Position numbers and translations under genes: made by a program. Of a stretch of DNA of 64,000 nt, positions 1-64,000 are shown piece by piece. The stretch spans positions 221,479 through 285,478 of the forward strand of contig NZ_CP025114.1 in the NCBI RefSeq assembly GCF_002831585.1, written 5' to 3'. Source of the stretch: Bradyrhizobium sp. SK17. Lineage in GTDB: Bacteria; Pseudomonadota; Alphaproteobacteria; Rhizobiales; Xanthobacteraceae. The notes beneath the pieces were generated by a model. That model searched no databases. It saw only the letters and a list, made by a program, of their open reading frames with translations, and was not told where the DNA came from. How positions within the stretch are numbered: position 1 is the stretch's first letter; each line of letters opens with the position of its first letter.

Positions 1-1205
1 GCAGCATCGCAACCTTCCTCGTCAATCTGAACTACCTGCCGTTCGCACGGCTCTCGAACTATGACCTTGCGGTTATCCCGTTGTTTCTTCTCATGGGGCA
101 ATTCGCGACTCATGGCGGACTGAGCCGGCTTTTATTCGGATTCGTCAGGGCATTTCTCGGCCACCGGCGCGGCGGCATGGCGATGGCGGCCGTGGGCGCC
201 TGTGCGGGCTTCGGTGCGATCTGCGGTTCTTCGCTCGCCACGGCGGCAACGATGGGGCAAGTGGCTCTACCCGAACTGCGCCGATACGGCTATTCGGGAA
301 GCTTGGCGACCGGAGCGCTGGCGGCCGGAGGCACGCTCGGCATCATGATCCCGCCCTCCGTTCCGTTGATCATCTACGCGGTCTTGACGCAGGAATCGAT
401 CGGCAAGCTCTTCATGGCGGCGGCCGTCCCAGGATTGCTTGCGATGTTCGGCTACATGCTGGTCATCCGCATCATCGTAGCTTTCGATCCTGCCGCGGGG
501 CCTGCGGGCCCACGTGCCTCCAATTCCGAGCGCATTCAAGCCCTTCTGCAAGTCTCTCCCGTTCTTTTTGTCTTCCTGGTGGTGGTTGTGGGCATCTATG
601 GCGGCTGGGCGACGCCAACGGAAGCGGCCGCGCTGGGCGCGGCGGCATGCGGCTTCTTGGCGGTCACGACGGGCGGAATGCGACTACCGGGCCTGAAGGC
701 AAGCGTACTCGGCACTGCGCAAACCACCGCGATGATCTATCTGGTGCTGCTCGGCGCCGACATGATGAACCATACTCTCGCTCTTTCCCAATTGCCGGTT
801 ACGCTGGCGGAATGGGCGAAAGGCAGCGGCATGCCGCCACTCACTATCATGCTCATAATTCTGTTGATCTATATCTTTCTTGGATCGGTGATGGACTCGC
901 TCGCGATGATCCTGCTGACCATTCCGATCTTTTATCCGATGGTTATGGGTCTCGACTTCTTTAGCCTGTCGCCCGACGAGAAGTCGATCTGGTTCGGCAT
1001 CCTGGCCCTTATGGTGGTCGAGATCGGTCTGGTTCATCCGCCTATCGGCATGAACGTCTACATCATCAACCGTCTCGCCAAGGACGTTCCCCTCACCCAG
1101 ACCTTCAAGGGCGTAATGCCTTTCCTGCTGTCGGACGCCATACGCCTCATCCTGCTGGTATTTATACCGGGCATATCGTTGTTTCTGGTGCGTGCATTTC
1201 ATTAG
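1..1205 (+). CDS. dctM: TRAP transporter large permease (DctM-like), 5' end outside window
   Basis: This is the large membrane subunit of a tripartite ATP-independent periplasmic (TRAP) transporter, which couples uptake of an organic acid to an ion gradient across the inner membrane. The reading frame is open from base 3, and a TTG at 81 is internal to the family's conserved start of a helix (PLFLLMGQF), so the true start lies left of the window. Long hydrophobic helices alternate with glycine-rich loops, and the MIPPS motif typical of DctM appears near residue 110 of the visible part. The small permease is not visible and may lie upstream. The substrate-binding protein follows after 40 bp. 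The pca/pob genes downstream suggest an aromatic acid substrate, but that is inference from position only. Confidence 0.9.
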   Translation, partial: SIATFLVNLNYLPFARLSNYDLAVIPLFLLMGQFATHGGLSRLLFGFVRAFLGHRRGGMAMAAVGACAGFGAICGSSLATAATMGQVALPELRRYGYSGSLATGALAAGGTLGIMIPPSVPLIIYAVLTQESIGKLFMAAAVPGLLAMFGYMLVIRIIVAFDPAAGPAGPRASNSERIQALLQVSPVLFVFLVVVVGIYGGWATPTEAAALGAAACGFLAVTTGGMRLPGLKASVLGTAQTTAMIYLVLLGADMMNHTLALSQLPVTLAEWAKGSGMPPLTIMLIILLIYIFLGSVMDSLAMILLTIPIFYPMVMGLDFFSLSPDEKSIWFGILALMVVEIGLVHPPIGMNVYIINRLAKDVPLTQTFKGVMPFLLSDAIRLILLVFIPGISLFLVRAFH

Positions 1206-1245
1206 TGATCTCTACTGAACAAGTCACCGAGGAGGAGAAGCGATC

Positions 1246-2286
1246 ATGATCAAGACAAGACTACGAGCTCTCGGATTTGCAAGCATCTTTGCTGTCGTTG
1301 CCGTTCAGTCCGCGAGCGCCCAGACGACGACGCTCAAGGTTCATCATTTCCTGCCGGCAACCTCGAACGCCCATACGAACTTGATCAAGCCATGGTGCGA
1401 TAAGATCAACAAGGACTCGAACGGGCGGTTGCAGTGCCAGATCTATCCAGCCATGCAACTTGGCGGGACGCCTGCCCAGTTGTTTGATCAGGCGCGCGAT
1501 GGCGCCGTCGACATCGTGTGGACCGTCCTCAGCTATCAGGCGGGACGTTTCACGAAGTCGGAGGTATTTGAACTTCCGTTCCTCATCCGCTCCGCCGAGG
1601 AAGGCAGCCGCGCTTTGTGGGCCTACATGGAGAAGAATTCGAAGGATGAATTGAGAGGCGTTCACCCGATCTTCATGCATGTACACGATGGCGCGGTGCT
1701 CCACTCCACTTCCAAGTCGGTAGCGACGCTGGAGGATCTTAAGGGACTCAAGATCCGTGCCGCCAATCGCGTCAATGCGGTGATGTTGACAGCGCTTGGC
1801 GCAACTCCCGTGCAGATGCCGCTGCCGCAGGTACCTGAATCGATGACCAAGGGCGTCGTCGATGGCGCTATGGTGCCTTGGGAGGGCGTGCCGGCGGTGA
1901 AATTTCAGGAAATTGCCAAATTCTCTTTGGAGACGCCGGCGGACGCGGGAAAGTTCTCGAACTCCATTTTTGCCTTCGTCATGAACGAGAACAAATACAA
2001 GTCCCTCCCAGCCGACCTGCAGAAGGTCATCGATGAAAATGGAGGGATCGAGATGTCCGGGCAGGCCGGGCGGCGAGCCTTCGACGACGTCGTCGAGCCT
2101 TTCAGAAAGCAGGCCATCGAGAACGGCGATAAGGTGACCTCCCTGTCGCAGGATGAATTAAAGCGCTGGCAGGCGGCAAGCGAGAAGGTTTACGACGCTT
2201 GGTTCGCCGAGATTGCAAAAAAGGGTGGCGACGGAAAACGCCTGCTTCAAGATGCCCGTGAATTGCTTGAGAAGAACCGGCGGTAG
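1246..2286 (+). CDS. dctP: TRAP transporter substrate-binding protein (DctP family)
   Basis: This 346-residue periplasmic binding protein captures the substrate for the TRAP permease encoded just upstream. The first 25 residues form a typical Sec signal peptide (KTR, then a hydrophobic stretch, then ASAQ), so cleavage near residue 25 is expected. The body shows the DctP pattern, including LKVHHFLPATS after the signal, the LKGLKIRAANR segment and the VVDGAMVPWEG segment that lines the ligand pocket. A good ribosome site (GAGGAGAAG) lies 7-10 bases before the ATG. It is probably cotranscribed with the permease and with pcaH, which begins 50 bp downstream. The ligand cannot be read from the sequence. 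Confidence 0.93.
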   Translation: MIKTRLRALGFASIFAVVAVQSASAQTTTLKVHHFLPATSNAHTNLIKPWCDKINKDSNGRLQCQIYPAMQLGGTPAQLFDQARDGAVDIVWTVLSYQAGRFTKSEVFELPFLIRSAEEGSRALWAYMEKNSKDELRGVHPIFMHVHDGAVLHSTSKSVATLEDLKGLKIRAANRVNAVMLTALGATPVQMPLPQVPESMTKGVVDGAMVPWEGVPAVKFQEIAKFSLETPADAGKFSNSIFAFVMNENKYKSLPADLQKVIDENGGIEMSGQAGRRAFDDVVEPFRKQAIENGDKVTSLSQDELKRWQAASEKVYDAWFAEIAKKGGDGKRLLQDARELLEKNRR

Positions 2287-2303
2287 CGCTCGGCATTAAT
2301 TGA

Positions 2304-3688
<1,385 letters not shown>

Positions 3689-3761
3689 CCGGTTTCAAAA
3701 TCCCCACCCCACTTATCGCCTTCGCAATGATGGCTCGACTCCAAGACCTGAGGAACGGCTC

Positions 3762-4952
3762 ATGCCCGTGAAAATACGAACACAAGTTGGAATAATTGGC
3801 GCGGGGCCTGCCGGGCTCTTGCTGGCATATATGTTGAGAAGGGCGGGGATCGATTCGGTCATTCTCGAAAAGCGGAGCCGTTCCTACATTCTGGGTCGCG
3901 TTCGCGCCGGCGTTATGGAGCAGGCGACGCGCGATCTTCTGATCGAGCTGGGACTTGGTGATCGGCTTTGTCGCGACGGTCTGCTGCACAAGGGATTCGA
4001 GATTCGCTTCGCCAACGAACGGCGACGCATCGACCTTTCAGAACTGACGGGCGGAAAGGTTATTACGGTCTACGGACAGCAGGAAGTCGTCAAGGATCTT
4101 CTTGCCGCGCTCGAACAGGAGAACTATCCGCTGCACTTCGAGATCGACGATGTTCACCTTGAAGGCATAGACGAGGGAGCGCCATGCATACGCGGCCGCG
4201 GCGCCGAAGGACCGATCGAGATTAGTTGCGATTTTATTGCCGGCTGCGATGGCTTCTACGGAGTGTCGAGGCCCTCCATTCCCGACGGCGTCCTGTCGGT
4301 GCTATCTCGTGAATATCCCTTTGCCTGGCTGAGCATACTGGCCGAGGCGCCATCGGCATCGCACGAATTGATCTATGCGCATCACCAGCGCGGTGGCGCT
4401 ATCTACTCGATGCGAAACAAGCGACTGAGTCGGCACAATCTTCAGTGTGATCCGGACGGAGCGGCGAAAAGCTGGCCCGCGGATAAGATATGGGACGAAC
4501 TCGAAGTCCGGTTGAATGCCGATAACAGCGAGCGGCTTCCCCGCGGCCCGATCCTCGATCGTGTGATCACGCGGATGCGCAGCTTCGTTGTGGAGCCCAT
4601 GCAGTACGGGTCATTGTTCCTCGCCGGAGATGCTGCCCATATTGTGCCCCCGACTGGAGCAAAGGGTATGAATCTGGCCGTCGCCGATATCAAATGCCTG
4701 GCAGCCGGTTTCATCGAGCACTATCGTGCCGGCCGGCGAGACAAACTGAACGCATATTCCACAATTTGTCTTGCGCGCATCTGGCGGGTTCAGCGGTTTA
4801 GCTGGTGGATGACCTCTATGTTCCATCGCTTCCCGGATCAGGACACGTTCACAGCTCATATGCAGATCGCCGAACTTGATCACGCGACGGGCTCGCAAGC
4901 CGCCGCGGCTTCGCTGGCCGAGAATTATGTCGGTTTGCCCCACAGCTGTTGA
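3762..4952 (+). CDS. pobA: 4-hydroxybenzoate 3-monooxygenase
   Basis: PobA is an NADPH- and FAD-dependent hydroxylase that converts 4-hydroxybenzoate to protocatechuate, the substrate of PcaHG encoded upstream. The 396-residue product has the FAD-binding GAGPAG motif at residues 13-18, the RVRAGVMEQ segment seen in PobA proteins, and the GDAAHIVPPTGAKGMN motif that binds the FAD ribityl chain and pyrophosphate. The frame is open from 3678, but the ATG at 3762 gives the normal family length (about 390-397) and has GAGGAAC upstream, so I chose it. It converges with pcaB. Confidence 0.95.
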   Translation: MPVKIRTQVGIIGAGPAGLLLAYMLRRAGIDSVILEKRSRSYILGRVRAGVMEQATRDLLIELGLGDRLCRDGLLHKGFEIRFANERRRIDLSELTGGKVITVYGQQEVVKDLLAALEQENYPLHFEIDDVHLEGIDEGAPCIRGRGAEGPIEISCDFIAGCDGFYGVSRPSIPDGVLSVLSREYPFAWLSILAEAPSASHELIYAHHQRGGAIYSMRNKRLSRHNLQCDPDGAAKSWPADKIWDELEVRLNADNSERLPRGPILDRVITRMRSFVVEPMQYGSLFLAGDAAHIVPPTGAKGMNLAVADIKCLAAGFIEHYRAGRRDKLNAYSTICLARIWRVQRFSWWMTSMFHRFPDQDTFTAHMQIAELDHATGSQAAAASLAENYVGLPHSC

Positions 4953-4953
4953 G

Positions 4954-4975
4954 GGCCTGTCGCAGGCAGGCCTTT
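4954..4975. terminator. Possible terminator between convergent pobA and pcaB
   Basis: A 6-bp stem (GGCCTG at 4954-4959 with CAGGCC at 4967-4972) and a short T run follow the pobA stop. It sits in the 86-bp gap between two convergent genes, where a terminator is expected. The stem is short and the T run is only three bases, so this is tentative. Confidence 0.35.
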
Positions 4976-5038
4976 GTCCAGACCGGCATTTGAAGGTACA
5001 TCAATTAGGCGCGGCAGCCTGTACATTCGAGTCGAGGT

Positions 5039-6151
5039 TCAGTCCTTCAGTCTTTGTTCCGACGGTCGTTGGAAGTCGGGTGAGGATGCGACGAAACGGA
5101 CAGACCCTCCCAGTAGAGCACAAGCCTTTCGCAGTGAGGCGGCGGTCGAGATTGCCATCTGAGGAAGAACAAGCCATTCAAGCGTCCATGCCGAGCCGGA
5201 TCTCTCGTTCTCGTGCACGAGGGCTTGATGAAGAAGGCCGAGCAAGCCTGCATTGAAGCGCGCCAGTGTCACTAGCATCTCGGCCTGAACGGGGTTCGAC
5301 TTATGCGGAATGGATGAAGAGCCGCCTCCCGATGAACCGAGACGAATTTCATCCACCTCGTTCTGCGTCATGAGAACAATGTCTTGACCGATCTTGCCTA
5401 GAGTTCCAGATACCAGCGATAGCCAGCTTGCGAATGTCCCGATACGATCACGCTGCGCGTGCCATGGTGGGGTGGAGCCTAGCATGAGCCGCGAGGCCAT
5501 GGCGTCGGCGACGGCATCGCCTTGTCCCCGCAAGTCTTCGCGAGTCCCGATCGGCCCACCGAATTGAATAACGAGCAGCCGGGGCATGAGGTCGCGAAGA
5601 GCCGCATGGTAATGCTCGAGCGGAGCGATCCAGGTAGCAAGCTTAGCACCCGCAGTGAATGGTCGAGCCCGTTGCATTCGGGTTCTGGCGATCAGTGGAA
5701 CAGCACCGTCGCGCCGCCTTAGCTCGGCAAGCGCACCGATTACCGCGTCGAGCCGGTCGAGCAGGAGTGCTGCGAGATCCTTTAGGCGCAATGCGAGGCC
5801 GGTGTCCACGATGTCCTGGCTGGTCGCGCCAAGATGGACCGCTTGTGCGTACCTCTCACCAACGGCAGCGCGCAACTGTCGTACGAGGTCCGGCACTACG
5901 ACGCCATCCCGCGCGAGACCCGCTGCCAAGCTGTCCCAGTCGACGCTCAAATCCCGGCAAACGTCAGCAATCCGTTGTGCCGCTTCGTTCTCAATCAAGC
6001 CCAGGTCGGCCTCAGCCCCAGCGAGCGCCGCCTCGACCCGAAGCATCGCCTCTATTTCCGCAGCGTTGCAGAAAAGCCGGCCGGCTTCATCGTCGCCAAC
6101 CAAGACGTTCAGCAACGGAAAAGAGGGAGGATGGTTGATCACGGGAGGCAT
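5039..6151 (-). CDS. pcaB: 3-carboxy-cis,cis-muconate cycloisomerase
   Basis: PcaB performs the step after PcaHG, cyclising 3-carboxy-cis,cis-muconate to 4-carboxymuconolactone. It belongs to the fumarase/aspartase superfamily. The signature GSSGGGSSSIPHKSNPVQAE is present (the superfamily signature loop around SS-x-PxKxN), as is the upstream HLGATSQDIVDTG segment. The product is about 370 residues, within the range for alphaproteobacterial PcaB. The frame also allows a TTG start at 6157, but the ATG at 6151 is preferred. It is transcribed towards pobA and has its own upstream region with an inverted repeat. Confidence 0.93.
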   Translation of the reverse strand: MPPVINHPPSFPLLNVLVGDDEAGRLFCNAAEIEAMLRVEAALAGAEADLGLIENEAAQRIADVCRDLSVDWDSLAAGLARDGVVVPDLVRQLRAAVGERYAQAVHLGATSQDIVDTGLALRLKDLAALLLDRLDAVIGALAELRRRDGAVPLIARTRMQRARPFTAGAKLATWIAPLEHYHAALRDLMPRLLVIQFGGPIGTREDLRGQGDAVADAMASRLMLGSTPPWHAQRDRIGTFASWLSLVSGTLGKIGQDIVLMTQNEVDEIRLGSSGGGSSSIPHKSNPVQAEMLVTLARFNAGLLGLLHQALVHENERSGSAWTLEWLVLPQMAISTAASLRKACALLGGSVRFVASSPDFQRPSEQRLKD

Positions 6152-6164
6152 CGTCAATCGGCGA

Positions 6165-6191
6165 GTAACAACGCTGGAGATACGTTGTTAC
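6165..6191. promoter_or_regulatory. Inverted repeat upstream of pcaB, candidate operator
   Basis: A perfect inverted repeat, GTAACAACG (6165-6173) and CGTTGTTAC (6183-6191) with a 9-base spacer, lies 14-40 bases upstream of the pcaB start. The position and symmetry fit a dimeric regulator site. LysR- and IclR-type regulators commonly control pca genes, but no regulator gene is in the window and the sequence does not say which family binds. Confidence 0.5.
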
Positions 6192-6231
6192 ATACTAGAA
6201 TTCCTCACTTGGAGCGAGTACAATTTTAGGT

Positions 6232-6480
6232 CTAACGATACGCAGCAGCGCACCGTGTCGCGAAGCGGCGGAAGTGCTTGAGGTGGTTGAAGCAGCGCTC
6301 GATGCGGTTGCGATGCTTGTAAGCCGCGGCATCGTGCGGGATCAGGATCTTGCGGCTGCGGTTTGAGGGGATCACCGCCTCGGCATTCATGTCGGCGATG
6401 AGGGCACGAAAGGCATTGCTGTCATAGGCTTTGTCGGCGAGGAGAGCCTTGCCGGCCTGGCCTTCGAGCAATGCCTGCGC
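6232..6480 (-). pseudogene. IS5-family transposase fragment
   Basis: The C-terminal part of an IS5-family DDE transposase is recognisable by ADKAYDSN and by IERCFNHLKHFRRFATR, which contains the catalytic glutamate region. It stops abruptly after FATR, short of the usual C-terminus, and no N-terminal part is nearby. It is a dead remnant at the boundary between the catabolic genes and the insertion-sequence cluster. Confidence 0.75.
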
Positions 6481-6942
6481 ATTCCAGGGATGGTGATCAG
6501 GTGTTCCAGGTGATGGTGATCACGGATTCCAGTGATCGCGATCACGTCCGGAGACGAACACGACTGACGAGTGTATGTGTGCTGGAAATGGCCTCCTGGT
6601 CAAGGCTGGCGGGTTGGTTTGGAGATCGTCCCGGCGGTCCATGGGAGGGGCCTGTGGGCCGGCGGGGCGATCGGGCGTGAGGCGATCATGGTTTTTTCTT
6701 TTCGCCGGCCTGACGGCGCAGGCTGTCGCCTTTGAGCTCGATGCGGTGTGCATTGTGAATGATGCGATCCAATATCGCATCGCCGAGGGTGGGATCGGCA
6801 ATGACGTCATGCCATTGCGGCACGGGGACCTGACTTGTGATCAACAAGGATCCCTTGTCGTAGCGATCATCGACGATCTCAAGCAGATCGCGGCGCTGGT
6901 CGGCGGTGAGCGGTTCGGGTCCCCAGTCGTCGTATGTGGACG
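6481..6942 (-). pseudogene. istB: IS21-family remnant with istB 3' end
   Basis: Residues from [20 protein letters not shown] to the stop at 6686 match the C-terminal third of IstB, the AAA+ helper of IS21 transposition; the DDWG is the Walker B region. The gene is cut off just before it, near 6942. Between 6481 and 6560 lie several GTGATC-containing repeats of the kind found at IS21 ends, so this is the right end of an IS21 element different from the one at 7899-13129. Bases 6943-7219 contain nothing I can identify. Confidence 0.7.
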
Positions 6943-7219
6943 GCCTCTGATGGCAAGCACTTTTTGACATTTTGAACGACTTGGTCGGCTTCGATCGTAT
7001 GTCCGGCCTGTTAATGCAGAGATTATGCCTCCGCTGGCCCTGATGAAATCCGACGACCGGGAACCGCATCAAGGATGCGAGCTTTACGCTCAGACGACTG
7101 GTCGGGTTTTTCCTGGTCTTCGGTAATGACCGTGTCATTCATCATGTCTCGCCGTGCTCACCAAACTTGAGACTACAGATCTCCCTTTAGAATGCTCCAT
7201 CCAGAGACGAGTGGATTGT

Positions 7220-7897
7220 TCATGCTTTCATGAACATCTCGGTGCGGAAGCTTTCGCCGGTCTTCATCATCGCCCAGATGATCCGAGCGAGCTTGTTCGC
7301 AATTGCGACCGTCACGAGGCGCGCGGGCTTTTTCGCCAACAGCCCGACGATCCAGTCCCGCAAGACGCCCTTACGTTTGCCCACGACATTTAGCAGCGAC
7401 GTCCCCGCGAGCACGAGCAGTTTCCTTATGTATTGATTCCCCTGCTTGGTGATGGCCCCGAGCGATGGCTTGCCTCCGCTTGAGTTTTGCCTTGGCGTAA
7501 GGCCAAGCCAAGCGGCAAAATCGCGTCCCGATCTGAAGACATTCGGATCTGGCATGCTGGCGGAGATCACCGTAGCAGTGAGTTTGCCGACGCCAGGAAT
7601 TTCAACGAGCAACTGGCTAATCTCGCTTCGTGAATGAGCGTTGGCGATCTCCTTCTCAAGATCGTCGAGCGATTGATCAATCGCGTCGATTTGATGCGCC
7701 AAGGCCTTCACCGCTGCATTGGCTACACTCGGAAGCCTCGCGTCCGTTTCAGCCAATTGGAGCAAATCGCTGACATGCCCGATGCCCTTGGCGACAATAA
7801 TCCCGAACTCCGCCAGATGACTGCGCAAAGCATTGACTGTCATCGTCCGCTGCTTGACCAGAAGATCTCGCGTTTTGTGCAACGTCAGCGTCGCTTG
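7220..7897 (-). pseudogene. IS110-family transposase, C-terminal part (split by IS21)
   Basis: This is the C-terminal two thirds of an IS110/IS1111-type transposase, which uses a DEDD catalytic domain and a C-terminal serine domain. The segment IPGVGKLTATVISA (helix-hairpin-helix) followed by FAAWLGLTPRQNSSGGK is typical of the transposase_20 domain. The missing N-terminal part lies at 13130-13421. Joining the two across the IS21 insertion restores the frame (SAEQQA-TLTLHKTRDLL), so a single gene was split. The copy of CGCTTG at 7892-7897 is one side of the IS21 target repeat. Confidence 0.88.
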
Positions 7898-7898
7898 A

Positions 7899-8021
7899 TG
7901 CGTGTTTCAGAGGATCGTGAGCACGGATTTCAGACGATCGTGAGCAGGGATTTCGCGGGATCGTGAGCAACGATTTCAGAGGATCGTGAGCAGCGATTTC
8001 AGGCGATCGTGAGCACCTTTT
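7899..8021. repeat. Left-end multiple repeats of the IS21 element
   Basis: Five imperfect tandem copies of an approximately 22-base unit (consensus GATTTCAGNNGATCGTGAGC) occupy the left end. IS21 elements carry such terminal repeats as IstA binding sites. The opposite end (about 13036-13129) carries four inverted copies. Confidence 0.8.
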
Positions 8022-8093
8022 GGCGGTGCCGGACGCTTCGGCCGACAACTCAACCGAGCTACGGATTTCTCATTCAACGAATGAGGAAGCCTG

Positions 8094-9632
8094 ATGCCTA
8101 CCGAGAGATTGTCGATGCGCCGGATCCGAGAAGTTCTACGTTTGAGGCAGCAGGGCCTGACCGAGCGCGTCATCGCGCGGATGTTGGGGGTGAGCAATGG
8201 CGTCGTGCATGGTTATGTGCGGCGCGCGCGCCTTGCAGGGCTGAGCTGGCCGCTGCCGGAGGGCATGGACGACGAGGGGCTGGAGCTGTTGCTGTTCCCG
8301 GCGCCCACGGCAGCCTCGCAGAGCGACCGGCGACCAGCCCCCGATTGGGTTTATGTGGAGAAGGAACTGCGCCGGCGCAGCGTGACCCGCCTGCTGTTGT
8401 GGGAAGAGTATCGCGCCGCCAATCCGGACGGCTTTGGCTATACCTGGTTTTGCACGACCTTCGAGGCCTGGAAGCAGCGCACGCGCCCCAGCATGCGTCA
8501 AACCCACGTGGCTGGGGAGAAGGTGTTCGTCGATTTCGCCGGCGACACCATCGACATCTTCGATCCCGTCACCGGCGAAGTGCGCGCCATGAAGCTGTTC
8601 GTGGCGGCGATGGGAGCCTCGAACTACACCTACGCCGAGGCCTGCCCAAGCGAGAGCCTGTCCGACTGGATCGGCGTGCATACCAATCTGTTCAAGTATC
8701 TCGGCGGCGTGCCGAAGTTCGTAGTCTGCGATAATCTCAAGGCCGCCGTGACCAACCCCGATCGCTACGATCCCGGGATCAACCGCACCTATGCCGAGAT
8801 GGCTGCCCATTATGGCACCGCGATCCTGGCGGCCCGGCCGAGGCGGCCAAAGGACAAGGCCAAGGTTGAGGTCGCCGTGCAGATCGCGCAGCGCTGGATC
8901 CTGGCTCGCCTGCGCAACCAGCGTTTCTTTTCCCTGGCGGAACTTAATGCCGCAATTCAGGTGCTGCTCGTCGAACTCAATGCCCGCCAGATGCGCGGTT
9001 TTGGCTCCAGCCGCGCCGAACTGTTCGCCGAGATCGATCGTCTCAAACTCGCAAAACTGCCGGACCAGCCCTACGTCTTTGCGCGCTGGAAGCGTTGCTG
9101 CGTCGCCCCCGATTATCATGTCGAGATCGATGGTCATTGGTATTCCACCCCTTACCGGTTGATCCGAGAACTCGTCGATGTGCGCATCGCCGACAAGACC
9201 GTCGAGATCTTCCACAGGGGTCAGAGGGTCGCGAGCCACCCCCGTGCGCCCAACCGGCGCGGCCACACCACGATCGCCGATCATATGCCGAGCGCGCATC
9301 GCCGCTACGGCAAGTGGACGCCGGGAGGCCTGATTGCGGCCGGCGAGAAGATCGGTCCCTCGACCGCCGCGTTCTTCCAGATCGTCATCGATGCCCGGCC
9401 GCATCCCGAGCAAGGCTTTCGGACATGCCTTGGCATCCTGTCGCTGGCCAGGAGCTACGACAATGCGCGCCTCGATGCGGCCTGCCGACGCGGCATCCTC
9501 ATCAAGGCTCGATCCGTCGCCTCGATCCGTTCGATCCTCAAGAACGGCCTTGATCGCGGTTTCCTCGACGAGACGTCCGATCACCAGCCCCTGCGCCACG
9601 GCAACATCCGCGGTCAGGGCTATTTCCACTGA
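8094..9632 (+). CDS. istA: IS21-family transposase IstA
   Basis: IstA is the DDE transposase that cuts and joins IS21 ends. The 512-residue protein has an N-terminal helix-turn-helix (about residues 8-45, RQQGLTERVIARMLGVSNG) and the catalytic triad Asp147 (VDFAGD), Asp213 (VCDNLKAAV) and Glu259 (KAKVEVAV). Length is normal for the family. It looks intact, but its partner istB, 14 bases downstream, is interrupted, so the element probably cannot move on its own. Confidence 0.95.
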   Translation: MPTERLSMRRIREVLRLRQQGLTERVIARMLGVSNGVVHGYVRRARLAGLSWPLPEGMDDEGLELLLFPAPTAASQSDRRPAPDWVYVEKELRRRSVTRLLLWEEYRAANPDGFGYTWFCTTFEAWKQRTRPSMRQTHVAGEKVFVDFAGDTIDIFDPVTGEVRAMKLFVAAMGASNYTYAEACPSESLSDWIGVHTNLFKYLGGVPKFVVCDNLKAAVTNPDRYDPGINRTYAEMAAHYGTAILAARPRRPKDKAKVEVAVQIAQRWILARLRNQRFFSLAELNAAIQVLLVELNARQMRGFGSSRAELFAEIDRLKLAKLPDQPYVFARWKRCCVAPDYHVEIDGHWYSTPYRLIRELVDVRIADKTVEIFHRGQRVASHPRAPNRRGHTTIADHMPSAHRRYGKWTPGGLIAAGEKIGPSTAAFFQIVIDARPHPEQGFRTCLGILSLARSYDNARLDAACRRGILIKARSVASIRSILKNGLDRGFLDETSDHQPLRHGNIRGQGYFH

Positions 9633-10004
9633 ACAGGGAGATCTCAATGCTGACGCACCCCACCCATGAACGGCTGATTACGCTTGGCTTGACCGGAATG
9701 GCCAAAGCCCTCGAAGAGCAGCGACGATCACCTGATCTCGACGCCCTGTCGTTCGAGGAGCGCGTCGGATTGCTGGTCGATCGCGAAGCCGCCGAGCGCG
9801 ACACCAAACGTCTTACGACCCGCCTCAAGTTCGCCGCGCTGCGCCAGACCGCATGCGTGGAAGATGTCGATTGGCGCACGCCACGCGGCATCGATCGCGC
9901 CGTCTTCGCCAGGCTCATCGTCGGTGACTGGATCCGCCGCAACGAGAATTTGCTCATCACCGGGGCAACCGAGCCCGCTTCATAATGCTCACCTTTCTAT
10001 CTCG

Positions 10005-12074
10005 TTAGAGTTCCAGTTCTTTTTGTAGCGGATTGCCGGACGGCGGACGTCTGAGGCGCCGCGCGGTGGCAGCTCGTTTGACGTCAGGACGCTCAAGATC
10101 GGCTGCTTTGATGATCCAAGGTGCCCCTTTGCAAAGCTGGCTCGCCGCGAGCTGGCCGTCCTTGATCAGACGTCGCACGGTTGACGGGCTGACGGAGAGG
10201 GCCGCGGCCGCCTCGTCCAGAGTGACCTCGCCGCGGTCGCGGCGCTCGCCTTCGCGATAGGCTGCGATGTCGTTGTGGCTGCGCAAGCTGCACACTCGCG
10301 ACTTGGTCCAGCCATTGCCGCGCCCCGTGGTCTTGCCGGAGCGGTTGAGCACCGACGCGATTGCTTTGTCCGGCATCTGCCGCGCCAGCACGCGCACGAG
10401 ATCGACTGTCTCTCCCGTTGCGCTCCAGCGGTGCTGGCCGGAGCGATTCTTCTTGACCTTGAGAGCGGAGTGGTCGCCGCCGTGCCAGCGGATCACCAGA
10501 TCGAGCGCGTTGTCCTCGACGCGGACGACGATCTCGTCGATCAGCGTTCGCACGATCCGCTTGCGCGTCTCGGGTGCCACGCCGGCACTTGACCAAGCAC
10601 GCTCCAGGTCGGCGCCTAGCGTCATCAGCCGCTCCCTGTCAGCAGGTGTGAGATCAACAGCGGGCGAAGCCGTCAGTCCCTCCAGCTCGGTCTCCAGATT
10701 GCGCACGACCGCCAGCCGGTCGTTCCATCGCTTTTCCAGCTCGGCGGCGACGAGGCGGTTGTCGGGATCGACGGCATCGTATTGGCGGCGCGCGCGCCCC
10801 ACCTCATAGCGAGCCTGCTCCAGCGCCAGCTCGACTTGGCCGCGTTTGTCTTCGTTCGCACGGCTGCGCGCAGCCTGCGCGGCGAGTGCCGCCTCGATAC
10901 CGAGCGGCTGCAGGCGCTCGATCACCTCGGCGGCCACGTCACGATCGATCCGCATGCCGCCGAACGAGATGCAAGGGTCACCGCCATGATTGTTGGCGCC
11001 GCCCCGACAATGGTAGCGACCGGTGTTGCCGTTCTTGCCGGAGTAGGCGACGTGAAGTTTGCGCCCACAATGGCCACAGCGCAGCAGGCCGGCGAGCAGA
11101 GCCTCACCTCGGCGCAGGGCACCGCGGCTCATCGGGTTCTTGCCGTTGGCGTTGTCCGCAATCAGGCCGAGGTTCCTCTCATGGTCCGCCCAGCTCAGAT
11201 AACCCTCATGATGGTTCGGGATCAACACCTCCCAATCCTTGCGCTCCTTCTTGAAGCCGCGAACCACCTTCTTGCGGCCGGCCTCGATGCTGATGCGGCT
11301 GCCGGTGCGCCCGAATGCATACGCGCCGGCATAGATTGGGTTGGTCAGAATGTGCAGGATCGTGTTGTAGACCGGCAGCTTCCACTCGACCAGGCGGCCT
11401 TCGGCGCCATAGGTGACGGCGGGCAACGGAACGCGCTCGTGTCTGAACCAGAGGTGCACCTGACGCACCGACTGCATCTCGGTGAACTTGGCGAAGACGA
11501 GCGCGATCGCCTCGCCGACGCGCCGATCCGGGTCCTTCTCGATGCGGTTGTGGCCGACCCGCACGTAGCCGACGGCGACCGTCATGAACAGCTCGCCCCG
11601 GCGCGCCTTCTGCTTCAGCGCTTCGAGCGAGCGCTGGCGCAGTACCGACAACTCCATCTCGCTCATGGTGCCCTTCATGCCGAGCAGTAGGCGATCGTTG
11701 GGCTGTCGCGGATCGTAGACGCCGTCCTCGTCGGCGATCAGTGTGCCGACGAGACCGCAGAACTCAAGCAGCGTGTGCCAGTCACGACCGTTGCGTGCGA
11801 GCCGCGACGCCTCGATCGAGACCACGACCCCGACGCGGACCTCACAGATGGCGGCCAGCAGCTTCTCGAAGCCGGGCCGCGCGACGCCACCGCCGGAGCG
11901 GCCGAGATCGTCATCGATGACGGCAACATCGCTCCAGCCCAGCTGTCGCGCGCGCTCCGGCAAATTGTACTGACGGCGCTTACTTTCCAGGTTGTGGACG
12001 ACCTGATCAGGCGTCGACTGACGGATGTAGACGACGGCCTGACGGGCGAGGTGCTCAGGCGTGATCTTGCTCAT
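10005..12074 (-). CDS. Large serine recombinase
   Basis: This 689-residue site-specific recombinase cuts DNA through a serine nucleophile. The resolvase domain covers about residues 10-155, with catalytic Ser20 in YIRQSTPDQ and the conserved SRLARNGRDWH segment. A recombinase domain follows (about 170-290), then a zinc ribbon with CGHC near residue 335 and a later HCRGGANNHGGDPC, a coiled coil (about 400-470) and a C-terminal helix-turn-helix (LDEAAAALSVSPSTVRRLI). It is the only recombinase in the element and presumably drives its integration into istB. Confidence 0.93.
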   Translation of the reverse strand: MSKITPEHLARQAVVYIRQSTPDQVVHNLESKRRQYNLPERARQLGWSDVAVIDDDLGRSGGGVARPGFEKLLAAICEVRVGVVVSIEASRLARNGRDWHTLLEFCGLVGTLIADEDGVYDPRQPNDRLLLGMKGTMSEMELSVLRQRSLEALKQKARRGELFMTVAVGYVRVGHNRIEKDPDRRVGEAIALVFAKFTEMQSVRQVHLWFRHERVPLPAVTYGAEGRLVEWKLPVYNTILHILTNPIYAGAYAFGRTGSRISIEAGRKKVVRGFKKERKDWEVLIPNHHEGYLSWADHERNLGLIADNANGKNPMSRGALRRGEALLAGLLRCGHCGRKLHVAYSGKNGNTGRYHCRGGANNHGGDPCISFGGMRIDRDVAAEVIERLQPLGIEAALAAQAARSRANEDKRGQVELALEQARYEVGRARRQYDAVDPDNRLVAAELEKRWNDRLAVVRNLETELEGLTASPAVDLTPADRERLMTLGADLERAWSSAGVAPETRKRIVRTLIDEIVVRVEDNALDLVIRWHGGDHSALKVKKNRSGQHRWSATGETVDLVRVLARQMPDKAIASVLNRSGKTTGRGNGWTKSRVCSLRSHNDIAAYREGERRDRGEVTLDEAAAALSVSPSTVRRLIKDGQLAASQLCKGAPWIIKAADLERPDVKRAATARRLRRPPSGNPLQKELEL

Positions 12075-12255
12075 CAGCGGCCTCCCTCGTCTCTGTGGTT
12101 GGCGTGCCCGTCTCGATATTGGCGCCGTCGGCGAGGGCCTCGACCAGCAGCCCCTCGATCAGGCGGACGAGAGTGCTTCTCTGCGACGCCGGAATCTCCG
12201 GCGTCTGGCGATCCTCCTCGAACAGGCCCCGTTGCAAGTGGCGTCTTGGTTGCAT
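12055..12255 (-). CDS. Small protein of the serine-recombinase element
   Basis: A 66-residue ORF starts MQPRRHLQRGLFEED and ends just inside the recombinase gene, overlapping its start by 20 bases. Short acidic proteins of this sort often precede the recombinase in such elements. I do not know a function. The overlap with the recombinase suggests translational coupling. Confidence 0.55.
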   Translation of the reverse strand: MQPRRHLQRGLFEEDRQTPEIPASQRSTLVRLIEGLLVEALADGANIETGTPTTETREAADEQDHA

Positions 12256-12526
12256 GATCCCCTCCTTCACGCGGGGGCCATGCCCCGCCTTGAGAGGCGA
12301 TAAGCACATCGATTCGCGCCCGCAGCTCGACGAGCCTTTCGACAGCCAACCGAGGGCTTGCTGTGAGCGTTGCAGAGCGAGCAATATCCTCGCTCATCCA
12401 GGCCGGGATCAGGGCGAGTGTCCCGTCGGGCTGCACCACGACCAGATGGTCCTCGCCGGCGAAGCGCTTGCGGTGCTCGACCTGCACCATCTGCCCGGCC
12501 CGAGGATGGAACGGATAGAGGATCAA
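12074..12526 (-). CDS. DUF5372-like protein of the serine-recombinase element
   Basis: The first 80 residues or so (starting MILYPFHPRAGQMVQVEHRK, then DHLVVVQPDGTLALIPAWM) resemble DUF5372 proteins that accompany this class of recombinase. The rest of the frame overlaps the 66-residue ORF and looks like noise. A shift to another frame near 12285 would end the protein at 12267 with LSRRGMAPA, so a small frameshift is possible. The function is unknown. Confidence 0.5.
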   Translation of the reverse strand: MILYPFHPRAGQMVQVEHRKRFAGEDHLVVVQPDGTLALIPAWMSEDIARSATLTASPRLAVERLVELRARIDVLIASQGGAWPPREGGDHATKTPLATGPVRGGSPDAGDSGVAEKHSRPPDRGAAGRGPRRRRQYRDGHANHRDEGGR

Positions 12527-13035
12527 AACCTCGAACGCCGGACACCCGGCATTGTGACGCTGTCTCGACCGGGCTCGGCAAGAGTTGGATTGCCTGCGCC
12601 CTCGGCCACAAGGCGTGCCGCGACAATCGTTCGGTCCAGTATCATCGCGTCCCGCGCCTGTTCGAGGCCCTCGCCCTGGCTCGGGGCGACGGCCGCTATG
12701 GCCGCATGCTCAAAACCCTCGGGCGCGTTCAGCTCCTCATTCTCGATGATTGGGGTCTGTCGGTTCTCAATCCGCCCGAACGGCGCGACCTGCTGGAGAT
12801 CCTCGATGATCGCCACGGTCGCGCCTCGACCATCGTCACCAGCCAGATCCCCGTCGAACATTGGCACGACGTTATCGGCGACCCCACCCTGGGCGACGCC
12901 ATCCTGGATCGTCTCGTTCACAACGCTCACCGCCTTCAACTTACCGGAGAAAGCATGCGAAAGCAGAACGCCCGCAACCAGGCTCTTGACGCAAACTTAA
13001 ACCCCTGAACACAATCACCATGTCGGCCGAGGCGC

Positions 13036-13129
13036 CTGCTCATGATCGCCTGAAATACCTGCTCACGATCAAATGAAACGAGCGCTCACCATCGACTGAA
13101 ATCGCTGCTCACGATCAGCGAAATGCGCA
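13036..13129. repeat. Right-end multiple repeats of the IS21 element
   Basis: Four imperfect copies of the unit seen at the left end occur here in inverted orientation (GCTCACGATC followed by TGAAAT-like bases). They end at GCGCA immediately before the CGCTTG target repeat at 13130-13135. Confidence 0.75.
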
Positions 13130-13421
13130 CGCTTGTTGCTCCGCGCTCTTGATCGGTACAAAGCGCATTCCGGGGCGGGAGACTGCTTCGCAGATAGCTT
13201 CCGCGTCGACGGCGTCATTTTTGCCGCGTTTGACGTAAGGCTTGGTGTAAGCCGGTGGCATCAAAAATGCCTCGTGCCCCATCGCTTGGAGCTCGCGGGC
13301 CCAATAATGTGCTGAGCCGCAGGCTTCCAGGCCGATGCGGCAAGGCTCGATTTTCGAAAAGAAATCTCGCATCTTCGATCGCGTCAACTTACGTGTAACA
13401 GCGGAACCGCCTTCGCTGACC
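13130..13421 (-). pseudogene. IS110-family transposase, N-terminal part
   Basis: This segment encodes the DEDD-domain half of the transposase whose remainder is at 7220-7897. Recognisable pieces are IGLEACGSAHYWAREL (catalytic Glu) and the KNDAVDAEAICEAV motif with its conserved Asp residues. The upstream end is replaced near 13421 by an IS3 element, so the start codon and first Asp are missing. The gene is thus broken twice. Confidence 0.85.
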
Positions 13422-13480
13422 TGACCTGACCTGGGTTTTTTGGACCAAGCTTTGTGAGAAAATGAGCTTGGAAAGGAGCT

Positions 13481-13765
13481 TTGGTTATGCCGAAGAAGAG
13501 ATTCAGCGCGGAGCAAATCGTAGTGGTACTCCGTCAGATCGAAGTGTTGATGTCGCAGGGCAAAGGAGCGCCGGTAGCGTGTCGGGAAGCCGGGATTTCG
13601 CAGCAGAGCTACTACCGCTGGCGGAAGGAATACGGTGGGCTGGAGCTTGATCAGGCCAGGCGGATGAAGGATCTCGAGCGCGAGAACGTGCGCCTCAAGC
13701 GGCTGGTCGCCGATCTATCGCTTGAGAAACAGGTGCTCAAGGACGTTGCCTCGGGAAACTTGTAA
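13481..13765 (+). CDS. IS3-family transposase OrfA
   Basis: This 94-residue DNA-binding protein has a helix-turn-helix (KRFSAEQIVVVLRQIE through CREAGISQQSYYRWRKEY) and a C-terminal leucine-zipper-like coiled coil (MKDLERENVRLKRLVADLSL). In IS3 elements OrfA is made alone or fused to OrfB by a -1 ribosomal frameshift. The overlap region here is GGGAAACTTGTAA. Confidence 0.9.
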   Translation: MVMPKKRFSAEQIVVVLRQIEVLMSQGKGAPVACREAGISQQSYYRWRKEYGGLELDQARRMKDLERENVRLKRLVADLSLEKQVLKDVASGNL

Positions 13766-14625
13766 GCCCTGAACGGCGCCGACAGGCGGTAGAAGCCATC
13801 CGGGAGAAGTACAGGCTCTCGGAGCGCCATGCCTGTCGGATCGTCGGCCAGTACCGCGGGACGCAGCGATACACCACCATTGTCCGTGCTGATGAAGATG
13901 CGCTGACGAGAGCGATTGTCTCCTTAGCCTCCCAATACGGACGATATGGCTATCGCCGGATCACATCCCTGCTTGTCGACGCCGGCTGGCAGGTCGGGTG
14001 TGATCGGGTTCAACGGATCTGGCGCCGGGAGGGGCTTAAAGTACCCAGGAAGCAAAAGCCGCGGGGCCGGCTGTGGCTCAACGACGGATCCTGCATCCGG
14101 CTGCGACCACAGCATCGCAACCATGTCTGGAGCTATGACTTCGTTGAGGCTCAGACCCACGACGGCCGCAAGGTCCGGCTGATGACCCTGATTGATGAGT
14201 TCACCCGCGAGTGCCTGGCCATCCGAGTGGCGCGCCGGATCAACAGCTTTGGCGTCATCGACACGATGGCCGATGTGATGCTCGAACGCGGTGTCCCCGA
14301 CCACATCCGGTCGGACAACGGCGCGGAGATGACGGCCAAGATCGTGCGCAGTTGGTTTGCAGGGCTGGGAGTAAAAACGCTCTACATCGAACCTAGCAGC
14401 CCCTGGGAAAACGGTTACTGCGAAAGCTTCAACGGCAAGCTGCGAGATGAATGCCTCAACGGAGAAATCTTCTACAGCTTAAAGGAGGCCACCGTCGTCA
14501 TCGAGCAATGGCGCAAGCACTATAACACGATCCGACCGCACTCATCGTTGCATTATCGACCGCCCGCACCGCAAACGTCATCGCCGGAAATACTGCATCT
14601 GGAACGGAACGCGGCGATGCAGTAA
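13762..14625 (+). CDS. IS3-family transposase OrfB (integrase core)
   Basis: OrfB is the catalytic DDE domain, normally made as an OrfA-OrfB fusion. The frame is open from about 13753 through VSPERRRQAVEAIREKY, the HACRIVGQYRGTQRY segment and GRYGYRRIT. The catalytic residues are in WSYDFVEA (Asp), DNGAEM (Asp) and ENGYCESFNGKLRDE (Glu). There is no ATG at the start of this frame, as expected for a frameshift product. It looks intact. Confidence 0.9.
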   Translation, partial: VSPERRRQAVEAIREKYRLSERHACRIVGQYRGTQRYTTIVRADEDALTRAIVSLASQYGRYGYRRITSLLVDAGWQVGCDRVQRIWRREGLKVPRKQKPRGRLWLNDGSCIRLRPQHRNHVWSYDFVEAQTHDGRKVRLMTLIDEFTRECLAIRVARRINSFGVIDTMADVMLERGVPDHIRSDNGAEMTAKIVRSWFAGLGVKTLYIEPSSPWENGYCESFNGKLRDECLNGEIFYSLKEATVVIEQWRKHYNTIRPHSSLHYRPPAPQTSSPEILHLERNAAMQ

Positions 14626-14694
14626 TCTCCATCCCGCTGGTCCAAAATATCCGTCAGGTCAATATCGAAGCCGGACGATCTTCCATCGGACCTT

Positions 14695-16311
14695 GTGAGT
14701 GCCCTAGCGGCGCTGCAGGCCGAGCGTGAGGCGCGGCTGCAAGCCGAGGCGGTGGCTGCCAGTGCGCGGGCGGAGCTGTCGGACAACGAGGCGCTGATCG
14801 CGCATCTCGAGCTGCGGATCGAGAAGCTCAAACGCGAACTGTATGGGCAGCGCTCCGAGCGCACGGCACGGCTGATCGAGCAGTTGGAATTGGAACTTGA
14901 AGAACTCGTCACCACGGCAAGCGAGGATGAGCTTGCCGCGCAGGCCGCGGCGGCGAAGACGCAGAAAGTCCGCGCCTTCACGCGCAAGCGGCCGGTTCGC
15001 AAGCCATGGCCGGACGACATCGAACACGAGCGCGTCGTCATCGAGGCTCCGACGAGCTGCGCCTGTTGCGGCGGATCGCGGCTGGCGAAGATCGGCGAGG
15101 ATGTGACCAAGACGCTGGAGGAGATCCCGCGTCGCTTCAAGGTCATCGAGACGGTGCGCGAGAAGTTCACCTGCCGCGATTGCGAGAAGATCAGCCAGCC
15201 GCCGGCGCCGTTCCATGCCACGCCGCGCGGCTTCATCGGCCCACAATTGCTGGCGACGATCCTGTTCGACAAGTTCGGCATGCATATCCCGCTCAACCGC
15301 CAGAGTGCGCGCTTCAAGTGCGAGGGGATCGACCTGCCGTTGTCGACGCTGGCCGACCAGGTCGGCCACGGGACCTTCGCCGTCATGCCGCTCTTCCACT
15401 TGATCGAACGCCATGTGCTCGCTGCCGAGCGCCTTCATGGCGACGACACCACCATCCGTATCCTGGCGAAGGGCAAGTGCACGACCGGGCGGATCTGGAC
15501 TTATGTGCGGGATGACCGGCCGTTCGCCGGGCCTGCGCCGCCGGCGGCGGTCTATTACGCCTCGGGCGACCGACGAGGCGAGCATCCCCAGAAGCATCTG
15601 GCCGCCTTCGCCGGTATCCTGCAAGCCGATTGCTACAACGGCTTCGAGCCGCTGTTCGACCCGCAGAAGAAGATGCTGCCGATTACGCCGGCGTTTTGCT
15701 TTGCCCATGCGCGGCGGGGCTTCTTCGAGCTGGCTGACATCGAGAAGAATGCTCGGGAAGGCCAGAAGGGCAAACCGGTCTCTCCGATCGCGCTGGAGGC
15801 GGTCAGACGCCTCGATGCGTTGTTCGAGATCGAGCGCGCCATCAATGGCCGCGGCGCCGACGAGCGGCGCGCCGTGCGCCAGGAAAAGAGCAAGCCGCTT
15901 CTCGAAGACATGCATGCCTGGTTGCTGCGTGAGCGCGAAACCCTCTCGCGATCCTCCGATGTCCTGAAGCCGATCAACTACATGCTCAGGCGCTGGAACG
16001 ACTTCGCCCGCTTCCTCGACGATGGCAGGATCTGCTTGACCAACAATTGTGCCGAGCGCGCATTGAGAGGCATCGCCTTGGGAAGGCGCAACTGGACCTT
16101 CGCCGGCAGCCAGCGTGGTGCCGACCGTACCGCCATCATGCTGACGATGATCACCACCTGTCGCCTCAACGACGTCGATCCCAAGGCCTGGCTCGCCGAC
16201 GTCCTCGCCCGTATCGCCGATCTTCCCGCATCGCGTCTGCACGAACTGCTGCCCTGGGAATGGAAGCTCCTGCGCCAGGCCGACAAGCCCGCCGATCAGC
16301 AGGCCGCCTGA
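14695..16311 (+). CDS. tnpC: IS66-family transposase TnpC, N-terminus probably cut by IS3
   Basis: The 538-residue frame has the IS66 layout: an N-terminal coiled coil (about 5-75), the LKRELYGQRSER motif, a zinc-finger segment (CACCGGS through FTCRDCEK, about 120-165), and the DDE_Tnp_IS66 catalytic domain including LHGDDTTIRI and the C-terminal NNCAERALRGIALGRRNW. The frame is open upstream to the IS3 end at 14661 (ISKPDDLPSDL), so the native start has been lost and the GTG at 14695 is only the first available. The tnpA and tnpB genes of IS66 are absent. Bases 16312-16513 may hold the IS66 right end, which I could not define. Confidence 0.85.
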   Translation: MSALAALQAEREARLQAEAVAASARAELSDNEALIAHLELRIEKLKRELYGQRSERTARLIEQLELELEELVTTASEDELAAQAAAAKTQKVRAFTRKRPVRKPWPDDIEHERVVIEAPTSCACCGGSRLAKIGEDVTKTLEEIPRRFKVIETVREKFTCRDCEKISQPPAPFHATPRGFIGPQLLATILFDKFGMHIPLNRQSARFKCEGIDLPLSTLADQVGHGTFAVMPLFHLIERHVLAAERLHGDDTTIRILAKGKCTTGRIWTYVRDDRPFAGPAPPAAVYYASGDRRGEHPQKHLAAFAGILQADCYNGFEPLFDPQKKMLPITPAFCFAHARRGFFELADIEKNAREGQKGKPVSPIALEAVRRLDALFEIERAINGRGADERRAVRQEKSKPLLEDMHAWLLRERETLSRSSDVLKPINYMLRRWNDFARFLDDGRICLTNNCAERALRGIALGRRNWTFAGSQRGADRTAIMLTMITTCRLNDVDPKAWLADVLARIADLPASRLHELLPWEWKLLRQADKPADQQAA

Positions 16312-16516
16312 CCATCACGCAACGCCATCATAGAGCTCGCCGTGCCCGCGCGCATGCGGCAATCCGACGGTCTTCGTCGTATGCAAACCCTGGGCCGAGC
16401 TCAAGGCTGCTCGGGGCAGTTTCGAACATCAAGAATCGATCAGCTCCTGACGTCCGGCTGCTGCTTCAAGCCGGTTTGATCTCTTTTGATCTAGATCAAG
16501 GAGTCCGCTTTCGGTG

Positions 16517-16702
16517 ATGCCAGAAATTGGAATGGCCAATTTGATATTATATCGATGTCCTTGGACCGGCTTCACCGTGCGAGTGCGGTTGGCCGAAGAC
16601 GCCGATGCGGAGACAAATGAGATGGTAACATGCCCCGCTTGCAGGAATTTTCATTTCATAAATCGGAAGACTGGCAAACTCGCAAGCGACAAGGATGAAT
16701 AG
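16517..16702 (+). CDS. Small protein with paired CP motifs, possible zinc ribbon
   Basis: A 61-residue protein with ILYRCPWTGFTV and VTCPACRNFHFINRKTGK. The CP and CPAC pairs suggest a small zinc-binding fold, and I associate similar proteins with Bradyrhizobium genomes. AAGGAG lies about 12-18 bases before the ATG at 16517, supporting this start over the GTG at 16514. The function is unknown. Confidence 0.6.
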   Translation: MPEIGMANLILYRCPWTGFTVRVRLAEDADAETNEMVTCPACRNFHFINRKTGKLASDKDE

Positions 16703-16718
16703 GCGACCTTTCGGTCAG

Positions 16719-16928
16719 TCAGAGCTTTTTGACGGTGTGAAACTTGGGGTCAATAGGCACGTGCATAGAGCGGGCGATCGTCTTCATGTCCGTCGGATCT
16801 CCACTGTTTAACAGCCTCCCGAACTCCTCAAGATCTAACACCAACCGATCGACAGGCGCTTCGGGCAGCGTCGGATGCTTTCCTGTCAGTTTTATGCGTA
16901 GCCATGCTATTATGCGGATAACAATCAT
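16719..16928 (-). CDS. Small hypothetical protein
   Basis: A 69-residue ORF with an N-terminal hydrophobic stretch (MIVIRIIAWLRI) followed by a polar acidic segment (VDRLVLDLEEFGRLLNSGD). I recognise no family. Its composition is more protein-like than neighbouring frames, but there is little else to support it. Confidence 0.35.
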   Translation of the reverse strand: MIVIRIIAWLRIKLTGKHPTLPEAPVDRLVLDLEEFGRLLNSGDPTDMKTIARSMHVPIDPKFHTVKKL

Positions 16929-16983
16929 AGCGTATCCCAGCGGGTAAAAGGGGGCATCTCCGCGTCGGTTTATGCGGACGAGC

Positions 16984-18156
16984 TCAGCTATAGATTTCGA
17001 ACAAGCCAGCGCCGCCCTGGCCGCCGCCGATACACATCGTCACGACCCCCCACTTCGCCTTGCGCCGACGACCTTCTAGCAGGATGTGGCCTGTGAGCCG
17101 CGCGCCCGTCATCCCGAAAGGATGGCCGATTGCGATCGCGCCGCCGTTGACGTTGTACTTCTCGGGGTCGATGCCGAGCTGGTCGCGCGAATACAGACAC
17201 TGGCTGGCGAAGGCTTCATTCAATTCCCAGAGGTCGATGTCGCCGACCTTGAGGCCATGGCGCTTCAGCAGCTTCGGCACCGCGAATACCGGGCCAATGC
17301 CCATTTCGTCCGGCTCGCAACCCGCCGCCGCCCAGGCAACGAAGCGACCGAGCGGCTGAAGTCCGCGCTTCTCGGCATCCTTGGCTTCCATCAGCACCAC
17401 TGCCGCCGCGCCATCCGAAAGCTGGCTGGCGTTGCCGGCGGTGACGAACTTCCCGACACCCTTGACCGGCTCGAGCTTGGCGAGGCCTTCGATGGTGGTC
17501 TCCGGCCGGTTGCACTCGTCGCGATCGACCGTGTAGTCGACGATGCTCTCGGCCTTCGTCGCCTTGTCGACCACCTTCATCTTGGTCTTCATAGGGACGA
17601 TTTCGTCCTTGAACTTGTTAGCCTGCTGGGCCGCGGCCATGCGGCGCTGCGATTCCAGCGAATACTCGTCCTGGTATTCACGGCTGAGCTTGTAGCGCTC
17701 GGCGACGATATCGGCGGTGTCGATCATGGCCATGAAAATGTCGGGCGCGGCCTTCAGCAGGTCCGGGTCGATCGATTCCTTGGGCGAGCCGCCACCGGGG
17801 ATCGAGATGCTTTCAACGCCGCCGGCTACGATGCAATCGGCGCCGTCCGAACGGATCGAGTTAGCGGCCATCGCGATGGTCTGCAGTCCCGACGAGCAGA
17901 AACGGTTGACCGAGACGCCGGCGGTGGATTTCGGCATACCGGCCAGCAGTGCGGCCTGACGGCCGATATTGGGCGCGCCATGCGCGCAATTGCCGAGATA
18001 GCAATCTTCGACATAGTCCTTGTCGACGCCGGCGCGCTCGACGGCGTGCTTGATGGCATGGGCCGCCATCGACATCGGTGGGGTGATGTTGAAGCCGCCG
18101 CGGCCGGATTTTGCCAGCCCGGTACGTGCATAGGAAACGATAACGGCTTCACGCAT
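16984..18156 (-). CDS. Acetyl-CoA acetyltransferase / thiolase
   Basis: A 390-residue thiolase that condenses or cleaves acyl-CoAs through a cysteine thioester. The nucleophile Cys87 lies in NRFCSSGLQ, His345 in [12 protein letters not shown] and the acid/base Cys375 in [10 protein letters not shown]; all three catalytic residues are present. Length is normal. A thiolase completes the beta-ketoadipate pathway (PcaF), but this gene is 11 kb from the pca cluster with insertion sequences between, and its sequence does not mark it as PcaF rather than a general acyl-CoA thiolase. Confidence 0.93.
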
Positions 18157-18316
18157 TTTTCTGTCTCCGTTAGAAGCGGCGAGTATGGCTCGCGAAAGAA
18201 ATCGCAGGCGTACTCACCTAAAACGAGATCTACCGCTCCGCTAGGCCACCGATTGCGGGCGCACAACCGGTGCCGAGGCGAGACCAGAGCATCCAATACG
18301 CTGATAGCCTACACAG

Positions 18317-18526
18317 TTATTTGCTGAGGCGACTGAGTTGTTCTTCGGTTACGACGCGTTCAAGTTTTTCCGTCTTGCTCTTGATCCGGTAGCGCGGACG
18401 ACCGTCGGCTTCGATCGGCAGACGGGAGATGACTGTGTAAACGCTGCGTTCCTTGACGACGGCGCTGCCCTGCGGAGCCTGCACTTGATGGTGGACGTCA
18501 TCGTTGATCGCATAGTTGTGGGGCAT
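18317..18526 (-). CDS. Small conserved hypothetical protein
   Basis: A 69-residue protein with the segment VYTVISRLPIEADGRPRYRI followed by KSKTEKLERVV. It resembles a small beta-rich protein I associate with Bradyrhizobium and relatives. The function is unknown. It is transcribed in the same direction as the thiolase, 160 bp upstream of it. Confidence 0.55.
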   Translation of the reverse strand: MPHNYAINDDVHHQVQAPQGSAVVKERSVYTVISRLPIEADGRPRYRIKSKTEKLERVVTEEQLSRLSK

Positions 18527-19302
18527 TGTTAGGAACTCTCAACAGTGAGCGACTTTTGCTTGGATAGTACGCCAGGCTCTATGGAAATGAAGAGAAGTGT
18601 GAGTGTTCGGTGCTACCGCGTCCCTTATCGTTCAGTTTTCCCACGCTATCCGCGATTCGATCGAATTTGCTGGCAGAGGCACTGGAGTTCATGCCCGTTC
18701 TTTTCCCTGCGAGTTTGCTGCTACCCAAGCATTCGCCCGGCCAAAGATCGCGTGCTCGGACCATATGCCTGTTGATTGCAATTGATTCCTGTGACGATTG
18801 GAACGTTATTACTCACGGCTGGAGAAGTTATAAGCATGTATTATAGATGTGTCCATGGCAATTTATGCCATTCCTCTTCTGGTATTTGACCGGCTGCGAC
18901 GCACCCAATCCACCGACATGCCCTCCATGGCAAGCGTCCGGGAGAGGCCCTCGCCGATCATGGCATCGTCTTCCAAAGGCAGAACGCGCATTGTTTTGTT
19001 CTCAGGTCTCGAGTTGTCGCGTTCGTTCTCAGATTAAGTTCTGAAACGAAGACTCCAATTCCATTTACACAAGTCCGCAGAAACATCGAGCCGACAGTCA
19101 CCGCTTAAATAGTCGCACGAGAACAAGCTTCTACAGCCGAGTATAAACGGAAAATATCACACTCTGCCTTCGCCAAATACAGCAGGAATTTTTGGCTTGG
19201 TTCTCGCGCCGCCCGACCGCTATACCAACGACTTCTGCACCGCTAAATCGCGCGCCCCGCGCGACGATCTCTCATCAGGTTTTTGAGACAGATCGAATCG
19301 GA
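18527..19302. other. Region without a recognisable gene
   Basis: About 780 bases with visibly lower GC than the surroundings, especially after 19000. Short ORFs occur on both strands, but none has protein-like composition or a family signature. It probably holds the promoter of the LuxR-type gene and degraded sequence. Confidence 0.5.
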
Positions 19303-20064
19303 ATGCAATCAGTCGCAAATGGCTTGAGAATGACAGACTTATTTTGGAGCACTTGGGAGATTATCTCGCTGATAGAGCAGGCAGCTGACCAAAACGCTAT
19401 TCAAGACTGTCTTATAAACATCGCTAAAATTTACGGATTTGCTTCGGTGTTTGGCGGAATCGTACCACCGGGTGATATGCGAAATTCAAAGACCGAAATC
19501 CAAGCTCGCGCGGTAGTACAATATTTCCCTAAAGGCTGGGGAGCCAGATACGTCGATCAAAATTATCTTCCCCGAGATCCGATTTTAGCTCGGCTCCAAA
19601 AAGATCGAAATGCATTTTCCTGGTCAGACGGTTATAGATCCTGTCCCGACCCAGACAATGTGCGGATTATCGGAGGTGAGGCCGCCGACTTTGGGCTAGT
19701 GGAGGGCTTTGTGATCCCTATCACCACATTAGACCAGCGGACGGCGGCATTGTCATTCGGCGGCGCGAGGGACGACCTCAGCAATCGTGACCGATCAGCA
19801 CTTACTTTTCTCGCACATTTCGCCATCGGCCATTGGTTATATTTGCGCCGTCCGAACTTAACACGTTCTAAACCGCTCTCGCCTCGCGAATTTGACTGTC
19901 TTCTCTGGGCCGCGGAAGGAAAAACCGATTGGGAAATATCTGTCATTCTCGGTATTTCTCGGTCAACAGTTACGAAGCACATCGCTTCAGCACGCGAGAA
20001 ACTTGATGCTGTTAGCAAATCCCACGCGATTGCAATCGCCATGCGTCTAAAGATTTTATGCTAA
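19303..20064 (+). CDS. LuxR-family regulator with autoinducer-binding domain
   Basis: A 253-residue transcription factor. The N-terminal autoinducer-binding domain has the WGARYVDQNYLPRDP signature (the Trp, Tyr and Asp positions that contact acyl-homoserine lactones). The C-terminal LuxR helix-turn-helix reads LSPREFDCLLWAAEGKTDWE then STVTKHIASAREKL. The frame is open from 19192, but the ATG at 19303 gives the usual family length. No luxI-type synthase is in the window, so it is an orphan (solo) receptor here. The gene is AT-richer than its neighbours, suggesting separate acquisition. Confidence 0.85.
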   Translation: MQSVANGLRMTDLFWSTWEIISLIEQAADQNAIQDCLINIAKIYGFASVFGGIVPPGDMRNSKTEIQARAVVQYFPKGWGARYVDQNYLPRDPILARLQKDRNAFSWSDGYRSCPDPDNVRIIGGEAADFGLVEGFVIPITTLDQRTAALSFGGARDDLSNRDRSALTFLAHFAIGHWLYLRRPNLTRSKPLSPREFDCLLWAAEGKTDWEISVILGISRSTVTKHIASAREKLDAVSKSHAIAIAMRLKILC

Positions 20065-20202
20065 AATCTCCCTCGCACGCTCCAGGAACAATTCAATCAT
20101 CCTCGGCGAGCAGCTTCATTGTAATATGCCGTTACGATATTCTCAAACGCGCAGTAATCCTATTTGCGGTACCTTTTAGATTTCGCTGGTGATGTTTGCT
20201 CC

Positions 20203-22545
20203 TCATCTAAGCCTTTGTCCCTTGATTGATTGCAAGCTTGGCTTTTCCGCCTCGAGCTCACGCACGATCTTTTCCTGTTCCGCGCGAAGCTTTGCCAAGC
20301 CATCGGTCTGGATCAAGGCAGCCGGCAGTGGCTGTGCTGGATGTTCGGCGATTGATCTCGCGGCCTCGGCAGCAGCGGCTGCCTCGCGCGCTTCCCGGGC
20401 CGCCGATTGTTGCGAACCGGCAACGATAGCCCTTTCCGCCCGCAATTCCTGCTGCGAGGCTTGATCAATGCCCCCGCGGCCCTCCTGCCGTCGCTCCGCA
20501 TCGATTGCACTACTTGCAAGATATTCATCGGACGTCGCCTCAAACTCTTCCTTGATCCGAATCTCCTGGGCGCGCTCGATAAGCCGATCGGCGTTCACGC
20601 CGACGATGGCTTCGACCTCCGCCTGGGCGAGCTGCTGCACACCGCGTTCCTGCATCCGCTGGAGATCAATCCGATTGGCAAGCGTTTCAAGGTAGCGCGC
20701 CGAAGTCTCACGGAACTGCTGCTTGGTCTCCCCATCTAACAGGTCGCTGGTTCGCGAAACCGCTTCGTTCATGAGTCGCAGATCCTGGACCATCTGCTCC
20801 GATGTAATTGGCATGTCGCCCTCCTTGCTCAACAATTCCACCCGTTTGCCGATCGTGTGAAGAATGGCTCCAACAGTCTGCGCCATCAACAGCCGCTCAA
20901 GCATATCCTTCGCCATCCGGTTTGAAGGCTGCTCCACCGTGACTGCCTTCCAGGCCACGATGCTCTCGTTCACGACTTTGCGGTCAGGCGCGGACATCGG
21001 CAAGCGGATGGGATTGGTCCTCGCCACCCGGATCCGCTGCCGCGCATTGTCGATAAGACGTTGATTGGCGGGATCGGCAGCATAGGCGCGATCTCGGGCT
21101 TCTCGCGCCGGACGCGGCCGATCCGCCGCTTCGACGATCGCCTTATCCTTCGGGCCGTAACTTTGCGAGGAAGCCCGCTCCTTCGCGGTGGTCGCGACGA
21201 TCTTCAAGCCTTGTGCCTGAGCGTGCTGTGCATACACCTCGCGCCATTCCGCGAACGTATCCCGATTGGGACGGATCTTCTGGCCGGATTCGTTCTTCAC
21301 GGTGATGACGGCGTGAGCGTGAATGTGCCCGGCCGATTCCTTGTCCGTATGAACGCCAAACATGAACTTATGATCGGCAAAGCGATCGTGCAGGAACGCA
21401 CGCGCTGCATCGGTGAAGGCGGCCACATCCGTTCCAGCCTTCGCCGAAATGATCAGGTGCATCGTATCGCGCGCGGATTGCGACCGGAGCGACGGACCCC
21501 ATTCGCGCGCGGCGACCCGCGCATCTGCCACGTTGGACAAGCTCTTGCCGCGGTCGTCGAGTGCTGCGTCCTTCTCGATCAGCTTATTGAGCCTGTAGGT
21601 GACGCCGTCTCGACCATGGCTGGTCGCCCCGGGTCGGATTAACACCGCCTGCCCGTCGATCGCCGAGGCCGCTTCGATCCTGGCGCGGACAGCGGCGGCG
21701 GACACTGAATCAAGACGGCGTGGTCGGGCGTCATGATCCCGATCGGCAGCCTGGGCCTCTCTGATGCGAAACCGTTCCTTGCCGCTCCCGGCCATCGCGG
21801 CGACGACGTGCGCCTCGAGCGCGCCCTTGTCGTCGACGTCGACGCGAGCCGCGTAGCGATGTCCCGAGAAGCCGGCCGCGATCGCCTTCTGGTAGGCCGC
21901 TCGGCCTTCGGCATTGTCTGAGACACCTTCAAACTTCAGACGGAATGCGCCAACGTCCTGGCTCTCCGCACGCTTCGAAAAATCTGCCGACCAGGCCTTG
22001 ATCTCGTCGGCGACGGCTTCGCGGTTCGTCAACAACCGCCCGTCATGGGTCTCGAGCGGAACATCTTCGCGCTGGACATATTGGCCGGTCGCCGTGGCGC
22101 GCGTGACGCCGCGCGCATAGGACACTACCTTGATGACAGCAGGCTGGTAGCCGGCAGCGAGTTGCCGGGCTCGGCCAAGGGGTCCGCCCTGTCCTGCCCC
22201 GCCGGAACTCATTGCGGTCCCGCTAGCGCCGAATCCTCCGGAGATCGGGCTCGGCGCGCCACGCAGAGGCGCGGTCCCAGGTCCTGCGCCGCCACCCCCG
22301 CTCGCGGCCGGGATCGAGCGGGCCCGTTCCTCATCCCACTCACCCGTGATGGTCGCGCCACGGATGATGTCTTGTGCCGGCGGCGTCTTGGGAAGCGGCG
22401 CCACCCGTGCTCGCCTCGCGCGGACGTCCTCGTCCAACGCGCCGGGCCGGCGGGGCCGCCGACGTTCCGCTCGCGCCTCCGCGACCGCCCGACGCGCGGC
22501 CTCGACCTGTTCAAGCCACCAGACAATCTGTGCTGCGCGGCTCAT
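20203..22545 (-). CDS. Relaxase / mobilisation nuclease
   Basis: A 780-residue relaxase that would nick the plasmid at oriT and pilot the strand during conjugal transfer. The metal-binding motif III is visible as VHTDKESAGHIHAHAVI (the HxH histidines), preceded by the conserved LIISAKAGTDVAAFTDAARAF segment. The N-terminal 110 residues are Pro/Gly/Arg-rich and the C-terminal 250 residues are rich in charged coiled coil. I cannot fix the MOB class from sequence alone; motif III has a MOB-P-like arrangement. It overlaps the upstream mobC-like gene by 4 bases (ATGA), so the two are cotranscribed. Confidence 0.85.
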   Translation of the reverse strand: MSRAAQIVWWLEQVEAARRAVAEARAERRRPRRPGALDEDVRARRARVAPLPKTPPAQDIIRGATITGEWDEERARSIPAASGGGGAGPGTAPLRGAPSPISGGFGASGTAMSSGGAGQGGPLGRARQLAAGYQPAVIKVVSYARGVTRATATGQYVQREDVPLETHDGRLLTNREAVADEIKAWSADFSKRAESQDVGAFRLKFEGVSDNAEGRAAYQKAIAAGFSGHRYAARVDVDDKGALEAHVVAAMAGSGKERFRIREAQAADRDHDARPRRLDSVSAAAVRARIEAASAIDGQAVLIRPGATSHGRDGVTYRLNKLIEKDAALDDRGKSLSNVADARVAAREWGPSLRSQSARDTMHLIISAKAGTDVAAFTDAARAFLHDRFADHKFMFGVHTDKESAGHIHAHAVITVKNESGQKIRPNRDTFAEWREVYAQHAQAQGLKIVATTAKERASSQSYGPKDKAIVEAADRPRPAREARDRAYAADPANQRLIDNARQRIRVARTNPIRLPMSAPDRKVVNESIVAWKAVTVEQPSNRMAKDMLERLLMAQTVGAILHTIGKRVELLSKEGDMPITSEQMVQDLRLMNEAVSRTSDLLDGETKQQFRETSARYLETLANRIDLQRMQERGVQQLAQAEVEAIVGVNADRLIERAQEIRIKEEFEATSDEYLASSAIDAERRQEGRGGIDQASQQELRAERAIVAGSQQSAAREAREAAAAAEAARSIAEHPAQPLPAALIQTDGLAKLRAEQEKIVRELEAEKPSLQSIKGQRLR

Positions 22546-22967
22546 GGGGCGGCCTCATCGGCGACGAAGTGCAACGTCAACTTGGCCTCTCGCCGCAACT
22601 TCGACCCGTAGGCGACCGTCATTTCGGTCAGCTCATCATTAATCGCGGCGACGACTTCATGAAGACCTCGCCACACGGGCTCCGTGTCCTCGATCCGCAC
22701 GGCCTGGCCGCGATGGATGGCTCTAAGCACCTGCGCCAGATTGCGGCCGACCATCCGGACCTGCTGCGCGAGTTCGACGACAGCGCGCGTGTTCTCGGCC
22801 GACAAGGCCGGTCCCGCCTGAACAGACGCTCGGATCAATCGCCGCACCACCTCCGCTTTCGGCAGGCCGAACAACGCGACAGCCTCCTGCAGACGCTGCT
22901 CATCTGCATCGGACAGCTCGGTCCGAAGCCTCGGCTTGCGTCGCAGGGCTCTTGCAGAGCGGACCAT
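22542..22967 (-). CDS. mobC: MobC-like relaxosome accessory protein
   Basis: A 141-residue basic protein with a ribbon-helix-helix-like N-terminal part (RTELSDADEQRLQEAVALFG, then KAEVVRRLIRASV) and the VRMVGRNLAQVLRAIHRGQ segment typical of MobC proteins. MobC binds oriT and helps the relaxase melt the nick region. It lies directly upstream of and overlaps the relaxase gene, the usual order for a mobilisation operon. Confidence 0.8.
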   Translation of the reverse strand: MVRSARALRRKPRLRTELSDADEQRLQEAVALFGLPKAEVVRRLIRASVQAGPALSAENTRAVVELAQQVRMVGRNLAQVLRAIHRGQAVRIEDTEPVWRGLHEVVAAINDELTEMTVAYGSKLRREAKLTLHFVADEAAP

Positions 22968-23026
22968 CGAGGTTCCCCTCCTCCTCCCGTTCGCTCGGCT
23001 CGCCGGTCGTGAGACCGGAGCCGACT

Positions 23027-23071
23027 ACGCCGGCGTCCCGACAGGACGCCGGCGTCGCGCGTCAGCGCCCT
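23027..23071. other. Candidate origin of transfer (oriT)
   Basis: A perfect 12-bp inverted repeat (ACGCCGGCGTCC at 23027-23038, GGACGCCGGCGT at 23044-23055, 5-base loop) lies 60 bp upstream of the mobC start. Ten bases after it comes GCGCCCT (23065-23071), which resembles the nic core of the IncQ/Ti-type oriT group. A second short inverted repeat (CCGGTC/GACCGG) lies at about 23003-23018. Position next to mobC and the relaxase supports the call; the nick site is inference. Confidence 0.5.
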
Positions 23072-23138
23072 CCGGCTGCGCCCAGCAGCCGTTCCCCGGT
23101 TTGGCCCACAAACCGATATCTTGTCAACCAATATCTAA

Positions 23139-23151
23139 TACGTTGAATGTT
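23139..23151. promoter_or_regulatory. Shared motif copy 1 (TACGTTGAATGTT)
   Basis: This motif resembles two others upstream of the XRE-type genes (26185-26197 and, inverted, 26606-26618). Here it lies between the mobC operon and the repeated AATGCCG region, about 170 bp upstream of mobC. It may be an operator for one of the XRE proteins. Confidence 0.35.
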
Positions 23152-23243
23152 AGATGCTAAGTTCATGAAGAGCTCTCGCGTCTGAAAGAGCCGTCCGTAT
23201 GGACCCTTCAACACCCTCGCCCGCAGGGTCTCCCGTGACCAAC

Positions 23244-23525
23244 TGATTGCGATAATACCGCAATGCCGTAGTGCCGTGTTGCGTCATGTCACGATTGCCG
23301 CACAAACGGAATGCCGCAAAGAGGCAAGCAGATAAAGCCTCAACACCGCACAATCACAATGCCGCAATCTCGCAACACTGCATTCCAGGACTACCGCAAT
23401 GCCGTACACGCGCATTCGCGCATCTCCGCAACAACATATTGCATCAAGACCGCGATCGCGGACTACCGGAATGGTACAATGCGGGGATTGCCGTATGTTC
23501 ACTATGTTGTATGTTGTTGCCGCAT
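23244..23525. repeat. Irregular AATGCCG/ATTGCCG repeats upstream of parA, candidate centromere
   Basis: About 280 non-coding bases contain at least seven copies of (A/G)ATGCCG or (A/G)TTGCCG-like motifs, several extended to CCGCAATGCCG, in the same orientation (for example near 23262, 23293, 23311, 23359, 23397, 23487 and 23516). Repeated short motifs directly upstream of parA are typical partition sites. The spacing is irregular, so this is a candidate only. Confidence 0.5.
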
Positions 23526-23559
23526 CCATGGCCATTGAGATCGCCGACGGAGGAACTTT

Positions 23560-24261
23560 TTGCCAAGCATCTTCGCTGTAGCGAACCCGAAAGGCGGAAG
23601 CGGCAAGACCACCGTCGCAATCATCCTGGCGGGCGAGTTCGCCAAGCACGGTTACTCGGCCGCCATCGTGGATGCTGATCCGCAGGGGTCTTCCTATCAG
23701 TGGCATGCGTCGTCGGTCGCGCGCGGCCTTAGCCCGCAGGGCGTAGACCTGGTGCGCGCACCTGACGAGAAAGCCCTCGCCCAGGCGATTGATCGACTCG
23801 ATGGCTACGACGTCGTCGTCATCGATACTCCCGGCTACTATGGCGATGTCTTGATCCGGTCGGCACTCCGCGCCGATCTCGTCGTCTTGCCCTGCAAGGT
23901 GCACACCTTCGACGCTTCGCAGGTCGTGCGCACGATCCGCAATCTCGAACAGCATGCAGCCACTTCAAAGTTGCCGATGAGCCAGCATCGCGTTCTGTTC
24001 AACGAATATGACAGCCTCGACCGTAACACCCGGCCCCTCAAGGAGGTTGTCGCGTATCTCGATGCCGAAAAGGTTCCCGTCTGCGCCAATGCGCTGTACC
24101 GGCGCATCACGTATCGAACCATGACAAGCGGACATGGCACCTTGTACCAGATGAGCGACAAGGACGAATCGATCCGGAAGGCGCGCTACAACGCCGACCA
24201 GGTCGTGCGCGAATTGCTCGCGGCAAGCCAGGCCGCCGGCCAGGGTGATAGCGCGGCATGA
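23560..24261 (+). CDS. parA: ParA-family partition ATPase
   Basis: A 233-residue Walker-type ATPase of the short ParA class that lacks an N-terminal DNA-binding domain. The deviant Walker A is NPKGGSGKTT (residues 9-18), the switch region DADPQGS, and Walker B VVIDTPG. ParA moves plasmid copies apart with a centromere-binding partner. It starts with TTG, preceded by a strong GGAGGAAC site, and overlaps the next gene by 4 bases. The repeat array lies directly upstream. Confidence 0.93.
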   Translation: MPSIFAVANPKGGSGKTTVAIILAGEFAKHGYSAAIVDADPQGSSYQWHASSVARGLSPQGVDLVRAPDEKALAQAIDRLDGYDVVVIDTPGYYGDVLIRSALRADLVVLPCKVHTFDASQVVRTIRNLEQHAATSKLPMSQHRVLFNEYDSLDRNTRPLKEVVAYLDAEKVPVCANALYRRITYRTMTSGHGTLYQMSDKDESIRKARYNADQVVRELLAASQAAGQGDSAA

Positions 24262-24671
24262 CGGATCCCGCCTCCGCACAGAAACCGGATCGTCCTTCCC
24301 TGCCCCGCGATGCGTTTCGCGCCCATCGGGTCAACGCGTCGGCGCCAGATGCTCTCGCGGCCAAGCCGGTGGTCGTGACGCCGGCATATGAAGACCAGGT
24401 CACCGCGCCAACGGCACACTCCGCGCAGACGGATAGTTCGTCCGCGCACATGCAGCCGCGCCCTCAGAAAGCCCGCGATCGAAATCCATTCGATGCCTAC
24501 GGCGAGCGATCGTCGTCTCGACCTTATGCGTTGCGCTTCCCCGATGCGATCGACCTTGTCGTCCGTCAGATGGCCGCCGAGGAGCGAACACAGCCGCTTC
24601 GCATCATCGACCGCATTGTCTACGACCACCTCAAACGAATCGGCCGCCTGCCGCCTCCGCGCGAAGCTTGA
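24258..24671 (+). CDS. Small partner of ParA, possible centromere-binding protein
   Basis: A 137-residue protein translationally coupled to parA (ATGA overlap). The N-terminal 80 residues are proline-rich and disordered-looking; the C-terminal 55 residues (YALRFPDAIDLVVRQMAAEE through IIDRIVYDHLKRIG) look helical and could form a small DNA-binding domain. By position it should be the centromere-binding partition protein, but I see no ParB domain. Function is inferred from context. Confidence 0.6.
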   Translation: MTDPASAQKPDRPSLPRDAFRAHRVNASAPDALAAKPVVVTPAYEDQVTAPTAHSAQTDSSSAHMQPRPQKARDRNPFDAYGERSSSRPYALRFPDAIDLVVRQMAAEERTQPLRIIDRIVYDHLKRIGRLPPPREA

Positions 24672-24725
24672 CGGCAAGGTCTCGCTACGGGCGGAAATCA
24701 GCGGAGCGAGACGGCAGGATCGCCT

Positions 24726-25964
24726 TTACGAACAATCGTCCGGGAAGGAAGATGGGAGGCGGTCTCGGTCACTGGCCGCGCGCCCTTGCCGGCGTAGCGC
24801 CATCAGCATAGGCCAGACTGAGAATTCCCCAGCTGCGGCACGCCGGGCCAGAATTCTGAGATAGCCCCCTGGATTCTTGATGGCGGCGCCGCGTTGCAGG
24901 ATGGCGGCAAGCACCGCGCCGGCTTGGCCGTCGCCCATTGCGGCGCAGGCTTCCTCCCAGGCGCTGGGACTGATGCCGAGCATAGGGCGCACAATTGATG
25001 CTGTGCTTACAAGATCCTGAGAGGTGCGTATGCCGCCACGGGCGTAGTCGACAATGTCAGGACAGAGTTCGACCACCATCCGAATAGGGATTGAACCGGC
25101 CGATCGGAGACTTTCGGCGTCGGCTGTCTCGGGAGCGCCTGGTCCTGAGTCCGGTTCGGATGGGTTCGGCCGCTCAGGGGCTGAATGCTGACTCTGATCG
25201 GCGGGCGGGTTTGGAAGACCGGGCTCGATCGGATCAAGGTCTTGTTCAAGAACGTTGACGATCGCTGCTGCCAGGCTCGCCAGCTCGGCGACGATGGGCT
25301 CTAGGACTTCGCTCGTCGGGACGCGAGGAAGCCGGCCCATGATGTCGCGGAAAGTGCCATGATAGGATGCCCAGTCGGCGGCGACACCCTGTTCTACTCC
25401 AGTTGCAATCATCTTGGCGATGTCACGCCGCACCAAAGTCATCCGCTCGCGAAGAACGGTAAGGGTTTGGCGTCGGGCGATCGCGGCCTCGGCCAGAGCG
25501 GCGAATTCGTCGGCGCGGGCTACGATCGGTCCGAGATCGAAGCCAAAGGCCTGTTCAATATCGCCCGAAGTCGTCTTGCGCGCGTAGCGCTTGCCGTTCG
25601 GGCTATCGCGCCGAAGAATGAGCCCCCTATCGACCAGCCCAGCAAGGTGGCGGCGCAAGGTCGAAGCGGCCATTCCGTGGGCGCGCAGCGCGAGAAGACG
25701 ATTTGAGGGGAATACGACGAGATCGCCGGCGCCGGCAGTCAACACCGTGTCGGGGTGAAATGAGAGCAGCGCATTGAGCACCGCGAGCGCGCGGTCAGAA
25801 ACCGGCAGCGATGTCCGCGCCTGGCAGATGTTTCGGAACACCTGCCATTTGTGCACGGGCTTGCCGTGGGGACATTCTCTGATATCGCGCTGCATCTTTA
25901 CGGTGCTGAGCGATAGCGGTCGCCGTCCAAACGGCGTGATCGGATTTTGGTCAAGCATCTCCAT
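24726..25964 (-). CDS. repC: Replication initiator RepC (copy 1)
   Basis: A 412-residue RepC, the initiator of repABC-type and related alphaproteobacterial plasmids, whose origin normally lies within the gene itself. The N-terminal winged-helix part contains HKWQVFRNICQAR, LSFHPDTVL, VVFPSNRLLALRAHGM and the LRRHLAGLVDRGLI recognition helix. The C-terminal part has CPDIVDYARGGI and LGISPSAWEEA. Here repC is not preceded by repA and repB; a separate parA module lies tail to tail with it. A putative antisense RNA gene lies just upstream. It is clearly distinct from the two other RepC sequences in the window. Confidence 0.93.
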   Translation of the reverse strand: MEMLDQNPITPFGRRPLSLSTVKMQRDIRECPHGKPVHKWQVFRNICQARTSLPVSDRALAVLNALLSFHPDTVLTAGAGDLVVFPSNRLLALRAHGMAASTLRRHLAGLVDRGLILRRDSPNGKRYARKTTSGDIEQAFGFDLGPIVARADEFAALAEAAIARRQTLTVLRERMTLVRRDIAKMIATGVEQGVAADWASYHGTFRDIMGRLPRVPTSEVLEPIVAELASLAAAIVNVLEQDLDPIEPGLPNPPADQSQHSAPERPNPSEPDSGPGAPETADAESLRSAGSIPIRMVVELCPDIVDYARGGIRTSQDLVSTASIVRPMLGISPSAWEEACAAMGDGQAGAVLAAILQRGAAIKNPGGYLRILARRAAAGEFSVWPMLMALRRQGRAASDRDRLPSSFPDDCS

Positions 25965-26062
25965 TCGCTCCTCTCGTTGGGAGAGCGCGGGGCAAACAAA
26001 GACCGTGGCGTAAAAACGCGAGTCCTCTTGAACTGTCGGATGGCGCGGGCTAAAATGCCTTC

Positions 26063-26143
26063 ATGCGATTGCGGCACTGTTGGTGATTGGCGTCGCCAGC
26101 CCGCTCATCCTCACGAGAGACCCGGCTCTGCCGGGTTTTTCTT
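26063..26143 (+). ncRNA. Putative antisense (ctRNA-like) RNA upstream of repC copy 1
   Basis: A near-consensus promoter (TTGAAC at 26028-26033, 17 bases, TAAAAT at 26051-26056) points right, away from and antisense to the repC leader. About 65-80 bases downstream is a textbook terminator: ACCCGGC (26120-26126), loop TCT, GCCGGGT (26130-26136), then a T run. This gives an approximately 75-80-base RNA in the place and orientation of the counter-transcribed RNAs that limit RepC translation in repABC plasmids. Confidence 0.75.
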
Positions 26144-26184
26144 TGTCCGAACGCACCTCTCTGGGCTGAATCGAATCCGTCTAT

Positions 26185-26197
26185 TATATTGAATGTT
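26185..26197. promoter_or_regulatory. Shared motif copy 2 (TATATTGAATGTT)
   Basis: The motif lies 73 bases upstream of the XRE-type gene at 26271 and matches the complement of the motif at 26606-26618 (TATATTGGATGTT) at 12 of 13 positions. It is a plausible operator for autoregulation by one of the two XRE proteins. Confidence 0.45.
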
Positions 26198-26270
26198 GAC
26201 GGGCGGTCCAACGTATAGGTTGGCTAGCGGATCGACGGGTCGTCGGCATTGGAAGTGCGAGGAATGACCG

Positions 26271-26573
26271 ATGGGCGAAAAGCAATGCCGCCGAAAGGCA
26301 GCTCACGCGGCGCAAGGCAGCACACTGCGACGGGCGTCCCAGGCCGGGCTGGAAAGCCTCCGGTTGGAATCAGGTTTGAGCCGACGGGAGTTTGCCGAGC
26401 GCCCGCGCATACCACGGTCGAGCTATTTTCATCTGATGACGTCGGCCGCCAATCCCAGCCTCGACTACATCGAGCTCATTGCCGAGCGGGCGGGCGTCGA
26501 TCCGCTGAAATTGCTTCGCCGTCCTCCGGCGGAACCGCGCCCGGACATCAGGGATACATGGGCTGCAAGGTGA
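26271..26573 (+). CDS. XRE-like helix-turn-helix protein
   Basis: A 100-residue protein with a Cro/CI-like helix-turn-helix: SGLSRREFAERPRIPRSSYF, then NPSLDYIELIAERAGVDPLKLL. It is likely a DNA-binding repressor. It sits between repC copy 1 and a second XRE gene, and a shared motif lies upstream of each. The target is unknown. Confidence 0.65.
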   Translation: MGEKQCRRKAAHAAQGSTLRRASQAGLESLRLESGLSRREFAERPRIPRSSYFHLMTSAANPSLDYIELIAERAGVDPLKLLRRPPAEPRPDIRDTWAAR

Positions 26574-26605
26574 GTCGTTTCAACCACTTGCCTGTTAAAG
26601 TTTTT

Positions 26606-26618
26606 AACATCCAATATA
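26606..26618. promoter_or_regulatory. Shared motif copy 3 (inverted, AACATCCAATATA)
   Basis: This is the complement of TATATTGGATGTT and lies 65-78 bases upstream of the second XRE gene at 26684. Together with copy 2 it brackets the first XRE gene. Confidence 0.45.
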
Positions 26619-26683
26619 CTGGACCTCGGGCTTCATGTATGTTCCCGTAGTTTTTTCGCTATGGATCCGAAAGCCAGTCAACG

Positions 26684-27055
26684 ATGCCGCCCGTCCGCAA
26701 GCCGCTTCCCGTCGATCACTCGATCCTGAACGAGATGTTGGCGATCCGGCTGCAACAGCTCGAGATCGAAAACGGCGGGATGGAAGCCTTCCTGCCGAAG
26801 ACCGGCCTCGCGCGCGGCACCTACTACACGATCCTCCGCGGCATCGGGAATCCGACGCTGCGGACGATGGAGCGAATCGCTTCGAGCCTGAACATGAGCG
26901 TGCTCGAGCTTCTCGGCTTTGAGGTTGGAGATGCCCGCCGCGCTCTCAAGAAAAGCGGCGTCAACTATGACGAACTCGTCTCGGCGATCGGCAAGAAAAA
27001 TCGGGCAGACCGTGGGCTCGCGCGGCAGACCCGATCGCGAAAACTTCCTTCGTAG
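26684..27055 (+). CDS. XRE-family transcriptional regulator
   Basis: A 123-residue protein with a helix-turn-helix of the Cro/CI type (LARGTYYTILRGIGNPTLRT, then MERIASSLNMSVLELLGF) and a basic C-terminal tail ending in KKNRADRGLARQTRSRK. It follows a similar but shorter XRE gene and probably regulates plasmid backbone genes; the target is unknown. Confidence 0.75.
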   Translation: MPPVRKPLPVDHSILNEMLAIRLQQLEIENGGMEAFLPKTGLARGTYYTILRGIGNPTLRTMERIASSLNMSVLELLGFEVGDARRALKKSGVNYDELVSAIGKKNRADRGLARQTRSRKLPS

Positions 27056-27143
27056 CGGTCCGAAGACTCGCTCGCGGCGAAGCTACCTCGTCAGCCGTTC
27101 GACGAGGAGCAAGGCGGGGAGGCCGAGGCCTCCCCGCTGTTCG

Positions 27144-27476
27144 CTATGCCGCGACGCGTTCGCTGGCCTGCGCCAACCGGCCGAGCTCCAGAGCGATGAG
27201 ATCGACGGTGTAGACCCGCTGGCCATCGCGTTCGAAGCTGTTCTGCCGAAGCCGTCCGCGCACATGGACCAGGTCGCCCTTGCTAACGTGCTCGTTCACG
27301 TAGGACTGGATCGCCTTCGTGAAGATCGTGACTTCGTTCCAGTGCGCGTCGTCCTTCCACTGACCTTTGTCGTCCTTGAAGGGGTAGTTGGCGCAGACGC
27401 TGACGCGAACTGTCTTGCCTACCTGCTTGATTGTTCCGACCCGACCGATGAGGGTGAATTCGGCGATATTGCGCAT
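27144..27476 (-). CDS. ssb: Single-stranded DNA-binding protein (short form)
   Basis: A 110-residue OB-fold protein (MRNIAEFTLIGRVGTIKQVG, then WNEVTIFTKAIQSYVNEHVSKGD and VRGRLRQNSFERDG). It binds single-stranded DNA during replication or transfer. It lacks the long acidic tail (DxxPF) of chromosomal SSB, which is common for plasmid versions. The frame is open to 27743, but this ATG matches the family start and has GGAGAAAG upstream. Confidence 0.88.
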   Translation of the reverse strand: MRNIAEFTLIGRVGTIKQVGKTVRVSVCANYPFKDDKGQWKDDAHWNEVTIFTKAIQSYVNEHVSKGDLVHVRGRLRQNSFERDGQRVYTVDLIALELGRLAQASERVAA

Positions 27477-27717
27477 TGTCTTTCTCCATCTTGTGGGGCT
27501 GTGCCCCGTTGCGATGGCTTTTCCGTAATGGCCGGGAAGACGAAACAGAGCCGGAGCCGCCAGAGGCGGGCGGAGGGCAAGCGCAGCGCTGCGCCCCGGC
27601 CGGAACCACGAATTTTGGCGCCACAGGCGCATGCGCGAGGAATGCCGGTCGGGGTCCCCACTTGCGGGGGTGTCCGGCAGGGGAAAATTCTTGGCTCCAG
27701 GGGCCGACGTGCGGTCG

Positions 27718-28876
27718 ACGGCCATAGGTATCCAGCCATGCAACCGGGAGCAACAGCCCAGACGGAAGAAAGACCTGCAATCGTCGCCCGCACCCGGCTC
27801 CTTGGTCGGCGCGAGGAAAAAGGGACTGCCGTACTGTTATCGCGGCATTTTGCGCACCTCCCGACGGAGGACATTTCGGAAGCACTGACGTGCACGGACG
27901 GGTACGATCGGCTCGGCGATTCCCAGGCAGTGTGCGATCGGCGCCGGCGAGACCGCCCAGTGTGGGACGGCCGCGCAGTTTCAGTTTTCCGCGGCTCGCG
28001 GGTCGCTCGATCAACGGTTCGCGGTCAGGTGCGCCCATGGTTCAAGCTCGAGAACGCAGGGCAGAGCGAGGACATGGAGGTGAGGCGGTCATCGCGTCAC
28101 GCCCGGCGCTTTTCGTTGAGACGCGAATTGATCTGCGACATCAAAATCGGGCCGAGCGAGAACTCTCCGGCCTCCGCTTTCCGCGTCAACCCGCGCAAGT
28201 ACCCCCCGGCGGATCTGATCGCGGCGCCGCGCTGCAGGATGCATGCGACGACAATTGCAGCCGGCATTTCACCCAGGACCGTTTGCGCCTCCTCCCAGGC
28301 GCTTGGACTGATCCCCAGCATCGATCGAACCACCGCGGCGGTCGCAAGCAAATCCCGCCAGTTCGAAATCCCGCCTTTGGCGTAATCGACAATGTCGGGA
28401 CAAGCGCTGAGCACCATTCCCAACGGATACGTTCCTTCCGCCACCCTCGGTGGTTGAGGTTTTGGCTTCGCCCTCGCTGCCCTGCCTTCGTGAAGGCTAG
28501 GTTCAAGATCAATAAAGGGTTCTGTATTTGAATTCTGTATGTGGCGCTCAGAATGGGACTCATTGGCGCTTGGATTCGTGGATTTAATATGTGTTTTCAG
28601 AAGATTGAGCACGTCGTCGGCAAGCTGTGAGAGCTCTTCGGCCACGGGCTCGAGTTCTTGCCTCGTCGCGGTGCGTGGAATCTGGTCGACGATCGAGCGG
28701 AAAGCCGCGTGCACTTCCTGCCAGTCGGCCGGCCCCTGCCCTCCTCTACGGGTCGGGACACCTTCCTCGATGCCAGTGGCGATCATCTTGGCGATGTCGC
28801 GCCGGCACAGCGTGATCCGCTCACGGACAAGCTTGAGCGCCCTGGCTTCTGCCTCGATGTCGGCCGCCAGGCTCTC
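27718..28876. repeat. Left copy of a 1,159-base diverged direct repeat
   Basis: This segment contains the 3' part of a repC gene and about 370 bases downstream of it. It matches 32491-33649, which has exactly the same length by my alignment of the ends; identity is roughly 90% in the coding part and lower in the non-coding part. It ends at GGCTCTC, where the left end of the Tni transposon begins. Confidence 0.8.
28097..28876 (-). pseudogene. repC: Truncated repC (C-terminal part)
   Basis: This encodes about the last 260 residues of a RepC closely related to the one at 32870-34102 (about 93% identical by eye). The N-terminal winged-helix half is missing: the frame is cut after SLAADIEAEARAL at the transposon end (28877). 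Without the DNA-binding half it cannot be an initiator. Confidence 0.88.
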
Positions 28877-29036
28877 TGTGACTTTCCATTAAACCTCAAG
28901 AATCGGAACACAATGATATCAAGTCGTTACGCAGGTACCTAATTTGATAATTAGCAGTTAATTATGATAATCATTGCTTGATTTTGGCACTTAATGCGAG
29001 AATGATCGATTTCATATTCTTGCGCCGAGAGCCGCG

Positions 29037-30656
29037 ATGTCCGGGCCGTTTGCCGAAGAAATCGATGACATTGATTGGGATGACGCCTGCCGTAGGGCGG
29101 ATGTGATCCGCGAGTTCCTGCGTCGAGTGTCCGGTCCCACAACGACAGCCCAGATGCGAGAACTTGCCGACGAGCTTCGGCTAAGCCAAGCATCAGCGTA
29201 TCGGCTGCTGAAGCTATTCCGAGCAGGCGGGACCGTTCTATCACTCGTCGGGCGTAAGGCCGGCCGCCCTGTCGGCCACAGGGTTCTCGACGAAGCGCGC
29301 GACGAAATCATCCGGGCCGAGATCAAGCGCTTCTATCTGAAGAAGAACCGCCCATCCGTATCAGCCCTGGTGCGTGAGGTGAACGCGAGTTGTCGCGCTG
29401 CAGGCTTGGCGCCACCTCATCGGAGAACAATCGTCGCACGTATTGAAGACGTCGATCTTGCCAAGCGCGCCAAGGCGCGCGGAGAACCGAAGATTGAGAA
29501 ATCGACTATTGCCGTTCCGGGCAAGTTCGAAGTTTCGAGACCGCTGCAGGTTGTCCAGATCGACCACACCAAGGCAGACATCTTCGTCGTTGATGAAGAG
29601 GACCGTCGACCGCTCGGGCGCCCGTGGCTGACATTGGCCATGGATGTCTGCAGCAGGATGGTCACCGGTTTCTACCTCACCATGGCGGCGCCATCTCGGC
29701 TATCGACAAGCCTTTGCTTGCTGCATTCGGTGTTCGACAAATCTGCGTGGCTTCGCGAACGCGAGATAGCAGACCCCTGGCCCGTCGCTGGCCTCCCGGA
29801 TCAGCTCCATGTCGATAATGGCCGCGACTTCCGAAGCCGCGCATTCCAGCGCGGCTGCGAGGATGCCGGTATCGATATTGACTGGCGGCCTCCCGGCGAG
29901 CCCCGCTTCGGTGGCCACATCGAGCGCCTGATCGGCACACAGATGGGCAAGCTTCACCTGCTCCCCGGCACAACATTCAGCAATCCCGACGAACTGGGCG
30001 ATTACGATTCTCGTCGACATTCGGCATTCACGCTGCGCGAACTCGAGCGCTACATCGCTCTCGACATTGTCGGCGACTACCATCAATCGATCCACGCCAG
30101 TCTCAAACGACCACCGATCGCTGTATGGCGCGAGCATGAAGGTACAATCCCGCTACGGCTTCCACAGGACCGAATGCATTTCTGGCTCACCTTCCTGCCC
30201 GAAGACGAACGGACGCTGCGACCAAACGGCATCCACATCTTCGGACTGCGATACTGGTCCGCCGCCTTGGCTGCGGATGTTGGACGGACCGGCAAGCGGC
30301 GGCTGTTGATCAAATATGACCCGCGAGATCTGTCGCGCATATTTGTCCGGCGTCTGTCGGGCAACTTCGTGGAGGCCCGATATGCCGACATCACCTTGCC
30401 CTCGATCACCCTCGCTGAAGCCAAGTCGTCGCGAGAATGGCTGCTGGCGAAGGGAAAACGCGAAATCGATATGGGAACAATCGTTCGTACCGCCATAGCT
30501 CGGCGCCAGTTGGTGGAAGACGCAAAGCGGATGACGGCTACGGTGCGGCACGGCAAAGCAGTCGGCCGCAAGCCAAGAGTGGAAGATCGCGAATGGGGCT
30601 CGCTTCGCGGCGTCGACTCCAGCAAACCCGTACCCTTTGTCGAGGATACGGATTGA
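29037..30656 (+). CDS. tniA: TniA/TnsB-type DDE transposase
   Basis: This 539-residue integrase-fold transposase has N-terminal helix-turn-helix domains (about 35-80: QMRELADELRLSQASAYRLL), then the catalytic core with Asp176 (VQIDHTKAD), Asp260 (HVDNGRDF) and Glu296 (FGGHIERLIGT), then a Mu-type beta-barrel domain and a basic tail. It would bind the element's ends and join them to target DNA. It begins 160 bp inside the left end and is followed 6 bases later by tniB. Confidence 0.92.
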   Translation: MSGPFAEEIDDIDWDDACRRADVIREFLRRVSGPTTTAQMRELADELRLSQASAYRLLKLFRAGGTVLSLVGRKAGRPVGHRVLDEARDEIIRAEIKRFYLKKNRPSVSALVREVNASCRAAGLAPPHRRTIVARIEDVDLAKRAKARGEPKIEKSTIAVPGKFEVSRPLQVVQIDHTKADIFVVDEEDRRPLGRPWLTLAMDVCSRMVTGFYLTMAAPSRLSTSLCLLHSVFDKSAWLREREIADPWPVAGLPDQLHVDNGRDFRSRAFQRGCEDAGIDIDWRPPGEPRFGGHIERLIGTQMGKLHLLPGTTFSNPDELGDYDSRRHSAFTLRELERYIALDIVGDYHQSIHASLKRPPIAVWREHEGTIPLRLPQDRMHFWLTFLPEDERTLRPNGIHIFGLRYWSAALAADVGRTGKRRLLIKYDPRDLSRIFVRRLSGNFVEARYADITLPSITLAEAKSSREWLLAKGKREIDMGTIVRTAIARRQLVEDAKRMTATVRHGKAVGRKPRVEDREWGSLRGVDSSKPVPFVEDTD

Positions 30657-30662
30657 GCTGAC

Positions 30663-31544
30663 ATGAACGAGGAAATCTCCCACCTGACCGCAGGCGCGGC
30701 GGCGTTGCTTGTCGAAACGGACGAGCGGCGCATTCGCGCGATACGATCGCGCCGCTGGGTGCTCTACCCACGCGCCAAGCAGGCTCTCGATCGTCTGAGC
30801 GCCCTCCTCGACTATCCTCGGGGCACCCGCATGCCTTCGATCGCGATCTATGGCGACAGCGGCATGGGCAAAACGATGATCATGAAGCGCTTCCGGGACC
30901 AGCATCCACCGAGCTTCAATCCGGTGACGGGAACACTGAAAACCCCGGTCCTCGCCATGGAAATGACCAGCCGGCCCGGCGAGCGACGGTTCTATGCCGA
31001 GCTCCTGACCCTTCTCGGCGCGCCGCAGCGGCCGCGCGCCGACATTGCCCAGATGGAACAGGCGACGCTGCGGATTATGGAGGCCATCGGCGTGCAGGTT
31101 CTGGTCATCGACGAGGTGCACAACATCCTTGCCGGAACCTACCGTGAGCAGCGCATAGTGCTGAACACGCTGCGCTTCCTCAGCAATCGTCTTCATATCT
31201 CGCTGGTCTGCTTCGGCGTCAACGAGGCGCGGGAGGCCATCAGCGGCGACGTTCAGCTTGCACGCCGGTTCGAGCAGCTCACCTTGAGCCGGTGGGCCGC
31301 AAACGAGCAGTTCGAAACCCTGGTGACGTCGATCCTCCGCAACACGCCACTACGCCGGCCGTCGGTGCTCACGCCAAAATCGTTGCGGCGGATCCTGCAG
31401 ATTACCGAGGGCATCACGGCCAATATCTTCCACATGGTCAACAACCTGGCGATCGACGCCATCGAAAACGGCAGCGAGCAGATTACGAACGAAGCGGTCG
31501 AGAGCTGGGAGCCGGAGTTTGATGCCGAGGCGGCATTCGCATGA
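30663..31544 (+). CDS. tniB: TniB transposition ATPase
   Basis: A 293-residue AAA+ ATPase of the TniB/TnsC/MuB type, which selects and marks target DNA for the transposase. Walker A is GDSGMGKT (residues 64-71) and Walker B VLVIDEVHNI (146-155). The arginine-rich segment LARRFEQLTLSRW follows. Its stop overlaps the start of tniQ by 4 bases. Confidence 0.92.
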   Translation: MNEEISHLTAGAAALLVETDERRIRAIRSRRWVLYPRAKQALDRLSALLDYPRGTRMPSIAIYGDSGMGKTMIMKRFRDQHPPSFNPVTGTLKTPVLAMEMTSRPGERRFYAELLTLLGAPQRPRADIAQMEQATLRIMEAIGVQVLVIDEVHNILAGTYREQRIVLNTLRFLSNRLHISLVCFGVNEAREAISGDVQLARRFEQLTLSRWAANEQFETLVTSILRNTPLRRPSVLTPKSLRRILQITEGITANIFHMVNNLAIDAIENGSEQITNEAVESWEPEFDAEAAFA

Positions 31545-32407
31545 CGGAGGATGCACCGCAACGGAAGTTGCCGGTTATATTGCCGCCGCATTCAGACGAA
31601 CTCCTGTCTTCCTGGATCAACCGGCATGCCGCCTTCTATGCGGTTCCACCGCTGGTCATGCTGCGGCATTGCCTGCCGGAGGCTCATTCGCTGCGAGCCG
31701 CCGATCTCCATTTGAGTGACGATCAGGAAATCCGGCTGGCCAAGGTGTTCGCCACCGAGCCGGCTGTCGTGCGTCGAATGACCTTCACCAATGTCGCGCA
31801 GTCGTCACGCCGGCTGATCGCAGTCAGGCCGCAGCAATCCTGCCCGAACTGCAGCGTCCGTCGCACGGAACCGGGGCCAACCTTCAGAAGCCAGCTGGTT
31901 GGCTGGCGCCTCACCTGCCCTCTCTGCGGATGTCCGTTCCGGGACACCGACGGGCGCGAACTCCCCTCCCCTTTCCGGCAATATCGCGATGCGGCAATTC
32001 GGGGCGAAGAGCTGCTCGACGACGAGGCCGAACGTGGTGTCGCGACCTGGATATCGCCTGCCGAAATCGCTCGGCTTCTCCTGATGCGACGCATTCCAAG
32101 ACCTATTCCCCGTGAGAGTGACCTTTGGCGCTTCAGGGTGCTCGGCGTCATCATTCCCGATCTCGATGGCATCGTTGCTGCGGAACAGGAGAACCTGCCC
32201 ACGCCCGCAAGTCCGATCCTTCGGCTTCACGTGCGACCGGCACTGCTGGCCGGGATAGCAATTGTCGAACGCGCCGGACCGGAAATGCTCCGAATGCTGC
32301 GTCGGCACATGGTGGGCGACAACAGGTTCCGATTCACCGACACCGCCGAACGCATGATAGCCCAAGCCCACTGGCCGGGGTCTTCCCTGCAATTGCAGTT
32401 AATCTGA
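31541..32407 (+). CDS. tniQ: TniQ target-selection protein
   Basis: A 288-residue TniQ-family protein. It starts with the family motif (PPHSDELLSSWINRHAAFY, about residues 15-33) and has a zinc-binding pair CPNC and CPLC (about residues 100-130). TniQ/TnsD proteins connect the transposase complex to a target site. The length is short compared with TnsD and normal for TniQ of Tn5053-type elements. Confidence 0.88.
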   Translation: MTEDAPQRKLPVILPPHSDELLSSWINRHAAFYAVPPLVMLRHCLPEAHSLRAADLHLSDDQEIRLAKVFATEPAVVRRMTFTNVAQSSRRLIAVRPQQSCPNCSVRRTEPGPTFRSQLVGWRLTCPLCGCPFRDTDGRELPSPFRQYRDAAIRGEELLDDEAERGVATWISPAEIARLLLMRRIPRPIPRESDLWRFRVLGVIIPDLDGIVAAEQENLPTPASPILRLHVRPALLAGIAIVERAGPEMLRMLRRHMVGDNRFRFTDTAERMIAQAHWPGSSLQLQLI

Positions 32408-32490
32408 GAATCCCGCAGTACAGATTCTCATGATTAAATGGTCAATCAGAACCAAACCGGCGCATTCTTGCGGTTAACTGCTAAGCGACA

Positions 32491-33649
32491 ACGGCCATAG
32501 GAATCCAGCCATGCAACCGGGAGCGACAGCCCAAACGGGAGAAAGAGCTGCCATCGCCGCCAGGACCAGGATCTTCGGTCAGCGCAGCAAAAAAGGACGG
32601 CCATGTGAGCATCGCGGCGTTTCGCACATTTGCCGACGGACGACATTTCGGAAGCGCCGACCTGCGCTGATCGGTACGATCGAACTGGCGATTCCCGGGA
32701 CCTGTGCGACCGGCGGCAGAGAGACCGAGCAGTGCGTAACGGCCGCGCAGTTTCAGTTTTCCGCGACTCACGGCTCGCTCGATCACGTGCTCGCAGCCAG
32801 GTGCGTCGATGGCTAAAGCTCGAGAATACCAGGCAAAGCGAGGAGGTGAGGGTGAGGTCGACCATCACGTCACGCCCGCCGCTTTTCGTTAAGCTGCGAA
32901 TTGATCTGAGACATCAAAATCGGGCCGAGCGAGAACTCTCCGGCCTCGGCTTTTCGAGTCAAACCGCGCAGGTAACCGCCGGCGGACCTGATCGCCGTGC
33001 CGCGCTGCAGAATGCACGCGACGACAATCGCAGCCGGCGTTTCACCCAGGATCGTTTGCGCCTCCTCCCAGGCGCTGGGGCTGATCCCGAGCATCGATCG
33101 AACCACCGCGGCGGTGGCGAGGAAATCCCGCCAGTTCGAAATCCCGCCCTTGGCGTAATCGACGATATCGGGGCAAGCGCTCAGCACCATTCCCAACGGG
33201 TAGGTCCCTTCCGCCACCCTCGGTGTTTGAGGTTTCGGCTCAGCCCTCGCCGCCCTGCCTTCTTGAAGGCTAGGTTCAAGATCAATAAAGGGATCTGTAT
33301 TTGAATTCTGTATGTGGCGCTCAGAATGGGACTCATTGGCGCTAGGATTCTTGGTTTTTATATGTGTTTCCAGAAGATTGAGCACGTCATCGGCAAGCTG
33401 TGACAGCTCTTCGGCGATCGGCTCGAGTTCTTGTCGCGTTGCCGTGCGCGGAATCTGGTCGACGATCGAGCGGAAGGCAGCGTGAACCTCCTGCCAATCG
33501 GCTGGCCCCTGCCCTCCCCTACGGGTCGGGACGCCTTCCTCGATACCGGTTGCGATCATCTTGCTTAAATCGCGCCTGCACAGCGTGATCCGCTCACGGA
33601 CGAGCTTTAGCGCCCGCGCTTCTGCCTCAATGTCCGCCGCTAGGCTCTC
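32491..33649. repeat. Right copy of the 1,159-base diverged direct repeat
   Basis: The counterpart of 27718-28876. It begins (ACGGCCATAGG) directly at the right end of the Tni transposon and runs through the non-coding segment into the 3' part of the intact repC. It ends at the point where the left copy is cut off. Confidence 0.8.
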
Positions 33650-34102
33650 GAATTCCTCCGATCGGACAACCAGTGGCGAGATATCGAAGCCGAAGGCCAG
33701 CTCGATCTCGCCGGCGCTGCCCTTGCGAGCATAGCGCTTGCCGTTTGGACTATCGCGCCGAACGACCAAGCCGGCATCGACGAGTACAGCAAGGTGACGC
33801 CGCAATGTCGATGCCGGCATCCCATGCGCCCGCAGCGACAACTGATAATTCGACGGGAAGACGATCAGATCGTCCTCTCCCGTGAGCGCGGTCTCAGGAT
33901 GGAAGGTGAGAAGCGCGTTCAAAACCGAGAGCGAACGCTCGGACACGCCCAGCCGCGGCCGCGCCGTGCAGATGGCGTGAAAGATCTTCCATTTGTGTAC
34001 GACCTTCTCGGGTGGCCGCGTGGTGGCCACCATTTGGCTTGCCACGTGGGCAAGCGTCAGCGATCGCCGCCCAAAGGGCGTCGTTGGAGCGTGTGACTGC
34101 AT
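32870..34102 (-). CDS. repC: Replication initiator RepC (copy 2, repABC operon)
   Basis: A 410-residue RepC with the same layout as copy 1: HKWKIFHAICTAR, LTFHPETAL, VVFPSNYQLSLRAHGM and LRRHLAVLVDAGLV in the winged-helix part, then CPDIVDYAKGGI and LGISPSAWEEA. It is the third gene of a classic repABC operon and follows the repB-repC gap that carries the antisense RNA. This is probably the active replicon of the pair with the truncated copy at 28097-28876. Confidence 0.95.
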   Translation of the reverse strand: MQSHAPTTPFGRRSLTLAHVASQMVATTRPPEKVVHKWKIFHAICTARPRLGVSERSLSVLNALLTFHPETALTGEDDLIVFPSNYQLSLRAHGMPASTLRRHLAVLVDAGLVVRRDSPNGKRYARKGSAGEIELAFGFDISPLVVRSEEFESLAADIEAEARALKLVRERITLCRRDLSKMIATGIEEGVPTRRGGQGPADWQEVHAAFRSIVDQIPRTATRQELEPIAEELSQLADDVLNLLETHIKTKNPSANESHSERHIQNSNTDPFIDLEPSLQEGRAARAEPKPQTPRVAEGTYPLGMVLSACPDIVDYAKGGISNWRDFLATAAVVRSMLGISPSAWEEAQTILGETPAAIVVACILQRGTAIRSAGGYLRGLTRKAEAGEFSLGPILMSQINSQLNEKRRA

Positions 34103-34202
34103 GTCTTTGCCTCTTCAGGGCAAAGGAAATCGGCTCGCCAAAACGACGCCGTCTCTCACGAGACACTTGACTGCGATTCGCGGAAGTGATTCTCTATCAG
34201 TC

Positions 34203-34255
34203 GCCAAACACGACAGAGGGGCTTCCGGGACGGTGACGTTTCGGGGGCCTTTTCT
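34203..34255 (+). ncRNA. repABC antisense RNA (incA-type ctRNA)
   Basis: The repB-repC gap of repABC plasmids encodes a short RNA opposite to the operon that represses repC. Here the + strand has TTGACT (34167-34172) followed 17-20 bases later by TTCTCTATC as a -10 region. About 50 bases downstream is a stem GGCTTCCG (34220-34227) with CGGGGGCC (34242-34249), closed with two G-U pairs and followed by TTTTCTTT. The size (about 50-55 bases), strand and place all fit the family. Confidence 0.75.
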
Positions 34256-34325
34256 TTGCCTATAGTTCTCCGACTTGGTTGCGGTGTCTTGATCCGGTCG
34301 GCTCATTCCGACCAGGCAAGCGGGG

Positions 34326-35345
34326 TTACGCAGGCGGGTCGCCTACTTTGAATTCATCGTAAAGCTCTTGGAGCCGCTGTCTGACGAAGTCGCCGAACTT
34401 AGGTGCGATTCGATCGTCAAATGTTAGCGTGAGCTTCTTGCCGGCACGCGAGACCTTGGCGGCATGCGTTCCATCCTTGGCCGCCCATGTTTCAGCGCGC
34501 GCGCGCAACGTCTTCTCGCGCAACGCGGCCGCGATAGTTTCAAAGCGCTTATCCGTCTCCAAGGCGCGGAAGCTTGTATCCTTGACCACGTCGATCGCAC
34601 GAGTGCGATTATTTTCGTGCTCCAGCAGATCCGTTAGTTCCTGCCAGCGCACTCGGCCGAAGGCTGGTGCCGGCCCGATCGCTTCGATAACGGCTGCAGG
34701 CACCCGGGTCGCAATCGAGATGAGCCGCGAGAGTGCGGCTTTGTCGACGTTGAGCGACGCCATTATGATCTCACGTGAAAATTTCCGATCTTCTAGTCTC
34801 GCGGCAAACCGGGCTCGCTCGATGAACGTAAGATCGGTACGCCCGCTGTTTTCTTGACCTTGGGCAATGACCAGTTGCTCATCGGTAAGCGACCGCACCA
34901 CCGCGCGCACTTTGATGCCAAGATCTCGGGCAGCGCGCAGGCGTCGGTGGCCAAAGGCCACTTCGTAGCGCTCCGTGTCACTCGGTTTCGGTCGAACGAG
35001 AATCGGGACGTTTTGTCCATGCTCCCGAATTAACTCGCGGAACGCCGCGTTCTGCTGCTCGGTGGCTTCCATACGGTCAGGGATGAAAGAATTGTCGATG
35101 AGCGCCGGGTTGAGTTCAACAATCACTTGGCCTTCGATGAGCTTTTGTTCGATCTCTTCCGCGCGTTTGACTTTCTCCGAGATGCCGCCAAGCGATTGCG
35201 ATATTGCGCCAAGCGCACTCGATTGTTTGATCGGGCGGTCAAGTCCCAACAAAGGCCGAACGCGATTGGCAGGCGAAACGGGCGGCGCTTCTTGCGGCGT
35301 CTGCTCCGCCGTCGTCGGAAGATCGAAGCTGATCTTGCGTGCCAT
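34326..35345 (-). CDS. repB: Plasmid partition protein RepB
   Basis: A 339-residue ParB-type centromere-binding protein. The ParB/sulfiredoxin-like domain contains VPILVRPKPSDTERYEVAFG then HRRLRAARDLG, followed by the helix-turn-helix (FSREIIMASLNVDKAALSRL). It loads on parS sites and works with RepA. It starts 2 bases after the repA stop. I did not find a clear parS palindrome (GTTN4GCN4AAC) in the window. Confidence 0.95.
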   Translation of the reverse strand: MARKISFDLPTTAEQTPQEAPPVSPANRVRPLLGLDRPIKQSSALGAISQSLGGISEKVKRAEEIEQKLIEGQVIVELNPALIDNSFIPDRMEATEQQNAAFRELIREHGQNVPILVRPKPSDTERYEVAFGHRRLRAARDLGIKVRAVVRSLTDEQLVIAQGQENSGRTDLTFIERARFAARLEDRKFSREIIMASLNVDKAALSRLISIATRVPAAVIEAIGPAPAFGRVRWQELTDLLEHENNRTRAIDVVKDTSFRALETDKRFETIAAALREKTLRARAETWAAKDGTHAAKVSRAGKKLTLTFDDRIAPKFGDFVRQRLQELYDEFKVGDPPA

Positions 35346-35347
35346 GG

Positions 35348-36553
35348 CTAATTCCTCTTCCAGACCTGCTTAATGAGGCTTTCGATTTCTCCGTTCACGA
35401 GATCCAAGGCTTCAATGGCGCGGTCGTACGTGCCTCGCGTAAACTGCTGTCGTTCGACCTCGTACAGGGTCTGCTTTGTGAGCCCGGCATCTGCGATGGC
35501 CGTGCTCTTCACCATCGGGTGGGTCAACACGCGTGAGCCGAAGATGGAACGCATTAGACCAACCATGGTCGTTTGTGGGCCGTCACTAGGCTCATAACGG
35601 GTGACGAGATAGCGCATCCAATCGTATTGGGTCGCGCCGCCGGCCTCGGCGACGACATCAAGCAGACTTCCGGTCATGTTTAGGAATTGCGACATCGACA
35701 TCACGTCGAGCATTTGAGGATGGACGGTAATCAAAACTGCTGTCGCGGCGCAGAGTGCAGACAGGGTGAGAAAGCCGAGTTGCGGAGGGCAATCGATCAC
35801 CACAACATCGTAGGCGTCGCTAACCTGCGCCAGAGCTTCCCCGATTCTGGCGAAGAACATCGAGTCGTTAGTCTGTCGCGTCATCAAAGCCTTGGGTGTC
35901 TCGTGCTCGAATTCCATGAGTTCGAGCTGACCCGGAACGATGTGGAGATTCGGAATGTAGGTGGCGCGCACGATCTCCGGCATTGGACGGCGCTCGCTGT
36001 CGTAGCGGATGGCGCCGAAGATTGTCTCGTTGTCGCCGACGTCGAGTTCGGGCTGGTGCCCGAACAACGTTGACATGCTTGCTTGCGGATCGAGGTCGAT
36101 GGCTAGGACGCGGTAGCCTCGAAACGCGAGATACTGCGCGAGGTGGGCGGCGGTGGTCGTCTTGCCGCTGCCGCCCTTGAAGTTCATGACCGAAATGACC
36201 TGGAGAGCCTCGGTATCGCGCCGATGTGGGACGTAGCGACGCGCTCCTTTTCCCGCGCTGTCGAGGTCGCGGCGCAACGCATCGACGTCTTCGATCGAAT
36301 AACTCCGACGGCTGTTCGCTGGTGCTGGAGGGCCCTTTCCTTCGGACACCAATTGGCGAAGGTACCCTTCAGCTATGCCGATGAAGCGCGCGGCTTCCGC
36401 CGACGAAAACCGCCGAATCGTCTTCTCAGCCGCTGGCGGGAAGTCGCGAAGCTGCTGGGCCCGTAGTCGTGCCGAAAGCTCCGCTGCGTCCGCATTGATC
36501 AGGGAGCGGAGGTCACGCACATTCTCGTCGAGAGGTTTCGCTGACGTTGGCAT
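35348..36553 (-). CDS. repA: Plasmid partition ATPase RepA
   Basis: A 401-residue ParA-type ATPase with an N-terminal DNA-binding region (FPPAAEKTIRRFSSAEAARF, then IGIAEGYLRQL) and the deviant Walker A FKGGSGKTTT. DLDPQAS and VVIDCPPQLG (Walker B) follow. It segregates the plasmid and represses the operon. The frame extends to a TTG at 36595, but the ATG at 36553 puts the FPP motif at residue 38, as in other RepA proteins. First gene of repA-repB-repC. Confidence 0.93.
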   Translation of the reverse strand: MPTSAKPLDENVRDLRSLINADAAELSARLRAQQLRDFPPAAEKTIRRFSSAEAARFIGIAEGYLRQLVSEGKGPPAPANSRRSYSIEDVDALRRDLDSAGKGARRYVPHRRDTEALQVISVMNFKGGSGKTTTAAHLAQYLAFRGYRVLAIDLDPQASMSTLFGHQPELDVGDNETIFGAIRYDSERRPMPEIVRATYIPNLHIVPGQLELMEFEHETPKALMTRQTNDSMFFARIGEALAQVSDAYDVVVIDCPPQLGFLTLSALCAATAVLITVHPQMLDVMSMSQFLNMTGSLLDVVAEAGGATQYDWMRYLVTRYEPSDGPQTTMVGLMRSIFGSRVLTHPMVKSTAIADAGLTKQTLYEVERQQFTRGTYDRAIEALDLVNGEIESLIKQVWKRN

Positions 36554-36649
36554 CCTAATCTCTGCATCTGCGGAATTTTGAGCAGTTCGGCTCAAAATGC
36601 GCTGATGGAGAGTAATGCCCGATTCTCTTGAAGTCGCAAGGATTATTGA

Positions 36650-36666
36650 GTTAACGAGAGGTTAAC
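36650..36666. promoter_or_regulatory. Paired GTTAAC sites upstream of repA
   Basis: Two copies of the palindrome GTTAAC (36650-36655 and 36661-36666), 11 bases apart centre to centre, lie about 100 bases upstream of the repA start. One turn spacing suggests protein binding, for example autoregulation by RepA/RepB. Otherwise the 36554-36829 gap holds nothing identified. Confidence 0.35.
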
Positions 36667-36829
36667 GGTCCCGCCCCTCAAGTGCGGCTTGATTCGCAAC
36701 CTCGCGCCTGAATCAGCCCGGACGTGACGTAGTTGTACTGAACAACCGATGCGCCGCTTCCGGTCGCCGCGCAACACTCCATGGTCCTGAGCGGCAGTTG
36801 TACGCGGACAACTTAACGAAGGCTCCTGC

Positions 36830-38002
36830 CTAGACGCCAAGGCGGACGGCCCGCCCACGAACACGCTCGGCCTCATTGTAATAGCTCGCGGCTTGTTGCA
36901 CCGACCGATGCTGCGACTGCTGCATCGCCTCGGGTAACGCCACGCCCTGGCGTGCCGCCTCCGTCAGATACCCCGACCTCAGCCCATGCGCCGAAAACTC
37001 CCTCGCCTCCAAGCCCGCCAGCGCGCAGCGCCGCTTCACGATCAAATTGATCGACTGCGGCGTCAACGCCCGTTCCTCGATCGCCTCCCAACGGTCGATG
37101 GCGCGGAAGATCGGTCCCTTGCCGATGTCGGCGCGCTCAAGCCATTCGCGCAGCGCCACGACCGGCGGCCCGACCAGAAGCACCCTCCCCGCCTCATCCG
37201 CGACGCCGGTCTTGGTCCGGCCGAGCTGGATCGCCACGCACGGTAACGCCGGCGATCGAGGGTCCTTAGAGTCGAGCAGCACCGCGGGCTCGTCGCTGAT
37301 CTGCTCGACCCGGAGTCGCACCACCTCGCTGCGCCGGCGTCCGCCAGAGGCGAAGGCCAGCAGCAAGATTGCCAGATCGCGGGTGTCCACGAGCCGGTCG
37401 GAGCGACAGGTCGCGAGCAGTCGATCAAGAATATCCCGGGTCACTGCCCGCTTGCTCTTGCGCTGGCGCGGCCGGACGCTGGCCCGAACCGCGAGCCGCA
37501 GCGCCGCGCGAAGACTGGGGGCCTGGAACGGACCCTCCTGCCCTTTCCAGCGATGCAGCGTGCCCCAGTTCGCCAGCCGGCGCTTCACCGTCGATGGCGC
37601 GTGCGGTCCCTCAGTGCGAAGCAGCAAGGCCTCTCGCAGCTCCGCCGCGACCTCGGCCGGCATGCCGTGTTGCGGGTCGGTTTCGCGCGCGGAAGGATCC
37701 CAGAGGTGATGCGCCACGTATTTCAGGGCCAGGCTTTCCGGCGCCGGCCACGGCAGCGGCGCGCCGGTCGCGGCTTTCGCCCAGCCCTCAAGATAGGCCA
37801 GGTCGGACGCGAGCGCCCGCAGGGTGTTCTCGCCCATGCCCTCGCGCGCGAGATGCTTCAGGGTCGCGACGTCGTCGTCGGTGAGGAGCTCGGCGAGGCG
37901 ATCGCGGCGCTCCATCGGCAGGATGGCAGACAGGGCGTCAAGCTGCAGGGCGCGCCGGGTTTCGGGATCGGAGACCAGCGCATGGGAGGTGATGTCGTCC
38001 AT
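36830..38002 (-). CDS. Tyrosine recombinase / site-specific integrase
   Basis: A 390-residue phage-integrase-type recombinase. The N-terminal SAM-like domain covers about 40-175 and the catalytic domain about 185-385. The catalytic residues are visible: Arg in GGRRRSEVVRL, Lys in GRTKTG, HGLR in SAHGLRSGYL, then QHRS and Tyr in ASYYNEAE. It could resolve plasmid multimers or belong to an integrated element. The next gene upstream starts 13 bases before it on the same strand. Confidence 0.93.
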   Translation of the reverse strand: MDDITSHALVSDPETRRALQLDALSAILPMERRDRLAELLTDDDVATLKHLAREGMGENTLRALASDLAYLEGWAKAATGAPLPWPAPESLALKYVAHHLWDPSARETDPQHGMPAEVAAELREALLLRTEGPHAPSTVKRRLANWGTLHRWKGQEGPFQAPSLRAALRLAVRASVRPRQRKSKRAVTRDILDRLLATCRSDRLVDTRDLAILLLAFASGGRRRSEVVRLRVEQISDEPAVLLDSKDPRSPALPCVAIQLGRTKTGVADEAGRVLLVGPPVVALREWLERADIGKGPIFRAIDRWEAIEERALTPQSINLIVKRRCALAGLEAREFSAHGLRSGYLTEAARQGVALPEAMQQSQHRSVQQAASYYNEAERVRGRAVRLGV

Positions 38003-38015
38003 CGGCGGCGCTCCG

Positions 38016-39104
38016 TCAGAAACCGTAGCTTCGATCCGCCCAACGCAACAGCACGCGGGCGTCGGGGTCGGGAAGGCGGACCCGCTGGGCCTTCAGGCCT
38101 TCGGCGATCGCAAGCCCAACGTCCGGGTCGACCCAGTGGCCGTGCGTCATCAGGAAGAACCAGCCGAAGGGCAGGCCGATCTCGCGGTCCACAGCCTCGA
38201 TCCGGTCCATCAACGCATGCACCGAATCCTCCGGCGTCATGAGCAGCCGCTCCTTTGGCGGCTTCAGCGGCCGCGGGATGAAGCCGACCTCGCGCTCGCC
38301 CTTGTGGGTGTAATCACGCGCGTCGAGCGCCCAATGGGCGAAGACGCGCTGCGGCCTGGCGCTCGATTCCTCCCAGTCCTGAAAGAACCGCAGCTCGCGC
38401 GGGACAAAATCAAAATAGTCCGGGACCGCGTCGAGGAACGGCGTCTCGCGCGTTCCGCCCGGCCCGACCTCGCGGATGACGCGCCGCTCCAGCTCCGGCC
38501 GCTTGGCCGCCCGCTTCTCGCGCTCGATGCGGCCGCAGCGATCGAGAAAACTGCGGACATGGATCACCGCGCCGCCGGCGCGGCCGAGCAAGCGATAGAC
38601 CGGACCGGCAAGGCGATCTGAATCGGGAAGCTGATCGGTGCGGGGCCAGCTCGGATCGAGCAGTTCTTCTTTGCCCCAGGGTCGATAATCCGGGTTGACG
38701 ATCGGGCCGGCGCGCCATTCGATCTCGCGACCGAGCGCAATCTGGAGATAGTCGGCCGCGCCCGGCCCGGTCGGCGCCGACACGCAGGCGCTGGTGCCGC
38801 GCCACTCCGTAATCCGCAGATCGGTCTCCTTCAGCCGGTTCCAGACCGCCAGCACGTCGCCGTTGTCCTTGGCGAGTTCGGCCGTCATCCAGGGCCGCAA
38901 TTCGCCAAGCCGTGTGCCGTCCGGCTGGAGGACCGACCTCGTGTCGCGCCAGTAATCGTCGTCGACGGGGGCGAACCCGAAGGCAAAGCCCGGAAAGGCG
39001 GCGGCCAGCGCCGGGACGAGGTCCGCGTCGACCGAGGCCGGATCGAGCCCGGCCAGGACGGTTTCGAGCGAGGCGGCGTCCGGGAGGCGGGCAGGGGCGG
39101 TCAT
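38016..39104 (-). CDS. Hypothetical protein (362 residues)
   Basis: I do not recognise this protein. It is acidic and tryptophan-rich, soluble in appearance, with segments such as WGKEELLDPSWPRTDQLP and FDFVPRELRFFQDWEES, and no signal peptide or membrane helix. It is flanked on the same strand by the VapC-type toxin (4-base overlap) and the tyrosine recombinase (13-base gap), so it is likely cotranscribed with them as a plasmid stability or mobility cluster. No function is proposed. Confidence 0.8.
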   Translation of the reverse strand: MTAPARLPDAASLETVLAGLDPASVDADLVPALAAAFPGFAFGFAPVDDDYWRDTRSVLQPDGTRLGELRPWMTAELAKDNGDVLAVWNRLKETDLRITEWRGTSACVSAPTGPGAADYLQIALGREIEWRAGPIVNPDYRPWGKEELLDPSWPRTDQLPDSDRLAGPVYRLLGRAGGAVIHVRSFLDRCGRIEREKRAAKRPELERRVIREVGPGGTRETPFLDAVPDYFDFVPRELRFFQDWEESSARPQRVFAHWALDARDYTHKGEREVGFIPRPLKPPKERLLMTPEDSVHALMDRIEAVDREIGLPFGWFFLMTHGHWVDPDVGLAIAEGLKAQRVRLPDPDARVLLRWADRSYGF

Positions 39105-39538
39105 CCCGACACTCCGTCATCAGTCCAGGGGTTCAGCAATGGTACGCCGAGCGGCGCAAAATCCTTGGTGTTGCGGGTGGCGAGCACCAGCTCACGGTCA
39201 AGCGCGGTGGCCGCAAAAAACCCGTCCATGACCGAAAGCGCAAAACCGCTCTGGCTGGCCTGCGCCATCAGATCGCCCCAGCGTTCGGCGATCGCGGGGT
39301 CGATCGGCAGGATCCGCCCGGCGAAGCGCGCCGGCAGATCCTCCGCGAGCCATGCGGTCAGCGCCTCGCGGCGGCGGCCGTCGTCCATCAGGGCGATGCC
39401 GCGTCGAAGTTCGGCGATCGACGCGACGCTGATGAAGGCCCGGTCCTCGTCGACCGTATCGAGCCAGGCGAGCACTTTTGGGTCGGGCGCCGGCCGGCGA
39501 ACCTCGGAGAGCACGTTGGTATCGAGCAGGACGTTCAT
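39101..39538 (-). CDS. vapC: VapC/FitB-type PIN-domain toxin
   Basis: A 145-residue PIN-domain ribonuclease toxin. The acidic active-site residues are in LLDTNVLSE (Asp6), ASIAELRRGI (Glu about 43), SVMDGFFAA (Asp about 104) and ATRNTKDF. It starts within the stop of the antitoxin frame (ATGA overlap), the usual arrangement. If the antitoxin frameshift is real, this toxin would be uncontrolled or silent. Confidence 0.9.
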   Translation of the reverse strand: MNVLLDTNVLSEVRRPAPDPKVLAWLDTVDEDRAFISVASIAELRRGIALMDDGRRREALTAWLAEDLPARFAGRILPIDPAIAERWGDLMAQASQSGFALSVMDGFFAATALDRELVLATRNTKDFAPLGVPLLNPWTDDGVSG

Positions 39539-39812
39539 AGATCAAGGTCGCGCGCTTGGTCGCGGACCCGATCGAGGTCGAGATCGGCGTCGCGCAGGGG
39601 GAGGCCATCAGAAACTCGGCCAGCGTGCCCTTGCGGACGGTCTTGCGCGCCCATTCCTGCGCCGAGACCATGACGACGCTCGGCTTGCCGTGGCGGGTGA
39701 TGATCTGCGGGTCGCTCTGGGCGCGCTCGATCACTTCGGAGAGACGCGCCTTGGCGCCGGCGACCGTCCAATGATCCGATTCAAGGGTCTGAGTCTTGCG
39801 GGGGGTTGTCAC
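39535..39812 (-). pseudogene. Phd/YefM-type antitoxin with frameshift
   Basis: The N-terminal 70 residues (HWTVAGAKARLSEVIERAQ, then ITRHGKPSVVMVSAQEW) are a clear Phd/YefM antitoxin. At about 39598-39604 the frame breaks: the expected tail (SPLRDADLDLDRVRDQARDL) is in another frame and ends exactly at the toxin start. Adding one C to the five-C run (CTCCCCCTG on the coding strand) would restore the gene. It starts with GTG behind AGGAGC. Either a real loss or a sequencing error in a homopolymer. Confidence 0.8.
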
Positions 39813-39934
39813 GATTAGCTCCTGTGACCATAATGACTATCGTGACTATAATCAGTCTCGCTGCGACATTCAATAGATCCCATGCGGGAGGCGTGCCCTT
39901 TTGCTATGATCGAGCCGGAGTGAAGGACAGCACC

Positions 39935-40225
39935 ATGGGCAGTCGCGAGAAGCAGAATCAGGCGCCGTCGGCCGATGCCGGCGCGACCGGCCGCGATCGT
40001 CGGGCCGTTCGGACCGTCGATCTGACCGAGGAGGACATTGCCGCGATCGAGGCCTCGGAGATGACGCCCGGTTTTGAGCACCTTGATGCCGAGCTGGAGC
40101 CAGAGCCGGCCTCCCTGGCCGAGGAGGGCGCGCGGTTCGCGCGAGAACTCCGCGCGCGAGGCGACAGGACCGATGCGCGGCCGGCCGACAAGGTCTTTCG
40201 CGACGGCCTCTACGAGGAGCCTTGA
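39935..40225 (+). CDS. Hypothetical acidic protein
   Basis: A 96-residue, highly charged and probably disordered protein (VDLTEEDIAAIEASEM, then LDAELEPEPASLAEEG). The frame opens at 39806, but the ATG at 39935 is more plausible because the codons before it look non-coding. No family is recognised. It lies between the toxin locus and the RHE_PE00001-family gene. Confidence 0.5.
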   Translation: MGSREKQNQAPSADAGATGRDRRAVRTVDLTEEDIAAIEASEMTPGFEHLDAELEPEPASLAEEGARFARELRARGDRTDARPADKVFRDGLYEEP

Positions 40226-40401
40226 GCTCGGCCGACCCGGATGTCGGCCAGCGCCACGACGTCTGAGGTGCCCAACGAGGGCGTTCGGAAACGGGGAGGG
40301 GGCTGGCAGCGGTCGTGTCCTCTCGTCGATCGGAGGCCCGGCGGTGATGATTTTCCGGGCTCCGGGCCGCCAGAATCGCTGATTTGCGTGTTTGTGTCCA
40401 A

Positions 40402-40432
40402 CACTATCGATAAGGGTCAGTTATCGATAGTG
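40402..40432. promoter_or_regulatory. Perfect 12-bp inverted repeat upstream of the RHE_PE00001-family gene
   Basis: CACTATCGATAA (40402-40413) and TTATCGATAGTG (40421-40432) form perfect arms around GGGTCAG, 27 bases before the start codon at 40459. The length, perfection and position near the promoter and start strongly suggest an operator, most simply bound by the product of the adjacent gene. Bases 40226-40401 hold no gene I can support. Confidence 0.7.
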
Positions 40433-40458
40433 AGAAGCATGCGCCAGAAGGCATCGCT

Positions 40459-41676
40459 ATGACGGAAGCCAACGCCGTGATAGCTTCCGTTTCACCGATT
40501 CACGTTAAGGTTATCAAGACCTTGCCCTCCGCCTACCAGATCCCGGATCCGCTACCTTGGAGCCAGATCGCCGGCCCGCTCGCGGCGGCCGAAGACGCGC
40601 TGGCCCGCCTCGACGAGCGGCTGGCCAGGAGCCCGGTCCGCGACGGCTGGATCGCCCGGACCCACTTCTCAGACGCCGCTGCCGCCCTGTGGCTGGAAGG
40701 CGAGCTCGTCCATCTCGACGATCTCGTCCTCCACGACGCCGGCATGGACGTCCGCGCCCCGACCCACGAGCTCACGCGCGCCCACGCCGTTCTGCGAACG
40801 CGACGGCGCATCGCCGACGCCAAGCCCGACTGGGCGCTGTCGGTGGCCGGCCTGGCCGGGCTGCGGGGCAGGGGAGAGCAGGGCGACCGGGAGGAGGAAC
40901 GCGGCAACCGGAATGAGGAAGAGGATGAGGTGCGCGATCGCGAAGACGAAGACAGTGAGGCGGATGCGCCCGAGCGGTTTCGCGTGGCCCCAGCCGACGA
41001 CCGGATGGCCGACATCTTCGCGGCCGTCGACGCCGCGATCGCCCAAGCCGACCGCACGCTGGCCGGCGAGACAACCGATCGGCGCCCGAAGCGACCCGAG
41101 CGAGACCCGCTGGTCTACGATCTCGACTGGGACGAAGATGAACGTCTCGACGCATGGCGAGCGGTCGTGGACCAGACACGCAACCTGCCGCCGGCGCTGG
41201 CGACGGCGATCGCCGCCGACGCGTGGCACGCGCTGGAACCGCTACAGCACGCGCCATGGCTCGGCCGGCTGCTCGCCGCCGCGCTGCTGCGGGCGCGGGG
41301 AAAGGCGCGCTCGCACCTGCCTTGCCTCCATGACGGCCTCAAAGCGATCCCGCGCGAGCGGCGGCGGCCACGCGACGCGGCCTCCCGCCTCGCCGTTCAG
41401 TTGGAGGCGATCGCGGCCGCGGCCGAGGCCGGTCTCAAGGATCACGACCGTTGGCAGACTGCCCGCACCCTGCTGGCCCGCAAGCTCGCCGGCCGCCGCT
41501 CCACCTCCCGGCTGCCGGCGCTGATCGACTATGTGTTGGCCCGGCCGATCGTCTCGGCCGGCATGATCGCGCAGGAGCTGAGGATCACGCCACGCGCCGC
41601 CCAGGACCTGGTCGGGGAGCTCGGTCTGCGGGAGGCGACCGGCAGAGACAGGTATCGGGCGTGGGGGGTGCTTTAG
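40459..41676 (+). CDS. RHE_PE00001-family protein (DUF1612, helix-turn-helix)
   Basis: A 405-residue protein of a family common on rhizobial plasmids. The N-terminal part (PLPWSQIAGPLAAAEDALAR then DGWIARTHFSDAAAALWLEG) and the C-terminal winged-helix (RPIVSAGMIAQELRITPRAA) are characteristic. The middle (about 135-180) is a low-complexity Glu/Asp/Arg stretch. It is probably a DNA-binding regulator; the perfect inverted repeat just upstream suggests autoregulation. Confidence 0.85.
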   Translation: MTEANAVIASVSPIHVKVIKTLPSAYQIPDPLPWSQIAGPLAAAEDALARLDERLARSPVRDGWIARTHFSDAAAALWLEGELVHLDDLVLHDAGMDVRAPTHELTRAHAVLRTRRRIADAKPDWALSVAGLAGLRGRGEQGDREEERGNRNEEEDEVRDREDEDSEADAPERFRVAPADDRMADIFAAVDAAIAQADRTLAGETTDRRPKRPERDPLVYDLDWDEDERLDAWRAVVDQTRNLPPALATAIAADAWHALEPLQHAPWLGRLLAAALLRARGKARSHLPCLHDGLKAIPRERRRPRDAASRLAVQLEAIAAAAEAGLKDHDRWQTARTLLARKLAGRRSTSRLPALIDYVLARPIVSAGMIAQELRITPRAAQDLVGELGLREATGRDRYRAWGVL

Positions 41677-41786
41677 ATGTCGCCTGACGATGGTGATTTG
41701 CGTTGTTTAAATCGGGCAGTAACCCCATCGTGAAACGCTGCATTTGCGGTTATGATTCGCCCAACAGGAGAAAGTAAAGCAGAGCC

Positions 41787-42776
41787 ATGGCCCGCGGGGA
41801 GTTGATGAAAAAATTGCTGGCCAGCTACGGTCGGGACGATGAGTTCCGGGCCGTAGCGGAGCAAATCATCGGCGAAGAGGAAAAGAAGAACAACCGCGTG
41901 TTGGCGCGCAGCCTGCGCAAGACCCTTGAGGCCGGCCCAAGCCGGCCGAGCGGTCCGAAGGCGCTTGCGCCCCTGCTTCCGTTCCCCGAAGCAGCCGCCG
42001 ACTTCATCGAGCGGATTGAACCGCAGCACACGCACGATGATATCGTGCTCGGGGCGACGAACGTGCGGGTGCTGCTCGGCCTCGTCAAAGAGTTTCGCCG
42101 CGCCGACGAGATCCGGCGTCACGGCCTCAAGGTCCGATCCAAGCTTCTGTTCTGCGGCCCGCCGGGATGCGGCAAGACGCTGTGCGCGGAGATTTTTGCA
42201 GCCGAGCTCGGTCTGCCGCTGTTCCTCGTCAAGCTCGATAGGCTGATCTCGTCCTACCTGGGCGAGACGGCTGGCAATGTCCGCAAGATTTTCGAGTTCG
42301 CCCGGAAACAGCCCTGCGTGCTGTTCTTTGACGAGTTCGACGCGCTGGCGCGCTCGCGCGATGACTCGAGCGAGCACAATGAGCTGCGCCGTGTCGTCAA
42401 CAGCCTGCTGTTGTTCATCGATCATATTCAGCCGAAGGGCTTTCTGATCGCCGCGACCAACCTTGATCAATCCCTCGATCCGGCGGTTTGGCGGCGCTTC
42501 GACGAGGTCGTCTGGTTCGACAAGCCGGATCGCGCGATGATCGCCCGCTTCCTGCGGCTCAAGTTCAAGAACATCGCGACCGCGTTCGATCCGCTGCAGC
42601 ATGCGGCCGCGCTGGAGGGCTATTCCTACGCCGAGATCGAGCGCGTCTGCACCCAGGCGGTCAAGACGATGATCATCGATCGCCGTAAGCAGGTGCAGGC
42701 CCGCGACTTCAATCGCGCCTTGGAGGACGAGGCGCGCCGCCGGGCAGGACAGTCTCGCCTCGCGTCGCCGAGCTAG
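41787..42776 (+). CDS. ietA: IetA, AAA ATPase of the IetAS stability/defence system
   Basis: A 329-residue AAA+ ATPase: Walker A GPPGCGKT (124-131), Walker B LFFDEFDAL (179-187), sensor ATN (223-225) and arginine finger region RRFDE (237-240). It is followed after 7 bases by a subtilisin-like protease. This pairing is the IetAS system, first described as a plasmid stability and incompatibility-related locus on Agrobacterium Ti plasmids, where IetA acts as antitoxin, and later included among antiphage systems. Its presence about 5 kb from repABC matches the first context. Confidence 0.88.
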   Translation: MARGELMKKLLASYGRDDEFRAVAEQIIGEEEKKNNRVLARSLRKTLEAGPSRPSGPKALAPLLPFPEAAADFIERIEPQHTHDDIVLGATNVRVLLGLVKEFRRADEIRRHGLKVRSKLLFCGPPGCGKTLCAEIFAAELGLPLFLVKLDRLISSYLGETAGNVRKIFEFARKQPCVLFFDEFDALARSRDDSSEHNELRRVVNSLLLFIDHIQPKGFLIAATNLDQSLDPAVWRRFDEVVWFDKPDRAMIARFLRLKFKNIATAFDPLQHAAALEGYSYAEIERVCTQAVKTMIIDRRKQVQARDFNRALEDEARRRAGQSRLASPS

Positions 42777-42783
42777 GCGCGCC

Positions 42784-45123
42784 GTGGCCCGATACGATCA
42801 CCTCGAACTCGTCCGGCTTCCCGAGCAATTCGAGCGGCGCAAGCACGGCGGCGGCGGACCGCCGCCACCGCGCGATCGCGGCCAACACACGACGAAGCTG
42901 CGCGAGGAGCTCGACACCGCGACCCAGGAACAAAGACGCCGGCGCAAGCCCGAATTTGTCGACCCATCCCTGATTCTGCGCGTGCAGATGACGGGCGCCC
43001 TGCTCGAGGAAGAGTGGGAGCGGCTCGGGCTCACGGTTCTATCGAGCGACGCGGACCGCACGCTCGTGCTATTCGCATCGAGCGAAGACATGCGGGATTT
43101 CCGCGCGCGGCTTGACGCCTATCAGGGCGGCCCGCCCCCTGGCCAGAAGCACGCCCCCTACGTCAACTTCGTCTCCGGGATCGAAAGCATTGGATCGGTC
43201 GAGCCGCGTGATCGGATCGGACCACGCTTGCGGGAAGAAGGTTTCGCTGATGTCGAGGATTTTGTCGCGCAGACATCCTATCTGGTGGACATCGAGCTTT
43301 GGGATCTGGGCGAACGTCGCCTCCGCGAGCGCAAGCTTGAGGATGTCATCCGCTACGTCGAGGCACGAGGTGGCGATGTCTTTGATCGCTATGTCGGCCC
43401 CTCGATCAGCATGTTTCGCGCGCGCCTGACAGGCGAACTGCTGCGCACGCTGCTGACGATCGAGGAAATCGCGGCGATCGACCTTCCGCCAGCGCCGGAC
43501 GTGACGACGGCGGAGGCGCTCGACATGGTCCTGGCGGACGCGCCGCCTCTGAACGCGCTTGGCGATGACGCGCCGCTCATCGGCATCATCGATAGCGGCG
43601 TCAACGATCACCCGTTCCTGGCCGATGTCATCGCCGGTGCGATTGCCGTTCCTGCTGACCTCGGCACTGCCGACGTCTGGGGGCATGGGACCCGTGTTGC
43701 CGGCGTCGCGGTGTTTGGCGACCTGCGCGCGCAGCTCGACGCCGGCGCCCTGCAACGCGGGGCGCGTATCTGTGCGGCGAAGGTCGTGAATGACCGTGGC
43801 GAGTTCGACGATCGTCGTCTTGTCCCTTCCCAGATGCGCGAAGCGATCACGACGCTGAATCAGCGTTTCGGCTGTCGCGTCTTCGTGATTGCGCTTGCCG
43901 ACCGCCGGCGGGTGTTCGACGGCGGCAAGGTCGGAACATGGGCTGCCACGCTCGACGAATTGGCGCGCGAGCTCGACGTCGTCATCGTCGTCTCGGCCGG
44001 AAACCGCAGTCCGCGCGGCGGCAATCGCCTTGAGCAGGCGGTGACCGAATATCCGCGCTATCTTCTGGAGGACGCGAACCGGTTCTTCGAGCCGGCCGGC
44101 GCCCTGAACGTCATCACCGTCGGCGCACTCGCGCATGGCGAGGGTCTCGATCCCGACCGCGCCGACGATGTCCGCGTCCGCCCGATCACGCGGCTGCATG
44201 AGCCGGCGCCGTTCTCGCGGATCGGGCCGGGTCCGGGCGGCGCCACGAAGCCGGACGTCATGGAGATTGGCGGTACGCTGATCTTCGATCCAGTGGTCGC
44301 GCGGCTGCGGGGAGGGGAGGATGTCGGCAGCGCGGGCGTTCTGACCCTCTATCACAGCTTTCTCGATCGCCTGTTCACCGCGGGGTCGGGCACGTCCTAT
44401 GCCGCTCCGCGGGTCGCCTTCAGCGCCGCGCAGATCCTGACACGCTTCCCGCAGGCCTCAGCCAATCTCGTCCGCGCGCTCATTGTCGGATCCGCAGAAA
44501 TCCCACAGCCGGCACAAGAGCGGCTTCAACTGCTGGGCAGCGACGCTATCCGCGCAGTCTGCGGGCACGGTCTTGTCGATCTGGAACGCGCCGCGTTCTC
44601 CGATGACGCGCGCGTCACCCTCTATGCCGAGGATCAGCTCGCTCTCGATCATTTTGCCGTCTATCGGATTCCGATCCCGGAAGCGTTTCAGGCAGGAAAC
44701 GGCGAGCGCTGCATTCGCGTGACGCTGGCGTTCGACCCACCGGTGCGTCATACGCGCACCGACTATGCCGGGGTCGGCATGAGTTTTCGCCTGGTTCGCG
44801 GCTGTCAGCCGGACCTGATCTTCGATCATTATCGCAAGCGTGAGCAGGATGATGGTCCGTTCCCTGAACTTGCAGCGCGATACAATTGCAATCTCGTTCC
44901 CGGGCCACAGCTACGTGAGAAAGGAACGGTCCAGCGCGCGACCGTGACGTTCAAACGCGGTGTCGAAGAATACGGCGACAGCTACTATCTCGTGGTGCGC
45001 TGCGAGAGCGGCTGGGCGACGCATGTCGATCGTCAGCAATTCGCGGTCGTCGTCGAACTACTTCACAAGGCCGAAGTGCAGCTCTACGAGCGCGTGCGGC
45101 AGCGGGTCAGGGTCCAGGCTTAG
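42784..45123 (+). CDS. ietS: IetS, subtilisin-like serine protease of IetAS
   Basis: A 779-residue S8-family peptidase. The catalytic triad is Asp270 (GIIDSGVND), His301 (WGHGTRVAG) and Ser538 (GSGTSYAAP), with Asn407 (SAGN) at the oxyanion hole. There is no signal peptide, so it is cytoplasmic, unlike most subtilases. An N-terminal region of about 255 residues and a C-terminal region of about 200 residues flank the protease domain. In IetAS the protease is the toxic effector restrained by IetA. It starts with GTG. All catalytic residues are intact, so the pair looks functional. Confidence 0.9.
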   Translation: MARYDHLELVRLPEQFERRKHGGGGPPPPRDRGQHTTKLREELDTATQEQRRRRKPEFVDPSLILRVQMTGALLEEEWERLGLTVLSSDADRTLVLFASSEDMRDFRARLDAYQGGPPPGQKHAPYVNFVSGIESIGSVEPRDRIGPRLREEGFADVEDFVAQTSYLVDIELWDLGERRLRERKLEDVIRYVEARGGDVFDRYVGPSISMFRARLTGELLRTLLTIEEIAAIDLPPAPDVTTAEALDMVLADAPPLNALGDDAPLIGIIDSGVNDHPFLADVIAGAIAVPADLGTADVWGHGTRVAGVAVFGDLRAQLDAGALQRGARICAAKVVNDRGEFDDRRLVPSQMREAITTLNQRFGCRVFVIALADRRRVFDGGKVGTWAATLDELARELDVVIVVSAGNRSPRGGNRLEQAVTEYPRYLLEDANRFFEPAGALNVITVGALAHGEGLDPDRADDVRVRPITRLHEPAPFSRIGPGPGGATKPDVMEIGGTLIFDPVVARLRGGEDVGSAGVLTLYHSFLDRLFTAGSGTSYAAPRVAFSAAQILTRFPQASANLVRALIVGSAEIPQPAQERLQLLGSDAIRAVCGHGLVDLERAAFSDDARVTLYAEDQLALDHFAVYRIPIPEAFQAGNGERCIRVTLAFDPPVRHTRTDYAGVGMSFRLVRGCQPDLIFDHYRKREQDDGPFPELAARYNCNLVPGPQLREKGTVQRATVTFKRGVEEYGDSYYLVVRCESGWATHVDRQQFAVVVELLHKAEVQLYERVRQRVRVQA

Positions 45124-45334
45124 CGTTCGTCCTGTTCTAGTGGCGGATTTATAGTTTCACTTCGTCCGGCCGCTTGCCATGCACCCGCTCGATCAGGTCA
45201 TTCCGTTTGACGTTTTCGATCAGGAGATTTCGCGTTTGAACACTTTGCTCGATACGTTTGGCATCGCGATCCCAGACGGCGCCAATATACTGATCAATAA
45301 GGCGCGAAGCGCACGGCACGGGAGGGGGCGCTAA

Positions 45335-47946
45335 TTGCTGGTTCATACTGAGGTTGTCGATGGACCCTTGGCATTGCGAATGCGACGCCTCAATGCCGCA
45401 CGCGACCAAGCCATCGGCCGTCAGATCCTGACACTCCCTCTTCTCGCGGCTCGGCTCGCGGGTGGGTTCATCGCACCGGCGACGCAGGAAATCTTGTATC
45501 CGGCCATAAGGCAGGCGCTCGAGGCGGGCGGATACGAGGATATCGACAAGGTTTGCCAACTGCCGGGGATGCCGGCGGCTGTGCTGTCCGCGCTTCGAGA
45601 CTGGTGGGACGTGGAGGCCCCAGGCTCGTTGCCCGACAACGCTCGCCTCAGAGACTTCACTTTACTCGAGCGCCGCGTGCGAGGCGCGCTGCCGGCCGGC
45701 ATGCTGTCCCCACCCGATCTGGTAAGAGCAGCCCTGGAGAGACTTCACTTTGCCCCGAAGTTAGTCGGCGCGATCACCATTCAAGGCGTTCCCGGCGTCA
45801 AACCCGTATGGCGTCCGCTCTTGCAGGCCCTCTGCGAGGCGGTGCCGGTCCGATGGATTGGATCACAACACAGCGGGCGCGCCTGGTTCGCCGGAGAGAT
45901 TGAGACATACCCCACAGGGGCGGCGTTGCTCCTCTCCGCTGATCTCTGTGCCGATCCACGAAGTGAAGTGAGAGAGGCGTTGCGCTGGGCGCGCGCGCTT
46001 GTGACGGCCGGAAAAGCCTCTCCCAATGAGATCGCCATCTCGGCGGCTTCGCCAACTGCGTGGGACGACGCGTTTCTGGTTCTTTCGCGCGAGGCGGGGC
46101 TTCCCGTGCACTTCACACACGGCATTCCGGCTCTAGCGACCCGCGAAGGACAGGCCTGTGCTGCACTCGCGGACATCCTGTTACGCGGGCTGTCGCAAGA
46201 CCGCGTGAGGCTCCTGTTTGCCCGTCTGCCGCGCAGTCCGGCCAAAGATAACCTGCCCGGCGACTGGACCAAAGGGTTGCGGCGGAGCGCCGCGCTGACG
46301 AGCCCGGGACTTTGGCGGCACGCTCTCGAGCAGGCGCGGGGAGAGCGGACAGACGGCGATCTCGCGGAACGCGCACTGTTGCCAATTCTGGATGACTTGG
46401 CTTGCGGCATCGCGGCTGCCGACGCGGTCGGGCGCCGTCTGTTGAGGGGACCTACAATGACTTTGTGGCGCGACGCGTTGCGTATGGCGCCCCCGCAGGC
46501 CATCGAGCTCTCGTTGCAGGCGCTGCGCATTGCGGACGGGCGTGAACCCGGAAACTCGATCGCGTGGGGACCTGCAGGTCACCTAGCGGCAGCCCCTCGC
46601 GCGCATGTACGCCTCATTGGGCTTGACGCAAACGCGTGGCCGAGACGGTCGAGCGAAAACCCGATCTTGCCGCAGCACCTGCTGGGACACATCAGACTTC
46701 CGTCTGCGGAAGCGGGCCAAAACGACCAGGCGATGCATGACATCATCATCGATCAATCTCAGAGTTATACGCTTTCACGCGCTTACAGGAGTGCGACGGG
46801 CTCTCTGCAAGCAGCCAGTACCTTGTGGCGGAGGGATAAGGAGCGCGTCGTCGGGCGTAGCGCAATCCCCGCGCATGCCTTCAGCGAGAGCGATCGTCTC
46901 TATGCCCGCCCGACCGATGCCGGGAAGGACCCGCAAGTGCGCGCAAGTCGGGCCTGCTGGCGGGCCTGGTGGGAAAGCGAGCAGCTCACCGCGCACGACG
47001 GGCGGATCCGTCCCGACCATCCGCTTATCGTCGACGCCCTCGCGGAAATTCAATCCACGACGTCTCTCCATCGGCTTCTGTGCGATCCGCTGGGGTTCGT
47101 CTGGGAATACGCGCTTCACTGGCGCCAGCCAAACCTCGACCCTCAGCCGCTCGCGCTCGACCATCGCGCGTTTGGCGAACTCGTCCACTCCCTCATCGGA
47201 GGCGTGCTGCGCGACGGTTTGCCTCGAAACGCCGACGAGATCGGGATCGCTCTGGACCGAGAGGCGGCGCGTCTCGCCGACGCGTGGCCGATCATTAGGG
47301 CCGTTCCACCCGGCCTTCTTTGGGGCCATACAATAGCGATGGCCCACGAGCGTGCGCTGCGAGGCCTCACAGAAGCTCTGGGCGAACAGCGCGGCGTGAC
47401 CTGGACAGAGCTTTCCTTCGGCGAGCCAAGCGACGCGCCTCACCCGTGGACCACACTCGCACCCGTCCCGATCGGGCAGACCGGCGTTTCCTTCCGGGAA
47501 GGATTGATCGACTCGACGAGGATGCGGGGCGTGGCGCTGCGATCATCACTGACTACAAGGTCGGGACAGCGCCTGAGCGAAAAAAACCGATCGCGTTCGA
47601 TCGCGGCGCTGAACTTCAGCGCGTCTTCTACGCCCTTGCGGTGCGGTCCCTGCTTCCAGAGCTCCGGAGCGTGAGCTCGCAGTTGACGTACCTCAAGCAC
47701 GACCCCGCGCGCACCCTAAGCCTGACAAACGAGGAGCTTGAGAAGGCCATTGAGCAGGCGGTTGGGTTCACCGACGCGGGCGCTCGCCTGCAACGCAGTG
47801 GCGAGATCGCGCCTGGATCGGCGCCGGCATTCTTCGACTCGCTCTCCGTTGCCCTGCCGGCGGACCTGGACTCGTATCGCCGTGTGAAGCGTCGTTCGTT
47901 TGCTCAGGCAAACGGTGCGCTCGACAAGCTTTGGAGCAGCCAGTGA
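45335..47946 (+). CDS. AddB-like helicase-nuclease subunit with a frameshift
   Basis: The frame 45335-47674 encodes a protein resembling AddB: UvrD-like repeats without an N-terminal Walker A, a PD-(D/E)XK nuclease at the C-terminus, and segments such as RLIGLDANAWPRRSSENPIL. The nuclease active site (GRIDRLDEDAG, then AIITDYKVG) is in a different frame, entered near 47496, and continues to 47946. One extra G in CGGGAAGG would join them. An SD (GGAGGGGG) precedes the TTG start at 45335. It overlaps the AddA-like gene, so the two form an operon. Whether the frameshift is biological or a base-calling error is unresolved. Confidence 0.75.
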
Positions 47947-50900
47947 GCGTGCCCGACTTCGACGCCCGCCGGCGGGCACTTACTGATTTCAAATCCAACA
48001 TGCTGGTTGAGGCCGCGGCTGGCACCGGCAAGACGTCGTTGATGGCCGCCCGCGTCGCAATGATGATCGCGACGGGAATTGATCCTGCAAAGATCGCCGC
48101 GATCACCTTCACCGAGCCGGCGGCGAGTGAGCTCGAGGCGCGTATACGCTGGACCATCGACGAGCTCCGCAATGGCCGGCTGCCTCCCGCGCTCTCGGGG
48201 GTTCTCTCGCTGCCCTTAGGCGAAGCGATGCGTGCGCAGCTCGCTTCGGCCACCCCACGCATCGGGGAGATAACGGCAACGACGATTCACGGCTTTTGCC
48301 AAGCCATCCTTCGTTCGCACGGGATCGACGCGGCGCTTGACCCTGGTTCACGCGTGGTCGACGAGACCATTGCCGATGCCCTCTTTGATGAAGTGCTTGC
48401 GGCTTGGCTCAAGGAGATGCTGGCGCGTGGTGACGAGCAGGACGGTCCGGTTGCTGTTCTTGCGAAGGACGATCCACTGGGCGTGGTTGAGCGGATCCGT
48501 GAGCTTGCCGACCTTCGGCGAAAGCATCGCAGCGCGACCGTGCCAGCCCCGGATTTCTCAACACGGCCGGACCGCACTTTCGCGGACGCCGTTACGGCGT
48601 TTTCTCGCTGGCACGCCGCGGGACCCGGAGAAACGTGGACAGCTGATCTCATCGCAGATCTCGACCGCCTTGTTGCGTTCTTCGACGGCGATCACGCGAA
48701 GGCCGAATTCTCCGTGCTCTGGCGACTGACTCAGCCACCGCGCATAAGCATGATGCGACAGAAAAGCATCGACCTGCTGCCCTACGACAGGACGCGCTTC
48801 TGGAGACAGGCGCTCGGAGAAGCGGACGGGCGCCGTCGCGGACAGGAAGCAACCGAACACTTCGAAACGGTACAGACGGCTTACCGGACACTGATCGGCG
48901 CCATTGCGCAAAGCCTCGTACATGAACTAGCTGCGCACCTAAGCGGAGTGATCGACGCCTACGATCGGCGCAAGCGCGAGGCGGCCGTCCTCGACTTTGA
49001 TGACTTGCTGCGACAGGCGCGAGCGCTGATCTGCGAAAATGCTGATATTCGCGCCTGGCTCGCTGGCCGGTACGCGTATCTGCTGGTCGATGAATTCCAG
49101 GACACCGACCCCGTGCAGGCCGAAATCGTATTTTGTATAGCCGCGCTGTCGCAGCCCGAGACTTGGAGCAGCGCCGTTTTGCGGCCCGGAGCGCTGTTCC
49201 TGGTCGGTGATCCCAAACAGGCGATCTATCGCTTTCGCGGCGCTGACGTTGAGTCCTACGCGCTCGCCAAGTCCGTCATTGCAAAGGCCAAGAATGGCTG
49301 CCTGCTAGCGGTCACCGCGAATTTCAGGTCCCGCCCGGAGATTATCGCGCACGTCAATCGCGTGTTCCAAGATGTTCTCGAGAAGACAGGACAGCCGGGA
49401 TTCGTGCCGCTCGCTCCGACCCTTGAACTGCCGCCACTACCTTTCGCCGCGGCCGCGAAACTGACAATCGACGTTCCGCGGGACGCGAACGCCGAGGAAC
49501 AGCGCGAAGCGGAAGCGTCCGCCGTCGCAGAGCTGTGCGCGCGCTTGATTGGTGCCCTGCCAATCTGCGGGCCGGATGGGATAGAGCGATATTTGCGCGC
49601 AGGCGACATTGCGTTGCTCGCGCCTACACACACGGACCTCTGGCGCTATGAACGCGCCCTCGAAGGACGGCGCATCGCGGTGGCGTCCCAGGCAGGTCAC
49701 GCGCTGTTCCGGCGCCAGGAGCTTCAGGACATTCTCGTCCTGATCCGCGCGATCGCGGATCCGCTGGACACGTTGGCTTTCGGCGCTCTCATGCGAGGCC
49801 CGGTTGTCGGGCTGCGTGACGAAGACCTTCTCGATATCACGGCGGCGCTTTCTCCCGACCAGGACGGTCGTCGGCGCTTCCAGCTACGGACGCCGTCGGA
49901 CGAGGTAAGTCATCCCCTGGCAAGAGACATCCTGGTAAAGCTTCAGGCACTTCACCGCCTTGCCGCGGAACTCACGCCGATGCAGCTCGTCGCCTTCGCG
50001 ATAGAGCGCTTGAACTTGCGAGTGATTATGGCGGCACGGCACGGCCAGCGGAACGCGCGCGCGCTCGCGAACCTTGACGCCATCGTCGAACTCGCCAGGC
50101 CCTACAATGTTGCTGGCCTGCGCGCCCTCGCGCTCGATCTCCAACGCGGATGGCAGAGCAAGCGCCGGCATCCAGAAGGAAGGGTCGATGCGTCCGAGGA
50201 TTCGGTGGAGATCGTCACGATGCACAGCGCCAAGGGTCTGGAATGGCCCGTCGTCATCACGGTGAATTCTTCAACCCGCTTCAAGCCTCAGGACCAGTTT
50301 GTCTATCGGCAATCCGACGATACGATCCACTGGGTCGTCGGGGGCATCGAGCCGCCCGCACTTGCGGCAGCCCGCGAAGAGGAGGAGTTTCGCGAGGCAC
50401 GGCAGCGGGAAAGGCTTTGGTATGTCGCGACGACGCGCGCCTGCGATCTGCTGGTGATCCCCGAACTGCCGGGCGCACCCTCACGCTCATGGTCGAGAGT
50501 GATGAATCTCGGGCAAAAGGAACTTCCCGAGATCCAACCTGACATGTTGCCTGAGCCCGTCCCGAGCGCTGTGCAGCCCGTCGCCAATGATCAGTCTGAG
50601 ACCATATTTGCGGCCGAAGGCGAGAGACTGGCCGGTGCTTCGCCGTCGATCATATGGGATCGTCCGAGCGAACGCGACGCGGATCGCAGCGCCGAGATTG
50701 TGGACGCGTTCGTTGTCGACGACGCGTCTCATGCGCTGCCGGAAATAGATGGTGCCGGGGCGCTGCGCGGTACGATCTTGCACAAGCTTATGGAAGAGCT
50801 CCTGACTGGCGAGCTTGGCTCGTTCCGAGACCATGCGGCAGCACGCGCGACCGAGCTACTCGCGCAGCTACAATCGAACGTGCACGACGAGAGGGATGAA

Positions 50901-51230
50901 GGGGGCCCCGACGCGCTCGAAATGGCGGAGACGGCCCTGCGCACTTTGGCTCTTCCTGAACTCGCACCCTTTCTCGGACAACTAATTCCTGAAATCCCGC
51001 TCTGGGCGGCAAACCCGCCGCACTACCTCGTCGGACGCGCAGACGCGGCGGTCGTCGAGGGAGAGCGCATTGCGCTCGTCATCGACTGGAAGTCGGACGT
51101 GAACCCCACGGCGGCGGCACACAGTGCGCATGCGGCGCAGCTGCGCGACTATATCCGCGTCACAGGCGCCGAGCGGGGCGCTATCGTCTACATGTCCGCA
51201 GCGCAAGTGTCCTGGATTGAACCTACCTAG
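47943..51230 (+). CDS. AddA-like UvrD helicase with nuclease domain
   Basis: A protein of about 1,095 residues. The SF1A helicase motifs are AAAGTGKT (Walker A, about residues 25-32), LLVDEFQDTDP (Walker B), GDPKQAIYRFRGAD and VTMHSAKGLEWP. A C-terminal PD-(D/E)XK nuclease has LVGRADAAV then LVIDWKSD. This is the AddA architecture, which resects double-strand breaks or degrades linear DNA together with AddB. The start is GTG at 47943 (overlapping the previous stop) or TTG at 47931. Location on a plasmid beside ietAS and Gabija suggests a defence role, which is inference. Confidence 0.88.
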   Translation: MSVPDFDARRRALTDFKSNMLVEAAAGTGKTSLMAARVAMMIATGIDPAKIAAITFTEPAASELEARIRWTIDELRNGRLPPALSGVLSLPLGEAMRAQLASATPRIGEITATTIHGFCQAILRSHGIDAALDPGSRVVDETIADALFDEVLAAWLKEMLARGDEQDGPVAVLAKDDPLGVVERIRELADLRRKHRSATVPAPDFSTRPDRTFADAVTAFSRWHAAGPGETWTADLIADLDRLVAFFDGDHAKAEFSVLWRLTQPPRISMMRQKSIDLLPYDRTRFWRQALGEADGRRRGQEATEHFETVQTAYRTLIGAIAQSLVHELAAHLSGVIDAYDRRKREAAVLDFDDLLRQARALICENADIRAWLAGRYAYLLVDEFQDTDPVQAEIVFCIAALSQPETWSSAVLRPGALFLVGDPKQAIYRFRGADVESYALAKSVIAKAKNGCLLAVTANFRSRPEIIAHVNRVFQDVLEKTGQPGFVPLAPTLELPPLPFAAAAKLTIDVPRDANAEEQREAEASAVAELCARLIGALPICGPDGIERYLRAGDIALLAPTHTDLWRYERALEGRRIAVASQAGHALFRRQELQDILVLIRAIADPLDTLAFGALMRGPVVGLRDEDLLDITAALSPDQDGRRRFQLRTPSDEVSHPLARDILVKLQALHRLAAELTPMQLVAFAIERLNLRVIMAARHGQRNARALANLDAIVELARPYNVAGLRALALDLQRGWQSKRRHPEGRVDASEDSVEIVTMHSAKGLEWPVVITVNSSTRFKPQDQFVYRQSDDTIHWVVGGIEPPALAAAREEEEFREARQRERLWYVATTRACDLLVIPELPGAPSRSWSRVMNLGQKELPEIQPDMLPEPVPSAVQPVANDQSETIFAAEGERLAGASPSIIWDRPSERDADRSAEIVDAFVVDDASHALPEIDGAGALRGTILHKLMEELLTGELGSFRDHAAARATELLAQLQSNVHDERDEGGPDALEMAETALRTLALPELAPFLGQLIPEIPLWAANPPHYLVGRADAAVVEGERIALVIDWKSDVNPTAAAHSAHAAQLRDYIRVTGAERGAIVYMSAAQVSWIEPT

Positions 51231-52530
51231 CGCGCTCACCAGGGCGGATTGAGAATCGGCGAGGGCGAGCAAACCAAAACCCCGCGCGACCCACGGGTCA
51301 TCGCGACGTAGAGATTGCGCGCGTTGAGAGCGCCGGCATTGAGAACAACCGAGATGTCGGCTTCGAGACCTTTCAGGAGCAGGGTGCTTCCGACGGAACG
51401 CCTGGCGAGGGGCCGGCCGATGAGCCGAGATTGTTCTCGGATCGTCACCGTCGCCTCTCGGAACGAGGGTCCGCCGGGAGAGGCTGCAAGTTGCAGAGCC
51501 CGCTGGGCTGCTGCCAGCACGGCGGGACGGTAGCACCGAACCCCACCCGCGCGGTTGATGGCGGTGAGAAGATCCGAGACCTCTGCAAACGACCGCGACG
51601 CTTCAAACCTCACGGCCGTTTCCTCGATACCGGAAAGGGCCCGTCCGAGTTTACCAGCATGAGCTGCCGCAACCGACCGCACGAGGTCGTCTGCGGAAAA
51701 GGCGCTCATCAAGTTCTCTGCAAAATCGGCCACGACGGAGAGCGCTTCGGGTTTCGCGAGGTCGAGCGTACCGCCAAAATCCGTAAGATCGCGCAGGTCC
51801 ACAGCCTCGACCGTCACGGCTCCCGCGACTTGGCGGGCGAAACGACGCTGTCCGCGAGGGTCCGTGCTGTCACCGATGATCAAAACCTTCGTCTCGCCCG
51901 GCGCGTCCACCGCGGCTGCCGCTTGCCGCAGCGCATCGTCCTGGCGACCATCGAGTTGAATCCACCGGACACTGCCAGGTGCTGTCCGAAGGTCGATCGG
52001 CCTGCCTGCCGCTAGGTCAGGTCGTATCGACAGCAACCACTTACCTAAATCGTGCGCCCCTGCGTTGTTCCATCTCCACGGAGTCACAAGTTCTCCGACA
52101 ATCGGGAAAAACGACACCACGTCCGCCTGCCAATCTGCCAACGGGTCGGCGCCGAATCCAAAGATAGACTGAAACGGATCTCCGACGATGGCGGTGGGTA
52201 GACTTTGAGCCAACCAGGTTACAAGGGCGTGCTGGCGGATCGAACAGTCCTGGTACTCATCGACAAATAAGCATCGGAAATTGGCGGCGAGAACGTCATG
52301 AAGGTGCCCGGCGGCAACCAGGCGCGCTGCCGTGTCACGGATGGCTTCGTAGTTCGGCCGGGCGCCAGTTACGATTCGCGGATCGTGTCCCGCGCGTTGC
52401 GGAAACGTAGAAATCAGCCTGATCGCGAAGCCGTCGAGTGTCGTGGCGCGGTAAACACTCGGCTTCACGCCCGCCCTTTCCAGGCGGCCTCGGAGCGCGG
52501 CGACCCCGGCGTTGGTGTGTGTCAGCACTA

Positions 52531-53577
52531 GAGCGTTTCATTGCTTAATTGAATCGGAGGGGATTCCGGTTTTGGGCGGTTTGTGATTCAAGATGCTGAC
52601 TGGATTGGAGGCCAGCATCGCATGACCCGACCTCTTTCCCTTGATCTTCGCGAACGTGTGGTGGCGTCGGTTCTGGCGGGCGAGAGCTGCCGGTCTGTGG
52701 CGGAACGGTTTGGCGTTGCGGTCTCATCGGTTGTGAAGTGGTCACAGCGGCAGCGGGCGACCGGCTCGGTTGTGCCTGGCAAGATGGGCGGTCACCGCAA
52801 GCCTGTGCTTGATCCGCACCGCGCCTTCATCGTCGAGCGGATCACTCAGACGCCTCACCTGACGCTGCATGGTCTGAAGGCGGAACTGGCAGCCCGTGGG
52901 GTCAAGGTCTCACACAACGCGGTCTGGCTGTTCCTGCGCCGGGAAGGGCTGCGGTTCAAAAAAAACACTGTTCGCTCTCGAACAGGCTCGCGCCGACGTC
53001 TCTCGTAGGCGTCAGCGTTGGCGATCCTGGCAGGCCGGGCTCGATCCGGGCCGCCTCGTCTTCATCGATGAGACCTGGATCAAGACCAACATGGCCCCTT
53101 TGCGAGGCTGGGGCCCCAAAGGGGCACGCCTGCGCGGCTTCGCCCCGCACGGTCACTGGCGTACCCTCACATTCCTCGGCGCGCTCCGCCATGACCAACT
53201 CACGGCACCCTGCGTCTTCGACGGCCCGATCAACGGCGAATGCTTCTGCGCTTATGTGAAGCACCTTCTCCTGCCAACCCTGCGCGAAGGCGACATCGTC
53301 ATTCTCGACAATCTCGGAAGCCACAAGTCGAAAGCTGTCAGGCAGATGATCCAGGCTGCTGGCGCCAGGCTCTGGTACCTGCCGCCATACTCGCCCGACC
53401 TCAACCCGATCGAGCAGGCCTTCTCCAAGATCAAACACTGGATGCGGCAAGCTCAGAAGCGCACCATCGAGGACACCTGGCGCCACATCGGTCAGCTCGT
53501 CCAGGACATCCAGCCTCGCGAATGCGCCAACTACTTCGCTAACGCGGGTTATGCTTCAGTCAAAATGTGAAACGCTC
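52531..53577 (+). mobile_element. IS630-family element, copy 1 (in gajB)
   Basis: A 1,047-bp element with ends GAGCGTTTCA and its complement TGAAACGCTC, flanked by the TA target repeat (52529-52530 and 53578-53579) that IS630 elements always use. It is identical to copy 2 at 57905-58950 by my reading except for one G. The transposase reading frame is the intact version here. Confidence 0.93.
52622..53570 (+). CDS. IS630-family transposase (two overlapping frames)
   Basis: The first frame (ATG at 52622, stop at 53008) carries the helix-turn-helix (MTRPLSLDLRERVVASVLAG, then SVAERFGVAVSSVVKW). The second (open from about 52896 to 53570) carries the DDE core: VFIDETWIKTNM (Asp), ILDNLGSHKS (Asp) and SPDLNPIEQAFSKIKHW (Glu). 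They overlap at a run of eight A residues (about 52959-52966), where slippage or frameshifting would produce the fused transposase, as is usual in this IS group. Confidence 0.92.
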
Positions 53578-53689
53578 TAAGATGGGTTTCGAGCCGTCGT
53601 GCCGCGTGAGAGCATCGGTGATGAGCTGGGTCTTGCCGCAGCCCGCAGGCGCTATCACCAGCCCGCGGTTTATCGAGCGCAGGTCGATT

Positions 53690-55408
53690 TCAACGGCTGC
53701 CATCTTCGACCCAGTCCCGAAGGCCGTCGATGACGCTGGTGAGGCTGGCATCAGCCTCGCCGTAGGCGGGGCCGACGATCGTCCGGCCCGCCGTTTCCAT
53801 CGTGCTAATGGTCTTCAACCATCCAAAGCGGGCTGCCGCGTTTCCGAGGAGGGTGCGACTGTCGGGGGCCAGACCGTCTATCAACGCCTCGGTCTCCAGA
53901 TCGCCGAGCGTGTTCGCGCCATTGGAGATTGTCCTGATATGCGCTTCGATCAAGGCGCGATCCTTCGTCTCGATAGCGAGCTCGAGCAGTTCGCTCACAG
54001 GACCGTCCGGCAGTGCGGCGAACAATTCCTGTTCGAGCGCTCGCCCGCCGCCCCATGCGAACACCTTGCCACCGCCCGCAATAAAAGCCGCTTCTGCCGC
54101 TGTTGGAGCGGGCTTGTCACTGTCTCTCAGGATGGCTATCCAGTAGCCGAGGGATTGCAAAGCGGTCGCGCGGCTGAAGGTCTCATCGCCGTTGCCATTG
54201 ACCAAAGTCGCGCCACATGCCGACAGCGACGTCTCGCCGCTCGCGGTGAAGTGCTGGTCCAGACCACGCATTAGACCGATTTCGCTGCCGCCCTCGCACA
54301 CCACAATGGACGACGCGAGTAAGGCGTGGGCGTGGGCGCGGATGGTGCCCTGTACGTCCCCGGCGTCGCTCGCGCGTCTGACTGTATGCTGCCCGCCGTT
54401 CCTGCGGACGATGTGAAGCTGGTGTGCGTTCAACTCGGCGACGGCGATCGGCGAATGGCTCGTCGCGAAAACCTGCAGCGGCGGTACTTCTTCCTTTGCG
54501 CCCAAAGCACCAAGCAGGCGAATGATGCGATGCGGCTCGAGCCCGTATTCGAGTTCGTCGATGAGAAACGTGGTGACCTTCTCGGCCGCCTTCCGCTGCA
54601 ACGCCGCGATCAGCAGGCGCGACGAACCGAGGCCAAGGGCGCGGAGCGGCACCCCTTCCTCGTCATGGAGTGAGATGGTCCCGCCCGTGAAGGTGACCGA
54701 GCCGGCATCGATGAGCGCCTGGACGGCGGCGCCCACGGGCACCCCCATGTCTCCGGCAGCCGCCTTGACCAGCTTGAGCGGCTCCGCGAGTTCCTTGAGA
54801 TCTTTTTGGTCGAAGGCGTCGCGCATCTCACGCGCCGCCCGCGTCAGCTCCTTTGATGCGTCGGTCTTGCCATCGGTGAGTTTGGTCAGCACGGATCCGC
54901 GTCGCCAAGTCAGATGGGTGTCGCCGGTGACGCCAAGCCTAGCGGGCGCGACGCGCGTGCGATCAGCCCAGTTGAGGTTGCGGGTCCGACCTGCAGCCTG
55001 CGCGCGGGGCGAGACGAGCGTCCACTCCGGCTCGAGGTCGTCCTGGACGGTGAGCTGCAGAGTCAGCGTGGTTTCGAGGCCGGAGCCGGGCTCCGGTTCC
55101 ACCACCCCGGTAGCTGAATTGAAGCCCACGAGGAAGTCGCCGTAGGAGTCGATGTTCTTCAGAGGATCGTCCAAGGCGCCGAGAGTCAGTGCAATGCGGA
55201 TGGGGTGACCGAAATCGAGAGCGTGGAAGTCGGCGTCGGTGAAGGAGAGCGACCGCCGTGCGCCGAGGCAAAGGTCGATGGCATCAAGGATGGTGGACTT
55301 GCCGCTGTCCCCGGGCCCAATCAGGCAATTTACCCCTGGACTAGGCAGCCAGCGAAGGCTCTTGACCGCCCGAAAGTTTTCGATCTCAAGCACACGGACC
55401 AACGCCAT
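53690..55408 (-). CDS. gajA: GajA, OLD-family ATPase-nuclease of the Gabija system
   Basis: A 572-residue protein: N-terminal ABC-type ATPase with Walker A GPGDSGKS (31-38), signature-like GLGSSR (259-264), Walker B FLIDELE (281-287) and switch His in TSH (316-318). A Toprim nuclease domain follows, with Glu372 (VVCEGGSE) and the DSD motif (429-431, ILRDSDKP). Length is close to the 578 residues of the founding GajA. The adjacent UvrD-like gene makes this a Gabija antiphage pair, in which GajA nicks DNA when nucleotide levels fall. The frame opens at 55534, but the ATG at 55408 starts at the ATPase domain. Confidence 0.87.
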   Translation of the reverse strand: MALVRVLEIENFRAVKSLRWLPSPGVNCLIGPGDSGKSTILDAIDLCLGARRSLSFTDADFHALDFGHPIRIALTLGALDDPLKNIDSYGDFLVGFNSATGVVEPEPGSGLETTLTLQLTVQDDLEPEWTLVSPRAQAAGRTRNLNWADRTRVAPARLGVTGDTHLTWRRGSVLTKLTDGKTDASKELTRAAREMRDAFDQKDLKELAEPLKLVKAAAGDMGVPVGAAVQALIDAGSVTFTGGTISLHDEEGVPLRALGLGSSRLLIAALQRKAAEKVTTFLIDELEYGLEPHRIIRLLGALGAKEEVPPLQVFATSHSPIAVAELNAHQLHIVRRNGGQHTVRRASDAGDVQGTIRAHAHALLASSIVVCEGGSEIGLMRGLDQHFTASGETSLSACGATLVNGNGDETFSRATALQSLGYWIAILRDSDKPAPTAAEAAFIAGGGKVFAWGGGRALEQELFAALPDGPVSELLELAIETKDRALIEAHIRTISNGANTLGDLETEALIDGLAPDSRTLLGNAAARFGWLKTISTMETAGRTIVGPAYGEADASLTSVIDGLRDWVEDGSR

Positions 55409-55521
55409 CCTGCTTCCCCCGCTCGTTCGCCACTGGGAGTGTCCACCGAGTGGGTGGAAATCAGCGACTCCCAGTCGAAACCCTCGTATCAGCGCGGGCG
55501 ACATGGCTGAACTTGACTTAC

Positions 55522-55535
55522 AATGCAAATGCATT
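55522..55535. promoter_or_regulatory. Candidate operator of prlF-yhaV
   Basis: AATGCA and TGCATT form an inverted repeat with a 2-base spacer, 35-48 bases before the prlF start. A TTGACT lies at 55513-55518. AbrB-type antitoxins repress their own operon, so a site here is expected. Confidence 0.45.
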
Positions 55536-55569
55536 ACATGGGATGCTGTAACGATGCAAGGAGCGGGTT

Positions 55570-55911
55570 ATGGCCAAGACCGCTGAAATCCTCGAAATCC
55601 CCGCGACCATCACTGAGCGCGGCCAGACGACCGTGCCCGCCGCCATTCGCAGAATGCTGGCTCTCGGCAAACGCGATCAGGTCGTGTTTCGCGGGCTCGC
55701 GGACGGCACCGTCGTGATCGCGAAGAAGCAATCGAGCGCCAACGACGGCGATCCGGTGATCGGCAGGTTCCTCGCCTTCCTGGCGCACGACATGGCGAAC
55801 GAGCCGGCGCGAATTCGGCCAGTGCCGAAGTCGCTGGTCGCGCGCGGCAAGGATCTCGCCAAGGGCGTCAAAGTCGATCTCGACGCGGCGCTGCCGGAAG
55901 ATGATGCGTGA
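55570..55911 (+). CDS. prlF: PrlF-type antitoxin (AbrB/SpoVT fold)
   Basis: A 113-residue antitoxin whose N-terminal swapped-hairpin AbrB domain reads EIPATITERGQTTVPAAIRR then VFRGLADGTVVI. The C-terminal half (IGRFLAFLAHDMANEPARI) is typical of PrlF and wraps the toxin. It is coupled to yhaV by a 4-base overlap, and its own promoter region carries a short palindrome. Confidence 0.92.
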   Translation: MAKTAEILEIPATITERGQTTVPAAIRRMLALGKRDQVVFRGLADGTVVIAKKQSSANDGDPVIGRFLAFLAHDMANEPARIRPVPKSLVARGKDLAKGVKVDLDAALPEDDA

Positions 55912-56411
55912 GCGACGATACCTTCGAGGTCAACGGTTGGGCGATCTATGCGCATCCGCTTTTTCTCGACCAGCTAGAGGCGATGATCGCGGCGGTCGAG
56001 AAGGCGCGCAAGAAAGACCCAACGGGATATAAGAAGAAACGCGCCGCAAAGCTCCTCGCGGCCGTCTTGAAAGTGGCGTTCGAAGATATCCCAGGTGACC
56101 CGACCCGCGACGTCTATCGCCAGGGCGGCACGCTCGGCGACGACTACAAGCACTGGTTCCGCGCCAAATTCCTGCAGCAGTTCCGGCTGTTCTTTCGCTA
56201 CCAACAATCAGGAGACGCTAAAATCATCGTGCTCGCTTGGGTCAACGATGACTCGACGCTGCGCGCCTACGAGAGCGGCAGCGACGCCTATGCCGTGTTT
56301 CGGAACATGCTGAATCGCGAGAATCCGCCAGATACGTGGAAGGAGCTTCTCGCCGCTGCATCAGACGCCGGCGCGAGACGTCGGATCGCGCGTGCGACGC
56401 GCGAGCGGTAA
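55908..56411 (+). CDS. yhaV: YhaV-type toxin ribonuclease
   Basis: A 167-residue toxin. Family hallmarks are FEVNGWAIYAHPLFLDQLEA at the start, DVYRQGGTLGDDYKHWFRAK, FLQQFRLFFRY and LAWVNDDSTLRAYESGSDAY. YhaV is a ribosome-associated RNase neutralised by PrlF. It starts with GTG inside the prlF stop. Both genes look complete. Confidence 0.93.
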   Translation: MSDDTFEVNGWAIYAHPLFLDQLEAMIAAVEKARKKDPTGYKKKRAAKLLAAVLKVAFEDIPGDPTRDVYRQGGTLGDDYKHWFRAKFLQQFRLFFRYQQSGDAKIIVLAWVNDDSTLRAYESGSDAYAVFRNMLNRENPPDTWKELLAAASDAGARRRIARATRER

Positions 56412-56430
56412 TCCAAGAAAGCGATACGCG

Positions 56431-57333
56431 ATGATCGTACCAACAAAGCTCGCTCGGTTTGACGCGCGTGTTCGCGCCTTTCTCGCGCAGCATTTCAAAA
56501 GCCGGGCGCCCTCGCTCGCTGAACTCACGGGGCTGTGGGAAACCTACGCGCGCCTTGGCCTTCCCAACGAGGATTTTGTCGCGGAGTTCACCAACGGCAA
56601 GCCGGCAAGCCTGGCTCAACGCACATGGGAGCTTCTGCTTGCGCAGCACCTCCACGACCAAGGTCACGAACTGACCTGCGTTGGCGATGGCCCGGATTTG
56701 CGCCTTGAACATGGCGGCGTGAGGATATGGATCGAGGCCGTCTGCCCTGAGCCGAAAAACCTTCCCGCCGATTGGCTCGAAGAGCCGAAGCCAGGCGAGG
56801 CGAAGGTCGGTACGTTTCCTCACGAACAAATCTTGTTGCGCTGGACGACTGCCTTTGACGCGAAGGTCAGCAAGCTCCAAACGTATCTGAAAAAGGGAAT
56901 CGTGCTGCCAACGGATGCCTACATCATTGCGATCAACGGCTGCCAGCTGGGATGGACGCCCGGTGCGCGTGGAATCACGCAGATGCCCTTTGGCGTCGAA
57001 AGTGTTTTTCCCGTGGGTCCGTTGCAGTACTTGATCAACCGCGAGACCAGAAGAATCGAAGGCGCCTCCCTTTCATTGCGATTTTCCATTGTAAATCACA
57101 ACAACACTGCAATTCCGACGACGCCGTTCCTCGATCCGGCTTACGCCGGTGTGTCAGCTGTATTTGGTTGCGCCACCGATCGGCGCCATGGAAAGCCTCT
57201 GACCATGCACGTAGTCCATAACCCGCTGGCGACGGTGCCGGTATCGCACGGACTGTTTGGTGTCGATGAAGATGAATGGTTCGCGGTGCCGGTGCCAGAC
57301 GCTCCAGGTGAATTTGATCTAACCCACGCCTAG
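56431..57333 (+). CDS. Hypothetical protein with a nuclease-like core
   Basis: A 300-residue protein of unknown family. Residues about 60-105 contain TWELLLAQHLHDQGHELTCV, then GDGPDLRLEHGGVRIWIEAV, which resembles a PD-(D/E)XK nuclease core (Glu in helix 1, GPD, then E-x-V). The Lys of the classic motif is not obvious. The rest shows no helix-turn-helix, signal or membrane segment. It follows yhaV after 19 bases and sits in a defence island, which favours a DNA-related role. Function not assigned. ATG at 56431 chosen over the first frame opening at 56392, which overlaps yhaV. Confidence 0.7.
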   Translation: MIVPTKLARFDARVRAFLAQHFKSRAPSLAELTGLWETYARLGLPNEDFVAEFTNGKPASLAQRTWELLLAQHLHDQGHELTCVGDGPDLRLEHGGVRIWIEAVCPEPKNLPADWLEEPKPGEAKVGTFPHEQILLRWTTAFDAKVSKLQTYLKKGIVLPTDAYIIAINGCQLGWTPGARGITQMPFGVESVFPVGPLQYLINRETRRIEGASLSLRFSIVNHNNTAIPTTPFLDPAYAGVSAVFGCATDRRHGKPLTMHVVHNPLATVPVSHGLFGVDEDEWFAVPVPDAPGEFDLTHA

Positions 57334-57528
57334 CGGGGTCACCCCGCGACGGTCTGAACGCCCACCTTTTCCTATGGTTGAACAGGCGAGAGGCCATACG
57401 TCGATAGCGCGCGGCGAAACCGTGAAAAGATGATATGCAGCTTGCCGGAGGTAAGGCAGGAGAGACGATCGCAACAGACCAGCCGGTCGGGCTGACGACA
57501 GTGTGATCTGGCAGGGAGTCGCAGCGAC

Positions 57529-57717
57529 ATGTCTACGATCCAGCTTTCAGCAACGCCACGCGGTAATGGTTACCAGGCGACCGTGACATTCCCAGACGGG
57601 CTCTCGGTTAGCTCGGAAGAAACCTATCCGACGATCACCGAGGCCATCACCGCCGCGGCGATGAAGCTACTCGACATGCCCGAGCGTCTGGCAACATTGG
57701 ACCAAACAGGCGCGTGA
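57529..57717 (+). CDS. Small hypothetical protein
   Basis: A 62-residue protein (YQATVTFPDGLSVSSEETYP, then TITEAITAAAMKLLDMPERL) with a beta-hairpin and helix pattern, of a type I have seen in rhizobial genomes without a known function. Bases 57334-57528 before it hold nothing recognisable. Confidence 0.55.
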   Translation: MSTIQLSATPRGNGYQATVTFPDGLSVSSEETYPTITEAITAAAMKLLDMPERLATLDQTGA

Positions 57718-57904
57718 TCAGCGCCTGTTGGCGAGTTCGACCAGCACGTCGCCGTGGCATGCGAGCGGCGCGCAGAAATGAGATCGCGCCCGCGCAGTTG
57801 CTCGAGCGCATTCATCAGCGCAGGTTGCGCAGCGATCCAAGCGCGATATTTTGCGATGACCTCGGCGCGCGTGCCGTCGCGGCCGATGACGAATGGATTG
57901 CTTA
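57718..57904 (-). pseudogene. DUF4326 protein, C-terminal fragment cut by IS630
   Basis: The reverse strand encodes NPFVIGRDGTRAEVIAKYRA then LRGRDLISAPLACHGDVLVE and LANRR, the C-terminal 60 residues of DUF4326. The N-terminal part should lie beyond the IS630 copy, but bases after 58951 do not continue it, so the insertion was followed by recombination or deletion. Confidence 0.8.
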
Positions 57905-58950
57905 GAGCGTTTCATTGCTTAATTGAATCGGAGGGGATTCCGGTTTTGGGCGGTTTGTGATTCAAGATGCTGACTGGATTGGAGGCCAGCATCGCATGAC
58001 CCGACCTCTTTCCCTTGATCTTCGCGAACGTGTGGTGGCGTCGGTTCTGGCGGGCGAGAGCTGCCGGTCTGTGGCGGAACGGTTTGGCGTTGCGGTCTCA
58101 TCGGTTGTGAAGTGGTCACAGCGGCAGCGGGCGACCGGCTCGGTTGTGCCTGGCAAGATGGGCGGTCACCGCAAGCCTGTGCTTGATCCGCACCGCGCCT
58201 TCATCGTCGAGCGGATCACTCAGACGCCTCACCTGACGCTGCATGGTCTGAAGGCGGAACTGGCAGCCCGTGGGGTCAAGGTCTCACACAACGCGGTCTG
58301 GCTGTTCCTGCGCCGGGAAGGGCTGCGGTTCAAAAAAAACACTGTTCGCTCTCGAACAGGCTCGCGCCGACGTCTCTCGTAGGCGTCAGCGTTGGCGATC
58401 CTGGCAGGCCGGGCTCGATCCGGGCCGCCTCGTCTTCATCGATGAGACCTGGATCAAGACCAACATGGCCCCTTTGCGAGGCTGGGGCCCCAAAGGGCAC
58501 GCCTGCGCGGCTTCGCCCCGCACGGTCACTGGCGTACCCTCACATTCCTCGGCGCGCTCCGCCATGACCAACTCACGGCACCCTGCGTCTTCGACGGCCC
58601 GATCAACGGCGAATGCTTCTGCGCTTATGTGAAGCACCTTCTCCTGCCAACCCTGCGCGAAGGCGACATCGTCATTCTCGACAATCTCGGAAGCCACAAG
58701 TCGAAAGCTGTCAGGCAGATGATCCAGGCTGCTGGCGCCAGGCTCTGGTACCTGCCGCCATACTCGCCCGACCTCAACCCGATCGAGCAGGCCTTCTCCA
58801 AGATCAAACACTGGATGCGGCAAGCTCAGAAGCGCACCATCGAGGACACCTGGCGCCACATCGGTCAGCTCGTCCAGGACATCCAGCCTCGCGAATGCGC
58901 CAACTACTTCGCTAACGCGGGTTATGCTTCAGTCAAAATGTGAAACGCTC
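57905..58950 (+). mobile_element. IS630-family element, copy 2
   Basis: A 1,046-bp copy of the element at 52531-53577 with the same ends and TA flanks (57903-57904 and 58951-58952). It lacks one G in the run at about 58494-58497 (CCCCAAAGGGCAC instead of CCCCAAAGGGGCAC). Confidence 0.93.
57996..58943 (+). pseudogene. IS630-family transposase, frameshifted copy
   Basis: The helix-turn-helix frame is intact, but the catalytic frame is broken by the missing G near 58496: it runs on to 58632 in a wrong frame, and the rest of the core (ILDNLGSHKS, NPIEQAFSKIKHW) is in the frame ending at 58943. This copy can be moved only by the transposase of copy 1. Confidence 0.88.
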
Positions 58951-59229
58951 TAGGTCAGATGTCAAGTGTCCTTCGTTGATGAAACTTTTGGAATCTTTTT
59001 CCTTTCCGACGGATGACACCTTGCGGTGTCATTTGGACCGATTCACTCCGCGCGGGCTGAGCCGCATGGCCAGTGGCTTGATCGCCACCATGCGAGCAAG
59101 CGAGCGACTGCGCTCTGATGCAATCAAGCGGGAAATTGGAGCGCGCCGTGGATATCGGCGGATCAATTGGGAGGAATGGGCAACAGCTTATGGGTGTCGA
59201 GACTTCGATCGCCCGCGACGTTGTCGCGC
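58951..59229. other. Region without a recognisable gene
   Basis: About 280 bases between the IS630 copy and merR. Short ORFs are present on both strands but none is convincing. It likely contains the junction left by rearrangement. Confidence 0.4.
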
Positions 59230-59781
59230 TCACGCTGGACGCGCGACTTTCGTCACTTCGGCCCTGCGCCGAGCTCGGGCGGGACGCGCGCCGCCGGCGA
59301 CAGACCTCATCTCGAAAAGGGCATCGATGATCGGGCACTCCGGAACCTGATCGCCCTTGCATTGCGCCGCCATGTCCGACATCGCCCGCTCCAACCGCTG
59401 CAGGTCGACGATCTTCCGACGGATATCCCTGAGATGTTCGACGGTCAGCGCGTTGACCTCCGCACAGGTGAAGGCGTGCCCGTCAACCAGGCGGAGCAGG
59501 TTACGCAATTCGTCGAGGCTGAAGCCAAGTTCTCGACCCCGACGAACGAAATGCAGCCGCCTGACATGCTCGACCCCGTAGATGCGGTAGCCGGCGGCGC
59601 TGCGAGCCGGCGCCGGCATGATGCCGATCTTCTCGTAGTAGCGGATTGTCTCGATGTTCACTTCGCTGCGCTCTGACAATGCCCCGATCGAAAAGTCTTC
59701 GGTTGCTTCATTTTTGGCCTCACAAATCCGTGAGAAGTTCTCGCTTGACCCTGTAGTCCCTACAGGCCTTAGGGTCACCAT
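59230..59781 (-). CDS. merR: MerR mercury-responsive regulator
   Basis: MerR represses and, with Hg(II), activates the divergent mer operon. The N-terminal winged helix is ALSERSEVNIETIRYYEKIG then RSAAGYRIYGVEHVRRLHF. The three mercury-binding cysteines are visible in AFTCAEVNAL and in AAQCKGDQVPECPII. The only conventional in-frame starts (ATG 59781, GTG 59778) lie inside the promoter itself and add about 25 extra N-terminal residues, so the real start may be a non-standard codon or the upstream part may be altered. Confidence 0.88.
   Translation of the reverse strand: MVTLRPVGTTGSSENFSRICEAKNEATEDFSIGALSERSEVNIETIRYYEKIGIMPAPARSAAGYRIYGVEHVRRLHFVRRGRELGFSLDELRNLLRLVDGHAFTCAEVNALTVEHLRDIRRKIVDLQRLERAMSDMAAQCKGDQVPECPIIDALFEMRSVAGGARPARARRRAEVTKVARPA
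59745..59775 (+). promoter_or_regulatory. mer operator-promoter
   Basis: TTGACC (59745-59750) and TAGGGT (59770-59775) are separated by 19 bases, the over-long spacer typical of MerR-activated promoters. The spacer holds the MerR dyad CTGTAG-TCC-CTACAG (59751-59765). It drives merT and the genes after it. Confidence 0.9.
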
Positions 59782-59805
59782 AGATCGATTTCGGGAGCGT
59801 GTTCA

Positions 59806-60254
59806 ATGACGGTGCGAGACGAGGCAACAGCGCTGCCAAACGAGGTCATGACGACGACGCGGAATCAATTGGGCGCTGCGGCGCTGCAGGCGAATGACCG
59901 AACCAAGGGCGGCGCCTCGCGGCTCCTCGCGGCGGGCGGCATCCTGCAGCGCTCGGCGCCGCATCGTGCTGCGTCATACCATTCGCCCTTTTCACGCTGG
60001 GCGTCAGCGGCGCCTGGATCGGCAATCTGACTGCGCTGGAGCCGTATCAACCGCTCTTCGCCCTCGTCGCGCTGGGCTTCATCGGTTACGGCGCTTATCG
60101 GGTCTACGCCAAACCGAAAGCTGCATGCGTCCCGGGGTCTTATTGCGCCGATCCGAAGTCCGACAGATTGGCCAAGATCGGTCTTTGGGCCGCGACCGGG
60201 CTCGTCATTGTCGCGCTCGGCTTCCCCTACCTCATCCGCGCCATCGCATTCTGA
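59806..60254 (+). pseudogene. merT: merT mercury transporter with a frameshift
   Basis: MerT is an inner-membrane protein that brings Hg(II) into the cell. The first part (LLAAGGIL) and the rest (ALGAASCCVIPFALFTLGVS, then GAWIGNLTALEPYQPLFALV) are in different frames; one missing G near 59951-59953 (CTGCAG for CTGGCAG) explains it. The Cys-Cys pair of helix 1 and the later ACVPGSYC cysteines are all present after correction. Confidence 0.8.
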
Positions 60255-60269
60255 ACCCAGGAGATCGCC

Positions 60270-60569
60270 ATGTTTCATCGCCTTGCATCCGCCGTCCTGA
60301 CCATCGGCTTGTTCGCTGCGCCCTCGCTCGCCGTCGCGGCCGAATCGACGGTCACCCTCGCCGTCCATCACGCGGGGTGCGTCCTTTGTGGTCCCATCGT
60401 CAAAAGCACTCTGGAACACGTGACCGGCGTGAAATCGGTTCAGGTAAGCCAGGCCGACGGCATGGATGACGTCACGGCGACGGTGCTGTTCGACAATGCT
60501 CTCACGTCCCCGAACGCCATGATCAAGGCGACAACCGATCATGGCTATCCCGCCGATCTGAAGTCATGA
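60270..60569 (+). CDS. merP: MerP periplasmic mercury-binding protein
   Basis: A 99-residue protein with a signal peptide (about residues 1-24, ending AVAA) and a heavy-metal-associated domain with Cys37 and Cys40 (HAGCVLCGPIVK). It hands Hg(II) to MerT. The motif is GCVLC rather than the classic GMTCxxC, a variant seen in some alphaproteobacteria. Its stop overlaps the ATG of the next gene. Confidence 0.9.
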   Translation: MFHRLASAVLTIGLFAAPSLAVAAESTVTLAVHHAGCVLCGPIVKSTLEHVTGVKSVQVSQADGMDDVTATVLFDNALTSPNAMIKATTDHGYPADLKS

Positions 60570-60828
60570 ACGCGGACGGGCAAGGCGTCAGGCCATTTGC
60601 TCTTGGAATTATTGGGCCGTTTTGGCGGTAACCTGCTGTGGGGCGCCCATCCTGATCGCAAGTCTCGCGACCGCCGGCATTTCGGCGTCGCTTGCCGCGA
60701 CGGGCTATGTCGGAATCGCGATTGTGCTGACAGGTTTGGCAGTCGCCGCCTTTTGGCTCGTTCGCCGCCGCTCAAGCGCTGATTGTTGCGCGAGTACATT
60801 GGACAGGAAGAGTTCAAATCATGAGTGA
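60566..60828 (+). pseudogene. MerF-like mercury transporter with a frameshift
   Basis: The start (ATG at 60566, RPFALGIIG) and the rest (TCCGAPILIASLATAGISAS, then a second hydrophobic helix and RRRSSADCC) are in different frames. One missing G near 60623 (TTTTGGCGG for TTTTGGGCGG) would join them. Two membrane helices with a Cys pair in the first and one after the second match MerF. It overlaps merA by 8 bases. Confidence 0.7.
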
Positions 60829-62254
60829 CTGCTGCGCGCCCGCGAAAAAAGGACAAAGCTACGACCTCGTGGTCGTCGGCGCCGGCTCGGCCGGCTTTTC
60901 CGCCGCGATCACCGCCGCCGAGCAGGGTGCACAGGTCGCGCTCATCGGATACGGCACGATCGGCGGCACCTGCGTCAATATCGGCTGCGTGCCTTCGAAA
61001 GCGTTGATCCGGGCTACGGAGGCGGTGCACCACGCCAATGTCGCGCAAACTCGGTTCGCAGGCATCGAAAGTGGCGCCCGCGTGGTCGATTGGGCCGCAC
61101 AGATCGCCCAGAAGGACGCTTTGGTCGCTGGACTGCGTCAGGCGAAATACGCCGACCTCCTGCCCGAATACAACAACGTAGCCTACCGAGAAGGTCAGGC
61201 CCGGCTCGTCGCTGGCGGCGTCGACGTGGATGGTCAGCGGCTCACTTCGGAGCGCATCATCGTTGCAACTGGTGCGCGCCCCGCGCTGCCGCTGATTCCC
61301 GGAATCGCCGACGTCTCGCCGCTCGACAGCACGGCGGCGCTCGCCATGTCGCAACTACCGCGTTCGTTGATCGTGCTTGGCGGCGGCTATGTGGGGGCTG
61401 AACTCGCCCAAACCTTCGCGCGCGCTGGCGTCGGGTCACGCTGGTCTTTCGCAGTCGGCTCCTGCCGGAGGCCGAGCCCGAGATCGGATCGGCTCTCGCG
61501 GGCTACCCTCGCCGATGAAGGGATCACAGTCATCAGCGGAGCGGCCTATGATTCCGTCCGCAGGACCGATGACGGCGGTGTGGCTCTCGCCATTATCCGC
61601 AGCGGCCGTCCGGACATATTGACAGCCGAGCGGATTCTCGTGGCGACCGGGCGCACGCCGAATACTGAAACTCTCGGCCTCGCCGAGGCCGGCGTCACGC
61701 AGGCGTCGTCCGGCTCGATCGTCATCGACGACCGTATGCGCACGTCGAAAGCGGGCGTCTATGCGGTCGGCGACGTGACAGGCAAAGACCAGTTCGTCTA
61801 CATGGCGGCCTATGGCGCAAAGCTCGCGGCCAAGAACGCGCTGAACGGCAACAGCCTGCGTTATGACAACTCGGCGATGCCGGCAGTCGTGTTCACCGAT
61901 CCACAGGTGGCGAGCGTCGGTTTGACCGAGGCGCAAGCCCGCGCTGGCGGGCACGCCGTGCGAACCTCGGTGCTCTCACTCGACAATGTGCCCCGCGCGC
62001 TTGCAGCCCGCGACACCCGAGGACTGATCAAGCTCGTGGCGGACGGCGCAACCCGAAAACTGCTCGGCGCGCACATTCTGGCGCCGGAGGGCGCCGACAG
62101 CATCCAGACGGCGGCGCTGGCGATCCGCTGCGGTCTCACGATTGATGACCTCTCAGAGGCGATCTTCCCCTACCTCACGACCGTCGAGGGGCTGAAACTC
62201 GCGGCGCAGACGTTCGACAAGGATGTCAAGAAGCTGTCCTGCTGTGCGGGCTAA
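60821..62254 (+). CDS. merA: Mercuric reductase (short form)
   Basis: MerA reduces Hg(II) to volatile Hg(0) with NADPH. The 477-residue flavoprotein has the FAD motif GAGSAGFSAA, the redox cysteines Cys51 and Cys56 (GGTCVNIGCVPSK) and the C-terminal Cys474-Cys475 pair (KKLSCCAG). It lacks the N-terminal metal-binding domain. Residues about 204-231 (61430-61512) do not match the family: the expected VTLVFRSRLLPEAEPEIGSA is encoded in another frame there, so two compensating indels flank this stretch. Confidence 0.9.
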   Translation: MSDCCAPAKKGQSYDLVVVGAGSAGFSAAITAAEQGAQVALIGYGTIGGTCVNIGCVPSKALIRATEAVHHANVAQTRFAGIESGARVVDWAAQIAQKDALVAGLRQAKYADLLPEYNNVAYREGQARLVAGGVDVDGQRLTSERIIVATGARPALPLIPGIADVSPLDSTAALAMSQLPRSLIVLGGGYVGAELAQTFARAGVGSRWSFAVGSCRRPSPRSDRLSRATLADEGITVISGAAYDSVRRTDDGGVALAIIRSGRPDILTAERILVATGRTPNTETLGLAEAGVTQASSGSIVIDDRMRTSKAGVYAVGDVTGKDQFVYMAAYGAKLAAKNALNGNSLRYDNSAMPAVVFTDPQVASVGLTEAQARAGGHAVRTSVLSLDNVPRALAARDTRGLIKLVADGATRKLLGAHILAPEGADSIQTAALAIRCGLTIDDLSEAIFPYLTTVEGLKLAAQTFDKDVKKLSCCAG

Positions 62255-62347
62255 GGCAATGGCGTTCATGTGAAGGCGAACCATGAAAACGATGCGCATG
62301 CGCAATTAGAGCCGGCGGTAGAGATTCGGCTGGGTCTTTCGCCCTGA

Positions 62348-63050
62348 TTGGTCGGCAGTGACGAAGCCGAGGGCGAGGGAAGCTCTTGCCGGCCGTCTGC
62401 TGCGCGCGCCGGACTGCTGGACAAGTGGTCTCACAGGCTCGATGCAAATGACGATCTCGTATGGCGCGCGATCTTGCAGTTCTATGGCGATCATGGCCAG
62501 CCTCCGCAGATTGCGGACATCGCCGGTGAAATCGGATTCGAGATCGATCACGTCGAAACGGCGCTCCGCGCGCTGGACCGAATGATCTGATCGGACCGAT
62601 CGCGATTCCGGGCAAATCCGCTTGGCCTATCCGTTCAGGAAGCAGTCACCGCCCATCGGGTCGATCTCTCAATGGGCACACCCTCCACGCTCTCTGTGCG
62701 ATCGACGCGCTCGCGCCGCAGACATGTATGGCGCGGACATATCGATCTCATCACCATGCGTCACTGCGGGTCGCAGATAGAGTGACGACGCTGCGGATGG
62801 TCGGGCGCCGAAAAGCGTTGCCCCAGCAGGTGCGGTTGTTTGGTACGACTTCGCCTATGACGGCTGCGCTGCCGGCTCTTGTTGCCCGTCGATCGCATTC
62901 TTTTGCTCGGACGCGCATTTGCAGCAATGGCTTGATGTTCAAACACCACGACGTGACGGCACTGGCTTGACCGTGGATGAGGCCTTGGAGGTCGGCCGCG
63001 CCATCTTTGGCCCGGTCCTCACTGACCCGCTCTCGGACACCTTGCGCTGA
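62348..63050 (+). pseudogene. merB: Organomercurial lyase (merB-like), multiply frameshifted
   Basis: MerB cleaves carbon-mercury bonds. Pieces of a MerB-like protein lie in order but in different frames: a winged-helix part (ILQFYGDHGQPPQIADIAGE), GQIRLAYPF, GHTLHALCAIDAL, HCGSQIE, then VVWYDFAYDGCAAGSCCPSI with FFCSDAHLQQWLD and EALEVGRAIFG before the stop at 63050. At least four frameshifts are needed to join them, so as written it is dead. Confidence 0.7.
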
Positions 63051-63097
63051 CTCGCAGTTGACGCCCTTCCTGCCGTGACACTGCGATCCTATCGAGA

Positions 63098-63574
63098 TCA
63101 AGCGTTGGTGGGCCGCAACACCGCAGGACGGCGAAGAACATCGATCTGCTTCGTAAGCTGGGCATTGCGGCGATCGGCCATTTCGGCCAGGCGTTCCGCC
63201 TCGACCGCGCGTCGCAATAATCCGGCATTCTCCGTCACAAGCTGCCTGATCTGGAGCTGCATGTCGCCAATTACGGCACGTTGCTCGGCGACCTTGTGCT
63301 CCACGCTACCGAGGCGATCGGGAATCGCTCCACGCTTTCGGGCTCGAGCGAGGTCGTCGAGGATATCGCGATGGTTGGTGTAGATGGCGTTGCGCGCGAC
63401 GCCTGCCTCGCGGGCGAGCGCGGCGACCGTCAATCGGCGGCCTGGATACGTTGAAGCCAGCCGTTCGGGCGCCCCGCGAACAAGGCGATCGAGGGCCGCG
63501 CCCAGCTTGTCGGCGGTCGCCTGCATCCGCCGATCATAGGGGGTCGGCGGCGCCGGCGGGTTCGGGGGCGGCAT
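63098..63574 (-). CDS. DUF6262-like partner of a Tn554-type recombinase
   Basis: A 158-residue protein with a TetR-like helix-turn-helix (LTVAALAREAGVARNAIYTN) and a C-terminal coiled coil (EQRAVIGDMQLQIRQLVTEN and on). Small proteins of this sort (TnpC-like, DUF6262) follow pairs of tyrosine recombinases in Tn554-type elements. It overlaps the end of the upstream gene by 41 bases; an alternative ATG at 63526 avoids this. Confidence 0.65.
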   Translation of the reverse strand: MPPPNPPAPPTPYDRRMQATADKLGAALDRLVRGAPERLASTYPGRRLTVAALAREAGVARNAIYTNHRDILDDLARARKRGAIPDRLGSVEHKVAEQRAVIGDMQLQIRQLVTENAGLLRRAVEAERLAEMADRRNAQLTKQIDVLRRPAVLRPTNA

Positions 63575-64000
63575 GGGAGTCTCCCGTAAGTTCGGCGAGG
63601 ATGCGGTCGCATTCGGCGATCCGCGTGCGAGCGAGCGCGAGGCTGACTGGGTCGAGCCGAGAGTTGGAAAGCAGGCTGAGATTGCGGCTTCGCCGGGCTT
63701 CCCAGACCGGACGATGGCGTTCCGTTACGGCGAAGTTGGCGCAGCGGACGCAGGTGCTCTCGGTCCGCCAGGTTGGGTTGGGGCCATGTTCGTCACCGCG
63801 GCAGGCGGCGCTCTCGGCACGATAAGCGCAGTATCCCCAATCGCAGACACCGAGGCGCATGCCGCTCTCGTCGATCAGAAAATCGATATAGGCGGCGAGA
63901 TCGCCGTCCATCGTTCGCCGCGGAATTGTGATCGGTCCGCGAGCATTCTCCCTGCCCGACCACCGAGCCGACTGGCGGTCAGCAGCTCCTCCAGCGCGGC
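63534..64000 (-). CDS. C-terminal part of a Tn554-type integrase/TnpB-like protein, runs off the edge
   Basis: The frame is open from the right edge (NARGPITIPRRTMDG) to the stop at 63534. It ends in a cysteine-rich domain (VCDWGYCAYRAESAAC, then STCVRCANFAVTERHRPVWE) typical of the large recombinase partner of these elements. The catalytic part lies outside the window. An internal ATG exists at 63911 but is not the true start. Confidence 0.65.
   Translation of the reverse strand, partial: RAGGAADRQSARWSGRENARGPITIPRRTMDGDLAAYIDFLIDESGMRLGVCDWGYCAYRAESAACRGDEHGPNPTWRTESTCVRCANFAVTERHRPVWEARRSRNLSLLSNSRLDPVSLALARTRIAECDRILAELTGDSHAAPEPAGAADPL

What the first reader, a model, noticed from the sequence alone, without database searches (positions are those of the whole stretch)
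51236..55408. Gabija antiphage system with gajB knocked out by an IS630 insertion
GajA is complete (ATPase and Toprim motifs, 572 residues), but gajB is split at 52531-53577 between Walker A and the rest of the helicase. The element is flanked by a TA repeat and its removal restores a 473-residue GajB. This suggests recent inactivation, and it raises the question of whether GajA alone is kept for a reason.
Basis: partly seen in the sequence, partly recalled or inferred. Interest (0 to 1): 0.75.

Follow-up and report, generated by a model that had tools for sequence, protein, structure and literature searches.

The report
Interrupted Gabija beside an AddAB-like pair
A plasmid-borne bacterial anti-phage system (Gabija) has had its helicase gene split by a jumping element, and close relatives of it in root-nodule bacteria sit next to a pair of DNA-end-processing enzyme genes, a pairing for which we found no published description.

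Summary
Window 53690-55408(-) encodes a complete GajA. gajB is split into a 42-codon and a 430-codon piece by an IS630 copy (52531-53577) flanked by TA. The pieces match adjoining parts of one GajB profile; relatives are uninterrupted there.

That GajA alone is kept for a reason is not supported: of 52 related loci none has gajA without any trace of gajB, a second assembly carries the same insertion, and published work needs both genes for defence.

gajB lies tail to tail with an AddA-like helicase-nuclease and an AddB-like nuclease (47931-51230, 45335-47946). In 20 of 20 assessable loci with GajA at least 66% identical (window included), addA is adjacent; in 13 intact copies the four genes co-diverge (Mantel r 0.97-0.99) while flanks vary. 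A second, distant Gabija lineage pairs with a related AddBA clade; other AddBA pairs border Shango, Zac, CBASS and SIR2-HerA genes. RecBCD is reported to shield self DNA from Gabija (preprint PMC12407980), so AddBA may be a carried-along partner; that step is inference.

addB here also shows a frameshift, real or artefact. The contig has a 22.7-kb untrimmed end overlap; this locus reads identically in both ends.

The parts
53690..55408 (-). gajA, 572 aa: ABC-type ATPase plus Toprim (OLD-type) nuclease; Walker A (K37), Walker B (D284 E285), Toprim E372, D429, D431 present
   Evidence: PADLOC GajA 734.6 bits; residues invariant in 18 aligned GajA and checked in the window
53578..53703 (-). gajB 5' piece, 42 codons, holds the Walker A motif (PAGCGKT); overlaps the gajA end by 14 bp as in relatives
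   Evidence: PADLOC GajB profile 3-40; 14-bp overlap in 13 of 13 intact relatives
51236..52530 (-). gajB 3' piece, 430 codons, UvrD-like remainder of the helicase
   Evidence: PADLOC GajB profile 42-469, 514.6 bits; Pfam UvrD-helicase 40.4 bits
52531..53577 (+). IS630-family element (two overlapping transposase frames 52583-53008 and 52896-53570), inserted in gajB, transposase opposite to gajB
   Evidence: NF033545 156.9 bits; inverted ends; 2 sites in the genome, each listed twice because of the contig overlap
52529..52530 (.). TA target copy, one side
   Evidence: sequence
53578..53579 (.). TA target copy, other side
   Evidence: sequence
47931..51230 (+). addA-like gene: UvrD/RecB-type helicase with C-terminal PD-(D/E)XK nuclease, tail to tail with gajB
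   Evidence: Pfam UvrD-helicase 172.8 bits, PDDEXK_1 24.3 bits; family profile's best solved match B. subtilis AddA 3u44, E 3e-60; motifs present
45335..47946 (+). addB-like gene: helicase-like fold plus PD-(D/E)XK nuclease; in this assembly split by a single-base frameshift near 47.49 kb, just before the nuclease core
   Evidence: two ORFs, same in both contig ends; model of relative L054 matches B. subtilis AddB best; an intact 870-aa protein over 99% identical to both pieces is listed (P0004)
57905..58950 (+). second copy of the same IS630, same orientation, own TA flanks, 1 base shorter in this contig end
55570..56411 (+). prlF-yhaV toxin-antitoxin pair, divergent from gajA; also present in relatives L054, L057, L066
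   Evidence: Pfam PrlF 138.4 and YhaV 188.8 bits; relatives

Best explanation
This is a knocked-out copy of a Gabija anti-phage system of the short-GajB kind, on a plasmid with repC genes in a member of the Bradyrhizobium/Nitrobacter group (host inferred from relatives, not named by any tool). An IS630 copy inserted at a TA between codons 42 and 43 of gajB. That parts the Walker A motif from the rest of the helicase, so no working GajB should be made; at most a 430-aa piece could start at the GTG beside the element (inference). GajA is left intact as a bystander, not as a kept stand-alone effector. The locus belongs to a conserved four-gene cassette, addB-addA tail to tail with gajB-gajA. In intact relatives GajAB would act on DNA ends that lack RecBCD-type processing (reported for Pseudomonas Gabija), and AddBA would be a second, carried-along end-processing helicase-nuclease. 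Shown: gene content, insertion, conservation, co-inheritance. Inferred: loss of function here and any working link between AddBA and Gabija.
For: Profiles and motifs. IS ends, TA, transposase. Uninterrupted relatives. Insertion in two assemblies. No other full match to this GajB model in the genome: of 8 matches to PDLC04173, 6 are this locus read twice (3' piece, 5' piece, addA) and 2 are weak chromosomal ones at 41.4 and 28.2 bits. Both genes needed in vivo: preprint PMC12407980 section 5 (read whole); PMC10681800 passages. Cassette: AddA in 20 of 20 assessable close loci, window and near-copy L064 included; Mantel r 0.97-0.99 over 13 loci, convergent gap 5-13 bp in 13 of 13; flank homology in 16 of 136 and 31 of 136 pairs of 17 loci.
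Against: GajA alone cuts target DNA in vitro (PMC10781630 and PMC10681800 passages), so some residual activity is possible. gajA shows no decay, but the event may be too young to tell. No expression data. The second assembly may be the same plasmid lineage, hence not an independent event, and shows only one IS edge in gajB.
Confidence: 0.88

Rival explanations
1. AddBA is a general, stand-alone defence-island nuclease that degrades linear invading DNA and merely travels with many systems; its tie to Gabija is by location only.
For: AddBA relatives border Shango, Zac/HmaA, type II CBASS, SIR2-HerA, DRT1a and AbiE genes; no Gabija was seen in the stretches read around AddBA in L091, L093, L095; 23 of 23 more distant GajAB loci (GajA at most 56% identical) have no AddBA in the stretch read, some stretches being cut by contig ends.
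Against: In the window clade AddA stays beside GajBA in 20 of 20 assessable loci while flanks change, and two distant Gabija lineages pair with neighbouring AddA clades (joint support 98/98), though L091, without Gabija, branches first in the long-Gabija clade.
Confidence: 0.5
2. AddBA is a dedicated partner of these Gabija systems: it processes self DNA ends so that Gabija does not attack them, or backs up host AddAB when a phage blocks it.
For: RecBCD protects DNA from Gabija and a strongly expressed Gabija is not viable in recB- cells (preprint PMC12407980 passages). Lesions in the short-Gabija clade are lopsided: 13 loci with Gaj and AddBA intact, 0 with Gaj intact and AddBA broken, 2 with Gaj broken or lost and AddBA intact (L140, L008), 4 with both broken (window, L009, L071, L072); Fisher p 0.004, or 0.044 without the doubtful window and L071 (counts taken by hand; test). 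Gaj lost with a stub left and AddBA kept in both lineages (L008; L143).
Against: Related loci are not independent (L007, L063 and L070 are near-copies) and general decay also gives double lesions. L053, L055, L056 and L059 could not be scored. The host has canonical chromosomal AddA and AddB. AddBA also joins systems not known to sense ends.
Confidence: 0.25
3. GajA without GajB is retained for a function of its own, such as sequence-specific nicking.
For: gajA is open with the catalytic positions checked; GajA alone cuts DNA in vitro.
Against: 0 of 52 loci are gajA with no gajB trace; the insertion is too young to show selection; both genes needed in vivo.
Confidence: 0.05
4. The IS630 works as a reversible switch for gajB, with an uninterrupted subpopulation.
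For: The element has both frames and both ends; cut-and-paste movement is usual for its family (recalled).
Against: No uninterrupted close copy seen: among the 120 listed of 3663 GajB relatives, the best shown match to the 3' piece is 89.6% identical; excision of such elements usually leaves a footprint (recalled); both assemblies carry the insertion.
Confidence: 0.04

Closest known systems
Gabija (GajA OLD-type nuclease + GajB UvrD-like helicase)
   Same: Both genes, order, motifs, PADLOC profiles PDLC04168/04173
   Different: gajB interrupted here; an AddBA pair lies tail to tail in this clade, which the papers seen do not list as part of the system
Host AddAB / RecBCD / AdnAB end-processing complexes
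   Same: AddA-like helicase with nuclease domain (best solved match AddA 3u44); AddB-like fold (best match AddB, 4ceh chain B)
   Different: 246.0 (window) and 250.2 (L007) bits against the cut-off of 860.75 for alphaproteobacterial AddA, and no TIGR02786 match for the L007 AddB; plasmid-borne beside defence genes, while the host keeps a canonical pair
IS630 family (Tc1/mariner type)
   Same: TA target, inverted ends, transposase model match
   Different: nothing notable; two overlapping frames with an A run suggest frameshifting (inference)

Membership tests
Gabija | GajA with ABC ATPase and complete Toprim site | tested here: met
   734.6 bits to PDLC04168; E372, D429, D431; profile matches solved GajA chains at E 9e-10 over the region 276-443
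Gabija | GajB: UvrD-like helicase with Walker A and DExQD box in one reading frame | tested here: not met
   both motifs present but on two pieces split by IS630; gajB is one full frame in 44 of 52 related loci
Gabija | gajA-gajB operon order | tested here: met
   14-bp overlap as in 13 of 13 intact relatives
Gabija | Phage defence needing both proteins in a 4:4 complex | not testable with these tools
   literature only
IS630 | TA target duplication, terminal inverted repeats, transposase | tested here: met
Canonical alphaproteobacterial AddA (TIGR02784) | Score above 860.75 bits | tested here: not met
   246.0 bits for the window protein; host chromosomal AddA scores 1393.2
AddAB-type complex | AddA: UvrD-type helicase plus RecB-type nuclease | tested here: met
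   Pfam, motifs, 3u44 at E 3e-60
AddAB-type complex | AddB: helicase-like fold plus PD-(D/E)XK nuclease | tested here: met
AddAB-type complex | Heterodimer, end resection, Chi response | not testable with these tools
   none

The most novel reading that the evidence does not exclude
The rhizobial plasmid cassette is an extended Gabija: the nuclease-helicase travels with its own AddAB-like complex, which marks or processes self DNA ends and so lets a mobile Gabija work in hosts whose own repair complex does not fit it. The wider plasmid AddBA family would be a shared self-licensing helper for several DNA-end-related defence systems, and its loss would be tolerated only where the paired defence is dead.
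Probability: 0.2. Interest if true: 0.78.

Novelty: new variant of a known kind. Interest (0 to 1): 0.5.

Why it matters
The insertion itself is ordinary. The four-gene cassette gives an independent, genomic hint of a link between Gabija and RecBCD-type end processing, which a 2025 preprint proposed from Pseudomonas genetics. If AddBA is a dedicated partner, the open question of how a mobile Gabija spares its new host becomes testable with a ready natural gene set.

Tried and rejected
Rejected: GajA being an OLD protein of another class (Old 52.5 against 734.6 bits). Rejected: a real duplication of the locus; the repeat runs to both contig ends. Rejected as a lesion: L055 gajB, whose break holds N letters. 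First taken as broken and then corrected: L142 long gajA, open over 595 codons. No Rfam match in 44000-60000. No tRNA in the window. The AddB profile had no sequence match in solved structures, hence the fold search. ZacABC: the listing held no paper on them that I could recognise.

What the counts leave out. The 52 loci are a sample: from the GajA hits I left out L050, L051, L073, L074 (partial gajA), L137 and L138 (not examined further), L031-L034, L052, L064, L106, L126-L128, L145, L146 (same place as, or near-copy of, a counted locus), and the plasmid records that I did not fetch (317 records hit, 40 listed). In the AddBA tally L053, L056 and L059 are cut by contig ends (L059 has GajAB full and only the addA tail before the end). 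The AddA plasmid list shows 60 of 63 records, the long-GajA list 25 of 159, the AddB protein list 120 of 525.

Papers: PMC12407980 passages, outline and section 5; passages only of PMC12904381, PMC10781630, PMC12948488, PMC10681800; all others seen as search listings only.
Full report
1. Observation. The window's minus strand holds a complete gajA (53690-55408, 572 codons) that scores 734.6 bits over its whole length against PADLOC GajA PDLC04168, with Old at 52.5. gajB is in two pieces: 53703-53578 (42 codons, with the Walker A motif) and 52530-51236 (430 codons). Searched apart, they match profile positions 3-40 and 42-469 of the same GajB model. Between them lies an IS630 element, 52531-53577, with imperfect 25-nt inverted ends, TA on both sides and a transposase frame at 156.9 bits to NF033545. 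Relatives are uninterrupted at that place.

2. The contig. The window is the end of contig C2 (285,478 bp). C2's first 22.7 kb align with window 41255-64000 at 99.81% and reach both contig ends, which I read as a circular molecule whose overlap was not trimmed (about 262.7 kb). Of the 44 differing columns none lies in window 44903-58494, so the locus is read the same way twice, but the ends of the window carry many small discrepancies. The IS therefore has two sites, not four: in gajB, and at 57905-58950 in the same orientation.

3. Age and spread of the insertion. The two IS copies are near-identical. A contig of another assembly (L053, JAFKKQ010000309.1, a MAG) has identical gajA DNA and the same IS edge in gajB, and ends inside the IS. 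So the knock-out is carried by a lineage or plasmid seen more than once. No full-length GajB close to this one turned up: among the 120 listed of 3663 relatives the best match shown to the 3' piece is 89.6% identical.

4. Is GajA kept alone? In 52 loci with GajA relatives, 41 have both genes full, 8 have full gajA and partial gajB (window, L053, L009, L026, L035, L046, L055, L056), 3 have broken gajA and full gajB (L071, L072, L140), and none lacks gajB. L053 and L056 end with the contig and L055 has N letters. gajB is thus hit about as often as gajA. Published work finds both proteins needed in vivo (preprint PMC12407980 section 5; PMC10681800 passages), while GajA alone cuts DNA in vitro (PMC10781630 passage). 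I see no sign of a stand-alone GajA.

5. The wider unit. Tail to tail with gajB lies an AddA-like gene (47931-51230), preceded by an AddB-like gene (45335-47946). In close relatives (GajA at least 66% identical) whose contig reaches far enough, AddA is there in 20 of 20 and AddB in 19 of 20 (missing in L072), window and near-copy L064 included. In 23 of 23 more distant loci (GajA at most 56% identical) neither is there in the stretch read. For 13 intact cassettes the distance matrices of all four proteins agree (Mantel r 0.969-0.994, 0 of 2000 permutations as high), gajA and gajB overlap by 14 bp in 13 of 13, and the gajB and addA stops are 5-13 bp apart. The DNA outside varies: upstream flanks are homologous in 16 of 136 pairs and flanks beyond addB in 31 of 136 (17 loci). 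This looks like a discrete mobile cassette; four Rhizobium plasmids that carry it, whole or damaged, are typed as conjugative.

7. Other partners. In plasmids AddA relatives occur in 63 records; among the 60 listed, at least 13 also have GajA within about 5 kb (7 of the short kind, some damaged, and 6 of a long kind; accessions and positions compared between the capped lists). The long kind (PDLC00070/00117) sits divergent and upstream of addB in L090, L092, L141 and L142 and about 3 kb downstream in L144, whose AddA lies elsewhere in the tree. In the AddA tree the short-Gabija clade (100/100) and the clade with the long-Gabija rows (100/100, which also holds L091 without Gabija as its first branch) are sisters (98/98); the tree is rooted at a midpoint beside a very long chromosomal branch. 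A further AddA clade borders Zac, HmaA-like, Shango, SIR2-HerA and CBASS genes. Hence AddBA is a defence-island family at large, with tight Gabija pairings in some clades. Sampled frequency at E 1e-100, own genome included each time: 13 of 397 genomes of the order, 8 of 385 of the class, 3 of 398 of the phylum.

8. How it may work. Hong and colleagues (preprint) report that RecBCD action protects DNA from Gabija, and that a strongly expressed Gabija is not viable without recB (PMC12407980 passages). They name AddAB as an analogous system but describe no linked genes in the passages I read. A Gabija that carries an AddAB-like pair fits that picture: AddBA could license self ends, back up a blocked host AddAB, or degrade DNA opened by GajA. 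Lesions in the short-Gabija clade are lopsided in the expected way (13 both intact, 0 Gaj intact with AddBA broken, 2 Gaj broken or lost with AddBA intact, 4 both broken, taken by hand; Fisher 0.004, or 0.044 when the doubtful window and L071 are left out), and Gaj has been lost with AddBA kept in L008 and L143. This is weak evidence: loci are related, some are near-copies, four could not be scored, and decay hits neighbours.

9. addB in the window. Both contig ends show the same frameshift just before the nuclease core, but an intact 870-aa protein 99.7% and 99.3% identical to the two pieces is listed (P0004, 25 member sequences). Its source column is '-', which the tool uses for proteins of the window itself, so it may stem from a near record of the same organism. 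The frameshift may be a recent mutation or a consensus error.

10. Novelty. Searches of the held open library listed no paper that, from title and abstract start or the passages read, describes a Gabija-AddAB gene pairing; one search listed 20 of 820, 12 of 40 and 15 of 99, and subscription papers are not covered. The insertion is ordinary; the cassette is a new variant of a known kind.

Noticed in passing
window 41255-64000: Terminal 22.7-kb untrimmed overlap of the contig, with 44 differing columns against the other end, mostly single-base indels at 41.3-44.9 and 58.5-63.9 kb; ORFs there should be read with care.
   Followed up: yes
window 24726-25964 and 32870-34102: Two RepC replication genes on one plasmid, with a relaxase-domain gene at 20203-22545: possibly a fused plasmid.
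   Followed up: no
window 42784-45123: S8 peptidase gene next to addB; in L007 and L139 an ATP-binding protein plus S8 peptidase pair sits beside gajA instead.
   Followed up: no
window 55570-56411: PrlF-YhaV toxin-antitoxin pair divergent from gajA in the window, L054, L057 and L066, perhaps an addiction module for the cassette.
   Followed up: partly
window 56437-57333: 298-aa protein with weak PADLOC matches to PD-T7-1 and PD-T7-5 (30.0 and 27.4 bits), between yhaV and the second IS630.
   Followed up: no
window 52531-58950: Two IS630 copies in the same orientation bracket gajA, prlF-yhaV and the 298-aa gene; similarity to L054 stops at the left edge of the second copy, as if it marks a rearrangement.
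   Followed up: partly
window 59230-62254: MerR-type regulator (133.5 bits, below the MerR cut-off of 150.85) and a pyridine nucleotide-disulphide oxidoreductase, perhaps a metal-resistance stretch.
   Followed up: no
L109-L112, L116, L117, L123, L125: Alphaproteobacterial loci with addB-addA followed by zacA-zacB-zacC-like genes (a helicase gene between in L110 and L111), most with a WYL regulator and an HmaA-like helicase on the other side; families called by similarity to PADLOC-tested examples.
   Followed up: partly
L008:17920-18189 and L143:4458-4718: Gabija remnants beside addBA: a gajB tail and a long-gajA head, two separate losses.
   Followed up: yes
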